NCBI RefSeq assembly: GCF_000384375.1
Contig: NZ_ARVX01000001.1
Coordinates: 2,046,001-2,110,000 of the forward strand
Direction: 5' to 3'
From: Methylotenera versatilis 79
Lineage (GTDB): Bacteria; Pseudomonadota; Gammaproteobacteria; Burkholderiales; Methylophilaceae
DNA length: 64,000 bases
How positions within the stretch are numbered: position 1 is the first letter of the stretch; each line of letters starts with the position of its first letter. Below, piece after piece: positions 1-64,000 of the stretch. The position numbers and the translations under genes are program-made. Under the pieces are notes generated by a model. The model did not search any database. It had not been told where the DNA came from and saw only the letters and a program-made list of their open reading frames with translations.

Positions 1-2
1 CC

Positions 3-236
3 AAAGATATCATGGCGGCAATTTGTTGTGTGGCAACACACTACGCAATGAAGCCGTCATTAGGCTTGGCGATTTTAGCCGCTGATTTGGCGTTAAAGTT
101 CACTGCGCCAGAATATGCAGAATCCATATTGATTAAAGATATCTCTAAGCGATTATTGAATCAATGGGAAAACATCGTAGCGGAATACGATGATGCAGAC
201 GCTCAAGTATTACCAGCACACGCAACATTGCAATAA
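3..236 (+). CDS. C-terminal end of an unrecognised protein (partial)
   Basis: An open frame enters from the left edge and ends at a TAA at 234-236, leaving about 77 residues of the carboxyl end. The visible part is mostly helical with an Ala/Leu-rich stretch followed by an acidic tail (EYDDADAQ). I do not recognise the family. The in-frame ATG at 12 is probably internal, because the frame stays open to the edge. It ends 30 bp before the S4-like gene and could be co-transcribed with it. Confidence 0.6.
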   Translation, partial: KDIMAAICCVATHYAMKPSLGLAILAADLALKFTAPEYAESILIKDISKRLLNQWENIVAEYDDADAQVLPAHATLQ

Positions 237-266
237 CATAAAAACTTAAAATTTCAAGGAAACAAC

Positions 267-884
267 ATGTCAAGATTAACGGGCCCAAGATTAAAGATTA
301 TGCGCGCATTGGGCGTGGATTTACCAGGCTTATCACGCAAGACAATCGAGGCGCGTCCAACGCCGCCAGGCCAACACGGTAATAAAGCATCACGCAAACG
401 TCGTTCAGATTTCGGCGTAAAACTGCAAGAAAAACAAAAGATTCGTTTTAACTACGGATTAACAGAAACACAAATGCGCAGAATGATTTTAGATGCGCGT
501 AAAGGCAAAGAGCCTACAGGCGAGCGTTTATTGCAGTTATTGGAGCGTCGTATGGATAATGTGGTTTTCCGTGCAGGTTTCGCACCTACTTTGATTGCGG
601 CGCGTCAATTAGTGACGCACGGTCATTTAATGCTGAATGGTCGCAATGTGAATATTCCTTCTATCCGTCTAAAAGTAGGTGATGAAGTGACGATTCGTGT
701 GAAAAGTAAAAACATTCCGATGGTTGTTGAGACGATTAAACAACCGTCTTTAGCGCGTCCAGAATGGTTAACTTGGGATGAAGCGACTACTGTTGTGAAA
801 GTAGCGCACTTACCAGCGATTGAAGATGTACCATTTCCTGTTGATGTGCAGCAAGTGGTGGAATATTACGCTAACCGCGTGTAA
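267..884 (+). CDS. 30S ribosomal protein S4 paralogue
   Basis: This 205-residue protein matches the S4 family over its whole length: an N-terminal block with PGQHG, the LxEKQK segment, and an S4 RNA-binding domain around residues 95-155 (LLERRMDNVVFRAGF, RQLVTHGHLMLNGR). S4 binds 16S rRNA early in 30S assembly. The N-terminal region has no cysteines, so it is a zinc-free form. It does not sit among ribosomal operon genes such as rpsM, rpsK and rpoA, so I infer an accessory second copy of S4 rather than the main rpsD. An AAGGA ribosome site lies about 8 bp before the ATG. Many proteobacteria carry a solitary second S4 gene; its special role is not evident from sequence. Confidence 0.85.
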   Translation: MSRLTGPRLKIMRALGVDLPGLSRKTIEARPTPPGQHGNKASRKRRSDFGVKLQEKQKIRFNYGLTETQMRRMILDARKGKEPTGERLLQLLERRMDNVVFRAGFAPTLIAARQLVTHGHLMLNGRNVNIPSIRLKVGDEVTIRVKSKNIPMVVETIKQPSLARPEWLTWDEATTVVKVAHLPAIEDVPFPVDVQQVVEYYANRV

Positions 885-914
885 TTTTTGTGGTTAACAC
901 GGTTAGCAACAGAA

Positions 915-942
915 TTTAAGACGTCCCTAACAACGTCTTAAA
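915..942 (+). terminator. Hairpin after S4-like gene
   Basis: A perfect 10-bp inverted repeat (TTTAAGACGT / ACGTCTTAAA) with an 8-base loop lies about 30 bp after the stop codon. It lacks a T-run, so it may be a weak terminator or an mRNA 3'-end stabiliser. Confidence 0.4.
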
Positions 943-945
943 TGT

Positions 946-965
946 TGCAAATGCATGCAAATGCA
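946..965. repeat. Tandem 10-bp repeat TGCAAATGCA x2
   Basis: Two adjacent identical copies of TGCAAATGCA lie between the S4-like gene and hemP, about 90-145 bp before hemP. Each copy is nearly palindromic, which suggests a protein-binding site. No known regulator motif was recognised with confidence. Confidence 0.5.
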
Positions 966-1089
966 TCTCCTTGATTTTATGGCCGCCTTGCACTTGGTTT
1001 GATTATATCAAATTAATGCATGTTAGTCGGTCACTTTTTTGAGCTTGGTTTTCATGAAAGTAATTACACACTTAACAGCTAAAGAACAC

Positions 1090-1272
1090 ATGAGTTTTGA
1101 TGTGGCGATTGTAGCGGATGATTCTTCTAATAAAGAGATGAAAATGTCGCGTATTAAACGCTTAAACACAGAACAATTGTTCACCAATGTTAAAGAGGTA
1201 ATGATTGAACATTTGAATGAAACCTATATTTTGCGCATCACCAAACAAAATAAATTGATTTTAACCAAGTAG
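1090..1272 (+). CDS. hemP: Hemin uptake protein HemP/HmuP family
   Basis: A short protein whose carboxyl part fits the HemP/HmuP family: a basic stretch RIKRLNTEQLF, then the hallmark EVMIEHLNETYILRITKQNKLILTK-type ending (hydrophobic-E-H...Y-LR-T...KLILTK). HemP proteins are found with haem or iron uptake genes and in some bacteria activate receptor expression. It precedes tonB-exbB-exbD, as expected. The start is uncertain: ATG at 1090 (60 residues) fits family length, while in-frame ATG 1054 or TTG 1039 would give longer forms. A palindrome TTTGATTATATCAAA at 998-1012 could be part of its promoter or operator. Confidence 0.8.
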   Translation: MSFDVAIVADDSSNKEMKMSRIKRLNTEQLFTNVKEVMIEHLNETYILRITKQNKLILTK

Positions 1273-1319
1273 ATTTAGTTAACTATTCAGCGGCTCAAAT
1301 ATTAATACAGGAAAAATCC

Positions 1320-1561
1320 ATGTCACCTAAAATCAACACTCCCGTATTTTGCTCGCTAAAAATGAGAGCGGCACGATTGCTTTTTGTGAGGGCTGCGATG
1401 TGGTGGAGTTGGAAATAGGTGCAGTGAGTATGCGCATTGATGCGGAATTGTTACAAGCATTAAATGGTTTGTTCAAGGATGCGGATATTCGTCTAAATTA
1501 TTACCGTCTAGAAAAAGCCAGTTTTGAGCAAAGCCAATCGGTGGATTTAAGTTTTCATTAA
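1320..1561 (+). pseudogene. Small conserved-looking protein, apparently frameshifted
   Basis: A well-placed ATG at 1320, preceded by an ACAGGAAA ribosome site, opens MSPKINTPVFCS but soon runs into a different frame and stops. The downstream frame (about 1349-1561) reads KNESGTIAFCEGCDVVELEIGAVSMRI and so on, with a CxxC-type cysteine pair, and looks like real protein, but it has no ATG start. Moving back one base at the A5 run (1358-1362) joins the two frames into one protein of about 80 residues with three cysteines (FCS, FCEGC). It could be a sequencing error, a true mutation or programmed slippage. Function unknown; its place between hemP and tonB suggests a role in metal uptake. Confidence 0.6.
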
Positions 1562-1600
1562 CAAAGCTTACGCTTATAAATTTTTTGAATCGACATTTCT

Positions 1601-2422
1601 ATGAGCAACCAAACGTCTACCGTTGTTAATTTATTTGCCGCACGTCAGGCAAAATTTAATCAGCAATCAAATCATGCAGCTGAGTCTTCAAGATTAACCA
1701 GACTATATGCTTTGCCGCTACAAGCAACGCAACCGACTAGCCCAACACCGCCACAAAAATCCTACTCATGGTTAGCGACATTATTTGTCGTATTGGCGCA
1801 TGCGGCGGTTATTTATGTATTGATTACACAAACACCGATTGAAAAAGCAAAAATAGAACCGGCAGCGCCAATGATGGTGAGCTTGATTGCGCCGCCAGCA
1901 CCTGAGCCAGAATTAGTGCCAGTGATCGAACCACCAAAACCAGAAGTAAAGCCCGTTGTTAAGCCAAAAAAAGTAGTTGAAAAAATCAAGCCAATTGAAA
2001 CGCCAACGGAGCGTTTGGTGGAAGCGACGACAGAGCAGCCTGTTGTAGAAGAGGCACCAGCAGCGCCAGTAGAACCTGTAAAAGTGGCGGAAGCGCCTAA
2101 AGCGCCGCCAGTAGTAGAAAAAATAGAAGAACCGAAAATTGAACCGCCACGTTTTGGTGTTTCATATTTGAATAACCCGGCGCCAGAATATCCATCTACT
2201 TCACGTCGATTAGGCGAAGAAGGGCGTGTGTTAATGAAAGTTTTAGTTTCTGCAGATGGTTCAGCTGAGGATGTGAAGATTGAAAAAAGCAGCGGATCTG
2301 AGCGATTAGATAATGCAGCGATTCAAGCAGTTAAACGCTGGCGTTTTATCCCAGCGAAGAAAAATAATCAATCGCTAAGTGCTTACGTGATTGTGCCTGT
2401 GAAGTTTTCACTAGATAGCTAA
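1601..2422 (+). CDS. tonB: Energy transducer TonB
   Basis: A 273-residue TonB. It has a cytoplasmic N-terminus of about 54 residues, one transmembrane segment near 55-77 containing the conserved-type histidine (VVLAHAAV), a Pro/Glu/Lys-rich periplasmic spacer about 80-185 (EPPKPEVKPVVKPKK), and the TonB C-terminal domain about 186-273 (NPAPEYPSTSRRLGEEGRV). It carries energy from ExbB/ExbD to outer-membrane receptors. The cytoplasmic N-terminus is longer than in E. coli TonB. No clear ribosome site is seen before the ATG. The receptors at 5250 and 14930 are its likely local partners. Confidence 0.93.
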   Translation: MSNQTSTVVNLFAARQAKFNQQSNHAAESSRLTRLYALPLQATQPTSPTPPQKSYSWLATLFVVLAHAAVIYVLITQTPIEKAKIEPAAPMMVSLIAPPAPEPELVPVIEPPKPEVKPVVKPKKVVEKIKPIETPTERLVEATTEQPVVEEAPAAPVEPVKVAEAPKAPPVVEKIEEPKIEPPRFGVSYLNNPAPEYPSTSRRLGEEGRVLMKVLVSADGSAEDVKIEKSSGSERLDNAAIQAVKRWRFIPAKKNNQSLSAYVIVPVKFSLDS

Positions 2423-2476
2423 TTTATAAGCAACTGATTTTAAATAAGTTAATTAAAAAAGTTAACACAAAAAACT

Positions 2477-2500
2477 GGTTAAGTTTTGACTAACTTAACC
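2477..2500 (+). other. Hairpin between tonB and exbB
   Basis: GGTTAAGT and ACTTAACC form an 8-bp stem with an 8-base loop, 31 bp before the exbB start. There is no T-run after it. It may tune expression of exbB relative to tonB, but that is inference. Confidence 0.35.
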
Positions 2501-2530
2501 ATAGAAAATATATTAAATAAAGGAAGCAAT

Positions 2531-3292
2531 ATGCAACACACAGCAGAATTTGATAGTCTGGCTTTTATCATGCAAGGTGGTTTCGTGTCTATTTCAGTGG
2601 CAGTAATCCTGCTGATTATGTCAGTGGCAAGCTGGTATTTTATGATTGTAAAAACCGTTCAGGGCATCCAATTGAAAAATGCCATGAAGCGTTATATAGC
2701 AGAGTTTTGGGCTGCACCCAATCTGCAAACAGCACTGACAATGATTAAAATTGATTCGCCAGCGCATGAATTAGCGGCGAATGCAGTTGATGCAGCGCAT
2801 CATCACCAAGCGCACGCGGCGAAACATATTGAAGAATCCTGTAGTTACGATGAATTTATCGCACGCAGTATGCGTCGTAGCGCAGCGCAAACTTCTTCTC
2901 AGCTTGAATCAGGTCTGTCGGTTCTGGCATCTGTTGGTAGCGTTTCCCCATTTGTTGGTTTGTTCGGTACGGTTTGGGGTATTTATCATGCATTGGCAAG
3001 TATCAGCGCCAGCGGTCAAGCGACTTTAGACAAAGTTGCTGGCCCAGTAGGTGAAGCATTGATTATGACGGCGATTGGTTTAGCGGTGGCGATTCCTGCA
3101 GTGTTGGCTTATAACGCATTTGTAAAACAAAATCGCATCATTAACGCTACTTTAGATGGTTTCGGACAAGATTTACACGTGTTGTTAACCACAGGCGCAC
3201 CTTTAGTTGTAAAGCATCAAAACGCAAAAAACCAGCATAATGTTAAAGCTATTCACGCTCAAAATGCTAAACCAGTGGGAGTGCCAGCATGA
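2531..3292 (+). CDS. exbB: ExbB (MotA/TolQ/ExbB proton channel family)
   Basis: A 253-residue inner-membrane protein with three hydrophobic segments (about 15-35, 130-155 and 170-190) and the ExbB/TolQ signature region LASVGSVSPFVGLFGTVWGI, followed by GPVGEALIMTAIGLAVAIPAVLAYN. With ExbD it forms the proton channel that powers TonB. I chose ATG 2531 because an AAAGGAAG ribosome site precedes it; an upstream TTG at 2486 in the same frame lies in the hairpin region. It overlaps exbD by four bases (ATGA). Confidence 0.93.
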   Translation: MQHTAEFDSLAFIMQGGFVSISVAVILLIMSVASWYFMIVKTVQGIQLKNAMKRYIAEFWAAPNLQTALTMIKIDSPAHELAANAVDAAHHHQAHAAKHIEESCSYDEFIARSMRRSAAQTSSQLESGLSVLASVGSVSPFVGLFGTVWGIYHALASISASGQATLDKVAGPVGEALIMTAIGLAVAIPAVLAYNAFVKQNRIINATLDGFGQDLHVLLTTGAPLVVKHQNAKNQHNVKAIHAQNAKPVGVPA

Positions 3293-3708
3293 TAGGCGGT
3301 AATGCTTCCAACAATGAGGCGCACACTCAGCCGATGAACGAGATCAACACCACGCCGTTGGTAGACGTGATGTTGGTTTTATTGGTCATCTTTATTATTA
3401 CCGCGCCTTTACTCACGCATGCAGTGAAGATTGATTTGCCGCAAGCAACGAGCCAGCCTTTGCCTGAAAAACCAGAAGTGATCTCGGTTGCAATCGATGC
3501 TGCAGGCAAAATGTATTGGAACGATGTGCCGTTGGTTGATGGCGAAATCAAAGTGAAATTAGCGCAGATTGCTGATCAAAAACCGCAGCCAGAGCTCAAT
3601 ATTCGCGCAGATAAAGAAACGCGCTATCAAATATTGGCCGGCGTGATGGCTGACGCACAAAATGCAGGCGTCACAAAACTGGGCTTTGTGAGCGAGCCAC
3701 AGCATTAA
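3289..3708 (+). CDS. exbD: ExbD biopolymer transport protein
   Basis: A 139-residue protein with one N-terminal transmembrane helix (about 26-45) carrying the proton-path aspartate in LVDVMLVLLVIF, preceded by the family motif MNEINTTPLVD, and a periplasmic domain (about 50-139). It completes the TonB-ExbB-ExbD complex. Translation is probably coupled to exbB through the ATGA overlap. Confidence 0.93.
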   Translation: MIGGNASNNEAHTQPMNEINTTPLVDVMLVLLVIFIITAPLLTHAVKIDLPQATSQPLPEKPEVISVAIDAAGKMYWNDVPLVDGEIKVKLAQIADQKPQPELNIRADKETRYQILAGVMADAQNAGVTKLGFVSEPQH

Positions 3709-3735
3709 AAACGTATTCTTAGCTTGAGTAACTGA

Positions 3736-4872
3736 ATGTATATTAAATCGATTAAAACTTGGGCTTGGGTGCACAAATGGTCTAGCCTAGTTTGTACGGC
3801 ATTTATGTTGTTGCTTTGTTTAACGGGTTTGCCGCTCATTTTCAGTCACGAAATTAGCCATTTGCTAGGTAATGAGGTCGAAGCACCTGATTTGCCAGCA
3901 AATACAAAACTAGCCAGTATGGACACGGTTTTAAGCAATGCTAAGGCGTTGTACCCAAGCCGCGTTGTGCAATTTGTCTTTCGTGATATTGATGAGCACA
4001 ACTCATGGACAATCAGCTTAGGTAAAACTGCTACATCAGAAGACGATACGAAGTTCATTAAAGTAGATTCGCGTACTGCGAAAATTTTAGATGAACCAAA
4101 GTTTAACGAAGGCTTCATGTATGTGATGTTTAAGTTACATGTCGATTTGTTTGCAGGTTTTCCTGGTATGTTATTCCTTGGCTCAATGGGCGTATTGCTA
4201 GTTGTCGCGCTTGTTTCAGGTGTCGTTTTATACGCGCCATTTATGCGTCGATTAGCCTTTGGTGAAATCCGTAAAGATCGCGCGCCAAAGTTAAAACGTT
4301 TAGATACGCATAATTTTTTAGGCGTTGTTACCTTGGTTTGGGCATTGGTTGTCGGCTTAACTGGTGTGATTAATGCGTGGTCTGATTTGGTGGTCAAGTA
4401 TTGGCAGTTTGACCAAATGTCTAGCATGATTGCTCCCTATAAAGGTTTACCGCCGCCGACACATTTTGCTTCATTACAAGCCTCAGTAGATGCAGCACAA
4501 GCGCGTGAGCCAGATAAGAATTTGGGCTTTATTGCGTTTCCAGGTACTGCATTTTCAAGCCCGCATCACTATGGCATGTTTATGCGTGGCGATAGCCCCA
4601 TCACTTCGCGTTTGTTCAAGCCAGTGTTAATTGATGCCGAAACAGCCAAAATCACCGATAGCCGCGAATTACCTTGGTATTTAACTACTTTGCTAATCTC
4701 CCAACCTTTACATTTTGGCGATTACGGCGGGTTAACACTCAAGATTATCTGGTTAATTTTAGATGTGATTACGATCGTTGTATTGTGGACTGGCTTAATG
4801 TTGTGGTGGAAAAAGCGCAAACAGCATGTGCCGGATATTGAAACCAAAATTAGGCTGAATGAAGCTTATTAA
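3736..4872 (+). CDS. PepSY-associated transmembrane protein (PepSY_TM family)
   Basis: A 378-residue inner-membrane protein with four likely transmembrane segments: about 13-38 (SLVCTAFMLLLCLTGLPLIF), 135-165, 190-215 and 335-362. The HKW-W-L opening (WVHKWSSLV) and the HNFLG segment are typical of PepSY_TM proteins, which are often iron-regulated and sit next to TonB-dependent receptors. Some members (for example FoxB, FsrB, PiuB types) are thought to reduce or release siderophore-bound iron at the inner membrane. It starts 27 bp after exbD, so it is probably in the same operon. Confidence 0.85.
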   Translation: MYIKSIKTWAWVHKWSSLVCTAFMLLLCLTGLPLIFSHEISHLLGNEVEAPDLPANTKLASMDTVLSNAKALYPSRVVQFVFRDIDEHNSWTISLGKTATSEDDTKFIKVDSRTAKILDEPKFNEGFMYVMFKLHVDLFAGFPGMLFLGSMGVLLVVALVSGVVLYAPFMRRLAFGEIRKDRAPKLKRLDTHNFLGVVTLVWALVVGLTGVINAWSDLVVKYWQFDQMSSMIAPYKGLPPPTHFASLQASVDAAQAREPDKNLGFIAFPGTAFSSPHHYGMFMRGDSPITSRLFKPVLIDAETAKITDSRELPWYLTTLLISQPLHFGDYGGLTLKIIWLILDVITIVVLWTGLMLWWKKRKQHVPDIETKIRLNEAY

Positions 4873-4899
4873 ATCTAAGATTATTTAGGATTTCAATCT

Positions 4900-5097
4900 A
4901 TGGTTACACATTTATTTATGCAAACTAAAAACTTTAAACAAATCTTTTTATGGCCAATCGTATTAGGTCTATTGACTATCATTGGCTTAGTTGTCGCGCT
5001 ATTAGAAGACGATTTTCTCGAGGATATTTCACTGCTTGGTTTAATCATACCAATTGTCGTGATTGTCTATTTTTACACGATTAAAAAACAAAAGTGA
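4900..5097 (+). CDS. Small two-helix membrane protein
   Basis: A 65-residue protein with two hydrophobic segments (FLWPIVLGLLTIIGLVVALL and ISLLGLIIPIVVIVYFY) around an acidic loop EDDFLED. Length and layout resemble small DUF-type proteins encoded next to PepSY_TM genes. No function is recognised. It follows the PepSY gene by 27 bp and precedes the siderophore receptor, so a role with iron uptake is likely but inferred. Confidence 0.6.
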   Translation: MVTHLFMQTKNFKQIFLWPIVLGLLTIIGLVVALLEDDFLEDISLLGLIIPIVVIVYFYTIKKQK

Positions 5098-5175
5098 TCA
5101 TTTAAGACTTCAAAAGCTATCTTAAAAAAAGAGTTAACACGCAAAAATTTTATCTCAAAAAAAGCGATTCAAACA

Positions 5176-5215
5176 TGTAGCAAGCCAACGATTAATCATC
5201 CTGTAGCCAGCCAAC
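5176..5215 (+). promoter_or_regulatory. Duplicated AGCCAGC-type leader motif (receptor 1)
   Basis: TGTAGCAAGCCAAC (5176-5189) and TGTAGCCAGCCAAC (5202-5215) are near-identical direct repeats 26 bp apart, ending 34 bp before the receptor start. The same type of paired motif lies before azurin and the Fiu-like receptor. It could be a regulator site or an RNA-level target. Confidence 0.5.
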
Positions 5216-5249
5216 AATTTTACAAATTTATGGTTACAGGAATAGTTAA

Positions 5250-7418
5250 ATGCAAAATTTTCAATGCGACAAAATCGCACTCTATAAAGTTACGAGCCGC
5301 AAAGTCATCGTTACAGCCATTATTGCGGCTATGTCACAACTTGCAATGGCAGAAGATGTCCTGCCTGAAGTGGAAGTGGTCTCTACCAATTCAGAACTAG
5401 GCCAGCCATCAGAAAAAACAAAGTCTTACACTGTGAAATCTACTGCGTCTGCAACGCGTTTAGACACTTCATTCCGTGATACACCGCAATCTATTTCAGT
5501 GATTACACGTCAACAGTTAGATGATTTCCGCATCCTGTCAGTGAACGATGCTTTGTCTTACGCAACGGGTATTAAAGTGGAACAATTTGAAACAGACCGC
5601 ACCGAATACACCGCGCGTGGCTTAAACATTACTAATTTTCAAATAGACGGCCTTACCACGCCAATTAGCTTTAGTGGTACGAACTATGGCGATTTAGATA
5701 TAGCGATTTATGACCGTGTTGAAGTATTGCGAGGTGCCAATGGTTTATTAACCGGAACGGGTAATCCTTCTGCCGCCATTAACTTCGTGCGCAAACGTCC
5801 AACAAAAGACTTTCAAGCTAAAGTTGATTTATCCGCAGGCTCTTGGGATAACCGACGTTTAGATGCCGATGTTTCTGGTGCATTGAACACAGATGGTAGC
5901 GTGCGTGGACGTTTAGTTGCCGCACATCAAGAAAGAAATTCCTATCTTGACCGTTACAGCACAGAAAGAAACGTGGTCTACGGTGTGATTGAAGCCGATT
6001 TGTCGAGTAGTACCAATCTAGCCATTGGTCACACTTATCAGCAAAATGATTCTGATGGCAATAACTTTGGTAGCTTGCCTTTGCTATATTCAGATGGCAG
6101 CAAGCGTCGTTACAAAGTGTCTGATTCAACAGCGCCTGATTGGAGTAATCGGGATGTGGGCACTAATATTTCCTTTGTCGAGCTAACGCATTACTTTAGT
6201 AATGATTGGAAAGTTAAAGGGCAGTTAACGCACAAAGAAGTGAGCTCTAAAGGGCGCCATCATTATATTGACGGTAGTGAAGAACGTAATACGGGTTTGA
6301 TTACATATGCAAGTTTTCCTTACGTTTACGACTTTGCAACTAAAGACAATGTCGCTGATGTGTATGCCAGTGGACCTTTTGAGTTGGCGGGGCGCAAGCA
6401 TGAGTTGGTAGTAGGTGCCACTTGGAGCAAGACGTATATGAAAGAATACTCGCGAACAGGCAGTACTATTTACGATCCCTTAATTAACAATGTCTATATT
6501 AGTAGCTTTGATGCGATAGGCGATTTCCCAGAGCCGACATTTGGTCCTGAAAGTAAATCATCAGACTACAAAAGCACAACCACCAATATTTACACAGCGG
6601 CTAAACTTAACCCGACAGATGATTTAAAAGTGACTGTCGGCGGCAGTCTGCTTCGTTATGATTTAGAGGGCACTAGTTATGGCACGCCGCAAGATGCAAA
6701 AGAGAAAAACAAGTTCACGCCTTATGTGGGCGCTGTGTATGACTTGAATGACATTCACTCTTTGTATGCTAGCTATACGGGCATTTACAGGCCTCAAGTA
6801 GAAACTAATGCTGGCAACAGACCGCTCGCGCCATTAAAAGGCAAAAACTATGAGGCGGGTGTTAAAAGTGAATGGTTAAACAAAAAGTTAAACAGTTCTT
6901 TTGCATTATTTAGAACCGAGCAAGAAAATCAAGCTCAGGCCGTTGGAACAACAGGTACAAGAACCATTTATGAGGGCATTGAAGCCACTACAAAAGGCTA
7001 TGAGTTTGATGTGTCGGGCGAAATTACGGACAACTTAAATATCAATGCAGGTTATACGCGTTTGATGAGTATAAAAGGCGATCAAGATCAAAATGTAAAC
7101 CCATTTGTGCCAAGACATCTTGCGCATGTGACAACTGTTTATAGCGTACCGTTTATTCAAAATCTGAAAGTGGGCGCCAGTTTGAATTGGCAAAGCGATA
7201 CGTATGTGGATATTGGCACTGTACGCTATGACCAAGACAGCTATGCAACGTTGAATTTAATGGCGAACTATAAAGTCGATGACCATTGGAACGCAGCGGT
7301 TAATTTATACAATGTGACGGATGAAAAATATCTATCCAGCTTAAGGTATGCGTTTGCAGGGCAAGCTTTTTATGCAGCGCCATTGAATGGTTTAGCAACG
7401 CTCACCTGGAAATATTAA
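5250..7418 (+). CDS. TonB-dependent siderophore receptor
   Basis: A 722-residue outer-membrane receptor. It has an N-terminal export signal (about 1-34, ending AMA), then a plug domain about 70-180 with TATRLDTSFRDTPQSISVITRQQL, YTARGLNITNFQIDG and the VEVLRGANGLLTGTGNPSAAINFVRKRP box. A 22-stranded barrel ends in an aromatic residue (TLTWKY). The pattern matches FhuE/FpvA-type ferric-siderophore receptors; the exact siderophore cannot be read. It is the last iron gene after tonB-exbBD-PepSY, but has its own 150-bp leader containing the duplicated motif. No Fur box is obvious in that leader. Confidence 0.92.
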   Translation: MQNFQCDKIALYKVTSRKVIVTAIIAAMSQLAMAEDVLPEVEVVSTNSELGQPSEKTKSYTVKSTASATRLDTSFRDTPQSISVITRQQLDDFRILSVNDALSYATGIKVEQFETDRTEYTARGLNITNFQIDGLTTPISFSGTNYGDLDIAIYDRVEVLRGANGLLTGTGNPSAAINFVRKRPTKDFQAKVDLSAGSWDNRRLDADVSGALNTDGSVRGRLVAAHQERNSYLDRYSTERNVVYGVIEADLSSSTNLAIGHTYQQNDSDGNNFGSLPLLYSDGSKRRYKVSDSTAPDWSNRDVGTNISFVELTHYFSNDWKVKGQLTHKEVSSKGRHHYIDGSEERNTGLITYASFPYVYDFATKDNVADVYASGPFELAGRKHELVVGATWSKTYMKEYSRTGSTIYDPLINNVYISSFDAIGDFPEPTFGPESKSSDYKSTTTNIYTAAKLNPTDDLKVTVGGSLLRYDLEGTSYGTPQDAKEKNKFTPYVGAVYDLNDIHSLYASYTGIYRPQVETNAGNRPLAPLKGKNYEAGVKSEWLNKKLNSSFALFRTEQENQAQAVGTTGTRTIYEGIEATTKGYEFDVSGEITDNLNINAGYTRLMSIKGDQDQNVNPFVPRHLAHVTTVYSVPFIQNLKVGASLNWQSDTYVDIGTVRYDQDSYATLNLMANYKVDDHWNAAVNLYNVTDEKYLSSLRYAFAGQAFYAAPLNGLATLTWKY

Positions 7419-7434
7419 TTTTTACGACTTTTAA

Positions 7435-7473
7435 CTCAGCCAGCTATTTGTTTTCAGATATCTCAGCCAGCTA
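7435..7473 (+). promoter_or_regulatory. Duplicated TCAGCCAGCTA leader motif (azurin)
   Basis: CTCAGCCAGCTA occurs twice, at 7435-7446 and 7462-7473, 27 bp apart, ending 27 bp before the azurin ATG. It is the same layout as in the leaders of both siderophore receptors. Confidence 0.5.
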
Positions 7474-7500
7474 AATTTTATTAATTTAAAGGAATGATTT

Positions 7501-7977
7501 ATGACCACACAAAAAATATTGAGTACTTCAGTTGTTTTATTTGCTGTTTCTGCGAGTATTTTGCTTGCAACATCACAAGCACAAGCGGCTGCGGCTTGTG
7601 AAATTACGGTTGATGCAACAGACGCAATGGCTTTTAGCACCAAAAGTATTGATGTAAGCAAAACTTGCAAAGAATTTACCATTAACCTTAAACACGTGGG
7701 TAAATTGCCTAAAAATGTGATGGGTCATAATTTGGTGATTAGTAAAGAAGCTGACAAAGCTGGTGTGTTAGCCGATGGTAGCAAAGCTGGTTTGCCTAGC
7801 GATTATGTTAAAGCTAGCGATGCGCGTGTGATTGCGGCTACTACAATTATTGGTGGTGGTGAAACCGCTAGTACTAAGTTTGCGGTGAGTAAGTTGAATG
7901 CTAAAGATGCTTTTGAATTTTACTGTTCTTTCCCAGGCCATGCTTTTATGATGAAGGGCGTGGTTAAGTTAGTTTAA
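7501..7977 (+). CDS. Azurin (type 1 blue copper protein)
   Basis: A 158-residue periplasmic electron carrier. After an Ala-rich signal peptide (cleavage near residue 30) it shows the azurin fold and all copper ligands: His76 in MGHNLVI, and Cys142, His147 and Met151 in CSFPGHAFMMKG. A disulphide pair is expected between Cys33 and Cys56. An AAAGGAA ribosome site precedes the ATG. It lies 82 bp after the receptor; a hairpin follows the gene. In methylotrophs azurin-type proteins can carry electrons from periplasmic dehydrogenases, but its partner is not in this window. Confidence 0.95.
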   Translation: MTTQKILSTSVVLFAVSASILLATSQAQAAAACEITVDATDAMAFSTKSIDVSKTCKEFTINLKHVGKLPKNVMGHNLVISKEADKAGVLADGSKAGLPSDYVKASDARVIAATTIIGGGETASTKFAVSKLNAKDAFEFYCSFPGHAFMMKGVVKLV

Positions 7978-8396
7978 CTGACAGCTAATGTTGTTTACAG
8001 ATACTGCTATTTCACCTGATGAAATAGCAGTATCTAAATTTTAGTTATGCCAAATCAAAATAATCACTTAAATTTATGGTGTAAAACTAGCTAGAAACTA
8101 GAAATCAGTGACTCAATTGAATTTAGTTTAAATGACAATAATCAAGCTGTACGATACTGCGCCAGCTTTGTTAAAAAACAATACAAAAATATATATCAAG
8201 CAGTGAATTAATCAAGCCAATACAGCTCCTATGACGGATGTGTTTGAGTCTATTAGTCTAACTAGCATTAAATTCCCGTTTTGAATTAGCGGTGAGCGGG
8301 AATTTTTAGAAAATTAGAGCATCACACTCAGCAAAATCGCAATACCTATATAAATTTTAAATATCAATTTTAGCAATTCATCTATTAAGAGTGCGT
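7978..8396. other. Intergenic stretch with two hairpins
   Basis: No credible gene is seen between azurin and the DUF6607 gene. It holds the strong azurin-end hairpin (7999-8035) and a second inverted repeat AAATTCCCG / CGGGAATTT (8270-8278 and 8297-8305) followed by TTA. The second could end an unrecognised small RNA starting in this stretch, or be a leader structure of the next gene. Confidence 0.5.
7999..8035 (+). terminator. Terminator-like hairpin after azurin
   Basis: A perfect 16-bp stem (AGATACTGCTATTTCA with its complement) and a 5-base loop, 21 bp after the azurin stop, followed by AAATTTTA. Confidence 0.7.
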
Positions 8397-9572
8397 ATGA
8401 TTAAACCTAGAATTTTATGTGTAGTAATGGCCTTAAGTTTTACAGCCGTCATTGCGTTGGCACAGTCTGATGAAATTACAGGTAACAATGGTCATCAAGC
8501 ATCTGTTGAAAAACAATATACCTTTACTTGGAATTTCTCAGAAAATAGCCATCTAAAACCGCGCGGCGGTCAATCTAAAGGTGTGCCTGTTACTTTGGAT
8601 ACATCACCTAGCCTAGAGTGGTTGAAACTGCAAGAAGCAAATATTAGTGCTATAGAACGAGACAGAAGAGCGATTCTAGCCATGGTTGGAGAATATAAAG
8701 TCAGCTTCGACTTTATTGAAGTAGCAGGCTTTACAGACAATTACCAACCGAAATCTCCTTATCAAAGCTGGGCCACTGAAAAAGTCTATGTGGTTGAAGA
8801 TAAAAAAGATTTTATTTCGCTACAACATGTTTTAGTCATGCAAACCGTCAATAAAGATGGCTCAAAAAATGCACCGATGGTGACTAAACATTGGCGGCAA
8901 GATTGGCAATATCAACCTAAACAAGTACTGGTTTACACTGGATATAACTCGTGGGTGACAACGCCCGTCAACGCAATAGATCAGCCGAGTTCTTGGTCGC
9001 AAACTGTGTATCAGGTGGATGATTCACCGCGCTATGGTGGCGTGGCAAAGTGGCAGCATTTCGGTAATTTTTCTAGCTGGAATAGCACAGATACCTGGCG
9101 TCCTTTGCCTCGTCGTGAATACACGGTGCGTAATGACTACCAACTATTGCTGGGCAATAATCGCCTTATTATTTTGCCAACTGGCTGGGTACACGAGCAG
9201 CAAAATAACAAAGTGGTGCTGGATAAAAATGCAAAACCTGCAGCAATACCAGTGATTGCGCGCGAGATGGGCTTTGATCGCTATGAGCGTATTCAAGGCT
9301 ATGATTTTTCTTTGGGCGATACTTATGTTAAAAACACTGAGCCATTCTGGCGTGAAGTGCGCAAGCAGTGGACTAACTTAAGCCAAGTAGACAAGCATAT
9401 TAACTTACGTGGCGCTGTAGATAAAGAAGGGCTATATATCAACGCGTTTGAATATGCTGAAAAATTGAATGATGGTACAAAACAAACACCTGTACAGATA
9501 CAGCAGTTTGCTGAAAAGGTGGTTTCTGAGTATTTGGCGAAAGAAAAGACGACAGAAAATTTGAAGTATTGA
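8397..9572 (+). CDS. DUF6607 family exported protein
   Basis: A protein of about 391 residues with a signal peptide (LCVVMALSFTAVIALAQ). The mature part is rich in Trp and Tyr and contains FTWNFSENSHLKPRGGQSKG, KHWRQDWQYQP, and TWRPLPRREYTVR-NDYQ, which I associate with the uncharacterised DUF6607 family. Members are exported and often found near TonB-dependent receptors, but no activity is known. ATG 8397 is preferred over the in-frame GTG at 8391 because AAGAG lies just before it. It is followed by a bidirectional terminator. Confidence 0.7.
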   Translation: MIKPRILCVVMALSFTAVIALAQSDEITGNNGHQASVEKQYTFTWNFSENSHLKPRGGQSKGVPVTLDTSPSLEWLKLQEANISAIERDRRAILAMVGEYKVSFDFIEVAGFTDNYQPKSPYQSWATEKVYVVEDKKDFISLQHVLVMQTVNKDGSKNAPMVTKHWRQDWQYQPKQVLVYTGYNSWVTTPVNAIDQPSSWSQTVYQVDDSPRYGGVAKWQHFGNFSSWNSTDTWRPLPRREYTVRNDYQLLLGNNRLIILPTGWVHEQQNNKVVLDKNAKPAAIPVIAREMGFDRYERIQGYDFSLGDTYVKNTEPFWREVRKQWTNLSQVDKHINLRGAVDKEGLYINAFEYAEKLNDGTKQTPVQIQQFAEKVVSEYLAKEKTTENLKY

Positions 9573-9580
9573 TTCAATCA

Positions 9581-9618
9581 AAAAAAGCCGCGCTATTTAT
9601 TTAGCGCGGCTTTTTTAT
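9581..9618. terminator. Bidirectional terminator
   Basis: AGCCGCGCTA / TAGCGCGGCT forms a GC-rich 10-bp stem with a 6-base loop, with A-run before and T-run after. It ends the DUF6607 gene on plus and the efflux operon on minus. Confidence 0.9.
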
Positions 9619-9659
9619 TGCTCAAAAATACACTCACTTAAAAATACTCGTTAAGATTT

Positions 9660-10883
9660 TTATTGATATCTTAGTGCTTCAATCGGGTTAAGCATCGCGG
9701 CCTTGCGGGCAGGGTAGAAGCCAAAGAATACGCCAATAGTAGCTGCAACGCTGAAAGCAATAATCACGGAATTACTTGAGATAATGATTTCTGCCTGCGT
9801 AAATATGCTGACCAACACCGCGCCACCCACGCCAATCGCAATGCCGATAAGGCAACCGACGATTGAGATCATGATAGCCTCTAATAGAAATTGCAGCAGA
9901 ATATCGCGTTGACGTGCGCCAATCGCCATGCGAATGCCAATTTCACGTGTGCGCTCTGTCACCGAAACAAGCATGATATTCATGATGCCGATGCCACCAA
10001 CCAGCAACGAAACAGAAGCAATCGCACCCAACAATAATGACATAGTGCGGGCAGTTTCAGCTGCTGAGTTGGCAATAGCCGTTAGATTGCGCACAGAAAA
10101 GTCGCTGTCTGCACCTTCACGTATATTGTGACGCTGATTCAGCAAACCATTCATGGATTCTTCCAGCATTGTCATCACTTTATCTGACCCCGCTTGCACC
10201 ATAATCTGCCGCACACTTCCTGGCAATTGGTTGCCAAATAGCTTACGTTGCGCGGTAGTTAGCGGCACGATGATAGTGTCATCTTGGTCACGCCCATCTA
10301 ATGTTTGACCTTTGCTTTCTAACACGCCCAAAATCACAAAAGGGCTTTGGTTAATGCGAATGGTTTTACCTACTGGATCGATATCTTCGCCAAAGATATT
10401 TTGTGCGACTGTTTTACCTATTAATGCAACGCGCGTAGCAGAGCGGATATCTGAATCTGAAAATGCATAACCAGATGATAAATTCCAAGAGCGCACGTCT
10501 AAATAACTAGGTGTCGTGCCGATAATATCTGTGTTCCAGTTATTGCTGCCATACACAATCTGCGATTTACCCATTGTCACCGGCGCAACGCCAACTACAT
10601 CTTCTAACTCTGCAATCGCATTGGCATCCTTAACATTCAGCGAAGGCGCATTGCCTGTGGCTGATCTGGCACCAGCAACTCTTGGCGGGCCAGATAAAAC
10701 AACGAATAGATTGCTACCCATCGCACTGATAGAGCGTTTCACTGAAGCTTCCGCACCTTGGCCAATTGCCATCATTAACACAACCGCGCTTACGCCGATC
10801 ACCATGCCCAACATGGTTAAAAAAGTACGCAAACGGTTTGCGCCCATGGCGTGCCATGCCTCACCTAACATTGCGCTAAACAT
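9660..10883 (-). CDS. MacB-type ABC transporter permease
   Basis: A 407-residue permease with the MacB layout: a first transmembrane helix (about 18-40, LTMLGMVIGVSAVVLMMAIGQG), a large periplasmic MacB core domain (about 50-240), then three helices of the FtsX domain (about 285-400) with the signature SVTERTREIGIRMAIGAR. It lacks the ATPase half, which is encoded just upstream and overlaps it by one base (TGATG). With the adaptor and TolC-like genes it forms a tripartite exporter. Its setting between siderophore receptors suggests export or recycling of a siderophore, as with PvdRT-OpmQ; macrolide or peptide export is possible. Confidence 0.9.
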   Translation of the reverse strand: MFSAMLGEAWHAMGANRLRTFLTMLGMVIGVSAVVLMMAIGQGAEASVKRSISAMGSNLFVVLSGPPRVAGARSATGNAPSLNVKDANAIAELEDVVGVAPVTMGKSQIVYGSNNWNTDIIGTTPSYLDVRSWNLSSGYAFSDSDIRSATRVALIGKTVAQNIFGEDIDPVGKTIRINQSPFVILGVLESKGQTLDGRDQDDTIIVPLTTAQRKLFGNQLPGSVRQIMVQAGSDKVMTMLEESMNGLLNQRHNIREGADSDFSVRNLTAIANSAAETARTMSLLLGAIASVSLLVGGIGIMNIMLVSVTERTREIGIRMAIGARQRDILLQFLLEAIMISIVGCLIGIAIGVGGAVLVSIFTQAEIIISSNSVIIAFSVAATIGVFFGFYPARKAAMLNPIEALRYQ

Positions 10884-11647
10884 CAGATTGCCTCGCTTAA
10901 TTCGTTATTAGTTGATACGTGACCATTTGTCAGCGTATCTTGCACTATCTCTCCATCCAAAAAACGCACTTGGCGTTTGGCATGTTCGGCAATGTCTGTT
11001 TCATGCGTCACTAACACAATGGTAATACCTTCTTTATTTAACTGACCAAATAGCGCCATAATCTCTTCACTGGTCACGCTGTCTAAGTTACCTGTCGGCT
11101 CATCTGCAAGAATCAGGCGTGGATTATTAACAAGCGCACGCGCAATGGCGACACGTTGTTGCTGACCACCAGAGATTTGATTAGGACGAGAGTTAATATG
11201 TTTACCCAAACCCACTTTTTCTAATAATACTTTGGCGCGTGCATGACGTTCGGCTTTATCGATGCCGGAATAGACCAAGGGCAGAGCAACGTTATCTAAT
11301 AAGCTTGAACGGGCTAATAGATTAAAGCCCTGAAACACAAAGCCGATGGTTTGGTTACGCACCCTCGCCACTGCGTTTTCTTCCATATTGGCAACTGCAT
11401 AACCATCTAACACGTATTTACCCTTAGTTGGTTTATCTAAGCAACCAAGAATATTCATAAAGGTGGATTTTCCTGAGCCAGATGGCCCCATAATGGCAAC
11501 ATAATCGCCATTATCAATGCGCAGATTCACATCTTTTAGTACTGGGAAAGGTCCAGCCGCTGTTTGATAAGCTTTAAATAACCCGCTTACTTCAATAACG
11601 CTTTTTTGCGGGGCATTAAGGTCTTGCAGTTTTTTTTTGTTTTGCAT
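10883..11647 (-). CDS. MacB/LolD-type ABC transporter ATPase
   Basis: A 254-residue nucleotide-binding subunit with Walker [10 protein letters not shown] (about 54-62), Q-loop (FVFQGFNLL), ABC signature [15 protein letters not shown], Walker B LILADEP and the downstream H-loop VTHE. This sequence class ([12 protein letters not shown]) is typical of MacB/LolD ATPases that drive mechanotransmission rather than direct transport. MacB is normally one polypeptide; here ATPase and permease are separate, as in many PvdT-like and FtsX-type systems. It follows the adaptor gene by 12 bp. Confidence 0.93.
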
Positions 11648-11659
11648 AAAAAGATTAAC

Positions 11660-12904
11660 CTAGAACATTCTTGGGCCGCGCGGTGCATTGCCGCCAGCTT
11701 GAGGTTTACCATCTACTTGTAAATCGCTCACAATCACTTTGTCACCCGCACTCAAATCACGCCCAGTAATTGCGGTAAATCGACCATCTGTGATGCCAAC
11801 ATGGATTCTCACCATGGTTGGTTTGCCATCTTTCAGGATATAGATTTTGCTAGCAGTTAAGTCTTCAGGTTTTTTGCCGTTTCTGCCGCCGCCATTCCTT
11901 TTTCTTTCAGCACCTTTACCCATTTCTTTGCTCTTATCACCAGTTGCAGTGCCTTTATCATCGCTGATAGCGGCTTCTTCATTTACTTTTGGTTTGTAAC
12001 GCAAGGCAGCATTTGGCACCATCAGTGATTGCTGCGCATTTGCTACCGCAATATTTACGTAAGCCGTCATACCTGGCAGTAAAGTTAAATCGCTATTGTC
12101 TACAGAAACCACCACATTGTAAGTCACCACATTTGAGGTATTGGTTGAGTTTAAACGCACTTGTTTAACCACGCCTTCAAAGTTGCGGTTAGGGAAAGCA
12201 TCGACATTGAACTTAACCTTTTGACCATCTTTAATCTTACCGATATCTGCTTCCGCAAAGCTGGTATCAATCTGCATTTTTGCCAAATCTTGCGCAATTT
12301 GAATCAACGTTGGCGTTTGAAAACTTGCCGCAACCGTTTGGCCAACATCCACCACGCGATTCACCACCGTGCCAGAAACGGGTGAACGAATAATCGTAAA
12401 GTTTAAATTGGTTTGATCGCGCGTTAATAATCCGCGTGCGCTCTCTAATTGCGCTTTGGCAGATTTAAGCACCTGTACAGCGGTGTCTAACTCTTGTTTT
12501 GAAACGAATTCTTGTGCATATAATTCGCGAATCCGTTTTTCATTGGCAGTCGCCAATTCAACAGAGGCTTGGTTGCTGCGCACGCTACTTTGCGATTGCG
12601 TAATTGCGGCTGAAGACAGCGCGCTATCTAACTCAAGCAATACCTGATCTTTTTTAACGGTATCGTTAAAATCCACATATAACTTTCTGACAATGCCAGA
12701 AATCTGTGTACCCACGCTGATTAAACTCACAGGATTCAACGTGCCATTGGCAGAAACCGTTTGCTCAATATCGCCCTGTGTGATTTCGTCTAATCGGTAT
12801 AGATCTTCTGGTTTTGGCTGATGCGTTTTTTCATAATAGTAAAAAGCGCCGTATGCAATCGCCGCTAATATAATGAATACAAGGATTTTTTTGAGTGATT
12901 TCAT
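11660..12904 (-). CDS. MacA-like periplasmic adaptor (membrane fusion protein)
   Basis: A 414-residue HlyD/RND-type adaptor with an N-terminal membrane anchor (about 7-24), a lipoyl-half (ANGTLNPVSLISVGTQISGIVRKLYVDFNDTVKKDQVL), a coiled-coil hairpin (about 80-165), the second lipoyl half (IRSPVSGTVVNRVVDVGQTV) and beta-barrel parts. A low-complexity basic/Gly insert (about 300-345, KGAERKRNGGGRNGKK) interrupts the C-terminal domain, which is unusual for MacA. It links the MacB-type pump to the TolC-like channel; the gene starts 17 bp after tolC. Confidence 0.9.
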   Translation of the reverse strand: MKSLKKILVFIILAAIAYGAFYYYEKTHQPKPEDLYRLDEITQGDIEQTVSANGTLNPVSLISVGTQISGIVRKLYVDFNDTVKKDQVLLELDSALSSAAITQSQSSVRSNQASVELATANEKRIRELYAQEFVSKQELDTAVQVLKSAKAQLESARGLLTRDQTNLNFTIIRSPVSGTVVNRVVDVGQTVAASFQTPTLIQIAQDLAKMQIDTSFAEADIGKIKDGQKVKFNVDAFPNRNFEGVVKQVRLNSTNTSNVVTYNVVVSVDNSDLTLLPGMTAYVNIAVANAQQSLMVPNAALRYKPKVNEEAAISDDKGTATGDKSKEMGKGAERKRNGGGRNGKKPEDLTASKIYILKDGKPTMVRIHVGITDGRFTAITGRDLSAGDKVIVSDLQVDGKPQAGGNAPRGPRMF

Positions 12905-12921
12905 AGTGTTAAGTAAGTCTA

Positions 12922-14349
12922 TTAATTAGTAGAAAGCGTGCTGGAATTAGGTAAAGATTGAATCATGGCATTATCCAAAGCACCCATCGCTTGCGCCAAA
13001 GTCGCGCGCGCAATGTTTGAATTGAGTGCCGCTTGAATCTTCTGTTGGCGCGCACTGGCAAGCGCGCTTTGTGCTGTTAAGGTATCGATAATATTACCAA
13101 CGCCTGCTTTATAACGGCCCAAAGCCACGCGGTAAGATTGTTCAGCGCTATTTACTAATATTTCAGTCGCGGTGACCGATTCAAGTGCCGTACGCAAACT
13201 TTGATAAGCCGTCCATACATCTAATGATATTTGCAAACGTAAACGGTCACGCTGCGCGGCACGTAAATCGGCAGTCGCCTCTGCTGCGCGAATGCGATAG
13301 GTTGGGGCGTAGCCAGCAAACAACGGAATAGACACGGTTAAGCCTAAAGTTGAATTATTGCTGTAATTTAATTGCGAACCATCTTGCAGACTATTAGAAG
13401 TTGAAATGGAAATCGTTGGTTTAGCCGCAGCTTTATTGGCATCTACATTCGCTTGAGCTGCTTTCACTTGCGCTTCACTGGCGACTAAATCTGGGCGGCG
13501 TGTGCCGGCTTGTTCAATCAAGCTATTCACATCTTCTAATATATTTGCGGGTGGATTACTAGTATTGGCGACCAACACGATTTTCTGATTCGCTGGCAAG
13601 CCCATTACATTAACCAAATTACCGTAAGCGATTTGCAAATTACCTTCGCTGGTAATGCGCGTTAGCGTCAATTGCGCATAAGCGGTTTGTGCTTGCAGCT
13701 TATCGGCAGGCGTTGAAACACCTGCTCTATATCTGGCATCGGCAGCTTTGTAAGCTTCTTCACTGGCATATTCAGCTTCGCGCGCGGCATCCAGTGCGGC
13801 AATGTTCGCTTGCACTTGATAATAAGATACGGTTGCCGTTAACAATACACTTTGTACCGCGCTGCTTTGGCTGGCGCTGGCAGAAAGTAATAATTGACGC
13901 GCATTTTCCAAGTTAGCATTTCGGTTGCCAAAATCGTACAAAAGATAACTAGCGGCTAAGTTAGCACCCAAATTCATATTCGGATTGCTGCGCGAACTAG
14001 ATTCAGGATGTGACACGCTGAATCCAGTAGAAAGATTTGCAGTTAAAGAAGGTAAATAAGCTGATTTTGCAATGCCCAACTGCGCCGCTTGCACGCGTGC
14101 ACTTGCCCAAACTTCATTGGTTTGCGGGTTATTGCAAAGACTAGTATCGGCCACTTCAGCCAACGTAATCGGCTGGTTTAAATCCGCCGACCCGCAAGGG
14201 GAGTTTGGTTCTCTATAGCCATCAGGAATTTTGGGTAAAGTGTAGAGCTGCGTTTTAAGCGGATCGCCATCTTTGTACCAAATAGACTCCTCCGCAAAGG
14301 CAGAAGTACTCAAGTGTGCCAGCGCAATTATTAGTAAATATCTGTTCAT
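12922..14349 (-). CDS. TolC family outer-membrane efflux protein
   Basis: About 475 residues with a signal peptide (MNRYLLIIALAHLSTSAFA) and two long OEP repeats (about 90-270 and 290-470) with typical motifs such as NARQLLLSASASQSS and VALGRYKAGVGNIIDTLTAQSAL. It forms the outer-membrane duct for the adaptor and pump encoded downstream. ATG 14349 is chosen over a TTG 33 bp upstream because it opens directly into the signal peptide. First gene of the four-gene minus-strand operon; a Fur-box-like palindrome lies about 120 bp upstream. Confidence 0.9.
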   Translation of the reverse strand: MNRYLLIIALAHLSTSAFAEESIWYKDGDPLKTQLYTLPKIPDGYREPNSPCGSADLNQPITLAEVADTSLCNNPQTNEVWASARVQAAQLGIAKSAYLPSLTANLSTGFSVSHPESSSRSNPNMNLGANLAASYLLYDFGNRNANLENARQLLLSASASQSSAVQSVLLTATVSYYQVQANIAALDAAREAEYASEEAYKAADARYRAGVSTPADKLQAQTAYAQLTLTRITSEGNLQIAYGNLVNVMGLPANQKIVLVANTSNPPANILEDVNSLIEQAGTRRPDLVASEAQVKAAQANVDANKAAAKPTISISTSNSLQDGSQLNYSNNSTLGLTVSIPLFAGYAPTYRIRAAEATADLRAAQRDRLRLQISLDVWTAYQSLRTALESVTATEILVNSAEQSYRVALGRYKAGVGNIIDTLTAQSALASARQQKIQAALNSNIARATLAQAMGALDNAMIQSLPNSSTLSTN

Positions 14350-14470
14350 TCTATTTTTCAAGCCATTCAATCTATTAATCAATTTTAAAAAGCGCTAATT
14401 AAACAATTTCTTAACATTATGCGTCTTGCAATAACTTAAAGCAGATCATACATAAGAGTTGCAATTATAA

Positions 14471-14489
14471 ATGAGAACGGTTATCATTA
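14471..14489. promoter_or_regulatory. Fur box candidate
   Basis: Immediately around these positions AATGAGAACGGTTATCATT forms a 9-1-9 palindrome with a single mismatched pair and closely matches the Fur consensus (GATAATGATAATCATTATC type). It lies about 120 bp before the tolC-family gene and about 440 bp before the Fiu-like receptor, so control of the efflux operon is the simpler reading. Confidence 0.75.
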
Positions 14490-14866
14490 ACTCCTGAATT
14501 TACATAACTTTTGAAAAATTTACACCGATTTACATGTGCGAGATAGTTTATTGGTTAACGTGCTTCAATAAACGGCCCGACATTGATGGAAATCGCCAGC
14601 TAATCATCTAATAGCTGAGTTTACATCGAAATTGAATGGACGAATCGCAGCGATGCTTTTTACATTTTATTTTAACTTTTCAGCAGATATTGATGGATAA
14701 AACCAGCGAATAAAATTTGTGTACTTAAATATTTGTATGCATAAATATTTTGAGGAATTATTAAAAGTTTTTCTTCACAAGTTAACACTAAAAAATAGTC
14801 AAAAAATTAATTGAGAAAGTAATTTAAGAAAGATAGCTTTAGCAAACTAAGTATTAACAAACCAAG

Positions 14867-14901
14867 TCAAGCCAGCCAACGGTTCATCCTCTAGCCAGCC
14901 A
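14867..14901 (+). promoter_or_regulatory. Duplicated AGCCAGCCA leader motif (receptor 2)
   Basis: AAGCCAGCCAAC (14869-14880) and TAGCCAGCCAGA (14892-14903) repeat 23 bp apart, ending 27-29 bp before the receptor ATG. The same layout is seen before the first receptor and azurin. Confidence 0.5.
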
Positions 14902-14929
14902 GATATTTTTTAAAATAGAGGAAAGAACC

Positions 14930-17224
14930 ATGAGTCATATCCGTAGTTGCAAGCACAACCCAACCCGCATCGCTGCAATGGTTGCTGCCACTTTTTCAAT
15001 CGCTGCCAGCGCTCCTTATGCAAATGCAGCGGATGAAGTGTCAGAGTTACCAGAGATTAGTGTTAAATCTCAAAAAGAGGTGCCATTTAAAGCGGATGTG
15101 TCCGCTAGCCAGAAGTTTACTAAACCATTGATTGATACCACGCAAACCGTTCAAGTGATTAAGAAAGAATTATTGCGCGAACAAGGCGTTTTTTCTTTGC
15201 AAGATGCGCTACGTAACACGCCAGGTATCACCGTTCAATTAGGCGAAAACGGTAATACTTCTGCGGGTGATACTTTCTCTATGCGTGGCTTTAATGCGTC
15301 AAATCAATTGTTTGTCGATGGTCTTCGCGATCTTGGCGCAGTTTCACGCGATGTATACAACTTAGAGCAAATCGAAGTGGTTAAAGGCCCAGCCGGTGCA
15401 GATATTGGTCGTGGCGCAGCTGGCGGCTACATTAATTTAATCAGCAAATTGCCAAGCTTAACTGGCAAAAATTATGCAACAGTTGGTTATGGCACTGCTG
15501 ACAAAAAACGTGCGACGATTGATTTAAATGAAGCGATTGGCGATACAACTGCCGTGCGTTTAAATGCGTTGGTTTCTGATGGTAATGTAGACAAGCGTGA
15601 TGAAGTAGATAATCAAAACTTCTCGATTGCGCCTTCTATTGCTTTTGGTCTAGGCACTCAAACGCGTTTTTATCTTTATTCGCAGCACGTTCGTCAAGAC
15701 AATACACCTGATGGCGGTATTCCAACCATCGGTCGGAAAGGATTCTTCAATACTAATGTAAGCTTAAATGCTGGTCGCAAAGTAGATCGTGAGAATTTCT
15801 ATGGTAGCGATAATGACTATGAAAAAGTCGATGCGGATATGATTACCGCCAAGTTTGAGCATGATTTAAATGTAAACACGACTATTCGTAATATCACTCG
15901 TTATGGCAAAACGAGTATTGATCGCGTTACTACTGGCTTAAATACTGGAGGGACAGGCTTAGTTGCAACGACTGCTAATCCAGCAACATGGACTGTTAAC
16001 CGTTCGCGCCAGCGTATTGACCGTGATGATGAAATTTTAGTTAACCAGACTAGTGTAAATAGCACCTTTGATATTGGTGGCTTTAAAAACTCATTGGTTG
16101 GTGGTCTTGAATTTATGTATGAAAACCAAAAAAGCAAAGGCTTCGGTACAACTACACAAACGGTTAACGGCGTAGCTTACACTGCAATTAGTAACCCTAA
16201 TGCAAACTTATATAATCCGAATGAAAATGATTTGTTGGGTGTACCCTATGCTATTCCAGGTTTAACGACAGATGGTAAAACCACAACAGCGGCAATCTAT
16301 GCTTTTGATACGGTTGATTTAACCGATAAATGGCAAGTAAATGCTGGTTTGCGTTATGAGCATTACAACACTAGAACCAGCGCAGGCACCATTGTGACTG
16401 CTGCTAACTCAGCAACATTTCCTGGTTACGCTGCTGGTTCAATCGCCCCTTCAGGCGGTAGTGCTTCTGATGACTTATTAAGCTGGAAAACTGGCCTATT
16501 ATTTAAACCTGCAACTAACGGTAGTATTTACGCGTCATATGCCACGTCATATACACCACCAGGCAGTGCGAACTTTGCTTTGGTATCTACCGCCAATAAC
16601 CAAAATAACGGTGCACTTGACCCACAAAAAACTGACAATATCGAAGTTGGTACGAAATGGGATTTATTAAATAACCAATTAAATGTAACGGCCGCAGTTT
16701 TCCGCACGGAAAATGATAAACAAACTTCATTTAATGATCTACTTCAACCGCAACAAATTGGTAAAACACGTGTTACTGGTGTTGAGTTGCTTGCAGTTGG
16801 GCAGTTAACCGAATACTGGCAGTTATCAGCGGGCGTGACTAAGTTAAACGCCAAAGCATTAGACCAACAAAGCAGTGCTGGTCTTGAGACTACGGCCGTA
16901 CGTTGGACGCCAGATTATAGTGCAACGCTTTGGACACAATATCAATTTAATGGCTTTACTATAGGTGGTGGTGCACGTTATATGGGCGAGCAAAAACGAT
17001 TAGTGACAACAGATAACCCTGCATTAACTAATACACCAAATCTCGAATCTTATGTTGTAGCAGATGCGATGGTAGCCTACGCTGTGAATAAAAACTTAAA
17101 CTTGCGCCTCAATGTGTACAATTTATTTGACAAAGAATATGTTGAAACGTTGAATAATGGTGGTGGTCGTGTGCGTTTAGGTACGCCACGTTCTGCAATG
17201 ATGACAGCAGAGTTTGTGTTTTAA
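14930..17224 (+). CDS. fiu: Fiu-like catecholate siderophore receptor
   Basis: A 764-residue TonB-dependent receptor. Signal peptide about 1-33 (ANA end), plug about 60-180 with DTTQTVQVIKKELLREQG, GENGNTSAGDTFSMRGF, QLFVDGLRDLGAVSRD and IEVVKGPAGADIGRGAAGG, then a barrel ending in TAEFVF. These plug phrases closely follow E. coli Fiu (GENGNSTTGDAIYMRG, DGIRDIGSVSRD), and TPDGGIPTIG is shared in the barrel. Fiu imports iron bound to monomeric catechols. It is followed by a YbiX-type dioxygenase, as in E. coli fiu-ybiX, which strengthens the call. A GAGGAAA ribosome site precedes the ATG; a terminator lies between it and the dioxygenase. Confidence 0.92.
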   Translation: MSHIRSCKHNPTRIAAMVAATFSIAASAPYANAADEVSELPEISVKSQKEVPFKADVSASQKFTKPLIDTTQTVQVIKKELLREQGVFSLQDALRNTPGITVQLGENGNTSAGDTFSMRGFNASNQLFVDGLRDLGAVSRDVYNLEQIEVVKGPAGADIGRGAAGGYINLISKLPSLTGKNYATVGYGTADKKRATIDLNEAIGDTTAVRLNALVSDGNVDKRDEVDNQNFSIAPSIAFGLGTQTRFYLYSQHVRQDNTPDGGIPTIGRKGFFNTNVSLNAGRKVDRENFYGSDNDYEKVDADMITAKFEHDLNVNTTIRNITRYGKTSIDRVTTGLNTGGTGLVATTANPATWTVNRSRQRIDRDDEILVNQTSVNSTFDIGGFKNSLVGGLEFMYENQKSKGFGTTTQTVNGVAYTAISNPNANLYNPNENDLLGVPYAIPGLTTDGKTTTAAIYAFDTVDLTDKWQVNAGLRYEHYNTRTSAGTIVTAANSATFPGYAAGSIAPSGGSASDDLLSWKTGLLFKPATNGSIYASYATSYTPPGSANFALVSTANNQNNGALDPQKTDNIEVGTKWDLLNNQLNVTAAVFRTENDKQTSFNDLLQPQQIGKTRVTGVELLAVGQLTEYWQLSAGVTKLNAKALDQQSSAGLETTAVRWTPDYSATLWTQYQFNGFTIGGGARYMGEQKRLVTTDNPALTNTPNLESYVVADAMVAYAVNKNLNLRLNVYNLFDKEYVETLNNGGGRVRLGTPRSAMMTAEFVF

Positions 17225-17245
17225 ATAAGTTGCGTTAAGCTAAAC

Positions 17246-17274
17246 GCCCGTCAGTGTTTGCTGGCGGGCTTTTT
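17246..17274 (+). terminator. Rho-independent terminator
   Basis: GCCCGTCAG / CTGGCGGGC makes a 9-bp stem with one G-T pair and a 6-base loop, followed by TTTTT, 22 bp after the Fiu-like gene. Confidence 0.9.
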
Positions 17275-17343
17275 CCTTTTGAAAGGTTTATATTAGTTTT
17301 AAGCCTAATATTAATAGTTAAATTTTTTGTTTACAGGATATTT

Positions 17344-18021
17344 ATGCTTTTACATGTTCCTGATGTGTTAACTAAAGCGCAAGTTGCAACGTTACGGCGC
17401 ACGCTTGATGCTGGTTCGTGGGTAGATGGCGCGGCAACCGCAGGCCCGCTTGCGGCTGAGGCAAAACGTAACGTTCAGTTTTCAACTGAATCTGCCGAAT
17501 ATCCTGCACTTTCACAGTCAATCATTTCAGCGCTTGAGCGGCATCCGTTATTTGTTTCTGCGACGTTACCACAGCGCATATTGCCGCCTATGTTTAATCG
17601 ATATGCTGGTGGCGATACTTACAGCAATCATGTTGATAATGCGGTGCAAACCGATAGACGAAATGGCGAACGTTTGCGTACTGATATTTCGGTAACGGTA
17701 TTTTTATCTGAGCCAGAAGATTACCAAGGTGGCGAGCTGATTATTGAAGATACTTACGGCAGCCATGAGGTTAAGTTGCCGGCGGGTGATGCAATTATCT
17801 ATCCGGCATCTAGCCTACACAGAGTTGAGCCGATTAGCGCAGGTGAGCGTGTCGCATCTTTTCTTTGGGTGCAAAGTTTGGTGCGTGATGCGTGGCAACG
17901 CAGTATGTTGTTTGATTTGGATATGACGCTGTTGAAATTGCGCGGTCAAATTGGCAATACAGAAGAAATCGTGACATTAACAGGGCATTACCATAATCTT
18001 TTAAGACAATGGAATAGCTGA
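17344..18021 (+). CDS. ybiX: Fe(II)/2-oxoglutarate-dependent hydroxylase, YbiX/PiuC family
   Basis: A 225-residue PKHD-type hydroxylase, the same length as E. coli YbiX. The iron ligands His96 and Asp98 (NHVDNA) and His159 (SLHRVEP), and the 2-oxoglutarate Arg169, are all present in the jelly-roll core (about 80-175). Such proteins are iron-regulated and lie next to catecholate receptors; their substrate is not settled. ATG 17344 follows a GGATATTT sequence and fits family length; upstream in-frame codons lie within the terminator. It overlaps the next gene by one base. Confidence 0.92.
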   Translation: MLLHVPDVLTKAQVATLRRTLDAGSWVDGAATAGPLAAEAKRNVQFSTESAEYPALSQSIISALERHPLFVSATLPQRILPPMFNRYAGGDTYSNHVDNAVQTDRRNGERLRTDISVTVFLSEPEDYQGGELIIEDTYGSHEVKLPAGDAIIYPASSLHRVEPISAGERVASFLWVQSLVRDAWQRSMLFDLDMTLLKLRGQIGNTEEIVTLTGHYHNLLRQWNS

Positions 18022-19160
18022 TGTCGCTTATTACAAATACAGCATCAAACAATATAGACAAAAGTAAGTTAACTCCCTTAGATGCGATTCCATCAGATAT
18101 CGTCAGTGCCGCAGATTATGAGCGATATGCGCGCGATTATATTAACGACGCCGCTTGGGCGTATTTACAAGGCGGCGCGGCGGACGAGTTAACACTTACA
18201 GCGAACGAAAAAGCTTGGAAAACGTTGGAATTATGGCCGCGCGCATTGGCTGATGTGCGTGATGGAAATACACGCTGCACACTTTTTGGCGATACGCTTG
18301 CACATCCGATTATTCTGGCGCCAGTGGCAACCCAACGCGTCTTTCATGCAGAAGGTGAATCGGCTAGTGTGCTTGCGGCCGGTGTGATGGGTGGTGTTGC
18401 AATCGTTTCAACACAAGCATCCATCTCATTGGAGAAACTCGCAGAAAATGCGCAAGGGCCATTATGGTTTCAGCTTTATTGGCAGGGCAGTCGCGAAGCT
18501 ACGCTGAATTTAGTCAAACGTGCTGAATCTGCAGGTTATCGCGCTTTAGTGTTGGCCATTGATGCGCCCATATCTGGCGCGCGTAATCGTGAGCAGCGTG
18601 CAGGTTTTGCAGTGTCAGCAGATGCCGCACAAGTGAATGTTACGCCCATCACATTGCCATTATTGCAAGACGGCATGAGTGTGATATTTGATGGATTGAT
18701 GACGTTAGCACCCGTTTGGGCAGATATTCAATGGCTAGTTAACCAAACTAATTTGCCAATTTTGCTGAAAGGCATTCTGCATCCTGATGATGCACGTCGA
18801 GCAGTTGAAGCTGGCGCTGCAGGTATTGTGGTATCTAATCATGGTGGCCGTGTTTTAGATACTGTGCCAGCAACACTTTCTGCGCTTTCTGGCGTTGTAA
18901 ATGCAGTGAATGGCGCAGTGCCAATCTTGGTCGATGGCGGTATTCGGCGCGGTACGGATATTGTTAAAGCACGCGCACTTGGCGCAACTGCAGTGATGAT
19001 TGGTCGTCCTTATATTCATGCCTTGGCGACCGCTGGTGCATTAGGCGTTGCGCATTTGATCCGTTTATTGCGTGAAGAGCTAGAAATCGCGATGGCGCTG
19101 ACAGGATGCAAAACTTTGGACGATATTAATAAGGATGTTTTGCGTAAAGACTTAATCTAA
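18021..19160 (+). CDS. FMN-dependent alpha-hydroxy-acid dehydrogenase/oxidase
   Basis: A 379-residue TIM-barrel enzyme of the lactate dehydrogenase/glycolate oxidase family. It shows the FMN-binding ILAPVATQRVFHAEGE, the QLYWQ strand, LLKGI lysine, and the catalytic-histidine motif SNHGGRVLDTVPATL, followed by the VDGGIRRGTDIVKA phosphate site. It oxidises a 2-hydroxy acid (such as L-lactate) to the 2-oxo acid. Its start overlaps the ybiX stop (TGATG), so the two are translationally coupled. The substrate could be a hydroxy acid linked to siderophore use, but this is inference. Confidence 0.88.
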   Translation: MSLITNTASNNIDKSKLTPLDAIPSDIVSAADYERYARDYINDAAWAYLQGGAADELTLTANEKAWKTLELWPRALADVRDGNTRCTLFGDTLAHPIILAPVATQRVFHAEGESASVLAAGVMGGVAIVSTQASISLEKLAENAQGPLWFQLYWQGSREATLNLVKRAESAGYRALVLAIDAPISGARNREQRAGFAVSADAAQVNVTPITLPLLQDGMSVIFDGLMTLAPVWADIQWLVNQTNLPILLKGILHPDDARRAVEAGAAGIVVSNHGGRVLDTVPATLSALSGVVNAVNGAVPILVDGGIRRGTDIVKARALGATAVMIGRPYIHALATAGALGVAHLIRLLREELEIAMALTGCKTLDDINKDVLRKDLI

Positions 19161-19478
19161 AAAAATCTGTACCAACTTTGTAACTAAATATTGCTGATAT
19201 TAAGGTGTGAATTACAATTTTAATCAACACTAAAAGACTAGATGATGTGAGATAAAAAGCTTACATCATCAACCATCACAAGGCGGTTATGTTTTTTAGA
19301 TTGATATTCTTAGAGTTAACCATAAAAAACAATCAATTATTTGAGCCTTAAAACGCACAATAAAATCCATCATCAAAGCGCCAACGGGAATTTTTCCCGC
19401 TCTTAAATGTGTAAGAATCTATATCATTCAGGCATATTACTCAATGCAAACAAAGTTACCGTTAATCTTTCCAGTTTT
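19161..19478. other. Intergenic leader before the kinase gene
   Basis: No separate gene seen. A short hairpin CGGGAA-TTT-TTCCCG lies at 19385-19399. The reading frame of the kinase stays open from ATG 19407, so part of this stretch would be coding if that start is used. Confidence 0.4.
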
Positions 19479-20879
19479 ATGAGCCTACAGTTAAAACTCA
19501 ACCTAATTATCACTAGCCTGCTCATATTTTTATTGGGCATGAGTGCTTATTTCGTCATCGAAAATGCCAGAGAAGATGTTCGCGCAGAAGTCAATTCAAC
19601 TGCTAATTTGGTCTTGCACTTACTGGATGCTGAGATTTTGCATTACACCTCGGATTATGGTTGGCTGAACCGTTACTCTAGTGGCAAAACATCCATATTT
19701 AGATTGGGAAATTTAGGCGACATCAGACACTTAAGAATTGATTTTTATGATGCCAATGGCCGGCTGCGCGAAACTAACCTTGATGCCCGTGAAAAGCATG
19801 TTAAAAAATTACCGCCAGCCTGGTTTATTAAGGCGATGGATTTATCCAGTATTGGCACAGAAGAGCGGCGTAAAAGCATTTTACTGAACGGCCGTTTTTT
19901 AGGCGATTTAGTTGTCACACCAGACCCTAGTTACGAGATTATTGAGGTGTGGGAAGACACGATTGGCTTGCTGATATTAGTTGGCGTGTTTTTTGTGTTA
20001 ATGAATTTGCTGGCTTATATTGCGGTGCGCTATACCTTTAAACCCGTTAAGCAGATTTTAGAGGCTTTAACGCAAATTGAACAAGGTCAGTTTAATAGCC
20101 GTTTACCCAATTTCAAGCAGATTGAATTGCAAGGCATCGGGCAAAAATTCAACTCCATGGCCGATACCTTGCAATCCAGCACGCAAAATAATCACCGTCT
20201 AACGCAGCAAATTATTCGTTTACAAGAGGATGAACGTAAAAGTTTGGCGCAGGATATTCATGATGAGATTGGCCAATATTTAACCGCGATTCATGTGGAT
20301 GCCAGCGCGATTTTGGGCGCAAAAAAAATGGCGACTGCAAAAGAGAGCGCTGGCGCCATTAGCAGCATTACGCGTCAAATGATGACAACTATTCATGATT
20401 TATTACAACGTCTGCGTCCACGCGTGTTGGATGAATTAGGGCTTGGTTTAGCATTGGCAGAGTTGATTCACAGCTGGCGCCAACGCAATAGAAATATCAC
20501 GCTCAATCAAAATATCAGCAGCGAGTTAGGCGTGGTGGATGAATCCGTTGCGATTACCGCTTATCGCGTGATGCAAGAATGTTTGACCAACGTGAGTAAA
20601 CACGCCAAAGCGCACCGATTAACCATCCATGTAACGCAAGATAAAAAAAATGTTTACATGGAAATTGAAGATGATGGAGTGGGATTCGATGCGACTAAAA
20701 GCAGCAACGGTTACGGTTTGGCCGGCATGAAAGAACGCGTACAAGGCTTATTTGGCAGCATGACGATTGATACCAATATTGGTCATGGTACAAAAATAAC
20801 CGTGTTACTCCCTAAACAAAACAGGTTGCCGAAACAAGATATTCAACCGAATAAAGTGATTGCATATGAGTACGACTAG
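19479..20879 (+). CDS. MoxY-like sensor histidine kinase (NarL-type partner)
   Basis: About 466 residues. Transmembrane helix 1 about 6-26, a periplasmic LapD/MoxY-type sensor domain about 27-160 (SDYGWLNRYSSGKTSIFRLG, LRHLRIDFYDANGRL style), helix 2 about 161-184, HAMP about 185-235, then a HisKA_3 dimerisation box with phosphorylatable His261 (QDIHDEIGQYL) and a HATPase domain (VMQECLTNVSKHA, EDDGVGFD, GYGLAGMKERV). MoxY was first described as a regulator of methanol dehydrogenase genes, so a role in methylotrophy is plausible but inferred. In-frame ATG 19407 would add 24 residues that do not look like the family. It overlaps the response regulator by 14 bases. Confidence 0.85.
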   Translation: MSLQLKLNLIITSLLIFLLGMSAYFVIENAREDVRAEVNSTANLVLHLLDAEILHYTSDYGWLNRYSSGKTSIFRLGNLGDIRHLRIDFYDANGRLRETNLDAREKHVKKLPPAWFIKAMDLSSIGTEERRKSILLNGRFLGDLVVTPDPSYEIIEVWEDTIGLLILVGVFFVLMNLLAYIAVRYTFKPVKQILEALTQIEQGQFNSRLPNFKQIELQGIGQKFNSMADTLQSSTQNNHRLTQQIIRLQEDERKSLAQDIHDEIGQYLTAIHVDASAILGAKKMATAKESAGAISSITRQMMTTIHDLLQRLRPRVLDELGLGLALAELIHSWRQRNRNITLNQNISSELGVVDESVAITAYRVMQECLTNVSKHAKAHRLTIHVTQDKKNVYMEIEDDGVGFDATKSSNGYGLAGMKERVQGLFGSMTIDTNIGHGTKITVLLPKQNRLPKQDIQPNKVIAYEYD

Positions 20880-21504
20880 AATTATTTTGGCGGATGACCA
20901 CGCAGTGGTACGCTCTGGCTTGCGCCGATTATTAGAATTGAATAAAGGCCTGGAAGTAGTTGCTGAGGCAGAATCTGGCGAACAGGCGTATCAATTATTT
21001 GGCGAATTTTTGCCAGATATTGTGGTGATGGATCTTTCCATGCCAGGCATGGGCGGATTGGAAGCCGCCAAACGCATTTTGCAGCGTTATACCACCGCCA
21101 AAATCATTATATTTTCTATGCATGAAGCGGTTTCTTTTGCTTCGCAAGCGCTAAAAGCGGGCGTGCGTGGCTATGTGACCAAAACGGGCGTGGCAGAAGA
21201 TCTATTAGCCGCCATCACCGAAGTGGCGCGTGGCAAAACGTTTTTGAGTGCAGAGATTGCACAAAAAGTGGCTTTGCAAACATTGATGGGCGATGACGAT
21301 CCCTTGCATCAACTTTCATCACGCGAATTTGAGATTTTCAGATTGTTGGCCGAAGGTCGGAAAGTAGAGGAAGTAGCAGAAATGCTCAAAATCAGCCAAA
21401 AAACAGTGGCTAATTACTACACCATGATTAAGCAAAAACTCGGCGTTTCTAGCCCGATAGAAATGGTGCGATTAGCCATTAGACACGGCTTGATTGATAG
21501 TTAA
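20866..21504 (+). CDS. NarL/LuxR-family response regulator (MoxX-like)
   Basis: A 212-residue regulator with a receiver domain (about 5-120), acidic pocket DD at 10-11, phospho-acceptor Asp56 (VVMDLSMPGMGG), switch and Lys in VTKTG, and a C-terminal LuxR-type helix-turn-helix (about 147-207, LSSREFEIFRLLAEGRKVEEVAEML). ATG 20866 overlaps the kinase end, so the pair is coupled. It is the only response regulator near either kinase in this region. Targets cannot be read from the window. Confidence 0.92.
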   Translation: MSTTRIILADDHAVVRSGLRRLLELNKGLEVVAEAESGEQAYQLFGEFLPDIVVMDLSMPGMGGLEAAKRILQRYTTAKIIIFSMHEAVSFASQALKAGVRGYVTKTGVAEDLLAAITEVARGKTFLSAEIAQKVALQTLMGDDDPLHQLSSREFEIFRLLAEGRKVEEVAEMLKISQKTVANYYTMIKQKLGVSSPIEMVRLAIRHGLIDS

Positions 21505-21552
21505 TTACGCATTACAGATTTTGAGAGTTCGTTAAAAAGCAGGGCATTTAAT

Positions 21553-21586
21553 AGGGTTAACTAATAAAAGTTAACCCTTTTATTTT
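21553..21586 (+). terminator. Rho-independent terminator of the response regulator
   Basis: AGGGTTAACT / AGTTAACCCT forms a perfect 10-bp stem with a 6-base loop, followed by TTTATTTT. Confidence 0.85.
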
Positions 21587-21611
21587 ACGAAATAATCAAT
21601 TATTCAGTTTA

Positions 21612-21649
21612 TAAAAGCAAAAAAAAGCCACACAGTCGAAACTGCGTGG
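21612..21649 (-). terminator. Minus-strand terminator with UUCG tetraloop
   Basis: On the minus strand CCACGCAGT-TTCG-ACTGTGTGG folds into a 9-bp stem (one G-U pair) with a UUCG loop and is followed by eight or more T. It lies 238 bp after the end of the second kinase gene, which is far for a simple gene-end terminator. Confidence 0.85.
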
Positions 21650-21886
21650 TTTTCAAGGGGGTGTAACTTTTGAGGGCTACTAGTTAACTTTGGAGATAAC
21701 TAGGTATTAATGTACGTCATTAGCTAAATTTCATCCTAGGAAATGGGACGAAAAAACGTTGGGATTTTATCCCGAATGTTTTCGACTAAATTCTTATTAA
21801 CTTACTTATTTATATGTGATAAATATTAGATTAAAGACCGATAGAATTAATGTATTAGATTAAATTAGTTTATTAACAGTATGTTT

Positions 21887-22858
21887 TTATTTATTTAATG
21901 TTAGCTGTTTAATTTCTACTGCAATCGCAGTGCCTTGTGCTGGAATGCTGACTATATGCAACGTGCCAGCTAATGCTTCAACCCTTTCTGCGATACCCAA
22001 CAGGCCATAACAAGCTTGCTTGTGGTTATCGGTGGTTTTTTGGTTAACGTCAAATCCAATGCCATTATCTTGCACGGTAATATTCAATATCGTATCGGCA
22101 TTTTTAATCACCACTTGTATTAAAGTGGCTTGTGCGTGTTTGGCAATATTGGTGAGCGCTTCTTGCACAATTCTAAAAATAGCGATGTTGGTATTTTCTG
22201 GTAAGCCGTCAATATCGCCAGTAATTTCTAATCGATATTCTGTATTTTTTTGTGTATTAACATCAATTTTTTCATGACTATTCAAGCTGCTATTCGCGTT
22301 AACTTTCCAAGTGTCTATCATGTGCTCAATCGCGGCAGATAAACCTAACTCATCTAAAGCCACTGGCCGCAAACTGTGCATCATGCGTCTAGTCGTGTTG
22401 TAAGCGTGGTCGGCACTGCTGCTAATGCGTTGCGCTGCAAAAAGCGCAGCATCGTTATTAGCATCATCTATCAGCAAGCTGGTATGCGCTTTAATGGCGT
22501 TTAAGTATTGCCCCAAATCATCATGCAAATGCTGTGCAATGCTTTTGCGTTCATCTTCTTGAATTTGTAGTAAACGCTGCAACAAGGAGTGGTTGTACAA
22601 AATCAGTTTGCGCGATTCATTGATGCGGCGTTTTGCAAACCACATTAACGCCAATAAAAAGCCCAATAATGCAAAGATCAGCTCATCGATGTCGCTGGTT
22701 TTTTCGTATTGTTGTGCCCATTCGTAAAAGTGATCCGACACATTAAAAAAACTTGATAGGGCGTATGACACCACAAATGCCAGTAAAACGCCGATTAATT
22801 CAATGATGATATTTTGTTGATGTTGTTTGTTATCAACAAAGTTGGGGGTAACTTTCAC
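21887..22858 (-). CDS. Orphan sensor histidine kinase (NarL type, no sensor domain)
   Basis: A 323-residue kinase with two N-terminal transmembrane segments (about 18-38 and 58-75) separated by only about 20 residues, so it has no large periplasmic sensor. Then a HisKA_3 box with His112 (AQHLHDDLGQYL), and a HATPase domain (IVQEALTNIAKHAQ, VQDNGIGFD, YGLLGIAERV). No response regulator lies beside it. Its catalytic boxes are close in style to those of the MoxY-like kinase next door, so it may feed the same NarL-type regulator; this is inferred. Confidence 0.85.
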   Translation of the reverse strand: MKVTPNFVDNKQHQQNIIIELIGVLLAFVVSYALSSFFNVSDHFYEWAQQYEKTSDIDELIFALLGFLLALMWFAKRRINESRKLILYNHSLLQRLLQIQEDERKSIAQHLHDDLGQYLNAIKAHTSLLIDDANNDAALFAAQRISSSADHAYNTTRRMMHSLRPVALDELGLSAAIEHMIDTWKVNANSSLNSHEKIDVNTQKNTEYRLEITGDIDGLPENTNIAIFRIVQEALTNIAKHAQATLIQVVIKNADTILNITVQDNGIGFDVNQKTTDNHKQACYGLLGIAERVEALAGTLHIVSIPAQGTAIAVEIKQLTLNK

Positions 22859-23101
22859 AGATTATTCTAGGCTCAATAATGAATCATACAAAATGCTTGA
22901 TATGCCAGTGACAAACAATCGTAAAACTCACTATATTAAGTAGGAAAAACTCCCTTAATCGCTTGAACGTATTTTGCAGAATACCTAACGACTATTTCGT
23001 AGCTATAATGAATTTTAGAATCTGCTTGAATGGATTTTCATCTCTTACTATTCCAGCTTTTCATTCAAAAATTTCCAGCGAATTTGAGTTACTTCCGAAA
23101 A

Positions 23102-24064
23102 ATGAAAAAATGTTTAGCAATAATTAATAGTGTTCTTTTGTTGTACGCACCAATTGCATTTTCTACACCTTTTGCCTATGTGACCAATCAAGGCGAGCAC
23201 ACAGTTTCAGTGGTCGATTTAGCTACAAATCAATCGATTTCAACTGTTAAGGTTGGCACTGCGCCAGTCGGAGTGGCGATAGATCCTAGGCAAAACCGCG
23301 TGTATATCTCGAATGTAGAAAGCCGTTCTGTTTCTGTGTTGGATATGTTGACCAACCAAGTAATACACGAAATCAAGCTAACCATTGCGCCAGTTGGTTT
23401 AGTGCTTAATAAAAGTGGCAGCCAGCTTTTTGTTGCGGATTGGTTTCATGATCAAGTATTGGTAATAGATACCAAAACCTACGCACAGACGCATGCGATT
23501 GCAATGGGCAAAGCACCGGCAGGCATGGTGTTAAGTCGCGATGGTGTAAGTTTATACGTGGCGAATCGCGATAGTAATGATGTGGGCGTGATTGATACTA
23601 AAACCATGCAAATCATCCACAAAATCGCAGTGGGAAAACATCCGTTTGGTATGGTGTTATCGGGCGATGGCAAGCTGCTTTATGTGGTGAATGTTGAAAG
23701 CAATTCTGTTTCAGTCATCGATGTGCATCGCGATGTGGTGATTGCCACCATTCCAGTCGGCAATCATCCTTATTGTGCGACTAGTAACGGCGATGGCAGT
23801 CGCATTTATGTCACCAATACGCAATCAGATACGGTATCAGTCATCGATACTAAAACGCAAAAGGTGATTGCCACTATTAAAGTGGGCGGCACGCCTGAAG
23901 GCATTAGTTATGACATGGTACATGACCGTGTTTATGTCGCCAGCTGGATGGATAACGAATTGACGGTGATTGATGTTACGACCAACCAAGTGATAAAACA
24001 TATTCCAACAGGTAAAGAAAGCCGTGCCTTCGGACAATTTATCGCATCGCCTTCTGTGCCATAA
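23102..24064 (+). CDS. Exported YVTN-type beta-propeller protein
   Basis: About 320 residues: signal peptide (CLAIINSVLLLYAPIAFS), then roughly seven repeats of the YVTN type, each with a core like VSVIDxxTxxVxxTIxVGxxPxG and YVxNxxSNSVSV. This makes a seven-bladed propeller in the periplasm. In methylotrophs such proteins often accompany PQQ-dependent dehydrogenases, but the role is unknown. ATG 23102 opens directly into the signal; the frame runs back to 23030. The next gene is a paralogue on the same strand 283 bp away. Confidence 0.85.
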   Translation: MKKCLAIINSVLLLYAPIAFSTPFAYVTNQGEHTVSVVDLATNQSISTVKVGTAPVGVAIDPRQNRVYISNVESRSVSVLDMLTNQVIHEIKLTIAPVGLVLNKSGSQLFVADWFHDQVLVIDTKTYAQTHAIAMGKAPAGMVLSRDGVSLYVANRDSNDVGVIDTKTMQIIHKIAVGKHPFGMVLSGDGKLLYVVNVESNSVSVIDVHRDVVIATIPVGNHPYCATSNGDGSRIYVTNTQSDTVSVIDTKTQKVIATIKVGGTPEGISYDMVHDRVYVASWMDNELTVIDVTTNQVIKHIPTGKESRAFGQFIASPSVP

Positions 24065-24347
24065 ATTTCATATCTTCCTTATTAATGCAGGAAAAAATCC
24101 CGTATTGATTCGTGACCTTATGCGTACCAAATAAGCAGTGACGAAGTTATTGTGTTGACTGATTTATTAGAAGTTAACGGTAGGTTTTCAGTTATATCAA
24201 CCAGCCTTACAATCATTTAGACATTCAAAAAAGAATACTCAAAGCAACTTTAGATATTCAAATGGATTTTTTAATCAAATTAATAGGTTAAGTCCATAGA
24301 GTTAAGTCTAAATTTATTTAATTGGTTTTGTTAGGGGTTTTAATATC

Positions 24348-25313
24348 ATGCAAGTGTCACATTCCATTTTAGTTTCCACCTTATTGTCTACGCTTTTTAT
24401 CGCCGCCAATGCTTTTGCAGAACCTTTCGCCTATGTGCCTAACGAAAAAGATGGCAAAGTATCGGTGATTGATACAGCGACAGATAAAGTGGTTGGCACA
24501 CTACCTAAAAAAGGCACGTTTGGAAAACAAATCCAAGCGGTGGCGCTTAATCCTGAAGGCACAAAATTATACGTAGTGGTACGCGATAAAAATGCAGTTG
24601 CCATTGTGGATATTAAAGAAGGCAAGCAAATCGGTTTAGTTAAAGTGGGCGATGAGCCCGAAGGGATTGATGTTTCGCCTGATGGCAGCACACTTGCAGC
24701 TTGTTTAGAAGAAGAGAATGCCGTTTCATTTGTAGATTTAGCTACCGCAAAATTAGTGCATACAGCGAAAACGCAAGGCCGTAACCCAGAACACTGTGTT
24801 TACTCACCAGAAGGTAAGTGGCTGTTGGCAAGTAATGAAGAAAGTGGCGATGTGGACGTGATTGATGTGCAAACGCATACGTCCGTGCATTTGATTAAGG
24901 CCACTAAACATCCGCGCGGCATTGGCTTTTCACCCGATGGCAAGCTAGCTTATATCGCTAATGAAGCTGCTAATTTAGTGGAAGTGGTTTCAGTTGGTGA
25001 TTGGAAAGTATTGCACCGCATTAAGGTTGGATTACGCTCGAATGGTGTGAAAGTGTCGCAAGATGGTAGTCGTGTATATGTAAGCAATGGTGGCGATCAC
25101 AATATCAGCGTGATTGATGCTGCAAATAGCACTGTGATTACGACTATTCCTGTCGGGCAGCGCCCATGGAATATGGCGCTAACGCCTGATGGCAAAAAGC
25201 TTTATGTGGCGAATGGCCGTAGCAATAGCGTTTCGGTGATTGATACGGCAGAAAACAAAGTGTTAAGTGAAATTCAAGTAGGGAAATTGCCTTGGGGCGT
25301 AGTGATTCATTAG
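24348..25313 (+). CDS. Exported beta-propeller protein, PQQ-associated type
   Basis: A 321-residue periplasmic protein. Signal peptide about 1-24 (AFA), then seven repeats with YVxNEKDGKVSVIDTATDKVVGT, EGIDVSPDGS, GRNPEHCVYSPEGKWLLASNEES and RPWNMALTPDGKKLYVANG. This pattern resembles the PQQ-dependent-catabolism-associated beta-propeller family. A TAGGGG ribosome site lies upstream. It is similar to the preceding gene but not close enough to be a recent copy. No quinoprotein alcohol dehydrogenase lies in the window to pair with it. Confidence 0.85.
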   Translation: MQVSHSILVSTLLSTLFIAANAFAEPFAYVPNEKDGKVSVIDTATDKVVGTLPKKGTFGKQIQAVALNPEGTKLYVVVRDKNAVAIVDIKEGKQIGLVKVGDEPEGIDVSPDGSTLAACLEEENAVSFVDLATAKLVHTAKTQGRNPEHCVYSPEGKWLLASNEESGDVDVIDVQTHTSVHLIKATKHPRGIGFSPDGKLAYIANEAANLVEVVSVGDWKVLHRIKVGLRSNGVKVSQDGSRVYVSNGGDHNISVIDAANSTVITTIPVGQRPWNMALTPDGKKLYVANGRSNSVSVIDTAENKVLSEIQVGKLPWGVVIH

Positions 25314-25377
25314 CTTTTTTATTAAACTAATCTATTAGGTTAACCATATAAATAACTGAATAAATTAGTTTTTTATA

Positions 25378-26271
25378 TCATAGCGTCGTTTGCTGGCGCT
25401 TATATTCTTTGCGCTTCATCGTCATATATTCTTCTTGTTCTACTTCATGCAATTGGCGCGCGTAGCTCTCGTTGCTGGTATACCAAAGCTGTAGACTTTT
25501 TTCCAGCTGATTATCTGGTGCTGCATTCTGCGCGGCTAAATATGCATCAATCGCCAAATAATAACGCATGGTATTACGTTCAACTACGCCTCTTACGCCT
25601 TGAATATAATCTGGCTGCGCATTTGTGTGTTTATCTGTTGTGGTAAAGCCCACTTTATCTCGGCCAATCGTCGCTAAATAGGTTTTCATCGCAAGACGCC
25701 CGCTTAAACCGAAGGAATAAGTGTAAGTAAAATGCAGAAAAGTTTGCCCATCTTTAAGTGGAATAGATTCGATCCAAATGCGGTAATTAGACGTACCCAA
25801 AGGGCCTTTTTCAGCATTGAGTTGAATGGCGAAGTAATCAGCAGCGCTATTCATTTCGCGATAATTAAACGCTACGCGAGTTGTATCTTCTAACGGCTGA
25901 TCATATTTCTTGCCCAAGTTAACATTTAAAATCGTGCCATTTTTGTCGTTAGCTGCTTGGCAATATTTAATATTAAGGTGCAATATCAACACATCACACC
26001 AATGTGCAGAGTTGTTCAGCGCGGTATTTACCTTAGCAAAAGGGTGGTTAACCACCGCGTAAATCTCACCTTTTAGATTATCCGATGATTCTGCTGAATT
26101 CAGATAAAGCGGGCGCTTAAATTGATTATTATTCAGCTGGTTAGCTAACTCTGTATATTTTGCCTTCAATGCCTTTGCATTATTTTCAGCGTTCGCAGTT
26201 CCTGCTGCAATCGCTTGATTAAAGCCCAAAATAAGGCTGCATATCAGTAAAACATTCTTTAATAATTTCAT
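25378..26271 (-). CDS. Conserved exported protein of unknown function
   Basis: A 297-residue protein with a signal peptide (NVLLICSLILGFNQAIA). The mature part has two Cys (HWCDVLILHLNIKYCQ) that could form a disulphide, a long beta-rich middle (IWIESIPLKDGQTFLHFTYTYSFG) and a charged C-terminal helix (EVEQEEYMTMKRKEYKRQQ). The fold could be a lipid-binding START-like domain, but I do not recognise a named family. It lies 59 bp after the phospholipase-D lipoprotein on the same strand and is probably co-transcribed, pointing to a membrane lipid function. Confidence 0.65.
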   Translation of the reverse strand: MKLLKNVLLICSLILGFNQAIAAGTANAENNAKALKAKYTELANQLNNNQFKRPLYLNSAESSDNLKGEIYAVVNHPFAKVNTALNNSAHWCDVLILHLNIKYCQAANDKNGTILNVNLGKKYDQPLEDTTRVAFNYREMNSAADYFAIQLNAEKGPLGTSNYRIWIESIPLKDGQTFLHFTYTYSFGLSGRLAMKTYLATIGRDKVGFTTTDKHTNAQPDYIQGVRGVVERNTMRYYLAIDAYLAAQNAAPDNQLEKSLQLWYTSNESYARQLHEVEQEEYMTMKRKEYKRQQTTL

Positions 26272-26330
26272 CTTTAATTTTCGTTTAAGCCTTTTTAATT
26301 GAACCTACTCTTAAGATTATAAATCTTGCG

Positions 26331-27887
26331 TTATAAAAATCTTGCCCATAAACGCGCAGCCTGTTCTTTTAATCTAAAACTAACAGAGCGTTTACGCCAA
26401 TCTTCTAATGTGATTTGTTTGGATTCAGTTAAATCTTTCTCAAACATTTGCTGCATTTTCCCAGCAAAATCTAGACCCAACATCACGGCATTGATTTCCT
26501 GATTATTTACAAAGCTGCGCCAATCTAAATTGGTAGAGCCAATGGTTGCCCAAACGCCATCGATTTCCGCCGTTTTGGCATGTAACATTGCGCCTTCTCT
26601 CTCGTATATTTTGACGCCAGCACTCAGCAATTCATCGTAAAACGAGCGTGACGCATGAAAAACCAAACTAGAATCCGTTTTCTCTGGCAATAAAAGTCGC
26701 ACATCTACACCACGCGCAACGGCTTCTTTCAGCGCAGCCAGCAGTTGTGGGTCTGGCACAAAATAAGCATTGGTTAAAAAAACTTGCGTTTCTGCACTGT
26801 TAATCGCCGAAATCAGCGTTGAGTAAATTTGGCTATAAGGCTCATCTGGCGTGCTACCAATCGCGCGCACGATTTCATTGCCTTGATTGGTTAACGTGGG
26901 ATAGTAATTTTTTTGCGCTAACTCACGGCCTTTTTGCGCCTTCCAAGTATCAAAATATAACTTTTGAAATTCCGCCACCACTGGGCCTGTCATTTGCATA
27001 TGCGTATCGCGCCAAGGTGTGCCTTCAATCTCTGAAACCACTGGCGCATGCGGCGGATTATTGACTAAAACAGGGCCAAGGTTTGGGTTGCCAATATTTG
27101 AATGAATAGAGTTTGCGTCTTCAGCTTTTATTTTTTCATGGGTTTTTTTAGGTTTGCTTTTTGAGTTGCCAGAATAACCACCACCAAAGGAACCGCTGGA
27201 ATACACGCTGCTGATATTAATGCCGCCAACAAACGCAGTTTCGCCATCTACAATTAATAATTTGCGATGATCACGCTGATTCACATCCCAGCCTTTTCGT
27301 GTATCTAATGGGTTAATCGGGTTGTATTCCAGCACGTTTACGCCAGCATCAGTTAGTTTTTTGAAGAAATCTTTAGGCGTGCTACTACTGCCAACACTGT
27401 CATAGATCAAATTGACCTGCACGCCACTTTGTTGTTTTTGGATAAACAGATTAGAGAATTTTTGACCGATCTCGTCATCCTCAATAATATAAGTTTCCAT
27501 ATTGATATGGTCTTTAGCGTTTTCAATGGCCGAAATCATCGCTTTATAAGTAGCCGGACCATCGATCAGTAGTTCTACTTTATTGCCAATAATCAGTGGG
27601 CTGCCAACAATCTCCGATTCCAGCGCCAAATGCCTGTCGAAAATATTAGTATCTTCGCCATTCCTTTTAAGTCTGGCTAATATGGCCTTGCTTTGGGCAT
27701 TGCTTAAACTGCCTTGCGCGCCTTCCAGCTTAACCTTGCGTGGTGATTGCATTGCCATATCTGGCGTGATTAGTGGGATAGACGAACAGCCCACAATCAA
27801 TATTGTAGAGAGGGCTATAACTAATTTAGTTGTTACCGATTTAGCTGTTAATAATTTATTCAGAATGTTTGTTTGAATTTTCACCAA
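26331..27887 (-). CDS. Phospholipase D-family lipoprotein (cardiolipin synthase-like)
   Basis: A 518-residue protein with a lipobox (LIVGC, Cys34), so probably a membrane-anchored lipoprotein. Two HKD catalytic motifs are intact: HRKLLIVD (207-214) with following GG-N, and HAKTAEID (436-443) with GSTNLDWRS. Between residues 222 and 265 there is a Ser/Gly/Lys-rich insert (SSGSFGGGYSGNSKSKPKK). It likely makes or exchanges phosphatidyl groups, as in ClsC-type enzymes. The start is TTG 27887 or GTG 27884, both after an AGGGG ribosome site. One of three PLD-family genes in 12 kb. Confidence 0.88.
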   Translation of the reverse strand: MVKIQTNILNKLLTAKSVTTKLVIALSTILIVGCSSIPLITPDMAMQSPRKVKLEGAQGSLSNAQSKAILARLKRNGEDTNIFDRHLALESEIVGSPLIIGNKVELLIDGPATYKAMISAIENAKDHINMETYIIEDDEIGQKFSNLFIQKQQSGVQVNLIYDSVGSSSTPKDFFKKLTDAGVNVLEYNPINPLDTRKGWDVNQRDHRKLLIVDGETAFVGGINISSVYSSGSFGGGYSGNSKSKPKKTHEKIKAEDANSIHSNIGNPNLGPVLVNNPPHAPVVSEIEGTPWRDTHMQMTGPVVAEFQKLYFDTWKAQKGRELAQKNYYPTLTNQGNEIVRAIGSTPDEPYSQIYSTLISAINSAETQVFLTNAYFVPDPQLLAALKEAVARGVDVRLLLPEKTDSSLVFHASRSFYDELLSAGVKIYEREGAMLHAKTAEIDGVWATIGSTNLDWRSFVNNQEINAVMLGLDFAGKMQQMFEKDLTESKQITLEDWRKRSVSFRLKEQAARLWARFL

Positions 27888-28037
27888 TAACCCCTAACTT
27901 TCCCCAGTGATTTTGTTCTAATTTTTGTTAGTTTTAATATTATTTATTTAATATTATTTAATCGATATTTTTTATTATCTAATGTTTGATATATCGCTAA
28001 TCTACACGCAATCTATCAGAAAAAATTAGCCGTTTGC

Positions 28038-28052
28038 GTGCGTTATCGCACA
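28038..28052. promoter_or_regulatory. Palindrome GTGCGTTATCGCAC (copy 1)
   Basis: A 5-4-5 inverted repeat about 82 bp before the BON lipoprotein start. The identical 15-mer with the trailing A occurs again at 38780-38794. Likely an operator; the Crp/Fnr protein encoded at 34280 is a candidate binder. Confidence 0.6.
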
Positions 28053-28133
28053 GAGCATTTTTTAAAATATATTCATCATGCATTATGGCAATTTTGAAGC
28101 TAAACCTTAACCCTAAATTTAATGGAGTAATGT

Positions 28134-28451
28134 ATGAAAAACGTTAAAACGATCTCTAGTATTTTAACAATAGCCGCTTTGGCAACATTGGTGGCTTGTG
28201 CTGGCACCGCCAAAAAAGAAAGCACTGGCGAATATATTGACGACAGCTTGATTACGACAAAAGTAAAAGCCGCTGTTTTAAATGAGCCAACACTAAAATC
28301 TTCAGAAATCAATGTAGAAACATTTAAAGGCGTGGTGCAATTAAGCGGTTTTGTTAACTCACAAGCGGATATTGCAAAAGCAGCTGAAGTGGCGCGTGGC
28401 GTAAAAGGCGTTACATCCGTTAAAAACGATACGCACCTTAAAGCAAAATAA
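28134..28451 (+). CDS. BON-domain lipoprotein
   Basis: A 105-residue protein with a lipobox (LVAC, Cys22) and one BON domain (about 36-103, DDSLITTKVKAAVLNEP, VETFKGVVQLSGFVNSQADIAKAAEVARGVKGVTSVKND). BON domains of the OsmY type bind membranes and are linked to osmotic and envelope stress. A TGGAG ribosome site precedes the ATG. It carries the GTGCGTTATCGCAC palindrome upstream and is followed by a CsbD stress gene. Confidence 0.9.
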   Translation: MKNVKTISSILTIAALATLVACAGTAKKESTGEYIDDSLITTKVKAAVLNEPTLKSSEINVETFKGVVQLSGFVNSQADIAKAAEVARGVKGVTSVKNDTHLKAK

Positions 28452-28587
28452 TAGTCCAAATTTAAATAGTGCTAATGAATGTTCATTTATTTAGCACTAT
28501 TTAATTAGTATTCTGTTGGATTAATCAGTTAACTTAACCATTTAAATGACTCAAATATTGAGTTAACTTATAAAAAAAGGAACCGAT

Positions 28588-28857
28588 ATGATTTGGGATC
28601 AAATTGAAGGCAACTGGAAGCAGCTGAAAGGCAATGTGAAAGAGCAGTGGGGCAAGTTGACAGACGACGATCTGGATGTGATTAATGGTCAACGTGAAGC
28701 ATTATCTGGCAAAATTCAAGCGACATATGGACTGACAGAAAATGATGCGCACAGCCAAATATCTGATTGGGAAACGATGCTGACAAACCTTGCCAAGCCA
28801 GATGCTAGAGTGACAAAAGAGAGCGGTGCAAAACCATTGCCAGATGATAAAGAGTAG
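28588..28857 (+). CDS. CsbD family stress protein
   Basis: An 89-residue protein whose first 60 residues match CsbD: WDQIEGNWKQLKGNVKEQWGKLTDDDLDVINGQREALSGKIQATYGL. The family is small, soluble, abundant under general stress and of unknown mechanism. A strong AAAGGAA ribosome site precedes the ATG. The charged C-terminal tail (about 70-89) is variable. The leader contains a GTTAACTTAACC-rich segment. Confidence 0.93.
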   Translation: MIWDQIEGNWKQLKGNVKEQWGKLTDDDLDVINGQREALSGKIQATYGLTENDAHSQISDWETMLTNLAKPDARVTKESGAKPLPDDKE

Positions 28858-28976
28858 TTTTTATCAGATTTAAAGTGTTAACTATTTTGATTAACTAATT
28901 TATATAAGTATATGAATTAACTGATATTAGTTATATATTTTTATATGAATAGTTAATATCTTTAAATAACAACAGT

Positions 28977-29009
28977 AAAAAAACGGCGCTTTAAAAGGCG
29001 CCGTTTTTT
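28977..29009. terminator. Bidirectional terminator
   Basis: ACGGCGC / GCGCCGT with flanking A and T runs lies between the CsbD gene and the convergent transporter gene. Confidence 0.88.
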
Positions 29010-29087
29010 GTTTGTATTGCTTTAGTTTTTTCTAATTAAGTTTTGGTTACCTAATGGTTAGCAGTGAGTTTATCTACAGCGTAAAAC

Positions 29088-30245
29088 CTAATCGCCAAGA
29101 ATCTCTGCAATCGGCTGCAAATGTTCCACATGTTCGCATACTACTTTCATGATAACGATGATTGGAATGCCAAGCAGCATGCCCCATACGCCCCACAACC
29201 AGCCGAAAAATAGCAGTGCAACGAATATGGCAGCAGCGTTCATTTTTGCGATGCGGCCTGTCATCCATGTGGTGACGAATACGCCTACAAAAGTGGCAAT
29301 CAATACCGAGCTGCCAGAAATCAACAATGCCATCACAAATGAATCAAATTGCATATAAGCGGCCATGCCAGTGGCGGCGGCGATAGCGACTGGGCCGAAG
29401 TAAGGCACAATATGCAAGAAACCAGCCGCAACCGACCAAGCGCCCGCATTTTCTAAGCCAAACAACCGTAGCGCAACCCACATCATCAAGCCGACCAACA
29501 CATTTGTGACTACCAACATCAGCATATAACGTTGAACAGAATGATTGATTTCATTCAGCATATTGACAGTGATTTTTTTGCGAGAAGCCGATGGCCCAGC
29601 AAGTCTGACCATTTTTCGTTTAAAGGTATCGCCAGATAATAATAGGAAATAAGCCAGAAAAATCATGGCGATAGCTTCGCCGATAAAACCCATGAAACCA
29701 AGCGATCCACGCCATAGATAGTTTTCGATATTGAATTTTCGTTCATCTATCACTACATGCATGATGCGCTTTTTAGACAGCGCGTTGCTGCCGACAGCGG
29801 CGGTGGCTTTTTCTACTTGGTTCGCCGCAATTTGCATCTTTTGAATATTAGATAGCGGTTCGCCTTGTTTTTTTACAAATTGAGAGGTGAGCTTGGTAGC
29901 GGCTTCTGGCAGTGTGGCGATAATCGATTCCACTTGGCTACGCAAGATATAACCCGAAAAAATCAACCCAGCGATAACGGCCAAAATCACCAAAGTAGAG
30001 CCGACGAAACGCGGAATTTTTATTTTCTCTAGCCACAGGACGATGGGATTTAATGTGTAAGACAGCAATATGCCAAGCAACATAGTGATGATAAAACTCT
30101 GTGCCCAATCAAGCGTGAACACAATCGCCAGCGTCATAATGACGACTAGCGCAACGTTAGTCATCTGCTGCTTATTGGGCGTAGTTGGCAAGATGCTACT
30201 TGCTGGTGATTCGCTTGGATTCTCGTTTGTGGGCGTTGTTTCCAT
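29088..30245 (-). CDS. AI-2E family membrane transporter
   Basis: About 385 residues with a Ser/Pro/Asn-rich N-terminus, then around eight transmembrane helices (first pair about 32-90, ending cluster 225-370). The layout with a loop of about 130 residues after helix 3 and the closing motif WLWGVWGMLLGIPIIVIMKVVCEH is typical of the AI-2E/PerM/YdiK family. Members include a quorum-signal exporter and Na+/H+ antiporters; substrate not predictable here. ATG 30245 is preferred; the frame is open to 30347, but that extension has no family character. Confidence 0.88.
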   Translation of the reverse strand: METTPTNENPSESPASSILPTTPNKQQMTNVALVVIMTLAIVFTLDWAQSFIITMLLGILLSYTLNPIVLWLEKIKIPRFVGSTLVILAVIAGLIFSGYILRSQVESIIATLPEAATKLTSQFVKKQGEPLSNIQKMQIAANQVEKATAAVGSNALSKKRIMHVVIDERKFNIENYLWRGSLGFMGFIGEAIAMIFLAYFLLLSGDTFKRKMVRLAGPSASRKKITVNMLNEINHSVQRYMLMLVVTNVLVGLMMWVALRLFGLENAGAWSVAAGFLHIVPYFGPVAIAAATGMAAYMQFDSFVMALLISGSSVLIATFVGVFVTTWMTGRIAKMNAAAIFVALLFFGWLWGVWGMLLGIPIIVIMKVVCEHVEHLQPIAEILGD

Positions 30246-30618
30246 GATTTTTAGCTGCTCTGAGTGAAAGAAAACGTAAAAGTAAAAATGACATACAAAT
30301 GAATCGTGAATCTTTCCCAAACGAATCAATGGATTGATAGCATACAAAAAAACCTTTGAAATTCAAAGGTTAATTGTGGTTTTATTGATTTTTCATCAAA
30401 GTTGTAGGATATTTGTAAATAAAGTTATGTGACTTATCGACTATGTTAGTTGTCGTACATACTTGTTTTTGCGATTGTACTAATATATTGACTGAATAAA
30501 GTTAACCTAAAATTTAGGTTAACTTTTAAATGCTGCGGCTTTTTAAATAGTGCACAAAACGATAAAAATCATCCAATTGATTTAGATTAACCTTTAAAGA
30601 AAGTGAACAATAAAAATC
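30246..30618. other. Divergent intergenic region with hairpins
   Basis: 373 bp between the AI-2E-type gene and the sorbosone-dehydrogenase-like gene. It holds a minus-strand terminator or attenuator (30346-30371) and a near-perfect palindrome AAAGTTAACCTAAA / TTTAGGTTAACTTT (30498-30526). No credible reading frame. Confidence 0.5.
30346..30371 (-). terminator. Minus-strand terminator in the AI-2E gene leader
   Basis: AACCTTTGAA-T-TTCAAAGGTT followed by a run of seven to eight T on the minus strand, 101 bp before the transporter start. It is either a leader attenuator or the end of a small minus-strand RNA. Confidence 0.65.
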
Positions 30619-32028
30619 ATGCAAAATAATCATTTTTCAGAACATACTCATAAATCAGTACTATTTGTGCCAAAACTATTGGCTGTAGTAATCGCCAGCG
30701 CAGTTTTGGCATTATCCGCTTGTAGTTCAGATGTTAAATCTGACACTAAAAATGGCAGCCTTGTTGGTTTTGGGCCTAATCCAACTTTAGATGCACCCAA
30801 TAAAAAATTAATCCCCACTGTGAATATTGCACCAGCGATTGGCTGGCCAGATAAAGCGAAACCAACTGTTGCGGCGGGCCTATCAGTCGCTGCTTTTGCG
30901 CAGGGATTAGATCATCCGCGTTGGTTATATGTACTGCCAAATGGTGATGTGTTGGTCGCAGAAACCAATGGTCCGCCAAAAGGGGATACAGGTTTCGGTA
31001 TCACTAAACAAATCAGAGGCTGGATAATGGGCAAAGTGATGACAAAAGCGGGTGCTGGTGTGCCAAGCGCTAATCGCATCATGTTGTTGCGCGATACCGA
31101 TAATGATGGCGTTGCAGATGTGAATACGGTGTTATTAGATGGCTTAATGTCGCCTTTTGGTATGGCATTGGTGGGCGATGAACTTTATGTAGCTAATGCC
31201 GATGCGGTGGTTAAATTCCCTTACAAAGAGGGCGATTTGAAAATCACTGCGCCTGGTACTAAAGTGGTCGATTTGCCTGGCGGCCCCATCAACCATCATT
31301 GGACTAAAAATATTATCGCCAACAAAGATGGTACCAAATTATATGTAACAGTCGGCTCTAACAGTAACGTGGCCGAAGACGGCATGGAAGTTGAAGTTGG
31401 CCGTGCGACTATATGGGAAGTAGATATAAAAACCGGCAAACATCGTCTGTTTGCCGAAGGTTTGCGTAACCCAAACGGTTTAACTTGGGAGCCCGAAACT
31501 GGCGCACTTTGGACTGTGGTGAATGAGCGTGATGAGCTGGGCGATGATTTAGTGCCAGATTATTTAACATCGGTGCAAGATGGCGCTTTTTACGGCTGGC
31601 CGTATAGTTATTACGGCCAAAATGTGGATGAGCGCGTGCAGCCACAAAGACCAGAGTTAGTCGCTAAAGCCATTTCACCCGATTACGCTTTGGGTGCGCA
31701 TACGGCTTCGCTAGGTTTAGTTTCATCTGCAAATGCGAAATTAAGCCCAACATTTACCAATGGCATGTTTATCGGCCAACATGGTTCATGGAATCGAAAA
31801 CCAGCAAGCGGCTATAAAGTAATTTATGTGCCATTTGTGGAAGGAAAACCTGCCGGTACGCCAATAGATGTACTGACTGGATTTTTAAGCCCAGCGGGTG
31901 AAGCTTACGGTAGACCAGTTGGCGTAGCGATTGATAACAAAGGCGCTTTACTGGTGGCAGATGACGTAGGCAATAAGGTTTGGCGCGTGATGGCTGATGC
32001 GGGTAAAACTGCTGAAGTGGCAAAATAA
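30619..32028 (+). CDS. Sorbosone dehydrogenase-like PQQ-type beta-propeller lipoprotein
   Basis: A 469-residue protein with a lipobox (LSAC, Cys35). The mature part is a soluble glucose/sorbosone dehydrogenase-type propeller: [91 protein letters not shown] and [21 protein letters not shown]. These enzymes can use PQQ to oxidise sugars or aldehydes at the membrane; electron acceptor unknown. A palindrome lies about 95-120 bp upstream. A terminator follows the gene. Confidence 0.87.
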
Positions 32029-32061
32029 GCACTACTAGATAAAACTGACAGGTTTAAATTA

Positions 32062-32097
32062 AAAAACTTAACCAATAAAAATGGTTAAGTTTTTTTA
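32062..32097. terminator. Bidirectional terminator
   Basis: AAAAACTTAACCA / TGGTTAAGTTTTT with an 8-base loop and a T-run lies between the convergent propeller and clsB genes. Confidence 0.85.
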
Positions 32098-32135
32098 AGC
32101 CAATTCAATACACAAAGTTGATAAACTTTATTCGG

Positions 32136-33338
32136 TTATTGCTGTTTTGAATAGCCGATTAACCCGACAAATCCTCTGACTAATCCATACGCCAGCCAAG
32201 ATAAAAAACGCTTGAACATATGTCGATTAGACCATTCTTCTGGCAGCACGTGGTAAGCGGAATTGTCGATGGAATGCAGGATATCCGCGCGTAATTCTGT
32301 CGCAAATGCTTTATCTTTAACGACAACATTCGCCTCACGCGCCAGCAATAAACTAAATGGATCAATATTTGAAGAGCCAACGGTTGCCCACTCATAGTCG
32401 ATTACTGCGACTTTACTGTGCATATAACCTTGACGATATTCATAGATTTCAATACCGTTTTTTAAAAACACGGCATAAAAAGCATGTGTGGCGAACATTA
32501 AAAAATATTCCATACGGCCTTGCAGCAACAATTTAACGCTTACGCCCCGTTTGGCTGCGGCTAACAAAGCCATGCGAAAGCGTCGACCTGGCACAAAATA
32601 AGCATTGGCAATAATGATTTCGGTTTTTGCTTGTGCAATTGCGGTTAAGTAGGCACTTTCGATATTGCGCCTATTCAATACGTTATCGCGCAATATAAAT
32701 GCTGCAAGCATATTTGTAGTATTTGGCTTGAGTTGTTCATCTTGTGCAGTTTTAGCAGCTTTTAGGTTATCAGGCTGTAAATGCAAAACAGAAATACGCC
32801 GCCAAAGCTTTTTAACGCTACTTAAGATAGCTGGCAGTAATTTGCCTTCTACACGCACTGCGTAATCAATACGCGGCGGCGTATTATCTGGCACGTTGTA
32901 GTCATCGATAATATTAATGCCGCCTACAAAGCCGACTTTGCCATCGATAACGCTCACTTTTCGGTGCATGCGGCGTAATCGACTTTTTTTCAATGTCCAA
33001 GGAGATATTTTGGGGCGGTAAAACATTAACTTTACGCCAGCAGTTTCCAATTCTTTTACAAATTTAGCGGGTAAATCTTTGCAGCCAAAACCATCTAATA
33101 ATACATTTACCGCTACACCGCGTTGCGCAGCGCGTTTTAACGCTTTGCCGATGCGAATACCAATCTTGTCTGTTTCATAAATATAAGTTTGCAGGTAAAT
33201 CTCACGCGTGGCGCTATCGATTGCAGCTTCAAGTGCAGGAAAGTATTCGATGCCGCTACGCAATAACTGTATTTGATTACCGCTAATAAAAGCATTTTTG
33301 GTTTTTTTAGTATTTAGGATTTTGTTAATGCTTGGCAT
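32136..33338 (-). CDS. clsB: Cardiolipin synthase B-like (phospholipase D family)
   Basis: A 400-residue protein with two HKD motifs: MHRKVSVIDGKVGFVGGINI (first) and MHSKVAVIDYEWATVGSSNIDPFS (second). Length and order match E. coli ClsB (YbhO, 413 residues), which makes cardiolipin from phosphatidylglycerol and other donors. No N-terminal membrane anchor is present, as in ClsB. The upstream gene is an EEP-fold protein like YbhP, so the ybhP-clsB pair of E. coli is conserved here. ybhN is not present downstream; a terminator follows. Confidence 0.92.
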   Translation of the reverse strand: MPSINKILNTKKTKNAFISGNQIQLLRSGIEYFPALEAAIDSATREIYLQTYIYETDKIGIRIGKALKRAAQRGVAVNVLLDGFGCKDLPAKFVKELETAGVKLMFYRPKISPWTLKKSRLRRMHRKVSVIDGKVGFVGGINIIDDYNVPDNTPPRIDYAVRVEGKLLPAILSSVKKLWRRISVLHLQPDNLKAAKTAQDEQLKPNTTNMLAAFILRDNVLNRRNIESAYLTAIAQAKTEIIIANAYFVPGRRFRMALLAAAKRGVSVKLLLQGRMEYFLMFATHAFYAVFLKNGIEIYEYRQGYMHSKVAVIDYEWATVGSSNIDPFSLLLAREANVVVKDKAFATELRADILHSIDNSAYHVLPEEWSNRHMFKRFLSWLAYGLVRGFVGLIGYSKQQ

Positions 33339-33369
33339 TTTTAATTATAGGCAGAATTTACATAGAAAA

Positions 33370-34122
33370 TCATGATTTAGTCAGTGTCGCTGTCAAAATC
33401 GCATGGTCTGATAGCTTGATAAATTTTGGCCCAGAATGCACTTCCACATTTTTAATCTCAAATCCACGCACATAAATACGATCCAGCCTTAACATCGGCA
33501 ACCATGATGGAAAACTACGTGCATGTTTGCCAGTGTGATACTCGAATACCTCATGTAAATGCAAACGTTTAGCAAATTTTTTGCCTGCAAGTGTGCTCCA
33601 ATCATTAAAATCGCCTGCAATAATCAATGCCGCATCGGCTGGCACATGCGCTTCAATATAATCTGCTACGGCTAATAATTGCTGCTGTCGCCAGCGCGCA
33701 AATAAACCTAAATGCAGGCAAATGGCATGTAAAGGTTTATCCCAACCTAGCACGTTGATTTCACAATGTAGCATGCCGCGATTTTCTGAAGTGTGTGCAG
33801 AAATATCTTGATTATGCGTATTAATAATAGGGAATTTTGATAGCAATGCGTTGCCATGATGCCCAGCTGGATACACGGAATTTTTGCCATAAGCGTAATC
33901 TGGCCAGACGGAATCAGCTAAAAACTCGGCTTGACCTGCGGCAGGCCATGCCAAATAGCGTTTACTTTTAAGTGAGTGCACATCTTGCACTTCTTGCAAA
34001 AACACCACATCTACCTGTAATTGTTGCAGCAAAGCTTTTTGATGATGCAGTGCAAAACTGGCATCGAAGTGTGTGGAGCCTTTATGGATATTGAATGTGG
34101 CAATACGAAAATCTTGCTGCAT
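33370..34122 (-). CDS. ybhP: Endonuclease/exonuclease/phosphatase family protein (YbhP-like)
   Basis: A 250-residue EEP-fold metal-dependent phosphoesterase: TFNIHKGS (N-terminal Asn), VVFLQEVQD (metal Glu), ICLHLGL (His), IIAGDFNDWS (Asp-x-Asn) and the final LSDHAILTA (Asp-His). All catalytic residues are in place. It is located 31 bp before clsB, as ybhP is in E. coli, so it may act on a phospholipid or phosphodiester by-product. Substrate unproven. Confidence 0.88.
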   Translation of the reverse strand: MQQDFRIATFNIHKGSTHFDASFALHHQKALLQQLQVDVVFLQEVQDVHSLKSKRYLAWPAAGQAEFLADSVWPDYAYGKNSVYPAGHHGNALLSKFPIINTHNQDISAHTSENRGMLHCEINVLGWDKPLHAICLHLGLFARWRQQQLLAVADYIEAHVPADAALIIAGDFNDWSTLAGKKFAKRLHLHEVFEYHTGKHARSFPSWLPMLRLDRIYVRGFEIKNVEVHSGPKFIKLSDHAILTATLTKS

Positions 34123-34279
34123 GTTGCGCCTAATCTTGAAATATTAATATTCAAGATACCATAACAAGACCAAATTTGAAGTAGGAAAGCGCTGACAATA
34201 AATACAGCCATGTCCTATGTTTGATTTGTAGGGTTTTATTCAGAATGGAGTCTCAAAATTAGTAATTGAAGAGAACCTC

Positions 34280-35128
34280 ATGAATACACTACTCAAAGCA
34301 ATCTCTGACCAACCAATCAAATTAGCAGCCTCATTTCCTACTCATTCAGGTTCTGTTGATTCGCTTGTGGCTGATTCAATGGGCACGAGACAAAATCTAT
34401 TGTTGGCATCGTTGCCATACTCTGAGTTAAGTCTTTGGGAACATGAATTGGAATTAGTTGATTTAAAACTCGGCCAAATACTGTGCGAGCCAGGCATTAA
34501 GCATACACACGTTATTTTCCCGACTACAGCCATTGTATCGTTACTTTACACGACGCAAGAGGGTACATCATCTGAAGTTTCAGTGGTTGGTAAAGATGGT
34601 GTAGTTGGCATGTCAGTATTTATGGGCGGTAATGAAACACCAAATCAAGCTATGGTGCAAAGTCCAGGTAAAGCTTATCGCTTAAGTACCAGAATGGCAA
34701 AAAACATTAGTAATAGAAACGGGCCCTTGTTGCACATGTTGCTGAATTACACGCAAATAATGATTACACAAATAGCGCAAACTGCCGTTTGTAATCGTCA
34801 CCACTCAATCGATCAACAATTATGCCGTCGCCTATTAATCGGTTTGGATTTATTAGAAGACAACGACTTAATGATGACACAAGAATTATTGGCGAGCTTA
34901 TTAGGGGTGCGCCGCGAAAGTGTGACAGCTGCAGCACTTAAATTGCAAGAGGCAGGTGTCATCAGTTATTCACGCGGCCATATTAGAGTGTTAAATCGTA
35001 ATCTTTTAGAGCAACGTTGTTGCGAATGTTACGGCATTGTGAAAAACGAACAGAAAAGATTGATGCCGACTAAATCTAAATTAAGCAGTCAAGCGTATAG
35101 CCGATTGAGTGTTGTACAAAATCACTAA
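34280..35128 (+). CDS. Crp/Fnr family transcriptional regulator
   Basis: A 282-residue regulator. It has an atypically long N-terminal tail (about 1-45), a cyclic-nucleotide-binding-like beta roll (about 50-175, VDLKLGQILCEPGIKHTHVIFPTTAIVSLL, VSVVGKDGVVGMSVFMGG), and a winged helix (about 195-265, MMTQELLASLLGVRRESVTAAALKLQEAGVISYSRGHIRVLNR). No Fe-S cysteine cluster as in Fnr. Regulators of this subtype are common in betaproteobacteria with stress clusters like this one. The duplicated GTGCGTTATCGCAC palindrome is a candidate site for it. Confidence 0.9.
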   Translation: MNTLLKAISDQPIKLAASFPTHSGSVDSLVADSMGTRQNLLLASLPYSELSLWEHELELVDLKLGQILCEPGIKHTHVIFPTTAIVSLLYTTQEGTSSEVSVVGKDGVVGMSVFMGGNETPNQAMVQSPGKAYRLSTRMAKNISNRNGPLLHMLLNYTQIMITQIAQTAVCNRHHSIDQQLCRRLLIGLDLLEDNDLMMTQELLASLLGVRRESVTAAALKLQEAGVISYSRGHIRVLNRNLLEQRCCECYGIVKNEQKRLMPTKSKLSSQAYSRLSVVQNH

Positions 35129-35262
35129 TAAGCAACTGCTGAATAGCATTTTAGCAAATCGCATTTTTAGAGTTTTTTATTTAAATAAGGTTGGAACAGG
35201 GATTGGCGATGAATTGGAATGAGATTCAAATGTGAATATTTTGATGCGTTAAGGGGATGAAA

Positions 35263-35544
35263 ATGAATAGAGACAGAGAAGGCAGCAATTGGTCTGAATT
35301 AAAAGGTCGGGCTAAACGGCAATTTGTGACTTTGGGTAATGATTTGTTTTCCCCTTTATTTTCAAATGATGCTGAAGTTTTAAAAGAACCATTCAACGGC
35401 GTAGATGTGATTAAGAAAGACAGCGTAAAAGCGCTTAAGAATGACCTTGCAAAAAAGCATTTAAAAGACTTGAGCAAGATGTTTGAGAGCAAGTCTAGCT
35501 ATAACGTGATTAATATTGTGCCGCTTTTGAAAAAGCTGCCATGA
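35263..35544 (+). CDS. Small protein with CsbD-like N-terminus
   Basis: A 93-residue protein. The first 25 residues (REGSNWSELKGRAKRQFVTLGND) echo the CsbD opening (EGNWKQLKGNVKEQWGKLTDD), but the rest (about 30-93) is different, lysine-rich and helical. I do not recognise the family. ATG 35263 has an AAGGGG ribosome site at ideal spacing; ATG 35257 is too close to it. It overlaps the following small gene by four bases (ATGA). Confidence 0.65.
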   Translation: MNRDREGSNWSELKGRAKRQFVTLGNDLFSPLFSNDAEVLKEPFNGVDVIKKDSVKALKNDLAKKHLKDLSKMFESKSSYNVINIVPLLKKLP

Positions 35545-35729
35545 AAATTTTTAATTGCACCAAAACGCACTTTATACAAAAGGATCTGGGAGATTACAGC
35601 GTTGAATTTGACATGATTGATGGGGTGCAGGCTAAGATTAATAGCATTTTAAATGCGAGTAGCAGGCCAACTGAAAATCCTTTATTTGAGATATCTCAAC
35701 ATATTAAGTCAAAAAAACGGGCTGATTAA
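35541..35729 (+). CDS. Small hypothetical protein
   Basis: A 62-residue soluble protein beginning in an ATGA overlap with the previous gene, which strongly suggests translational coupling. It has no signal or membrane segment and no recognised motif. Its partner upstream is the CsbD-like small protein. Confidence 0.55.
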   Translation: MKIFNCTKTHFIQKDLGDYSVEFDMIDGVQAKINSILNASSRPTENPLFEISQHIKSKKRAD

Positions 35730-35739
35730 CCAAACAATT

Positions 35740-36078
35740 ATGATTAATATACAAAAAAACCCACTCACCTCATTTAGTTTATTTTCTTTAGGATTATTTA
35801 CTTTAGCGATAATTTTTAGTGGTAAATCCATGGCAGATAATATGCCGTTGGAGCAGTATGTTTTGCTGCATAAAGGCGGCCAGATGGCACATAAATCTAC
35901 ACAATTGTCTGCCAAAACATCTCAAACTGATCAGTCCAAGTTTCTAATGAGGGAAGATGGCTTAAACAATAGTCTTATCTTGAATAAAAATACTGCGCTT
36001 AAGTATGAGCATTTGATCGATCACCGCATTTTTGCAAGCCCGAAAAATGTGAAATTGGCAAAGCGCATCGCAATGTAA
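35740..36078 (+). CDS. Small exported hypothetical protein
   Basis: About 112 residues with an N-terminal signal segment (LTSFSLFSLGLFTLAIIFSGKSMA, probable cleavage after SMA near residue 32). The mature part is polar, with no cysteines. Start ATG 35740 is chosen because it opens into the signal; the frame extends upstream to 35653 inside the preceding gene. No family recognised. It lies in a row of small stress-like genes. Confidence 0.55.
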   Translation: MINIQKNPLTSFSLFSLGLFTLAIIFSGKSMADNMPLEQYVLLHKGGQMAHKSTQLSAKTSQTDQSKFLMREDGLNNSLILNKNTALKYEHLIDHRIFASPKNVKLAKRIAM

Positions 36079-36129
36079 GTTTTAAAAAATAAGTCTCGAA
36101 AAATATTATTTTAAAAAGGTAATAACAAA

Positions 36130-36627
36130 ATGAACCTTAAATTAAAATTTTTATTACCAAATGTCAAAGCTGCGCACAAAGCAAGTGAAGCGATGTTACT
36201 TGCGCGTGTTGAATACAAGGATGTCAGTTTTTTGGCGAAGCCTGGTACTGATTTAGGCGAGTTGCCAGAGGCAAATGCAATAGAAGCGACTAATACTTTA
36301 CATGAAGGCTTAAAAGGGGTTTTGATGGGCGCCGGTATTGGTTTATTGGGCGGTTTGTATGTATTGTATTTTCCCAAATGGTTTACAGATTCACCAACTT
36401 GGTTCACCAATGCAACGCCTTTGGCTATCTTAGTGATCACCAGTGTAATGGGCGCAGCCGCAGCGGCATTCGGCGCTGCTTTATTGGGTTTTAATGTATT
36501 AAATAGCGATTTAAGGCAGTTTAAAAGACGTATAGATGACGGCGCAGTGTTAATGATTGTGGCAACACCATTTAATCGCGCAAAAGAGATTCGTGAAGTC
36601 GTAAAAAAATTGCATTTGAAATATTAA
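36130..36627 (+). CDS. Conserved-type small membrane protein, unknown function
   Basis: A 165-residue protein with a cytosolic N-part (about 1-55), two glycine- and alanine-rich transmembrane helices (about 60-80 GVLMGAGIGLLGGLYVLYF and 97-122 LAILVITSVMGAAAAAFGAALLG), and a C-terminal cytosolic segment (about 125-165) ending in a repeated regulatory-looking beta-alpha unit (DDGAVLMIVATPFNRAKEIREVVKKLH). The layout resembles DUF1269-type or stress-induced membrane proteins. No specific function. Confidence 0.65.
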   Translation: MNLKLKFLLPNVKAAHKASEAMLLARVEYKDVSFLAKPGTDLGELPEANAIEATNTLHEGLKGVLMGAGIGLLGGLYVLYFPKWFTDSPTWFTNATPLAILVITSVMGAAAAAFGAALLGFNVLNSDLRQFKRRIDDGAVLMIVATPFNRAKEIREVVKKLHLKY

Positions 36628-36677
36628 AAGGCAACTAGGCACACCTGTGTGTGCCATTAAACATTCTGACTGTAAAT

Positions 36678-37937
36678 TTACAATTGCGATTTTACAATTG
36701 ACGCTAAAGTCTCTAATAGCTTTTCTTGCATCGGTCTATTCTTCCATTGCTCATAGGTAATAGGGTGAGAATTTGCCCAGTCATCATTAAATATCTTCAA
36801 TTGATTCAGAGCAAAACTCTCATCCAACACATTCAAATTCGCTTCATCGTTTAATCTAAAAGAGCGATTATCAAAATTAGTTGAACCCACTGAAACCAAT
36901 AAAGTATCCACTATAAAAATCTTACAGTGATACATAGTGGGTAAATATTCAGCGATTTCAATCTTGGCTTTCAGTAACTCTCCCCAACTAGCTTTTGAGG
37001 CTTTTCTAACCAGTTCGGCATCGGTATATTTGCCTGGCGTGATAATGCGAATTTTGACACCACGTTTAACTGCACTCAAAAGCGCTTCAATCGTTAATTG
37101 GTCTGGCACAAAGTACGCACTGGATAATTCGATGGTTTTATAGGCGGCTGTAATTGCCATTAGATACATCAGCTGCATGGAGTCACTGCCGCCGCTAGGT
37201 GAGCTGCTGAACATTTGCATAGGCAATTTTCCAGTAGTTTCAAGTAGCGGAAAATAGCGCTCACTATGCAGTACTTGGCCTTTTGATTTTATCCAATTAT
37301 CCATAAACACTGCTTGCATTTGGCTGACAGCCGGGCCAGTGACTTTAAAATGACAGTCGCGCCATTCGTTCGGATTTCTTGCATCGCCTCTCCATTGATC
37401 AGCGATTCCCACGCCACCAGTGAACCCTATCTTGCCATCGATGATTAATAATTTGCGATGAGTGCGATTATTCAGCCGGGCAAAGTGGCTCCAATGTGGT
37501 TTATGGTAACGTTGAACCTGCACGCCAGCCTCACGCATTTTATCGATTTGCGCCGTTTCCATTTTAATACTCCCCAGCCAATCCAATAAGACATGCACAT
37601 TAACACCTGCAGTCGCACGCTCACTTAACGAGTTTGAAAACTCCTCACCAATGCTGCCTGACCAATAAATAAATGTCTCAAAAGTAATGGTATCTTGCGC
37701 ATTTTTGATTGCGTCCAGCATGGGCGGAAAAATCTCATTGCCATTGATAAAGACTTGTATGTCATTTCCACAAATAAACGGTGGACCTAATAATGCACTG
37801 ACCGAACGCGAAAATTGTGGATTAGCGACATCATAATGGGACTGTAAATTACGATGTATTTTCTTCTCCGCAGTAATAAAGTTCATCAACATGACAAAGC
37901 AGAAAGCGGTGATTAGAATCGTTAATAGTATGAGCAT
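36678..37937 (-). CDS. Cardiolipin synthase (phospholipase D family)
   Basis: A 419-residue enzyme with an N-terminal membrane helix (about 1-20) and two HKD motifs: THRKLLIIDGKIGFTGGVGIAD (first) and YHCKIFIVDTLLVSVGSTNFDNRSF (second; H-x-K-x4-D intact). Similar in length to bacterial cardiolipin synthases and to ClsC-type proteins. It is the third PLD-family gene in this region and differs clearly from the other two. It makes cardiolipin or transfers phosphatidyl groups. A weak hairpin (GGCACA / TGTGCC) lies downstream. Confidence 0.9.
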   Translation of the reverse strand: MLILLTILITAFCFVMLMNFITAEKKIHRNLQSHYDVANPQFSRSVSALLGPPFICGNDIQVFINGNEIFPPMLDAIKNAQDTITFETFIYWSGSIGEEFSNSLSERATAGVNVHVLLDWLGSIKMETAQIDKMREAGVQVQRYHKPHWSHFARLNNRTHRKLLIIDGKIGFTGGVGIADQWRGDARNPNEWRDCHFKVTGPAVSQMQAVFMDNWIKSKGQVLHSERYFPLLETTGKLPMQMFSSSPSGGSDSMQLMYLMAITAAYKTIELSSAYFVPDQLTIEALLSAVKRGVKIRIITPGKYTDAELVRKASKASWGELLKAKIEIAEYLPTMYHCKIFIVDTLLVSVGSTNFDNRSFRLNDEANLNVLDESFALNQLKIFNDDWANSHPITYEQWKNRPMQEKLLETLASIVKSQL

Positions 37938-38051
37938 GTTGAATAGTAATTATTTTTACCCTAAAAATATGGTTAAGTCTGCAGATGTGCGTGTTGTGGT
38001 TTAAGCTTTTAAAAACTAAAAATGGCGTTGAAAACTGCTGAATCAGATGTA

Positions 38052-38083
38052 AATAATCCCTACCAATATTGATAGGGATTATT
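38052..38083 (-). terminator. Hairpin after the DUF3309 gene
   Basis: AATAATCCCTA / TAGGGATTATT is a perfect 11-bp stem with a 10-base loop, 54 bp after the small gene on the minus strand. Confidence 0.55.
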
Positions 38084-38136
38084 CCTTTGGATGATGTGAT
38101 ATCCGCGTTTTGACTGCTTATTTATTAGGTGGAAAA

Positions 38137-38295
38137 CTAAATTTTACCCATCAGCACCAATACGATTAGTATAACAACCACTAAACCTAAACCACCACTT
38201 GGGCCGTAACCCCAGCTTTTACTGTGACCCCAACTTGGCAGTGCGCCAACCAGCATTAAAATTAATACAATTAAAAGTATCGTCCCCAAACTCAT
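38137..38295 (-). CDS. DUF3309 family small membrane peptide
   Basis: A 52-residue peptide (MSLGTILLIVLILMLVGALPSW then a WGYGPSGGLG linker and a second helix VVVILIVLVLMGKI). This is the typical DUF3309 layout: two hydrophobic helices with a Trp/Tyr/Gly-rich turn. A strong GAGGGGA ribosome site precedes the ATG. The family is common in stress-related regions of proteobacteria; its function is not known. The short gene sits between the third cardiolipin synthase and the Pro-rich lipoprotein, all on the same strand. Confidence 0.85.
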   Translation of the reverse strand: MSLGTILLIVLILMLVGALPSWGHSKSWGYGPSGGLGLVVVILIVLVLMGKI

Positions 38296-38388
38296 GATGT
38301 TCCCCTCGTTGAAAAAATGATTAGTTAAAAATGACTATTTAATTTTTATCGCTTTGCTTATACAGCTTTAGTTTTATCAATCTAGCAT

Positions 38389-38706
38389 TTAATGCTTTTC
38401 TGGCACTATTTCAGGCGGCATATTGGCTTCTGGCGGCGGAATAATAATATTCGTGTCGCCTTTAGGCTCAGTGGGGTGGATTTTAATTTCCTCATCGCCT
38501 GATTTTTCTGTATCTGTTCTAGTGTTTGCATCAATACCTTCATCGCCCGATTGATGCGGGACACCAGTTGCTCCAGAAGAGTGTTCTGAAGATTCCGGCG
38601 TAGGCACTAGTGTTGGCTCATCTGGCAAATTAGCTGGGGCTGGTTTATTACACGCAGTCAAACTTAATAGCGCAATTGCAGCAGAAGTAATGATTAAATG
38701 ATTCAT
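38389..38706 (-). CDS. Small acidic Pro-rich lipoprotein
   Basis: A 105-residue protein with a clear lipobox (LTAC, Cys19). The mature part is disordered and rich in Pro, Glu, Asp and Thr (PDEPTLVPTPESSEHSS, PPPEANMPPEIVPEKH). No domain recognised. The palindrome GTGCGTTATCGCAC lies about 74 bp before its start, at nearly the same distance as in front of the BON lipoprotein, suggesting joint control. Confidence 0.7.
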   Translation of the reverse strand: MNHLIITSAAIALLSLTACNKPAPANLPDEPTLVPTPESSEHSSGATGVPHQSGDEGIDANTRTDTEKSGDEEIKIHPTEPKGDTNIIIPPPEANMPPEIVPEKH

Positions 38707-38779
38707 GATAAATCCTCATTAACAGTAAAGCCTAAACAAAAAACTTAACCTAATTTAATGCTTAAGTCTTTTTAATTCA

Positions 38780-38794
38780 GTGCGTTATCGCACA
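38780..38794. promoter_or_regulatory. Palindrome GTGCGTTATCGCAC (copy 2)
   Basis: Identical over 15 bases to the copy at 28038-28052, and placed 74 bp before the minus-strand lipoprotein start (111 bp before SelO on plus). Confidence 0.6.
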
Positions 38795-38905
38795 TAAGAT
38801 TAAAATCATCAGTTGAGCGATAGTTAACCCAAATAAATGATGAATAAAATTGCTTAACCCGTTTAAACTCAATACTATTCTAGTCATTTAGTTCGGATTA
38901 AGCAG

Positions 38906-40426
38906 ATGGAAACTCCCGCAGGAAAAGGCGCAGATGGCTACGGTTTTAATTTTGATAATAGCTATTTAAAATTGCCGTCTATTTTCTATAAAACACAACA
39001 GCCGACTCCAGTTAACAATCCAGAAATCGCATTATTTAACGATTCGTTAGCCTTGGAGTTGGGTTTGAATGTCGAAGCACTTAAAAAAAATGGTAGCCAA
39101 TTTCTAGCAGGGAATGTGCTTGTTGACGGCAGTGAACCTATTGCGCAGGCTTATGCGGGCCACCAATTTGGGCATTTCAATATCTTAGGCGATGGGCGTG
39201 CAATATTGTTGGGCGAGCATGTCACATTCAATAAACAACGCGTTGATATTCAGCTAAAAGGTTCAGGCAGAACGCCATATTCGCGCTCGGGTGATGGTCG
39301 TGCGGCATTAGCGCCAATGTTGCGCGAATACGTTATGAGTGAGGCAATGGTTGCACTGGGCATTCCAACTACAAGAAGCCTTGCAGTGACGACAACTGGT
39401 GAAGCTGTTTATCGTAACTTTGCAAATCCAGGTGCTGTTTTAACGCGTATAGCTGCCAGCCATATTCGTGTGGGTACGTTTCAATTTGCCGCTACCACTC
39501 AAAATCCGCAAGAGCTTAAAGCATTGGCTGATTACACGATTAATCGGCATTTTTCTAATCAAAAGCTTGGTAATCAAGCATTAACTAAAACGGGTGAAAC
39601 TGACAATCCATATCTAAAATTACTGACACAGGTGATTGATTTACAAGCTTCGCTAATCGCCAAATGGATGCATGTTGGCTTTATCCACGGCGTGATGAAT
39701 ACCGATAATATGAGTATCTGTGGCGAGACGATAGATTATGGCCCATGCGCATTTATGAACGCTTATCATCCTGAAACGGTGTTTAGTTCGATTGATGCCA
39801 ACGGACGTTACGCTTATGGTAATCAGCCCAAAATTGCGCACTGGAATCTGATCAGATTTGCTGAAACGTTATTGCCGTTGATTGATGAATCAGAAGAAAA
39901 ATCGATTGCGCTTGTGACGGAATATCTACAAGAATATCCCAATAAATTTCTAGCATTTTGGCTTGCTGGTATGAGGAAAAAACTGGGGATTTTTAATCAG
40001 GAAGAGGACGATTTAAAGCTTGCAGAAGATTTGCTGGTTTATATGCAAAAAAACAAAGCAGACTTTACCAATACATTTAGATATCTGGCTAAATCATTAA
40101 AAGATGAAGTTTATGATGCTGCACTATATCAAGATGTTGGATTTAAAAACTGGTTAACACATTGGAAAGCACGATTATCTAGGCAAAGTGAAAGTGTTGA
40201 AGCAAGTATTCAGTTGATGAATTCGGTCAATCCCAAAGTCATTCCGCGTAATCATTTGGTAGAGGAAGCGCTTAATGCTGCGGTTGATAATGACGATATG
40301 ACATTAATCAATGACCTATTGTTGGTACTGTCAGATCCGTATGCGGATTTAGATCATCCGGCCAAATACACGCAAACACCAGAACCTTTATTCGATGCAC
40401 AATATAAGACTTATTGCGGTACTTAA
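38906..40426 (+). CDS. selO: Protein adenylyltransferase SelO (YdiU)
   Basis: A 506-residue pseudokinase-fold enzyme that transfers AMP from ATP to protein Ser/Thr/Tyr residues, part of redox stress control. Family hallmarks are present: AYAGHQFGHFNILGDGRAILLGE, IQLKGSGRTPYSRSGDGRAALAPMLREYVMSEAM, FIHGVMNTDNMSICGETIDYGPCAF. The C-terminus ends in CGT, with Cys504 at the place of the Sec/Cys of the family. A full-length protein in a single-gene unit. Confidence 0.95.
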   Translation: METPAGKGADGYGFNFDNSYLKLPSIFYKTQQPTPVNNPEIALFNDSLALELGLNVEALKKNGSQFLAGNVLVDGSEPIAQAYAGHQFGHFNILGDGRAILLGEHVTFNKQRVDIQLKGSGRTPYSRSGDGRAALAPMLREYVMSEAMVALGIPTTRSLAVTTTGEAVYRNFANPGAVLTRIAASHIRVGTFQFAATTQNPQELKALADYTINRHFSNQKLGNQALTKTGETDNPYLKLLTQVIDLQASLIAKWMHVGFIHGVMNTDNMSICGETIDYGPCAFMNAYHPETVFSSIDANGRYAYGNQPKIAHWNLIRFAETLLPLIDESEEKSIALVTEYLQEYPNKFLAFWLAGMRKKLGIFNQEEDDLKLAEDLLVYMQKNKADFTNTFRYLAKSLKDEVYDAALYQDVGFKNWLTHWKARLSRQSESVEASIQLMNSVNPKVIPRNHLVEEALNAAVDNDDMTLINDLLLVLSDPYADLDHPAKYTQTPEPLFDAQYKTYCGT

Positions 40427-40484
40427 TCCATTAAAACAATATTACCTAAAGACAATACCATTCAAAGACAGCATTTTTTCAACA

Positions 40485-41084
40485 TTATTCTTCGTTAAGT
40501 AAATGCCCCAACTTATCTTTCTTAGTCTGAAGATAATGTTTATTTGATGCGTTAGATGTTATTTTTAGCGGTACAAGACTGTTAACCAATGTGCCGTTGG
40601 TTGTTAATGCGCCACATTTGGATGGATTATTGCTCATTAATCGGATGGATTTGATATTGAGGTCAATCAATATATCTGCTGCGGCATCGAATAAACGGCT
40701 ATCAACCGGCAAGCCAAGTGCAATATTGGCTTCAACTGTATCTAAGCCAGTATCTTGCAGCGCATAAGCGCGAATCTTGTTGGCTAAGCCAATGCCACGG
40801 CCTTCGTGATTACGCAAATAAATGATGATGCCAGTGCCTTCTTCTGCAATCAATTGTTGTGCGAGTTTAAGTTGCTCACCACAATCACAACGTTTTGATG
40901 AAAAGATATCGCCAGTTAAACACTCCGAATGCACGCGAACCAGCACATTTTCTTGTGAATCAACATCACCCATCACCAACGCTACATGCTCTGTCGCCGT
41001 TGCCGCATCTTGATATAAATGAATTAGGTAATCTCCAAATGCGGTCGGCAGTTTGGATGTGGTCACTCTTGTAATATTACTCAT
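40485..41084 (-). CDS. ribA: GTP cyclohydrolase II
   Basis: A 199-residue monofunctional RibA, first step of riboflavin synthesis (GTP to the diaminopyrimidine phosphate). Zinc cysteines Cys55, Cys66 and Cys68 (ECLTGD, RCDCGEQ) and the catalytic region YLRNHEGRGIGLANKI are present; it matches E. coli RibA in length. It lies 49 bp after the SfnR-like activator on the same strand, so it is likely the last gene of that sigma-54 operon. This links flavin supply to FMNH2-dependent desulfonation. Confidence 0.93.
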   Translation of the reverse strand: MSNITRVTTSKLPTAFGDYLIHLYQDAATATEHVALVMGDVDSQENVLVRVHSECLTGDIFSSKRCDCGEQLKLAQQLIAEEGTGIIIYLRNHEGRGIGLANKIRAYALQDTGLDTVEANIALGLPVDSRLFDAAADILIDLNIKSIRLMSNNPSKCGALTTNGTLVNSLVPLKITSNASNKHYLQTKKDKLGHLLNEE

Positions 41085-41133
41085 TAATTTTCTTTGAATC
41101 TTACTTGTTTAGCGGTAGTTTAAGCTTTAGCGA

Positions 41134-42261
41134 TTATCTTAATGCATTAATAACACTCATTTTAATGAGTTTTGCTCTGATAATGTTGCGGCTAACGCCT
41201 AATAGTTTTGCCGTTTGCACTTGATTGTTGTGGCAATAATTATAAGCGGCTTTCACTATTGTATCTTCAAAATGATCATAAAGATTTTCTGCACCTGATT
41301 CAAATAACTGGTGCAATGCATCATTGAGTAAATTGGTTTCTGAACCGACGCTTTTAGCGTCATCTTCTCTTTTCTTGTGCAATTGAATCGAAGATAGCTG
41401 CAAATCCTCACTGCGCACGGTATTGTTTTTGCAAATAAGTAGTGAGTGATGGATTACATTTTCCAACTCTCGAATATTGCCTGGCCAGCTATGTTGAACA
41501 AGCTTATTTTTTGCCTGCTCATCCAGTTTTATCTCGCCGTAACCAAGACGCCTTCTATATTCCGCAACGAAATATTCCGCCAAAGGCAAAATATCGCCTG
41601 GGCGATTGCGTAAAGTTGGCAACTCTAAATGCGCAACGCGCAAACGATAGAATAGATCCTCACGGAAATGTCCTGCTAAAACGGCTTCTTCAAGCCTTAC
41701 GTTGGTCGCAGCAACCAGCCTTACGTCAATTGGCGTAGATTTCCTTGCACCTAGTCTGACCACTTCGCGCTCTTGCAACACGCGCAGTAATTTCACTTGA
41801 ATACTGAGCGGCAAATCACCAATTTCATCTAGAAATAACGTTCCGCCATTTGCCGCTTCAAACCATCCTGCCTTGGCAGAAAATGCGCCGGTAAAAGCAC
41901 CTTTTTCATGGCCAAATAATTCACTTTCAACTAAAGACTCTGTAAATGCGCCGCAATTAACCGCCACAAAAGGTTTGTTTTTACGATTGCTTAGCTCATG
42001 TACGTGGCGTGCAATTAACTCTTTGCCTGTGCCTGTTTCACCAATAATCAAGACATTCGCATCGCTTGGTGCAATCATCTTAATGCGCGCAAGTAGTGCG
42101 ACCGATTTTGGGTCTTCAAACACTTGCGCCGTGGCTCTAATCGATTTAGTCAGCGATTGCGAATTAGGCAAGGTCAATAAACTGGTTTCTCGCTCATCCT
42201 GCGCCGAATAAGTAGTGACTTCAGACGAGGAATCAAAAAATCTAGTGTTTATAATATTCAT
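41134..42261 (-). CDS. sfnR: SfnR-like sigma-54-dependent activator
   Basis: A 375-residue enhancer-binding protein: short N-terminus without a receiver or sensor domain, AAA+ domain about 45-285 with Walker A GETGTGK (74-80), GAFTGA loop (121-126) for sigma-54 contact, Walker [14 protein letters not shown], and a C-terminal Fis-type helix-turn-helix (about 335-375, [20 protein letters not shown]). This lack of an N-terminal regulatory domain is typical of SfnR, the activator of dimethylsulfone use. Its gene overlaps the preceding monooxygenase-like gene (ATGA), so it is transcribed from a sigma-54 promoter it probably activates itself. Confidence 0.85.
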
Positions 42262-43466
42262 GAGTAAAATGTGGGCTCAGGGTAGCGATTATTCAATGCC
42301 CATTCGCCGAGTTCCTTAATTTTATAATCCAAAGGGTCATGCAGTGTATGCGTTCTCAGGTTGCGCCAATGTCTATCAAGCCTCAGGCCTGCATGGGTTG
42401 CTCTTGATCCTGTCACTTCAAACATTCTGCTGGTAATATCTAATCCCGTTCTAGTCGCCATGACCTTTGCTGCACTGATACAGGTCGCTACTTGCCCACG
42501 TTCATCTTCTGTTAATGCCGAATCCTTTTGCCATGCGGCATCCAGTTTATGGGCAGCTAAGTCGCTTAGTGCTTTTGTTGCCTCAATCCCAACAAAAAAA
42601 TCCCCATAATGCCCTAGAATATAAGGGTCTTGACTGGTGCTGGCAATGTTAGAAGTGTGCCAAGGTTTGGCTTCTTTTAACGTATATTGTTTTGCATCTG
42701 CAAAAGCACCTTCCGCAATACCCAAATATATATTGGTTAATATTAGTTGTGCAACTAATGGCCTTAAGCAAGAAAAAGGCGTACTTAAAGGGCCAGGATC
42801 ATTTAACAACTCATTTTCCTCTACACGCACTTTTTCAAAATTAACGCTGCCGCTATCTGTTTGACGTTGTCCGATATTGGCCCAATCGCCCAGCACAGAA
42901 ACGCCACTGCGCGCGGTTGGAATCGCCGCAATCACTAACTTCCCATCTATTTGTCGGATTGCAGAAGCAATCAACATTTCGGAATCGATGGCACCAGAGC
43001 AAAAGCTTTTTTTACCAGAAAACTCATGCCAGCCTGTAAAAGATTTAGAAATTGTTCTGTCATCTAACGGGTTAAGTGCATTGCCCCAAAACCAGTTCAG
43101 TTGCGCGGTTTGCTCATACCAACGTTGCCATTGTTCAGGTTTTGAGAATAAACGCACCGTAGCCAACATCAAATGTTGAAAGCCAAACACATGCGCAAGC
43201 GAGCTATCCGCTTTGGCGATTTCTCTTACAACCAGCAATGTTTCATGCCAGCTTGCGCCTTGTCCGCCATATTCTTTAGGAATAGTCAGTGACAACAGAC
43301 CGCTTTCGCGCAGCATGTCTCTTTCCGCTTTAGGTGTGCCACCAAGATAATCGCGTTCTACCGCAGTTCTGGCGAATTCTGCCGATAATTTCTGTGCAAT
43401 CTCTAGCGGACTATTGAATTGATCATCCGAAAGTATTGTATTAGTTGGGAATATGCTTAGATCCAA
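42258..43466 (-). CDS. SfnB/DszC-like flavin-dependent monooxygenase-type protein (1)
   Basis: A 402-residue member of the acyl-CoA dehydrogenase fold that more closely resembles SfnB/DszC flavin monooxygenases: N-terminal helical domain ([33 protein letters not shown]), [38 protein letters not shown], and a C-terminal arginine-rich helix [18 protein letters not shown]. Such enzymes use reduced FMN to oxidise organosulfur compounds. First gene of the minus-strand unit with sfnR and ribA; its own sigma-54 promoter is at 43503-43517. Substrate unknown. Confidence 0.82.
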
Positions 43467-43502
43467 AACTTATATCCAGTTGTTTTATATATGGTTTTTA
43501 TA

Positions 43503-43517
43503 GCACGTATTATGCCA
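43503..43517 (-). promoter_or_regulatory. Sigma-54 promoter, minus strand
   Basis: Minus strand reads TGGCATAATACGTGC: GG and GC are separated by exactly 10 bases. It lies about 37 bp before the start of the sfnB-like gene. Confidence 0.7.
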
Positions 43518-43540
43518 GTTGATAGATTTTGCATAAATAC

Positions 43541-43556
43541 TGCTGCAAAATCAGCA
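43541..43556. promoter_or_regulatory. UAS palindrome TGCTGCAAAATCAGCA
   Basis: TGCTG-N6-CAGCA inverted repeat. One of four in this control region; candidate SfnR-like binding site. Confidence 0.6.
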
Positions 43557-43668
43557 TCAGTAAATCCATAAATGCTGTTTAACACTTACGGAATAAGGCT
43601 TTGAGCCAATCAACGATTAAACTTAAACAACATTCTTTCTAATAAAGAATCTGCAGCGCATAAGCCGA

Positions 43669-43737
43669 TGCTGCATTTCAGCAGGAAAAGTGCTGCATTT
43701 GCAGCATATTGCTGAACAGGCTGCTGATTATGCAGCA
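43669..43737. promoter_or_regulatory. Three clustered TGCTG-N-CAGCA palindromes
   Basis: Sites at 43669-43683 (N5), 43691-43706 (TGCTGCATTTGCAGCA, a near-perfect palindrome) and 43722-43737 (N6). Spacing between centres is about 22-31 bp, and they lie 50-120 bp upstream of the -24 box of ssuD, typical for enhancer sites. Confidence 0.7.
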
Positions 43738-43789
43738 TGAAATGTACGGTGATGCACTTAAGCGTATGAATTCAATCAAATTTTTATAT

Positions 43790-43804
43790 GGCACAGTCCT
43801 TGCC
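43790..43804 (+). promoter_or_regulatory. Sigma-54 promoter of ssuD operon
   Basis: TGGCACAGTCCTTGC matches the consensus TGGCAC-N5-TTGC perfectly, 66 bp before the ssuD ATG. Confidence 0.88.
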
Positions 43805-43870
43805 ACTATTACTGCAACTTCGTAGCAACATTTGACTGCTGCATTCAGTATTTGGCATAAGGAAAACAAT

Positions 43871-45016
43871 ATGGAAATATTTTGGTTTTTACCAACACAT
43901 GGTGACCAACGATATTTGGGTACTTCAATCGGCGCAAGACCAGCAACTTTTAGTTACTTGAAACAAATCGCACAATCGGCAGACAGGCTTGGTTATAAAG
44001 GCGTATTAGTGCCATCTGGGCGTTCTTGCGAAGACCCTTGGGTGGTCACTTCTGCATTAGTTAACGAGACTAAACAATTAAAATTCTTGGTAGCAGTGCG
44101 TCCAGGTTTTGTGTCACCAACGGTGTCAGCAAGAATGGCTTCTACGTTAGATCGTATTTCTGGTGGGCGTTTGCTGATTAACCTTGTGGCGGGTGGCGAC
44201 CCAGCTGAGCAGCAAGCAGATGGCAGTTTTTTATCGCATGACGAACGTTACAAAGAAGCCGATGAATTTTTAGCCGTATGGAAAGCAGCGCTGACTGGCG
44301 AAACCATTAGTTTAGATGGCGATTACATTAAAGTAAAAGGCGCAAATATCCCAACCGGCTCAGTTCAAAAACCTTATCCGCCATTATTTATCGGTGGTTC
44401 ATCAGATGCAGCGATTGAGCTTAGCGCTAAACATATCGATGTACATTTAACTTGGGGTGAGCCGCCACAGGCTGTTGCAGAAAAAGTAAATGTGGTGCGC
44501 GCAGCCGCTTTAAAACATGGCAGAACGGTTAAGTTTGGTATTCGATTGCATGTGATTGTGCGCGAAATCAGTGAAGAGGCTTGGCAAGCTGCCGATGATT
44601 TGATTTCGCATGTCACAGATGAAACCATTGCTGCTGCACAAGCAGCAGTTGCTAAATTCGATTCTGTCGGCCAACAAAAAATGACGGCGCTGCATAATGG
44701 ACGACGCGACAAATTAGAAGTTGCACCGAATTTATGGGCTGGCGTTGGCTTAGTCAGAGGCGGAGCGGGCACTGCGTTAGTTGGTAACCCAGAAGAAGTC
44801 GCTGCCAGAATCAAAGAATATCAAGCCATCGGTATCGATTACTTTATTTTCTCCGGCTATCCACATCTGGAAGAATCTTATCGTGTTGCTGAATTGCTAT
44901 TTCCATTACTGCCATTGGAAATTGATGGTGAGCATGAAGCCAGTATTAAAACCAATATGACTGGGCCGTTTGGTGAAGCGCTCAGCCAATCAACAAAACA
45001 TGCTGCAGCGTCGTAA
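43871..45016 (+). CDS. ssuD: FMNH2-dependent alkanesulfonate monooxygenase
   Basis: A 381-residue TIM-barrel monooxygenase that breaks the C-S bond of alkanesulfonates, releasing sulfite. It aligns throughout with E. coli Ssu[81 protein letters not shown]. The start ATG 43871 gives the SsuD-type N-terminus. First gene of a plus-strand operon with an SfnB/DszC-like enzyme, an amidohydrolase-like protein and ribB, under the strong sigma-54 promoter. No ssuABC transporter genes lie beside it. Confidence 0.95.
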
Positions 45017-45041
45017 AGCATAAAGTTAGGATACAAACGTA

Positions 45042-46331
45042 ATGAGCATAAACAGTAGTGAACTCTTAACTAAGCCAATTGAAACTAGGCCGACCGAAAA
45101 TATTGAGCAAAAAAAAGTGTTAAGTAAAGCGTTAGGCAATGAGTTAAGTCCAAAATTTAGCCATAACTCGCAACAAAGCCCGCAACAAATCGCAGAGCAA
45201 TTGAGTGCATATTTGGCGCTAACCGCGGCTGAGCGCGATGAGCAAGGCGGAACGCCTTATGCACAAAGACAAGCGATTCGTGATAGTGGTTTGCTCAAAT
45301 TATTGATTCCGCAAGAGTTGGGCGGATTAGGCGGTAGTTGGGCAGAGATTTACAAAATCATCCGCACAATCGCCAAAGTAGACAGCTCAATCGCGCAGGT
45401 TTTTGCCTTTCAGTTTTTAATGCTGACATCCATTCGTTTATACGGCTTAAAAGACCAATGGAAAAGTTTGTTTAGAGAAACCGCCAGTAAAAATATGTGG
45501 TGGGGCAACGCACTTAACCCGTTAGATAATCGAACAATTGCTACGCGCGCAGATGGGTATTTGGTTTTTAATGGACAAAAAAGCTTTTGCTCTGGCGCCA
45601 CTGATTCTGATTTTTTAATTATTTCTGCAATCGAGCAAGACACCAATCGATTTATTGTCGCCGCGGTTCCAACAAAGCGCGACGGCATTCAACTGAATGG
45701 TGATTGGGACAATATGGGCCAACGCCAAACGGACAGTGGTAGCGCAGAATTCAACAATCTAAGGGTTGAATATGACGAGCTTTTAATGAATCCCGGACCG
45801 TTAAGTTCGCCATTTTCTAGCTTACGTTCATTAGTCGCCCAGTTGATTTTCACTAATATTTATTTGGGTATTGCAGAAGGCGCGTTAGAAGAGGGCGTGA
45901 AATATACGCAGAAAAACTCACGCGTGTGGTCAGCATCTTTAGCACAAAATATTCAAGAAGACCCTTATACATTGCTGCACTACGGGGAATTTTGGTCGGG
46001 TTTACATGCAGGCAGCGTATTGGCTGATCATGCTGCTAATTTACTTGATAGCGCGTGGCAACAAGACATTGACTTAAGCGATGAAGAACGCGGAAAAGTG
46101 GCGCTGGCGGTGTTTTCTGCCAAAGTGAATATTACCAAAGCTGGCTTAGATGTGACTTCGCGCGTGTTTGAAGTGGCTGGCGCAAGAGCGACGACTGCAA
46201 AACTTCGCATGGATAGATATTGGCGCAACTTGCGTGTTTACACTTTGCATGATCCAGTAGATTACAAATTAAAAGACTTGGGTGATTGGGCGCTAAATGG
46301 CGCTTATCCGACACCTAGTTTTTACTCTTAA
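45042..46331 (+). CDS. SfnB/DszC-like flavin-dependent monooxygenase-type protein (2)
   Basis: A 429-residue acyl-CoA-dehydrogenase-fold protein, paralogue of the gene at 42258-43466 and sharing its key phrases: [113 protein letters not shown]. The N-terminal 45 residues are an extra polar extension. It likely oxidises an organosulfur compound with FMNH2. It starts 25 bp after ssuD. The two paralogues flank one shared control region, suggesting a two-part enzyme or two substrates. Confidence 0.82.
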   Translation: MSINSSELLTKPIETRPTENIEQKKVLSKALGNELSPKFSHNSQQSPQQIAEQLSAYLALTAAERDEQGGTPYAQRQAIRDSGLLKLLIPQELGGLGGSWAEIYKIIRTIAKVDSSIAQVFAFQFLMLTSIRLYGLKDQWKSLFRETASKNMWWGNALNPLDNRTIATRADGYLVFNGQKSFCSGATDSDFLIISAIEQDTNRFIVAAVPTKRDGIQLNGDWDNMGQRQTDSGSAEFNNLRVEYDELLMNPGPLSSPFSSLRSLVAQLIFTNIYLGIAEGALEEGVKYTQKNSRVWSASLAQNIQEDPYTLLHYGEFWSGLHAGSVLADHAANLLDSAWQQDIDLSDEERGKVALAVFSAKVNITKAGLDVTSRVFEVAGARATTAKLRMDRYWRNLRVYTLHDPVDYKLKDLGDWALNGAYPTPSFYS

Positions 46332-46350
46332 TATAAAAAGACCGCATAAA

Positions 46351-47205
46351 ATGACACAAAAAATTATCGATATGAGAAGTCGTCCAGCGTATTTACATGA
46401 CTTTTTTGGCGCGACACCGAATACACTTGAATATGAAACAGCCAAATGGCTGAATGAACGAGTCGGCTCAAAAGAAGTTGAGCATTTCAAACGTTCTTAC
46501 ACCATTGAAGGCTATCTAAAAGAAATTGAAGCAGCAGGCGTTAATAAAGCCGTGGTGGTTGGCCGCGAAACGCCATCTTTAACCATTAGTAATGAAGAAG
46601 TCGCAAAACTAGTCGCGCAAAGCCCTAAATTAGTTGGCTTGGGTTCTGTAGATATTCAAACCAGAGGCGAGAAAAATGCAGTGGCTGAAATCAATATTGC
46701 CATCAATCAACACCAATTTAAGGCCATCAATATAGAGCCTGGCTTTGGTGAACCAGTATTGCAAGCAGATGACCCCATTTTTTACCCAGTTTATGAAGAG
46801 TGCATTTATCACGATGTACCTGTTTGCTTGATGTCTGGCCCGACAACGCCAGACTTTGATTATGCGCAACCGAATGCAGTGGCAAGATTAGCCAGAAAAT
46901 ATTCTGCGCTGAATATCATTTGTTTTCATGGCTATTACCCGTATGTGAATGAAATCATTGGCGCAGCTTTTCGTTACAAAAATATCTATTTAGTGCCTGA
47001 TATGTACATTTTTCAGCCAGGTTCGCACTTATATGTTGAGGCAGCCAATGCCTTTTTGGGCGACCAATTGTTGTTCGGTTCTTCTTACCCATTTCGCGCG
47101 ATGAAGCAAACAGTGGATGATTTTACATCATTAGGGTTCAAGGAGTCTGTTTTAGATAAAGTGTTTTATAAGAATGCAGAAAGATTATTAAAAATAACAG
47201 CTTAA
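46351..47205 (+). CDS. Amidohydrolase-2-like protein lacking the HxH motif
   Basis: A 284-residue TIM-barrel protein of the amidohydrolase_2 family by its C-terminal half (PVYEECIYHDVPVCLMSG, LARKYSALNIICFHGYYPYVNEIIGAA, LLFGSSYPFRAMKQTVDDF). The usual N-terminal metal-binding HxH is replaced by IIDMRSRP, so a standard metal centre is doubtful. It may be a non-metal or altered hydrolase acting on a product of the sulfone/sulfonate pathway. ATG 46351 is chosen; the in-frame region upstream overlaps the previous gene. Confidence 0.7.
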   Translation: MTQKIIDMRSRPAYLHDFFGATPNTLEYETAKWLNERVGSKEVEHFKRSYTIEGYLKEIEAAGVNKAVVVGRETPSLTISNEEVAKLVAQSPKLVGLGSVDIQTRGEKNAVAEINIAINQHQFKAINIEPGFGEPVLQADDPIFYPVYEECIYHDVPVCLMSGPTTPDFDYAQPNAVARLARKYSALNIICFHGYYPYVNEIIGAAFRYKNIYLVPDMYIFQPGSHLYVEAANAFLGDQLLFGSSYPFRAMKQTVDDFTSLGFKESVLDKVFYKNAERLLKITA

Positions 47206-47248
47206 ATAGTATTAAGAACAGAATACATTAACAATGTGAGAGTTTAAT

Positions 47249-47962
47249 ATGAGTATAAATTTAGAAAATTTTAATTCAGTTAGCCAAGCCATCGATGCCA
47301 TCGCAAATGGTGAATTTGTAGTTGTTGTCGACGATACTGATCGCGAAAATGAAGGTGATCTAATTATTGCGGCTGAAAAAATCACCACCAGCCAAATGGC
47401 TTTTTTGGTTAGACACAGTAGCGGTTTGGTTTGCGTGGCATTAGGTGAAGAAAGATTGCAGCAGTTGCAACTACCATTGATGGTGGAAAACAATACCGAA
47501 TCACATAGAACGGCTTTTACAGTCAGCGTAGATTATAAATACGGCACTACCACTGGCATTTCTGCTGCTGATAGGGCAATCACATTACGCGCGTTGGCTG
47601 ACTCATCTGCACAGGCTTCAGACTTTTTAAGACCTGGACATATTTTTCCATTACGCTCAAGGTTAGGTGGTGTGTTAGAACGTCCTGGCCATACTGAAGC
47701 TGCTTATGATTTAGCTGCGCTGGCAGGGTTGAATCCTGTCGGTGTGTTGTGCGAGATTGTGAATGAGGATGGCAGTATGGCGCGCAGGCCAGATCTATTT
47801 TTATTCGGCAAAAAACATGGTTTAAAAATCATTACTATTGCAGATTTAATCACTTACAGAGAGCAGACTTTGCAACACCGATTTACCGATTACGGCGTGC
47901 ATACGAAAAGCCAAAAAAATTCGCAACGCTTATTAGACGCGGCGATTTTGTATGGTGTTTAA
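47249..47962 (+). CDS. ribB: 3,4-dihydroxy-2-butanone-4-phosphate synthase
   Basis: A 237-residue monofunctional RibB, the branch of riboflavin synthesis starting from ribulose 5-phosphate. It shows VVVDDTDRENEGDLIIAAEKIT (acidic loop), SGLVCVALGEERL, TGISAADRAITLRALAD, RPGHIFPLRSRLGGVLERPGHTEAAYDLAALAG and CEIVNEDGSMARRPDL. Betaproteobacteria often have fused RibBA, so separate RibA and RibB inside a flavin-monooxygenase cluster looks like a dedicated supply. Last gene of the ssuD operon. Confidence 0.93.
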   Translation: MSINLENFNSVSQAIDAIANGEFVVVVDDTDRENEGDLIIAAEKITTSQMAFLVRHSSGLVCVALGEERLQQLQLPLMVENNTESHRTAFTVSVDYKYGTTTGISAADRAITLRALADSSAQASDFLRPGHIFPLRSRLGGVLERPGHTEAAYDLAALAGLNPVGVLCEIVNEDGSMARRPDLFLFGKKHGLKIITIADLITYREQTLQHRFTDYGVHTKSQKNSQRLLDAAILYGV

Positions 47963-48004
47963 TATTTGATTAATCAGTATGACTAAAAGCTTAAAAATCT
48001 AAGT

Positions 48005-48415
48005 TTATAGCTTTTGATTTTTGTTGTCGTAGTGCTGCCTAGAGGTTTCGATATTTGGCCATTCATTAGCCATCCAATCGACCAACGCTTTTACCGGAAC
48101 TAGAAACTCTTTACCTCTTTCTGTCAGCGTATATTCCACGCGCGGCGGCACTTCAGGATAAAGACGCCTAGTAACGATGCCATCTCGCTCAAACTGTCGC
48201 AAAGTAGATGACAGCATCCTTTGCGAAATACCATTGACCTCACGCATTAACTCAGAAAATCGTAAACAATGATTGTCTGATTTTGCCAACGATACAATGA
48301 CCAACATGCTCCATTTATCGCCTAATCTCGCTAATAAGTCGCGTATTGGGCAATTTCTGTGATCTTCAATTAAATTTTCAGCTAAATTTATATCTAGCAA
48401 TGAGTCTTTTTGCAT
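48005..48415 (-). CDS. HxlR family transcriptional regulator
   Basis: A 136-residue winged-helix repressor type: NCPIRDLLARLGDKWSMLVIVSLAKSDNHCLRFSELMREVNGISQRMLSSTLRQFERDGIVTRRLYPEVPPRVEYTLTERG. Cys22 sits at the position of the redox-sensing cysteine in YodB/HypR-like members that respond to quinones and disulphide stress. It is divergent from azoR; the 100-bp space holds an inverted repeat over the azoR promoter. I infer it represses azoR and itself. Confidence 0.9.
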   Translation of the reverse strand: MQKDSLLDINLAENLIEDHRNCPIRDLLARLGDKWSMLVIVSLAKSDNHCLRFSELMREVNGISQRMLSSTLRQFERDGIVTRRLYPEVPPRVEYTLTERGKEFLVPVKALVDWMANEWPNIETSRQHYDNKNQKL

Positions 48416-48455
48416 AACTAACCTTTATGTAACTACCTAAACAAAAAGTGCCTTC

Positions 48456-48493
48456 TTGTTTTCAACTTAGTAACTATATAGTATCTAGTTACT
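48456..48493 (+). promoter_or_regulatory. azoR promoter with HxlR operator
   Basis: A likely -35 TTGTTT (48456-48461) and -10 TATAGT (48477-48482) overlap the inverted repeat AGTAACT (48469-48475) / AGTTACT (48487-48493). A related GTAACTAC occurs at 48429. Repressor binding here would block RNA polymerase. Confidence 0.65.
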
Positions 48494-48518
48494 TTTTAAT
48501 ACTAATGAAGGAAATAAT

Positions 48519-49157
48519 ATGTCACATTCTGTTTTACATATCGATAGTAGCCCACTCGGCGATCATTCTGTGTCACGCAAACTGACTGCAAAAGTACTAG
48601 CTGAACTTAAGGTGGAGCATGCAGACACGCAGATTGTAAGAAGAGATTTAGTAGCAACATCTTTACCGCATCTAAGTGGCGTTACAGTAGGGGCTTTTTT
48701 TACGCCGCCAGATCAGCTTAATGAAACTTTAAATGAAGCGTTAAAGTTATCCAATGAACTCGTTGATGAGTTATTCGCAGCCGATGTCATTGTTATTGGT
48801 GCCCCAATGTGGAATTTCGGTATTCCTTCCTCATTAAAGGCATGGATCGATCACATCGCACGTGCTGGCAGAACATTCAAATACGGCGCATCAGGGCCAG
48901 AAAGTCTTTTACCCGCAGGTAAAAAAGTCATCATCGTGTCCTCTCGTGGCGGCATTTATACCTCTGGGCCAATGCAGGTAATGGATCATCAAGAATCTTA
49001 TCTTAAAGCCATCCTAGGTTTCATCGGGTTGCATGACGTTTCAATCATACGCGCCGAAGGTGTGTTGATGGGTGAAGCAGCGGTAAGCGCGGCGCTTCAA
49101 TCAGCCGAAATAGAGCTAACCGAAGCTATTAAGCATGTTGCCGCCGTATTTGCTTAA
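48519..49157 (+). CDS. azoR: FMN-dependent NADH:quinone/azo reductase
   Basis: A 212-residue flavodoxin-like reductase: SPLGDHSVSRKLTAKV, GAPMWNFGIPSSLKAWIDHIARAGRTFKYG and VSSRGGIY match AzoR. It reduces quinones and azo dyes with NADH through FMN, protecting against thiol stress. First gene of an operon with a DoxX protein and a pirin. Ribosome site GAAGGAAA precedes the ATG. Confidence 0.93.
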   Translation: MSHSVLHIDSSPLGDHSVSRKLTAKVLAELKVEHADTQIVRRDLVATSLPHLSGVTVGAFFTPPDQLNETLNEALKLSNELVDELFAADVIVIGAPMWNFGIPSSLKAWIDHIARAGRTFKYGASGPESLLPAGKKVIIVSSRGGIYTSGPMQVMDHQESYLKAILGFIGLHDVSIIRAEGVLMGEAAVSAALQSAEIELTEAIKHVAAVFA

Positions 49158-49213
49158 ACTAATTCTCAAATAAAAATATTCGTACAGCAAATTAAATACA
49201 TAGGATTTACATC

Positions 49214-49606
49214 ATGAGCGATATTTCAACTGCATTTCAACCCACCAAAACAAAAAATATAAGCGCTTGGATATTGCAAGTTTTACTCGTTTTAGTATTT
49301 TTAGCTGCTGCAGGCGCAAAACTAGCTTCTGTGCCCATGTTGGTCGAAGAGTTTAATCTGATTGGCTTAGGTCAGTGGTTGCGTTATGTGACAGCGATTG
49401 TAGAAATTACTGGTGCTGTCGCCTTGTTAACACCAAGATTCTCCGCTTATGGCGCACTCTTGTTAGCAATAACAATGTTTTTCGCTACTCTTGTCCATTT
49501 ATTTGCTTTGCATAACGATCCAACTCCCGCCATAGTTTTGTTGGTGTTAAATTTAGCCGTGCTCTGGTTGCGCCGTTATCAGTTCAATCCGCGTAAATAC
49601 TTTTAA
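49214..49606 (+). CDS. DoxX family membrane protein
   Basis: A 130-residue protein with four transmembrane helices (about 20-40, 60-80, 83-103 and 108-122) and DoxX-family features (AAGAKLASVPMLVEEFNLIGLGQWLRYVTAIVEITGAVALL). Members occur with quinone or thiol-stress genes. Its place between azoR and pirin suggests a role in quinone or thiosulfate handling at the membrane, inferred. Confidence 0.85.
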   Translation: MSDISTAFQPTKTKNISAWILQVLLVLVFLAAAGAKLASVPMLVEEFNLIGLGQWLRYVTAIVEITGAVALLTPRFSAYGALLLAITMFFATLVHLFALHNDPTPAIVLLVLNLAVLWLRRYQFNPRKYF

Positions 49607-49671
49607 ACAATTTTTTTAATTTTATTAAAATCAGATGTGTCTAGGTGACCGCTGATTTTGGAGTGATAAAC

Positions 49672-50523
49672 ATGCTTAATCTAAAGGAAAAGATAGACAC
49701 TACGAATCAAAGAATGATTGTTCATAGGACTAAAGGTCATCAACATGGTCCAGTCACGCGATTAGTCAGCCCTGGCGATTTGGGCGAAATTATCAAACCT
49801 TTTGTGTTCTTAGATGCGTTTGATATGGATGCTAGTCGAAGCAATTTGTTTGGATACCATCCGCATTCAGGCATCGTAACTGTTACCACTATTTTTGAAG
49901 GTAATATCGAATACGAGGATTCAACAGGTAAAGCAGGACTGTTGACAGCAGGTACTGTTGAATGGATGCAAGCTGGTGGTGGTGTATGGCACACGACTAG
50001 CCCAGCAATTCAGGCTGGAGCACGCTTGCGCGGCTTTCAGCTTTGGTTGGCCCTTCCAGCATCACTTGAAAACGCTGCACCAGAGAGTTTATATATTGAG
50101 GCAAGCGAAATACCAAAAATTGGGCCTGCCAGAGTGATTATTGGGGAATATCAGGGTGCTATGAGTCCTTTGCCACAAATATCACCAATTACCTATCTGC
50201 ATGTTCAGCTTGCGGATGGGGAGATTTGGACTTTCGACCCACCAGCTCATCATGATGTACTGTGGATAGCAATAGGCGAAGGCAGTATTAGTGTGTCAGG
50301 TGAAAAAATATCCAATGAAATTTCCATTTTTGATGCTGGATCTACGCCATTGACGGTGCAAGCCCATGGTGAGGTGAATTTTGTGCTTGGTTCAGCAGTG
50401 CAGCACCCGCATCCTTTGATTACTGGCCACTATTCAGTTCACACAACTGATGATGCGCTAAAAATAGGGGAAGAAGGTATCAAAAAAGTAGGGAAAAGAC
50501 TGAGAGCTGAAGGGCGGATTTGA
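49672..50523 (+). CDS. Pirin family protein
   Basis: A 283-residue bicupin with the pirin N-terminal motif GYHPHSGIVTVTTIFEGNIEYEDSTGKAG and WMQAGGGVWHTTSP. Metal-type histidines His63, His65 and His107 are kept, but the usual Glu of the fourth ligand is Thr109, so iron binding may be altered. Bacterial pirins such as YhhW act as quercetinases. It is the third gene of the HxlR-linked operon. ATG 49672 follows a TTGGAG ribosome site. Confidence 0.9.
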   Translation: MLNLKEKIDTTNQRMIVHRTKGHQHGPVTRLVSPGDLGEIIKPFVFLDAFDMDASRSNLFGYHPHSGIVTVTTIFEGNIEYEDSTGKAGLLTAGTVEWMQAGGGVWHTTSPAIQAGARLRGFQLWLALPASLENAAPESLYIEASEIPKIGPARVIIGEYQGAMSPLPQISPITYLHVQLADGEIWTFDPPAHHDVLWIAIGEGSISVSGEKISNEISIFDAGSTPLTVQAHGEVNFVLGSAVQHPHPLITGHYSVHTTDDALKIGEEGIKKVGKRLRAEGRI

Positions 50524-50647
50524 GGCAATATTTTTTCACGGATTATTTTGTTATTAACGATGAGTTACGTCATTTAGCTGATAAGAGCTTATAGATGTGT
50601 ACCAAGATTACATTTGTAAATAGAAGATATAACTTTATTTAGTGGAC

Positions 50648-50686
50648 AAAAGCCCTTATGCAATTAAGCATAAGGGCTTTTTATTT
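50648..50686. terminator. Bidirectional terminator
   Basis: AAAAGCCCTTATG / CATAAGGGCTTTT forms a 13-bp stem with an 8-base loop, placed between the pirin gene and the convergent sfnB gene. Confidence 0.9.
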
Positions 50687-50702
50687 AGGGTGGACTTTTA
50701 GT

Positions 50703-51947
50703 TTAAATCCAAGGATGCCGTGGTGGGTTAACACCATTTAAACTGTAATTTCCTACTGCGTGATATTTCCAGCGAACCGGGTCATGTAGCGTATGTGTAC
50801 GTGCATTGCGCCAATGGCGATCTAAATTGAATTCGCCTAATGTAGAACGTGTACCTGCTAATTCAAATAACTTGCTGCCCGCCAGTAATGCAGTTTCTGT
50901 ACTGAGCACTTTTGCCTCAGCCACTGCAATTGAAGCTGCGGCGACGGTTTCTTCATTGGCATCGATTTGTGCTTTGTCAATAAAATCGCCAGCGCGGCTT
51001 AATAATGCTTCAGTTGCATGAATACGGATTTGCAGGTCACCGATATCTTTAATGGTGTGTGGGTCATCATAGCCGTGCTCAAGTTCTGTATCAATCCAAG
51101 GGCGTGTATGATTGCGCACAAAATATAAAGTATCTTTAAAAGCAGCGCGAGCAATACCCGTATCCACTGCCGCTTGGATAATCTGTGCAACAGGGCCCAT
51201 TACGGTAGGGCGATCAAACGCTAAATGGTGTGGTAATACGTATTCTGTTGGGATAAAGATATTATCTAGGATAGTCGTGCCGCTGGCCGTGGTACGTTGA
51301 CCAAAGCTTGACCAATCATCAATAATCGTCAGGCCTTTAGCGCCTTTTTCTACAAATGCGACAATCGTATTATCGTTTTCATCTTTGGCAACTACTGGCA
51401 CCCAATCGGCCAATAATGCGCCAGATGAATAGAATTTCTTGCCAGAAAGCAAATAGCCGCCGTCAGTTGGTTTAAGACGTGTTTGCACGTCATTAACACT
51501 TTTTGTGCCGATTTCTGAGAATGCATTACCAAATCTCACACCTTTTAACACTAAATCAAAAAAGAATTTTTTCTGAAATTCAGTGCCGTCTAGCCTTAAA
51601 CCTTCCACCATATACAAATGGTTTTGTGGAATCTGCCCAATGCTAGGGTCTGCTTCCGAAATGATGCTGACTACTTCGGCCAATGTTCTGTTGGCTACAA
51701 AAGCGCCGCCGTATTCTTTTGGCACCGTAATGCCCCACAAACCGCTGCTGGAATATAAATCTAATTCTGCACGTGGCAAACGGCGTTCTCTGTCGCGCAA
51801 GGCGGCTTCTTTAGCGATTTCTGCGGCGACTCTTTTTGCTACTTCAATCGCCTCTGCGTCATTTTTAATGATGTGCGCATGTGGTCTTGGTGCGATGTTG
51901 ATGTGCTCTTGACTGGTGTGTTCTTGCTTTAATGCGGATAGTGACAT
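50703..51947 (-). CDS. sfnB: SfnB family sulfur acquisition oxidoreductase
   Basis: A 414-residue acyl-CoA-dehydrogenase-fold flavoprotein of the SfnB family: [146 protein letters not shown]. SfnB is encoded with sfnG in sulfone-using bacteria. It is transcribed divergently from msuE-sfnG with a sigma-54 promoter about 90 bp upstream. Confidence 0.9.
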   Translation of the reverse strand: MSLSALKQEHTSQEHINIAPRPHAHIIKNDAEAIEVAKRVAAEIAKEAALRDRERRLPRAELDLYSSSGLWGITVPKEYGGAFVANRTLAEVVSIISEADPSIGQIPQNHLYMVEGLRLDGTEFQKKFFFDLVLKGVRFGNAFSEIGTKSVNDVQTRLKPTDGGYLLSGKKFYSSGALLADWVPVVAKDENDNTIVAFVEKGAKGLTIIDDWSSFGQRTTASGTTILDNIFIPTEYVLPHHLAFDRPTVMGPVAQIIQAAVDTGIARAAFKDTLYFVRNHTRPWIDTELEHGYDDPHTIKDIGDLQIRIHATEALLSRAGDFIDKAQIDANEETVAAASIAVAEAKVLSTETALLAGSKLFELAGTRSTLGEFNLDRHWRNARTHTLHDPVRWKYHAVGNYSLNGVNPPRHPWI

Positions 51948-52027
51948 TGCTACTCCTTATAAAAATCGCTGATTAATTTCGTCGTTAGCACACGATTAAA
52001 CGCGCGCGTATCAATACCAAAGTGATT

Positions 52028-52042
52028 GCATTTAGTGTGCCA
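52028..52042 (-). promoter_or_regulatory. Sigma-54 promoter of sfnB, minus strand
   Basis: Minus strand reads TGGCACACTAAATGC: TGGCAC, N5, ATGC with GG-N10-GC, about 81 bp before the sfnB start. Confidence 0.8.
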
Positions 52043-52103
52043 ATCATTAAGCATATGATTTGTATAGGAATATTTATTTTTCATGCATTTTTATCTGTTC
52101 ACC

Positions 52104-52141
52104 CAGCAAATAAATGCTGATGAGATGCTGGAATAACAGCA
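52104..52141. promoter_or_regulatory. UAS palindromes (pair)
   Basis: CAGCA-N6-TGCTG at 52104-52119 and TGCTGGAATAACAGCA at 52126-52141. They share the TGCTG/CAGCA element of the ssuD control region. Confidence 0.55.
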
Positions 52142-52211
52142 GTTAACCGATGAAATGGCATGGATTTTCCATACTTTAAGCTGCCAATTCACGACTTCTT
52201 ACCCACTTTTG

Positions 52212-52227
52212 TGCTGATTTTGCAGCA
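52212..52227. promoter_or_regulatory. UAS palindrome TGCTGATTTTGCAGCA
   Basis: A good TGCTG-N6-CAGCA site about 85 bp before the msuE -24 box; nearly identical to the sites at 43691 and 43722. Confidence 0.65.
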
Positions 52228-52311
52228 GTTAACCAGCAACTGGACTCAATATCAACAGCAATACAATAAAGAATAATTATGTAAGTGATTGAATAATATA
52301 AACATTAATGT

Positions 52312-52326
52312 TGGCATAGTTACTGC
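52312..52326 (+). promoter_or_regulatory. Sigma-54 promoter of msuE-sfnG operon
   Basis: TTGGCATAGTTACTGC has GG and GC separated by 10 bases; consensus TGGCAC-N5-TTGC with minor changes, about 107 bp before msuE. Confidence 0.75.
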
Positions 52327-52432
52327 TCTGATATACCTAGATAAGTATTAACGCAAATTAGTATTTGCAATGGCCGTTTTTAATCCTGCATAAAAGGACA
52401 AATGAAATGGCAATTTTTAATTAGGAGTCACG

Positions 52433-53014
52433 ATGAGTAACAGATTAAAAGTAACGGCTGTATCAGGTAGCTACAAAATCCCATCCAGAACTACAGCGAT
52501 TATTGAAGAGTTAACACAACGATTGGGCAAACAAATCCCGATTGATTTACATCTGATTGAGTTGAGCAATATCGCGCCCGATTTAGTTGCCTCGTTTAAT
52601 CCAGCGGATTTGCCAAGTAATGTTCAAAGAGACATTGACGCGATTGAAAACGCCGATTTATTGATTGTCGCGACACCAGTTTATCGCGCTTCATACACCG
52701 GTTTATTCAAACATTTATTCGATTTGGTTAATTACGAATCATTGTTTGATGTGCCAGTTTTGCTGGCAGCAACTGGCGGCAGTGAGCGTCATGCGTTGAT
52801 TATCGATCACGAATTACGTCCACTTTTTAGCTTCTTTCAAGCGTTAACTTTACCTGTAGGCGTGTACGGAACAGAAGCAGACTTTGTGAATTACAAAGTG
52901 AATAACCCGATTTTGAGTGCGCGCATTGATTTAGCAATTGAACGTGCGCTGCCATTGCTTAAGCATCGCGAACTGGCCAATAGCCTTACGTCTGCCAAGT
53001 TGGCGATTGCCTAA
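52433..53014 (+). CDS. msuE: NADH-dependent FMN reductase MsuE
   Basis: A 193-residue flavodoxin-fold FMN reductase matching MsuE: VTAVSGSYKIPSRTTAIIEEL, ADLLIVATPVYRASYTGLFKHLFDLVNY, VLLAATGGSERHALIIDHELRPLFSFFQALTLPVGVYGTEADF. It delivers FMNH2 to SfnG, SsuD and the SfnB-like enzymes. First gene of a sigma-54-driven operon with sfnG. An AGGAG ribosome site precedes the ATG. Confidence 0.93.
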   Translation: MSNRLKVTAVSGSYKIPSRTTAIIEELTQRLGKQIPIDLHLIELSNIAPDLVASFNPADLPSNVQRDIDAIENADLLIVATPVYRASYTGLFKHLFDLVNYESLFDVPVLLAATGGSERHALIIDHELRPLFSFFQALTLPVGVYGTEADFVNYKVNNPILSARIDLAIERALPLLKHRELANSLTSAKLAIA

Positions 53015-53057
53015 AAGCTTTTAGAAATAATTGAATCAACTGAATTAGGAGAAAATA

Positions 53058-54161
53058 ATGAGTACACCAAATAATCAGCAAGAAGCAGTTAAATTCGCTT
53101 ACTGGGTGCCGAATGTGAGTGGCGGCTTAGTGGTGAGTAATATCGAGCAGCGCACTAGCTGGGATTTCGAATACAACAAAAAATTAGCGCAAATCGCCGA
53201 AAAAAGTGGCTTTGAATATGCGTTAAGTCAGATTCGTTTTACGGCGGGTTATGGCGCGGAATTCCAACATGAATCTGTCTCTTTTTCGCATGCTTTATTA
53301 GCGGCAACTACTAAATTAAAAGTCATCGCAGCCATTTTGCCTGGCCCTTGGAACCCTGTTTTAGCGGCTAAACAATTAGCAACCATTGATATTCTCACCA
53401 AAGGTCGCGTGGCGATCAATGTGGTTTCCGGTTGGTTCAAAGGCGAGTTTTACGCAATCGGCGAACCTTGGTTGGATCATGATGAGCGCTATCGCCGTTC
53501 ACGCGAATTTATTGAAGTATTAAAAGGTATTTGGACGACAGATAACTTTACTTATACAGGCGATTTTTATCGTTTGCATAATTACTCATTAAAACCAAAA
53601 CCAATCCAACAACCTCATCCAGAAGTTTTCCAAGGCGGTAGCTCACGCGCAGCACGTGATAACGCAGCAGCCGTTTCAGATTGGTATTTCACCAATGGCA
53701 ACACGGTTGAAGGTATCAAAGCGCAAGTGGATGATATTCGCGCAAAAGCGGCTGTTAATAACCACCAAGTAAAAATCGGCGTGAATGCGTTTATTATCGC
53801 GCGCGAAACGGAAGAAGAAGCGAAAGCGGTATTGGCTGAAATCATTGCCAAAGCGAATCCTGATGCGGTTCACGGCTTTGCCAGCGAGGCGAAAAATGCA
53901 GGTGCAGCCAGCCCTGAAGGCGAAGGCAATTGGGCTAAATCGACTTATGAAGACTTGGTTCAGTACAACGATGGCTTTAAAACCAACTTAATCGGCACGC
54001 CACAGCAAATCGCAGAACGCATTATTGAATTAAAAGCGGTCGGTGTGGATTTGATCCTTTCAGCTTTCTTGCATTTTCAGGAAGAAGTGGCTTATTTCGG
54101 TGAAAAAGTATTGCCATTAGTGCGTGAGCTTGAAGCTAAAAAGTTGGCTATTGCAGCCTAA
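53058..54161 (+). CDS. sfnG: Dimethylsulfone monooxygenase SfnG
   Basis: A 367-residue FMNH2-dependent monooxygenase that splits dimethylsulfone to methanesulfinate. It matches SfnG almost end to end: FAYWVPNVSGGLVVSNIEQRTSW, QIRFTAGYGAEFQHESVSFSHALLAATTKLKVIAAILPGPWNPVLAAKQLATID, VVSGWFKGEFYAIGEPWLDHDERYRRSREFIEVLKGIW, FQGGSSRAARDNAA, NWAKSTYEDLVQYNDGF. It follows msuE by 43 bp and precedes the transporter genes. Confidence 0.96.
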   Translation: MSTPNNQQEAVKFAYWVPNVSGGLVVSNIEQRTSWDFEYNKKLAQIAEKSGFEYALSQIRFTAGYGAEFQHESVSFSHALLAATTKLKVIAAILPGPWNPVLAAKQLATIDILTKGRVAINVVSGWFKGEFYAIGEPWLDHDERYRRSREFIEVLKGIWTTDNFTYTGDFYRLHNYSLKPKPIQQPHPEVFQGGSSRAARDNAAAVSDWYFTNGNTVEGIKAQVDDIRAKAAVNNHQVKIGVNAFIIARETEEEAKAVLAEIIAKANPDAVHGFASEAKNAGAASPEGEGNWAKSTYEDLVQYNDGFKTNLIGTPQQIAERIIELKAVGVDLILSAFLHFQEEVAYFGEKVLPLVRELEAKKLAIAA

Positions 54162-54201
54162 TATTTAAGCAAAAGTTAACACATAAAATCACTCAATAAA
54201 T

Positions 54202-55368
54202 ATGATCACAGACACTTTTCCTAATCTGCTCAACTTTCAGGCGTTTGATAAGCCTTTAAGCATCGCGATTCGCCATAAGCAACTAGGTATTTGGCATGAA
54301 AAGCGCTGGAGTGAATTGCACCAAGAGTTGCTGCAATTAGTGCAATTATTGAAAGAAAAGGGCTTTAAAGCGGGTGACACCTTATTTTTGTTAAGTCACC
54401 CGCGCCCAGAAGCGTTATTGCTGTCAATCGCTGCACATTGGTTGGGTGGTATTGCTGCGCCATTGGATCCGGCTTATGCAAAATCAAAAGTTTCTGCGCT
54501 ATTAAATGCGTTACAACCAGCATTTATATTTGCAGAAGGTCAGTTGCAGGTTGATCAGATTTTGAATCTAGGTTTATCGCAAAAACTTATTATCTATGCG
54601 GATGCGAGAGGCTTGTCGCATTACGAAAATGCAACGTTGCAGGCTTATGCAGCCATCAAAAACCTTCAGCCGATCGATTATTTAAAACAACTATCTGTTG
54701 CCGAGCCAGAACACACGGCTTTTGTGTTTTATCGCCTAAATGAGAATGGCGATGTTAATTTGCAGCAGTTGTCACATGCAGAAATGCTGGCGCAAGGCCG
54801 TAAACTAGTGAAACAAGAAGTGTTGACAGCACATGAAGAAGCGCTGGCAGCGCGTGCCTTTGCAGCAAGTGGTCATGTGCGTTATTTACTATCACCTTGG
54901 TTATTGGCGGGTTTTAAACTCAATTTCCCTGAAAATATCGATACAAGAGACATCGATAGAAGAGAACTTGGACCAACCTTGGTTGCGGGCACATCTGCCA
55001 CTTATCAGCGGCTGCATGCCTTGGTCGAATCGCGTTTACCGCTGCCCAATACATTGCACAGGCGCTTATTCGATTGGGCAATTTCAACTAGCAAAATTGA
55101 TTTTTTTCTACGCAGATTGATTGCTTATTGGCTGATTACCCGGCCTTTGCGAGATGTGATTGGTTTTAGCCGTACAAGAGTTCCGTTGTTGGTGGGCGAA
55201 AGATTACCTGCAAAATCGGCACTATTTTTTGCTTCGATTGGCATTCACGTTAAAAATTGGCCTGATGTCGCAGATTGGCAGCAATCCAATATCAAGGCGA
55301 ATATTCCAAAAATTGAGTCAAAAAAAGTGTTAAGTCAGCAGCTTAAACAAGCTGGAGCGACCGCATGA
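54202..55368 (+). CDS. Shortened AMP-ligase-like protein without catalytic motifs
   Basis: A 388-residue protein resembling the N-terminal half of an acyl-CoA synthetase/AMP-ligase, the kind that heads many Liv-type transporter operons (usually over 600 residues). Residues about 30-110 match the ligase opening (GIWHEKRWSELHQEL, LLSHPRPEALLLSIAAHWLGGIAAPLDPAYAKSKVSALLNALQPAFIFAE). Where the ATP-binding TSGTTGxPKG box should follow (about 173-193) it reads VFYRLNENGDVNLQQLSHAEML. It then stops before the C-terminal ATP/ligation domain. It therefore cannot activate acids normally; a regulatory or structural role in the operon is inferred. The start lacks a clear ribosome site. Confidence 0.7.
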   Translation: MITDTFPNLLNFQAFDKPLSIAIRHKQLGIWHEKRWSELHQELLQLVQLLKEKGFKAGDTLFLLSHPRPEALLLSIAAHWLGGIAAPLDPAYAKSKVSALLNALQPAFIFAEGQLQVDQILNLGLSQKLIIYADARGLSHYENATLQAYAAIKNLQPIDYLKQLSVAEPEHTAFVFYRLNENGDVNLQQLSHAEMLAQGRKLVKQEVLTAHEEALAARAFAASGHVRYLLSPWLLAGFKLNFPENIDTRDIDRRELGPTLVAGTSATYQRLHALVESRLPLPNTLHRRLFDWAISTSKIDFFLRRLIAYWLITRPLRDVIGFSRTRVPLLVGERLPAKSALFFASIGIHVKNWPDVADWQQSNIKANIPKIESKKVLSQQLKQAGATA

Positions 55369-56141
55369 CGACTAATGAACATTTACTAAGCTTGAATAAT
55401 ATTTCGCTGTCTTTTAAAGGCGTTAAAGCGATTAACAATATTAGTTTTGCCGTCAATCGTGGTGAAATATGCGCGTTAATTGGCCCAAATGGTGCGGGCA
55501 AAAGCTCATTGCTGAATGTCATCAATGGTGTTTATCAAGCGGATGAAGGTGAGATCAATTTTGATGGTGAATCTAAAAAAAACATGAGCCCGCATCGTTC
55601 AGCACAACGTGGTATTGCGCGTACGTTTCAAAATATTGCGTTATTCAAAGGCATGAGCGTGTTGGATAACGTATTAACGGGGCGCAATTTAAAAGTAAAA
55701 AGCAGTTGGGTAGAGCAGGTATTCAATATCGGCCAAGCGCCAAATGATGCCGTTGTGCAAAGAAAAAAATCCGAAGAGATCATCGATTTTTTGAAGATTC
55801 AGCCTTGGCGTAGCAGCCTTGTCGGTAGCTTGCCATATGGTTTGCAGAAACGCGTAGAACTTGCGCGCGCTTTAGCCGCAGAGCCGAAATTGCTACTGCT
55901 GGATGAGCCGATGGCAGGCATGAACAGCGATGAAAAAGCCGAAATGAGCCGATTCATACTGGACACGCAACGTGAATTTGGTACGACGATTGTGTTGATC
56001 GAACATGATATTAGCGTGGTGATGGCGCTATCTAATCATGTGGTGGTTTTAGATTACGGTAAAAAAATCGGTGATGGTACGCCAGACGAAGTGCGCGCGA
56101 ATCCTGAAGTGATTGCCGCTTATCTTGGCACCAAACATTAA
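55365..56141 (+). CDS. Branched-chain-amino-acid-type ABC transporter ATPase (LivG-like)
   Basis: A 258-residue ATPase with Walker A GPNGAGKSS (40-48), Q-loop (RTFQNIALFKGM), signature SLPYGLQKRVELARALA, Walker B LLLLDEPMAGM and H-loop EHD. LivG-family features are clear. It overlaps the ligase-like gene by four bases (ATGA). With the two permeases, the second ATPase and the binding protein it makes a full importer, probably for an organosulfur substrate; substrate unproven. Confidence 0.92.
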   Translation: MTTNEHLLSLNNISLSFKGVKAINNISFAVNRGEICALIGPNGAGKSSLLNVINGVYQADEGEINFDGESKKNMSPHRSAQRGIARTFQNIALFKGMSVLDNVLTGRNLKVKSSWVEQVFNIGQAPNDAVVQRKKSEEIIDFLKIQPWRSSLVGSLPYGLQKRVELARALAAEPKLLLLDEPMAGMNSDEKAEMSRFILDTQREFGTTIVLIEHDISVVMALSNHVVVLDYGKKIGDGTPDEVRANPEVIAAYLGTKH

Positions 56142-56179
56142 TCGTTATATATAGATGTTAGCAATAGGAATCAATAAGC

Positions 56180-57061
56180 ATGAGTTTTTTCTTTGAAGTA
56201 TTAACGGGTGGCTTGCTGGCAGGGGTGATGTACTCGCTGGTCGCTATCGGTTTTGTGTTGATCTACAAAGCATCTGGTGTTTTTAACTTCGCACAAGGTT
56301 CTATGGTGCTTTTTTCTGCATTGACGTTTGTCAGCCTGCTAGAGCGTGGCGTACCTTTTTGGATTTCATTCATCATTACATTACTCATCATGCTGGTGCT
56401 GGCGTGGGCAATTGAGCGATTTGTGCTCAGAAAATTGGTTAACCGCTCACCCATTACCTTATTTATGGCGACATTAGGCTTAAGTTACATTATTGAAGGC
56501 TTGGCGCAAGCCGTTTGGGGTGCGCAGGTACATGCGTTGGATATTGGCGTCAGTGATGAACCGTTTGAGATTTTTGGCATGTTGCTGTCACAGTTCGACT
56601 TATTCGCCGCCGCAATCGCCGGTATTTTAGTAGCAGTTCTATCGTTTTTATTCAGCAAAACCCGCACCGGCATTTCATTGCGTGCAGTGGCAGATGACCA
56701 ATTAGCAGCCTTAGCCGTTGGTATCAAATTGAATCGCTTATGGTTCATCGTTTGGGGTGTGGCAGGCTTTGTAGGTTTGGTTGCAGGCTTGTTGTGGGGC
56801 GCGCGCGTCGGTGTGCAATTCTCATTGTCGCTGATTGTATTGAAAGCCTTACCAGTATTGATTATCGGTGGGTTTACTTCTATCGGCGGCGCAATTGTTG
56901 GTGGCTTGATTATCGGCTCATCCGAAAAGCTGGCTGAAGTATTCTTAGGCCCGTACATCGGCGGCGGTATAGAGAACTGGTTCCCTTATGTGTTGGCGAT
57001 GCTATTTTTACTAGTGCGACCATCCGGCATTTTTGGCGAACGCGCCATTGAACGAGTTTAG
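56180..57061 (+). CDS. Branched-chain-amino-acid-type ABC permease (LivH-like)
   Basis: A 293-residue membrane protein with about eight transmembrane helices and LivH-family phrases: GGLLAGVMYSLVAIGFVLIYKASGVFNFAQGSMVLF and ALPVLIIGGFTSIGGAIVGGLIIGSSEKLAEVFLGPYIGGG. Inner-membrane subunit of the importer encoded by this operon. It starts 38 bp after the ATPase gene. Confidence 0.92.
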   Translation: MSFFFEVLTGGLLAGVMYSLVAIGFVLIYKASGVFNFAQGSMVLFSALTFVSLLERGVPFWISFIITLLIMLVLAWAIERFVLRKLVNRSPITLFMATLGLSYIIEGLAQAVWGAQVHALDIGVSDEPFEIFGMLLSQFDLFAAAIAGILVAVLSFLFSKTRTGISLRAVADDQLAALAVGIKLNRLWFIVWGVAGFVGLVAGLLWGARVGVQFSLSLIVLKALPVLIIGGFTSIGGAIVGGLIIGSSEKLAEVFLGPYIGGGIENWFPYVLAMLFLLVRPSGIFGERAIERV

Positions 57062-57086
57062 CAGGCTGATTTTATGTGGATAGCTT

Positions 57087-58154
57087 ATGTTATATAGAGA
57101 AGCAGGACAGTTTATTACCGATTATCGCGCAGATAAATCGATCTTTCGGCTAAAACAAGAGCGCTGGGGATTCTATTTATTGTTGGCAATTGCATTCATA
57201 TTCATTCCATTTATTGGCAACGATTACTGGTTTAGCGCCATATTGATTCCGTTTTTAGTCTTGTCATTGGCAGGTTTAGGCTTGAATCTGCTAACCGGTT
57301 ATGCAGGTCAATTATCGTTGGGTTCAGCTGCGTTTATGGCGGTGGGTGCTTTTGCAGCTTATAACTTCCATTTGCGCATTGAAGGCTTGCCGTTTTTAGT
57401 CAGCTTTCTATTGGGTGGTTTTACTGCCGCCATCGTAGGCATTCTGTTTGGATTACCCAGCCTTAGAATCAAAGGTTTTTATTTGCTGGTTTCCACATTA
57501 GCGGCGCAGTTTTTTGTGTTGTGGGTATTTACTAATTTCTCTTGGTTTTCGAATAACAACTCATCTGGCGTGATCACTGCGCCGCAGTTAATCATTCTAA
57601 ATCATGATTTCAGCACGCCAGTTGGCCGATATTTGCTGACATTAGGCATTGTGGTTGTACTGGGTTTTCTAGCGAAAAGCATTGTACGAAGCGAGCTAGG
57701 TAGAAATTGGATGGCGGTTCGCGATATGGATACTGCTGCTGCCGTGATTGGTATCTCTATCCCTAAAACCAAATTATTGGCTTTCGGCATCAGTTCGTTT
57801 TTCCTTGGCATTGCTGGTTCGTTATGGGCATTCACTTATCTAGGCACTGTTGAGCCACACGGTTTCGATTTAACACGCTCTTTCCAGATTTTGTTTATCG
57901 TTATTATTGGCGGCATGGGCAGCATTTTGGGCAATTTTTTAGGCGCGGCATTTGTCATTTTGTTGCCTATCTTATTGTCGAATATTTCCATGAATCTATT
58001 GGCTGGTGCGATTGATCCAGGACAACTTGAGAACTTCCAAAAGATTATCTTTGGCGCGCTGATTATTTTCTTTTTGATTAAAGAGCCGAATGGTCTTGCT
58101 AAAGTCTGGCAGACATTCAAACAGCGTTCCAGAGTTTGGCCGTTGCGTTTTTAG
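57087..58154 (+). CDS. Branched-chain-amino-acid-type ABC permease (LivM-like)
   Basis: A 355-residue permease with a cytosolic N-terminus of about 28 residues, then around ten transmembrane helices. LivM-family segments are present: GLNLLTGYAGQLSLGSAAFMAVGAFAAY, VIGISIPKTKLLAFGISSFFLGIAGSLWAF and IIGGMGSILGNFLGAAFVILLP. Partner of the LivH-like protein. The start is ATG 57087, after a weak ribosome site. Confidence 0.92.
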   Translation: MLYREAGQFITDYRADKSIFRLKQERWGFYLLLAIAFIFIPFIGNDYWFSAILIPFLVLSLAGLGLNLLTGYAGQLSLGSAAFMAVGAFAAYNFHLRIEGLPFLVSFLLGGFTAAIVGILFGLPSLRIKGFYLLVSTLAAQFFVLWVFTNFSWFSNNNSSGVITAPQLIILNHDFSTPVGRYLLTLGIVVVLGFLAKSIVRSELGRNWMAVRDMDTAAAVIGISIPKTKLLAFGISSFFLGIAGSLWAFTYLGTVEPHGFDLTRSFQILFIVIIGGMGSILGNFLGAAFVILLPILLSNISMNLLAGAIDPGQLENFQKIIFGALIIFFLIKEPNGLAKVWQTFKQRSRVWPLRF

Positions 58155-58335
58155 ACTTAACACTCAAATTACTTAACTAAATTTATAGCTTAACTTTTAC
58201 ATCTTTTTAACTTAATCGCTTTAACTTACAGGAGTGCCTTTTGATGTGTTGATTACAAATATGTGCGAAAAACCAATTTTTATATAACTAAATAATATTA
58301 AAAATTATATTATTAAAACTAAGGAGTATATAAGT
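58155..58335. other. Intergenic stretch with repeated CTTAAC/TTAACTT elements
   Basis: About 180 bp between the permease and binding-protein genes. CTTAAC occurs at 58156, 58172 and 58189, and TTAACTT at 58207 and 58221, giving five related elements at 14-18 bp spacing. It may be a local control site or a simple-sequence drift; no promoter was confirmed. Confidence 0.4.
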
Positions 58336-59685
58336 ATGAGTATTTTTAAGAGGGCGACGCAGCTACTCGCCGCGTTAGGTTTGGGAGCGATGCTGCTTTC
58401 TGGCAACGCTCAAGCAGAAAATGAGCAATATTTTCCATTACAAAGCTATCGTATCGGGCCTTATGCGGCAGGTGGTTCAGGTTTCTTTGGTGGTTTCATT
58501 GATTATTTACAATACATCAATGCAAAAGATGGCGGTGTAAATGGGGTTAAATTCACTTGGAGCGAGTGCGAAACCGAGTACGTGGTTGAAAAAGGCGTTG
58601 AGTGTTATGAACGCCTTAAAAAAGGCTTAAACGGCGCACCAGCAGCAGCAACCAATCCATTGTCTGTCGGCATCGCTTACGCAACGCTTGATCGCTCAAC
58701 TGCAGACAAATTGCCGTTGATTACGATTAACCATGGCCGCACAGATTCTACTGATGGCAGCGTATTTCCGTATGCTTTCCCATTACAACTTAATCCGTAC
58801 AGTGAAGTGTCTGCAATCATCAATTACATCGGCACTCAATCAGGCGGTTTGGACAAACTGAAAGGTAAGAAAATCGTGACGCTGTATCACGGTTCACCTT
58901 ATGGTAAAGAAACGAGTCCGATTTTAGAGCTATTGGCTAAAAAATATGGCTTTGAACTGACTTTGCTAGAAGTACCGCATCCAGGTAACGAACAACAATC
59001 GCAGTGGCTCAATATTCGCCGTATCAAACCAGATTGGGTGATTTTACGCGGTTGGGGTGTGATGAACCCAGTGGCGCTTAAAACTGCGCAAAAAACTGGT
59101 TTCCCAGCTGATCATATTATCGGCAATATCTGGAGCAACTCAGAAGATGATGCAGCGCCTGCAGGTAGCGCAGCCAAAGGTTTCATCTCAATCACAACGC
59201 ATCCTTCCGGCACTAGCTTCCCAGTGTTACAAGGTATCGATAAATACGTGGTGAAAGCGGGTAAGGGCAATCTGCAAGACCCTAAACGTTTTGGTAATGT
59301 TTACTACAACTTAGGCGTGGTGAATGGCATCTTAAACGTTGAAGCGGTGCGTGTAGCACAAGCGAAATATGGCAAACGCCCATTAACTGGTGAAGAAGTG
59401 CGTTGGGGTTTTGAAAATATCAAACTGGATGATAAGCGCTTGAAAGAGTTGGGCGCTTTAGGCTTGGTGCAACCATTGAAATTAAGTTGCTCTGACCATG
59501 AAGGCGGCGGTGCTGTTCGCTTCCAACAGTGGGATGGCACAAAGTGGAAAGTTATTTCTGATTGGGTGCAAGCTGATCGCAAATTATTACGCCCAATTAT
59601 TGAAGAATCATCACATGCATATGCCAAAGAAAAAGGCATTACACCACGTGATTGCGCGAAAGAAGCTGTCGCTTTGGTTAAATAA
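58336..59685 (+). CDS. ABC transporter periplasmic substrate-binding protein (Liv type)
   Basis: A 449-residue Peripla_BP_6-type binding protein. Signal peptide with cleavage after AQA (residue 27); mature part has LQSYRIGPYAAGGSGFFGGFIDYLQYINAKDGGVNGVKFTW, NPLSVGIAYATLDRSTADKLPLITINHGRTDSTDGSVFPYAFPLQLNPYSEV. Two Cys (about 75 and 82) and two near the end (about 380 and 442) may form disulphides. The larger-than-usual size fits the family linked to acyl-CoA-ligase-type operons. Strong AAGGAG ribosome site. Confidence 0.9.
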   Translation: MSIFKRATQLLAALGLGAMLLSGNAQAENEQYFPLQSYRIGPYAAGGSGFFGGFIDYLQYINAKDGGVNGVKFTWSECETEYVVEKGVECYERLKKGLNGAPAAATNPLSVGIAYATLDRSTADKLPLITINHGRTDSTDGSVFPYAFPLQLNPYSEVSAIINYIGTQSGGLDKLKGKKIVTLYHGSPYGKETSPILELLAKKYGFELTLLEVPHPGNEQQSQWLNIRRIKPDWVILRGWGVMNPVALKTAQKTGFPADHIIGNIWSNSEDDAAPAGSAAKGFISITTHPSGTSFPVLQGIDKYVVKAGKGNLQDPKRFGNVYYNLGVVNGILNVEAVRVAQAKYGKRPLTGEEVRWGFENIKLDDKRLKELGALGLVQPLKLSCSDHEGGGAVRFQQWDGTKWKVISDWVQADRKLLRPIIEESSHAYAKEKGITPRDCAKEAVALVK

Positions 59686-59712
59686 TTAAAGTGATTAGAC
59701 AGAAGTAACTAT

Positions 59713-59740
59713 GCGCGCAAGGTTAACTAATCTTGCGCGC
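59713..59740 (+). terminator. GC-rich terminator or attenuator
   Basis: GCGCGCAAG / CTTGCGCGC makes a perfect 9-bp stem with a 10-base loop, then T-runs, 28 bp after the binding-protein gene. It lies before the last ATPase gene, so it may limit read-through. Confidence 0.75.
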
Positions 59741-59860
59741 AACTGTTTTTACTTTTTTGTTTTTTTTAAGTTTTATTTCGATTGAATCTGCAGCTTTATT
59801 TTTTCTGCGGGTATAACCGAAATTCTATTGAAAATTAAAGGTTAAGTTTTAAGGAAAAAC

Positions 59861-60658
59861 ATGTCAAATTCATCCGCAATACAGCCAGAACTAGTTCACC
59901 CAAAACTATCACAGCCACAACTTAACCCTATTTTAAAGCTAGAAAATATCGAGGTCATTTATGAAAAAGTGATATTCGCGATTAAAAATATCTCGCTTGT
60001 CGTAGGGCACAATTCTATTGTCGCCTTGCTGGGTGCGAATGGCGCAGGCAAAAGTACCACGCTTAAAGCTATATCAGGTTTGGCGAATGCGCAGCGTGGC
60101 GAAATTGTGAATGGCAGCATTCATTATCAAGGTAAAAATATCACCAAGGCGACGCCATCTCAATTAGTGGAAAGTGGCTTGGTGCAAGTGTTAGAAGGGC
60201 GCCATTGCTTTGCACATCTAAGTGTTGAAGAGAATCTACTCACAGGCGCATATATCAAGAATCCTTCTAAAGTAAAGCTCAAACAGCAATTAGATAAAGT
60301 GTACGAATATTTTCCAAGGTTAAAACTGTTAAGTAAAAATTTGGCTGGATACACTTCTGGCGGCGAGCAACAGATGGTCGCGATTGGCCGTGCCTTAATG
60401 GCAGAACCTAAACTGGTATTGTTAGACGAGCCATCGATGGGGTTAGCGCCGCAAATTGTAGAAGAGATATTTGAGATCGTTAAAAATTTAAAAGATACCG
60501 AAGGTTTGAGCTTTTTACTGGCAGAACAAAACGCAACGGTTGCGTTGCGTTATGCGGATTATGCTTATGTATTAGAAAGTGGATTAGTGACAAGTGAAGG
60601 AAGTGTCGAGCAGATCAATCAATCTAATCATCTGCAAAACTCTTATCTTGGAGGCTAG
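59861..60658 (+). CDS. Branched-chain-amino-acid-type ABC transporter ATPase (LivF-like)
   Basis: A 265-residue ATPase with an N-terminal extension of about 25 polar residues, Walker A GANGAGKSTT (about 58-67), signature TSGGEQQMVAIGRALM, Walker B KLVLLDEPSMGLAP and AEQNA loop typical of LivF. Fifth core component of the importer. It is separated from the binding-protein gene by a 175-bp gap with a terminator; an AAGGAAA ribosome site precedes the ATG. Confidence 0.93.
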   Translation: MSNSSAIQPELVHPKLSQPQLNPILKLENIEVIYEKVIFAIKNISLVVGHNSIVALLGANGAGKSTTLKAISGLANAQRGEIVNGSIHYQGKNITKATPSQLVESGLVQVLEGRHCFAHLSVEENLLTGAYIKNPSKVKLKQQLDKVYEYFPRLKLLSKNLAGYTSGGEQQMVAIGRALMAEPKLVLLDEPSMGLAPQIVEEIFEIVKNLKDTEGLSFLLAEQNATVALRYADYAYVLESGLVTSEGSVEQINQSNHLQNSYLGG

Positions 60659-60716
60659 TGATTGTTTAGTTAATTAACAGTCAGTTAATAAATTAATCAG
60701 CTAAAATTTATAAATG

Positions 60717-60743
60717 AAAATGGCCTTTTACAAGGCCATTTTT
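60717..60743. terminator. Bidirectional terminator
   Basis: AAAATGGCCT / AGGCCATTTT with a 6-base loop and T-run lies between the convergent LivF-like and porin genes. Confidence 0.88.
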
Positions 60744-60786
60744 TAATGCATTTATAGTGTTAAGTTCGTAGTCTTAAGTTTCCGCA

Positions 60787-61902
60787 TTAAAAGAAATGCG
60801 CGACATGGAAAATTACCTTAATGCCATCAATATCTGGCAAACCTTGATTGCGGCTCTCTTTAAAGTAAAAAGTATCGATACGCGTATTGCTGCTGCCGTT
60901 AATCAAATAACCTGCACCTATATCATAGCGTGACGTGGTGATGTTGCTGGTTTCATTATCAAACTTTTGATAACTCACTTTCGGCTGTATTTTGCCGATG
61001 CCAAATGTTTGCGGCAATGTGTAGCTGCCTAACACAAAAAATCCTTTACCTTGTGGCGCAAAAGCATCTAAGGTATTGTCATTATCATAGTTATAGTAAG
61101 AGGCTTCTGCACCAACCACGCCGCCACCTGAAACTGCTTTTTCTAAGCGGCCATCTAAATTCCAATATTGGTAATCACCTTTGTTTAACGCAGTGCCAGC
61201 GCCATCTGCTTGATAACGATAAGAGCCGCCAACGGATAGAATCGATTTTGCACCGTCATAACTGGCTAAATTGTAAAAGCCTGGTTCCGCATCCCAAAAG
61301 TTGTATTGCAATCTGGTTGCATACGACAAATTATCAGAGTCATTCGATAATCCATCGCGACCTTTGAAAGCACCTAATTGATATTTGAATGCTTGGTCTG
61401 CGCTGCCGCCCCAAAACGTTGCGCCGTCATCACGGCCACCAAAGCGATTCGGTGCTTGTTCTGCGATAGGAAAATCAAAGGTAGGCGGGTACATTGGCGC
61501 TGATGCAGATGCACGACTGGCTGGTGGCAAAAAGCGACCAATCCAAATGTTTGCGTAATTGTTAAATTCAAGACCTAAGTGCCCATCCAGTAGTTCTACT
61601 TTATTATCGGCAGAATTTCTGGCGAAGTTAAACTCAAAACCAATATTTTCATGCACTTTACCGTTTGTGTATAAACGTGCTTCTTCAACCGTAAAATCGT
61701 TCGATCTGTCTTTGCCATTTGGCGCGGCATCTTCAATAGAGCTATAACTGATTCTGGAAGCGACGCCAATATTGATAAATTGGTTTTCGCTTCTTTGAAA
61801 TGTGGCTTCAGCATTCGCATTCAAACTAGCGCCTGCCAAACTAGTTAACCCAGCTAAAACGACAAGATAACTCCATCGATGTTTAAAAAATTTATTCCTC
61901 AT
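60787..61902 (-). CDS. Porin of the phosphate-selective (OprO/OprP) type
   Basis: A 371-residue outer-membrane porin. Signal peptide ends ANA (about 31). The barrel contains FTVEEARLYTNGKVHENIGFEFNFARNS, LLDGHLGLEFNNYANIWIGRFLPPASRAS, and GAFKGRDG; the C-terminal Phe (VAHFF) is the expected sorting signal. The family forms anion-type channels. It is on the minus strand but carries its own sigma-54 promoter and UAS, so it belongs to the sulfur regulon; it may let organosulfur anions cross the outer membrane. Confidence 0.87.
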   Translation of the reverse strand: MRNKFFKHRWSYLVVLAGLTSLAGASLNANAEATFQRSENQFINIGVASRISYSSIEDAAPNGKDRSNDFTVEEARLYTNGKVHENIGFEFNFARNSADNKVELLDGHLGLEFNNYANIWIGRFLPPASRASASAPMYPPTFDFPIAEQAPNRFGGRDDGATFWGGSADQAFKYQLGAFKGRDGLSNDSDNLSYATRLQYNFWDAEPGFYNLASYDGAKSILSVGGSYRYQADGAGTALNKGDYQYWNLDGRLEKAVSGGGVVGAEASYYNYDNDNTLDAFAPQGKGFFVLGSYTLPQTFGIGKIQPKVSYQKFDNETSNITTSRYDIGAGYLINGSSNTRIDTFYFKESRNQGLPDIDGIKVIFHVAHFF

Positions 61903-62022
61903 AAAATTTCACCCTGAAAATAATTAATAAATTGATATTGGTGTGCCTATTTAGTCTTTGCGTCATATGCGTTCGAGGCATAAAACTTCCCTCAATAAAG
62001 AGGAGCACTACAAGGCTATATT

Positions 62023-62037
62023 GCACATTGCATGCCA
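62023..62037 (-). promoter_or_regulatory. Sigma-54 promoter of the porin gene
   Basis: Minus strand reads TGGCATGCAATGTGC: GG-N10-GC spacing is exact. About 121 bp before the porin start. Confidence 0.72.
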
Positions 62038-62119
62038 TTAAAAACATCAATTAAATCAATTGGTTGAGTTTGTTTCAGAAGTTAAGATTGCTGGTTTATT
62101 CAGAAAAGTGCTACTTAGG

Positions 62120-62135
62120 TGCTTGCAGTACAGCA
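62120..62135. promoter_or_regulatory. UAS-like palindrome TGCTTGCAGTACAGCA
   Basis: TGCTT-N6-CAGCA differs from the island consensus TGCTG-N6-CAGCA by one base and lies about 83 bp upstream of the porin promoter. Confidence 0.5.
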
Positions 62136-62200
62136 GTGCATAATCGGGCTAACAGGATTTGAATAGTCCAAAGAATGGATTTAGGACGTTATGCTGTTTT

Positions 62201-62252
62201 ATGACGCGGATTTATGACGCGGATTTATGATGTGGATTTATGATGTGGATTT
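62201..62252. repeat. Four tandem copies of a 13-bp unit
   Basis: ATGAYGYGGATTT repeats four times: two copies ATGACGCGGATTT and two copies ATGATGTGGATTT, in order. The array is non-coding and lies 14 bp downstream of the DUF1854 stop on the minus strand. Confidence 0.92.
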
Positions 62253-62265
62253 ATGTTACGTAGCG

Positions 62266-62754
62266 TTATAAAAATCTATCAAGGAGCTTACGACTATGCT
62301 GATCTAATTCATCTATATTTGGTATTAAAAAATGAATACCATGACTATCTGTAATCAACATTTTGGTTAGTGTAAGCCGTCTAATAGAATCTTCAGTCTT
62401 GATTGTAAGTTCAGTATTTCCTCGATCTGTTTCAAGTTGCCAAGTGCTTGGTGTAGCAAAGCTATTAACATGCAAAATACGATAGATTGTCGGCATGAAT
62501 TCTCGTAATGCCAATTCATCTGCTATTAGTAGCCTGATTTGATCTGATACGTTAGAGAGATTTTCAATCCATGCGACCTCATGTCCGTTTGCATCAAATA
62601 GAGATAGACCATCTTCTGGTGCTGAAATGGGAAATGCGCGTACAGGATAGACACCATTGTGAGTTAATCCTTCATTTGATGTAAAACTCAACTCTCCTGA
62701 AGCATTGCGAATAAGTTTGAAGTCCGACATTGATTCTGCAGTTGGTTTTTTCAT
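62266..62754 (-). CDS. DUF1854 family protein (cyanophycin-associated type)
   Basis: A 162-residue soluble protein matching DUF1854: HNGVYPVRAFPISAPEDGLSLFDANGHEVAWIENL, LALREFMPTIYRIL, TPSTWQLETDRGNTELTIKTEDSIRRL, DSHGIHFLIPNIDELDQHSRKLLDRFL. The family is encoded next to an ABC exporter near cyanophycin genes in betaproteobacteria; its role is unknown. It overlaps the ABC gene by four bases (ATGA). Confidence 0.85.
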   Translation of the reverse strand: MKKPTAESMSDFKLIRNASGELSFTSNEGLTHNGVYPVRAFPISAPEDGLSLFDANGHEVAWIENLSNVSDQIRLLIADELALREFMPTIYRILHVNSFATPSTWQLETDRGNTELTIKTEDSIRRLTLTKMLITDSHGIHFLIPNIDELDQHSRKLLDRFL

Positions 62755-64000
62755 GACTCAGTCACTTTTGAAGCCGCTTTTTCGCCATCTTTAATATCAT
62801 CCAAATCTGTATCTACATTACGTGCTTGCGCTTGATAGAGTCTGAAATAAGCGCCTTCACGCAGCATCAGTTCATCATGGCTACCTATTTCAACAATTTC
62901 TCCTCGGTCTAGCACTACTAAACGATTGGCTTTATGTAGCGTAGAAAGTCGATGAGCAATAGCAATCGTCGTCCGGCCATGGACTAGATTATCCAATGCT
63001 TTTTGGATTTCTTTTTCAGTTTCAGTGTCTACCGATGCCGTCGCTTCATCCAGAATAAGAATACGAGGATCGATAAGCAGCGCACGTGCAATGGAGATGC
63101 GTTGGCGCTCACCACCAGATAAACCTTGCCCGCGCTCGCCTACTAGTGAATCATATCCATGAGGAAGCCTTAATATAAACTCATGCGCATGCGCAGCGCG
63201 TGCGGCAGCAATAATCTCAGCGCGACTAGCTGTTGGCTTACCATAAGCGATATTCTCAGCAATACTGCCAAAAAATAGAAAAGGCTCTTGCAGTACCAGC
63301 CCAGTATTGCTTCTATATTCTGAAATTGGCAGTGAGCGAATATTAATGCCATCAATACTGATCGAGCCTTCTGTGACATCGTAAAAACGGCACATTAAAT
63401 TCACCAAAGTACTTTTGCCAGATCCGCTATGACCAACTAAACCGATCATCTCGCCAGGTGCGATGCTGAGATTTAGGTCTTTAATTACCGCGCGATTGCC
63501 ATAACGAAACCCTGCATTCTTGATATCAATCTGACCGATGACTTTATCAAGATGCACGGGGCTAATTGGCTCTGGCACGCTAGATACATGGTCGAGAATA
63601 TCGAAAATACGTTTGGCGCCAGATGCCGCTTTTTGCGTGACGGATACAATGCGACTCATTGAATCGAGACGTGTATAAAATCGGCTGATATAGGCTAGAA
63701 AAGCGGTTAATACGCCGACCGTGATTTCGTTGCGCGAGACTAGCCAAATACCAAATGCCCACACTAATAACAAGCCGACCTCAGTCAGTAACGTCACGCT
63801 GGGGGAAAATAATGACCATATTTTGTTGATACGGTCATTGACAACTAAGTTGTGCTGATTCGCTTCGCGAAAGCGTGTCGCTTCGCGTTTTTCTTGTGCG
63901 AATGCTTTGACGACTCTTATTCCCGGAATGGTATCTGCCAACACATTGCTGACTTCTGACCAAACGCGGTCTATTTTTTCAAAGCCTGTTCTCAGTTTAT
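62751..64000 (-). CDS. ABC exporter with fused ATPase (5' part outside window)
   Basis: The 3' portion of an ABC transporter with transmembrane and ATPase halves; the frame stays open to the right edge. It shows transmembrane-domain residues and helices (VWAFGIWLVSRNEITVGVLTAFLAYISRFYTRLDSM), then Walker A GHSGSGKST, signature LSGGERQRISIARALLIDP, Walker B ILILDEATASVD and H-loop AHRLST. With the DUF1854 partner it resembles the cyanophycin-metabolism-associated ABC transporter. Substrate unknown; no cyanophycin synthetase is in the window. Confidence 0.9.
   Translation of the reverse strand, partial: KLRTGFEKIDRVWSEVSNVLADTIPGIRVVKAFAQEKREATRFREANQHNLVVNDRINKIWSLFSPSVTLLTEVGLLLVWAFGIWLVSRNEITVGVLTAFLAYISRFYTRLDSMSRIVSVTQKAASGAKRIFDILDHVSSVPEPISPVHLDKVIGQIDIKNAGFRYGNRAVIKDLNLSIAPGEMIGLVGHSGSGKSTLVNLMCRFYDVTEGSISIDGINIRSLPISEYRSNTGLVLQEPFLFFGSIAENIAYGKPTASRAEIIAAARAAHAHEFILRLPHGYDSLVGERGQGLSGGERQRISIARALLIDPRILILDEATASVDTETEKEIQKALDNLVHGRTTIAIAHRLSTLHKANRLVVLDRGEIVEIGSHDELMLREGAYFRLYQAQARNVDTDLDDIKDGEKAASKVTES

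Follow-up and report, generated by a model that had tools for sequence, protein, structure and literature searches.

The window, the 64,000-nucleotide stretch of Methylotenera versatilis 79 DNA analysed here, contains an operon that runs from msuE and sfnG through a ligase-derived gene into a set of transporter genes (Table 1). From msuE to the convergent porin, our ORFs agreed with the description in an earlier note on this DNA, and MsuE, SfnG and SfnB all scored over their NCBIfam cut-offs. The ligase-derived gene, which we call the pseudo-ligase, starts 40 bases 3′ of sfnG, and direct reading of the sequence revealed that its intact frame overlaps livG by ATGA, again as described. The transporter genes encode two ATPases, two BPD_transp_2 permeases and one Peripla_BP protein in a single operon, the composition of a Liv-type (HAAT) importer; none of these parts reached the Liv/Urt equivalog cut-offs of NCBIfam. 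Residues 10-441 of the binding protein match PDB 4RU0 (phmmer). The window also encodes a sigma-54-dependent activator, which from its context we take to be SfnR-like, and two DszC/SfnB-type flavin monooxygenases, the first of which is presumably MsuC-like.

Table 1. Genes and putative promoter elements of the sulfone cluster, in window coordinates
Feature	Positions	Strand	Evidence or remark
sigma-54-dependent activator	41134..42261	-	SfnR-like by context
DszC/SfnB-type flavin monooxygenase	42258..43466	-	below cut-offs
sigma-54-like site before ssuD-type gene	43789..43804	+	
ssuD-type alkanesulfonate monooxygenase	43832..45016	+	TIGR03565, 586.6 bits (cut-off 518.2)
second DszC/SfnB-type flavin monooxygenase	45042..46331	+	below cut-offs
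sfnB family oxidoreductase	50703..51947	-	TIGR04022, 646.6 bits (cut-off 430.9)
sigma-54-like site before sfnB	52027..52042	-	
sigma-54 (-24/-12)-like site before msuE	52312..52327	+	TGGCATAGTTACTGCT; proposed whole-operon promoter
msuE, FMN reductase	52433..53014	+	TIGR03566, 237.5 bits (cut-off 212.5; NCBIfam)
sfnG, dimethylsulfone monooxygenase	53058..54161	+	TIGR04021, 611.4 bits (cut-off 382.95)
pseudo-ligase, AMP-ligase-derived, 388 aa	54202..55368	+	ORF, Pfam, alignment
livG-type ATPase	55365..56141	+	proposed docking partner; class-specific E137, R149
livH-type permease	56180..57061	+	
livM-type permease	57087..58154	+	
periplasmic binding protein (SBP), 449 aa	58336..59685	+	Peripla_BP_6
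livF-type ATPase	59861..60658	+	
porin, convergent	60787..61902	-	own conserved sigma-54 site
sigma-54 (-24/-12)-like site before porin	62022..62037	-	TGGCATGCAATGTGCA

Sulfone regulon and predicted cargo

The gene order msuE-sfnG-pseudo-ligase-livGHM-SBP-livF recurs in other loci. Sigma-54 sites were found 5′ of msuE in 28 of 29 loci (0.69 expected from shuffles), 5′ of the porin gene in 13 of 15 (1.23 expected) and 5′ of sfnB in 21 of 29 (1.09 expected), and the ssuD-type gene had one in 12 of 30 (L027 excluded). Because the L028 porin and the L027 ssuD-type gene gave partial hits, the scan for these two took in some 20 kb; leaving them out gives 12/14 and 12/30. The minus-strand, convergent porin had been described earlier as linked to the regulon.

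Profile searches of the whole genome revealed no SsuA-family binding protein over cut-off. The single match below the cut-off adjoins a nitrate-type permease that exceeds its own cut-off, and we rejected this candidate. The earlier statement that no ssuABC lies nearby therefore holds, across the genome, for the SsuA binding protein, the component that the search covered. Apart from the operon's own, the genome has a single LivH match, which is part of a urea importer with UrtA and UrtB over their cut-offs. Together, the recurring gene order, the conserved sites before the operon and the porin, the lack of an SsuA over cut-off and the assignment of the other LivH to urea support membership of the importer in the sulfone cluster and regulon, as predicted from sequence.

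This context points to an organosulfur compound as the predicted cargo. Amino-acid import is disfavoured by the sulfone-specific make-up of the cluster and by the assignment of the one further LivH match to urea uptake. At three loci (L039, L042 and L121), a second SfnG (58-59% identity) is accompanied by a second binding protein (71-73%), a pairing that we count in favour of a substrate link. Dimethylsulfone is small and uncharged, and an importer may be unnecessary for it. According to published surveys, some relatives have another sulfonate route: PMC6794327 reports that most Methylophilaceae from sediment have ABC transporters for alkanesulfonates, and PMC8399692 reports ssuC in Methylophilus.

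The dimethylsulfone pathway of Pseudomonas and Acinetobacter, in the accessible part of PMC13352529, includes SfnG, MsuE and SsuD-type enzymes, as here, but the transporter shown is SsuABC, and that part mentions neither a Liv importer nor a pseudo-ligase; for P. putida, its reference list cites SfnR as an activator of sfnFG that depends on sigma-54. PMC3728764 gave no hit for any of the terms searched for. On plasmid p6 of Rhizobium binae, an importer in the order msuE-sfnG-livG-livM-SBP-livF-sfnB shares these regulon genes, and its binding protein is 67% identical to ours, but it has no ligase-like gene, and its LivG and LivF are 56% and 48% identical; livH has no annotation there and is split into two pieces. 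Among the literature matches listed, we found no published description of the pseudo-ligase gene or its importer. The earlier note had proposed a new import route for sulfones or sulfonates; Liv-type transporters are themselves known.

A conserved protein derived from AMP-forming ligases

The pseudo-ligase matched the Pfam AMP-binding profile (PF00501) with an E value of 1.3e-15 and 57.6 bits (cut-off 29.9) over residues 31-347 (profile positions 19-310 of 384), the outcome of a profile search that had been suggested for it. The protein stops before the C-terminal domain of AMP-ligases, and Pfam gave no hit to this domain with E values up to 1. Alignment with full-length relatives placed VFYRLNENGD at the position of YTSGTTGKPKG; both the replaced TSGTTG box and the missing domain of this 388-residue protein had been recognized earlier, and alignment and Pfam agree. 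The N-terminal ALRHKxLGIW region, which is common to full ligases, is retained. Residues 228-278 (YLLxPWLxAGFxLNFPEN..TRDxDRRELGPTLVAGT) are altered relative to the ligases and strongly conserved, forming one of the best conserved parts of the pseudo-ligase. Within this segment, the charged residues of DxDRRE (250-255) are invariant, with D250 and R253 specific to short forms and D252, R254 and E255 largely common to long forms. A structure model made from six sequences was poor (pLDDT 54.7); searching with this poor model, Foldseek returned AMP ligases at the top, with the N-terminal domain of the ANL superfamily ligase FadD5 (PDB 8r2q and 8r2r) as the best fold matches, while ranking by sequence profile put a gramicidin synthetase chain (6mfy) first and FadD5 sixth and seventh. 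Unlike these ligases, the pseudo-ligase lacks the active-site motifs and the C-terminal domain.

Our alignment (A3) contains 28 homologues from Methylophilaceae, other Burkholderiales, Methylococcales and Zoogloea, all of which match Pfam AMP-binding (E up to 0.01). Identity to the window protein is 26-59% in 27 homologues, and 38 positions are invariant. The ATP P-loop [ST]SGTTG is present in 11/11 long forms and 0/28 short forms, and the YGxTE box in 10/11 and 0/28, respectively. L032, a duplicate of L025, was still among the 28 fetched rows of a first motif count; it was dropped, and the A3 recount is without it. The P-loop, the YGxTE box and the catalytic lysine, which lies in the C-terminal domain, are elements of catalysis in ANL ligases. 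Having lost the P-loop, the YGxTE box with all that follows it, and the C-terminal domain, the pseudo-ligase should not carry out the usual acyl-adenylate formation.

In 12 close pairs, dN/dS of the pseudo-ligase was 0.053-0.154, the highest or tied among eight proteins in 10 pairs (the LivF figures of two pairs use a non-operon copy, from L037 and L040). In a ligase tree built without L043 (split), L032, five near-copies and one outgroup, the short forms make up one clade (100/99) that is sister to Liv-linked ligases of ~650 aa (100/94), indicating a single origin for proteins now found across several families. We rejected a simple recent decay product, the outcome that the earlier note had set against its own reading, on the low dN/dS, the single conserved clade and the motif loss common to 28/28 members. 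Thus, the pseudo-ligase is a protein that has been maintained and is apparently non-catalytic. The view of a gene that has been reduced is right in that the protein is shortened and its motifs are lost, but it belongs to a conserved family and is not a single reduced gene.

Association with LivG and ligase-headed importers

Across the 26 loci measured, the gap between pseudo-ligase and livG was -4 bases in 14, -1 in 2 and 10-30 in 10, and the gap from sfnG to pseudo-ligase was 8-46 bases in 25. In Zoogloea L026, one pseudo-ligase heads a livG importer with sfnG 6-7 kb away on the opposite strand, and a second, of 308 aa, overlaps another livG with no sfnG adjoining. The 298-aa remnant in Eleftheria terrae lies between sfnG and livG and overlaps livG, and in G056 the pseudo-ligase copy is split, with no liv genes within the 20 kb read. 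From these three cases, we conclude that the pseudo-ligase goes with livG rather than sfnG.

Among the 17 genomes with sfnG in the order sample, 3 (G243, G360 and G552) have the same importer type but no ligase-like gene with it, as does Rhizobium binae; thus, the pseudo-ligase is not universally needed. The G552 and Rhizobium binae loci may be damaged, as sfnG in the former and livH in the latter are each in two overlapping pieces. In the sfnG neighbourhoods read here, of the kind that the earlier note had advised surveying, the gene recurs beside sfnG but is not always present.

Full-length ligases showed a similar arrangement. livG is directly 3′ of the long ligase in 13 of 14 loci read (gaps to about 0.6 kb included), in line with the remark that Liv importers are often headed by a full ligase; in L090, livG is upstream. 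Where the contig is long enough, these HAAT importers of Burkholderiales have the order ligase-livG-livH-livM-SBP-livF, as here, and their parts are homologous to those of our operon (LivG 48-66%, SBP 42-63% identity). They differ in having a full ~650-aa ligase with a P-loop. In none of the 14 loci read, which include some on short contigs, was an sfnG found adjoining this ligase.

Comparison of mean identity to the core set (without second-set rows, L084 and L090, and with L026 and L141 kept apart from the core) gave different results for the individual parts. LivG was closer in long-ligase than in no-ligase importers (62.8 vs 53.4%), as was LivF (58.0 vs 52.6%, or 58.2% without two misassigned copies), while LivM was level (58.9 vs 59.3%) and the no-ligase importers were closer in LivH (70.3 vs 65.7%) and SBP (71.9 vs 52.1%). 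The misassigned LivF copies, of L037 and L040, are non-operon copies that entered both the identity and the correlation runs, and both were redone without them. Partial distance correlation with the pseudo-ligase was highest for LivG (0.57; 0.55 after dropping two loci), and there was none for SfnG (-0.07; -0.09 and 0.00 in reruns). For the binding protein it was 0.45 (0.40 and 0.27 in reruns), which runs counter to docking on the cytoplasmic side, as that model does not predict such a correlation.

In a rooted LivG tree (without L084, L090, seven near-copies and three further outgroup rows), the LivG proteins of the short and long sets grouped with L026_2 and L037_2 at 96/92. An alternative tree was not rejected (AU p 0.205), and the argument for a ligase link from the LivG tree is only suggestive. 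The first importer of L037 has a pseudo-ligase; no ligase-like gene accompanies the second, whose LivG nevertheless falls in the ligase-linked clade and carries E137 and R149. These class-specific residues may be no more than markers of a clade.

Proposed role of the pseudo-ligase

The reading that we favour, with a probability of about one half, is that the operon encodes a Liv-type (HAAT) importer of the sulfone regulon, with an organosulfur compound as its predicted cargo, together with a ligase-derived pseudoenzyme that is probably docked on LivG. The ancestor of the pseudoenzyme would be the full AMP-forming ligase found at the head of many ordinary Liv importers. Upon sulfur limitation, a sigma-54 activator would switch on msuE-sfnG-pseudo-ligase-livGHM-SBP-livF and the porin, consistent with the observed promoter conservation. 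The importer would then take up a small organosulfur compound, for instance a sulfone, sulfoxide, sulfinate or sulfonate. Its conversion to sulfite would be the work of SfnG, the MsuC-like and the SsuD-type enzymes, as gene content and the known order of the sulfone-to-sulfite pathway suggest. The pseudo-ligase would most likely be an accessory subunit on the cytoplasmic side that touches LivG and stabilises or gates the ATPase.

We weighed this reading against four others. A decaying, functionless relic that is open by chance is hardly credible and already disfavoured by the selection data: although its dN/dS is highest or tied in most pairs, one copy is split, and the importers of G243, G360, G552 and Rhizobium binae have no such gene next to them, the ratios are low in all 12 pairs, the divergent homologues retain their invariant positions, one origin spans several families, and overlap or close spacing to livG holds in 26/26 measured loci. 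The invariant charges of DxDRRE, two of them specific to short forms, would suit a protein that is still catalytic, a substrate-binding or thioester-handling enzyme with new P-loop-independent chemistry. We consider this very unlikely, as the P-loop and YGxTE box are missing in 28/28 and the C-terminal domain is gone, and the still shorter proteins of Zoogloea and Eleftheria, of about 300 aa, fit a surface role better than an active site.

The position directly 3′ of sfnG in 25 of 26 measured loci would be explained if the protein served SfnG rather than the importer, as a chaperone or in the hand-over of flavin or an intermediate. Both Zoogloea copies, the lack of a distance correlation with SfnG and the long ligases that head Liv operons with no sfnG found argue against this idea, which we regard as quite unlikely. 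It is also unlikely that the pseudo-ligase is a soluble sensor of sulfur status. In that role it would bind, for example, sulfite, cysteine, CoA or an adenylylated sulfur compound and act on the importer or the sigma-54 activator. A ligase fold naturally offers a pocket for small molecules, and the segment at 228-278 is well conserved, but the nucleotide-binding motifs are lost and importers of the same regulon exist without the pseudo-ligase.

The LivG-docked subunit could also be part of a wider pattern, which we put forward as speculation. There may be a class of ABC importers in which an AMP-ligase is a true ATPase-docked subunit, with ordinary members activating the arriving cargo, so that import and CoA activation are coupled. 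Where the cargo has no carboxylate to activate, as in the sulfone branch, the ligase would have lost catalysis, kept docking and become a regulatory subunit that was later trimmed to ~300 residues and eventually lost in some lineages; E137 and R149 of LivG would then mark the docking site.

If these proposals are correct, this bacterium, in which no SsuA-type binding protein scores over cut-off, and its relatives would have a dedicated importer for organic sulfur. The pseudo-ligase would be a natural case of an enzyme becoming a transporter part; living species show all the stages (full length, 390 residues, 300 residues and none), and the ligases that head Liv importers, an otherwise unexplained habit, would become directly testable.

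The operon, its promoters and its substrates

Reading of open frames gave the plus-strand order msuE-sfnG-(388-aa ligase-like gene)-livG-livH-livM-SBP-livF (SBP, periplasmic binding protein), with a divergent sfnB upstream and a convergent porin gene downstream. MsuE, SfnG and SfnB scored above their family cut-offs, and all five importer parts were assigned by Pfam. The earlier note correctly described a shortened AMP-ligase-like gene at the head of a Liv importer. The stop of the 388-aa frame lies within the livG start (an ATGA overlap). Context also lends good support to the note's reading of the importer as sulfone-linked. The region roughly 6-11 kb upstream of msuE encodes an SsuD-type monooxygenase scoring above cut-off, two DszC/SfnB-type monooxygenases scoring below, and a sigma-54 activator. 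The ribB gene of the cluster perhaps supplies FMN; many related loci also have homologues of ribB, and of the amidohydrolase, close to the cluster.

Features in the window (positions without prefix) and in loci of other genomes (L-prefix)
Feature	Position	Remark
SelO/YdiU-family protein	38906-40426	
Amidohydrolase	46297-47205	overlaps end of second DszC/SfnB-type gene
ribB (DHBP synthase; flavin synthesis)	47249-47962	within sulfur cluster
Second Zoogloea operon	L026:16400-18560	sigma-54-like site, porin-like frame (by eye), 308-aa pseudo-ligase overlapping livG
Further reduced pseudo-ligase, Eleftheria terrae	L198:3135-4031	"hypothetical protein" of 298 aa, flanked by sfnG and livG
Split pseudo-ligase, G056	L043:8831-9905	after ssuD-like gene
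Second Liv importer without ligase-like gene	L037:16494-19304	after NtaA/DmoA-family monooxygenase

We scored -24/-12 patterns (at least 9 of 11 positions) and took expectations from mononucleotide shuffles. Sites were found 5′ of msuE in 28/29 loci (0.69 expected), sfnB in 21/29 (1.09), the porin gene in 13/15 (1.23), the ssuD-type gene in 13/31 (2.24) and the pseudo-ligase itself in 4/27 (0.89), counts that are not independent because the loci are related. In the Zoogloea locus L026, msuE lies outside the pseudo-ligase operon. When one mismatch was allowed, the pattern was not enriched over the window as a whole (7 found, 4.65 expected); the evidence for sigma-54 sites is their conservation in place.

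In three loci (L039, L042 and L121), a second SfnG (58-59%) and a second binding protein (71-73%) occur together in an operon. This pairing, together with that of importer and monooxygenase in L037, suggests that flavin monooxygenases and binding proteins have substrates in common. Among solved structures, the closest relative of the binding protein is PDB 4RU0, whose name refers only generically to amino acids.

The source genome (2.60 Mb, one contig) encodes no SsuA-family binding protein above cut-off, and its sole weak match adjoins a nitrate-type permease. A LivH search returned one further match (25% identity), which belongs to a urea importer; UrtA and UrtB of that system exceed their cut-offs. 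Relatives may use other sulfonate routes besides the Liv-type importer: two papers report alkanesulfonate transporters in most sediment Methylophilaceae (PMC6794327) and ssuC and sfnG in Methylophilus (PMC8399692).

A conserved family of shortened ligases

None of the 28 short forms compared has the P-loop or the YGxTE box; among 11 long forms (full ligases heading ordinary Liv-type importers), all have the P-loop and 10 the YGxTE box, the exception being L088, which is broken in assembly. At the point where the YGxTE box would start, the aligned short proteins either stop or diverge. Judged from these motifs, they should not carry out adenylation in the usual way. Thirty-eight positions are invariant across the 28 short forms, and residues common to both classes include R24, K26, G29, W31 and W36. 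In the short class, 37 positions are switched or newly fixed, 14 of them at 228-278. Across 12 close pairs, dN/dS was 0.053-0.154, revealing purifying selection on the pseudo-ligase, although in 10 of these pairs its value was the highest, or tied, of eight proteins.

Searching 187 genomes of the family with the ligase-like protein matched 19: 16, the window's included, carry an intact short form, one (G056) a split copy, and two ordinary ligases of ~610 aa (20-23% identity). None of 14 other same-genus genomes listed, some of them incomplete, matched. In the order sample, 137 of 399 genomes matched at E 1e-20 or better. Ten, again including the window's, have short forms at at least 46% identity, and one (G567) has a divergent short form; 14 other matches that we read, L088 among them, are long ligases, and G386 carries both forms. 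In the phylum sample (234 genomes, E 1e-25), the window's own genome was the sole carrier of a short form among the matches listed, all others having open frames of at least 620 residues. Named short-form records include those from Methylovulum psychrotolerans, Methylophilus sp. Leaf416, Methylococcaceae and Zoogloea MAGs, and Paraburkholderia hospita and Caballeronia megaplasmids (one Caballeronia locus was read). The ligase-like protein belongs to a family and is not a relic.

In a 40-row tree, the short forms make up one clade, including the 308-aa Zoogloea form (support 100/99). Its sister group is formed by the long ligases linked to Liv importers (100/94), with L090 outside; the inner branching order is unsure because of long branches, above all L087 and the 308-aa form. 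The Eleftheria terrae protein also overlaps livG. Profile comparison relates it to the pseudo-ligase family (E 4.8e-7, probability 92.5), and it scores 25.2 bits against Pfam AMP-binding, under the cut-off of 29.9. Reduction continues beyond 388 aa, to 308 and 298 aa.

LivG as candidate partner

SfnG scored above cut-off in 17 of the 399 order genomes. A short form lies beside it in 11, an importer without the ligase-like gene occurs in three (G243, G360 and G552), and no such liv genes were seen beside sfnG in three (G289, G463 and G192, the last on a 7-kb contig). Rhizobium binae likewise has the importer and lacks the ligase-like gene. Since sfnG of G552 and livH of R. binae each read in two pieces, both systems may be damaged. 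Relatives of the binding protein occur in 134 plasmid records, mostly from Rhizobium and Agrobacterium; neither genus appears among ten of the 13 organism names obtained with the pseudo-ligase. Where sfnG and importer are separated, in Zoogloea, the pseudo-ligase remains with livG; in G056, the 20 kb read around the split copy lack liv genes.

By mean identity to the core set, the ATPases are most distant in the no-ligase importers; LivM of these importers is level with that of long-ligase importers, and their LivH and binding protein are closer than the long-ligase ones. The binding-protein tree, which contains long branches, sets sulfone-linked proteins, with or without a ligase, apart from long-ligase ones (96, SH-aLRT only). 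In a rooted tree, ligase-linked LivG group together (96/92), although an AU test did not reject the opposite tree (p 0.205). Over 25 loci, the partial distance correlation with the pseudo-ligase, computed from pairs that are not independent, was 0.57 for LivG, 0.45 for SBP, 0.27 for MsuE and -0.07 to 0.17 for other proteins; LivG and SBP gave 0.55 and 0.40 over 23 loci, and 0.52 and 0.27 over 22. All 42 LivG proteins in the short and long sets, and the LivG of Eleftheria, have residues E137 and R149, which occur in 0/4 no-ligase sulfone LivG; among eight outgroup LivG, E137 occurs in one and R149 in none. The second LivG of L037 nevertheless has both residues with no ligase beside it. The earlier note cast the ligase remnant as a subunit of the importer. 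Such a role, which we infer, is plausible, with LivG the best candidate partner.
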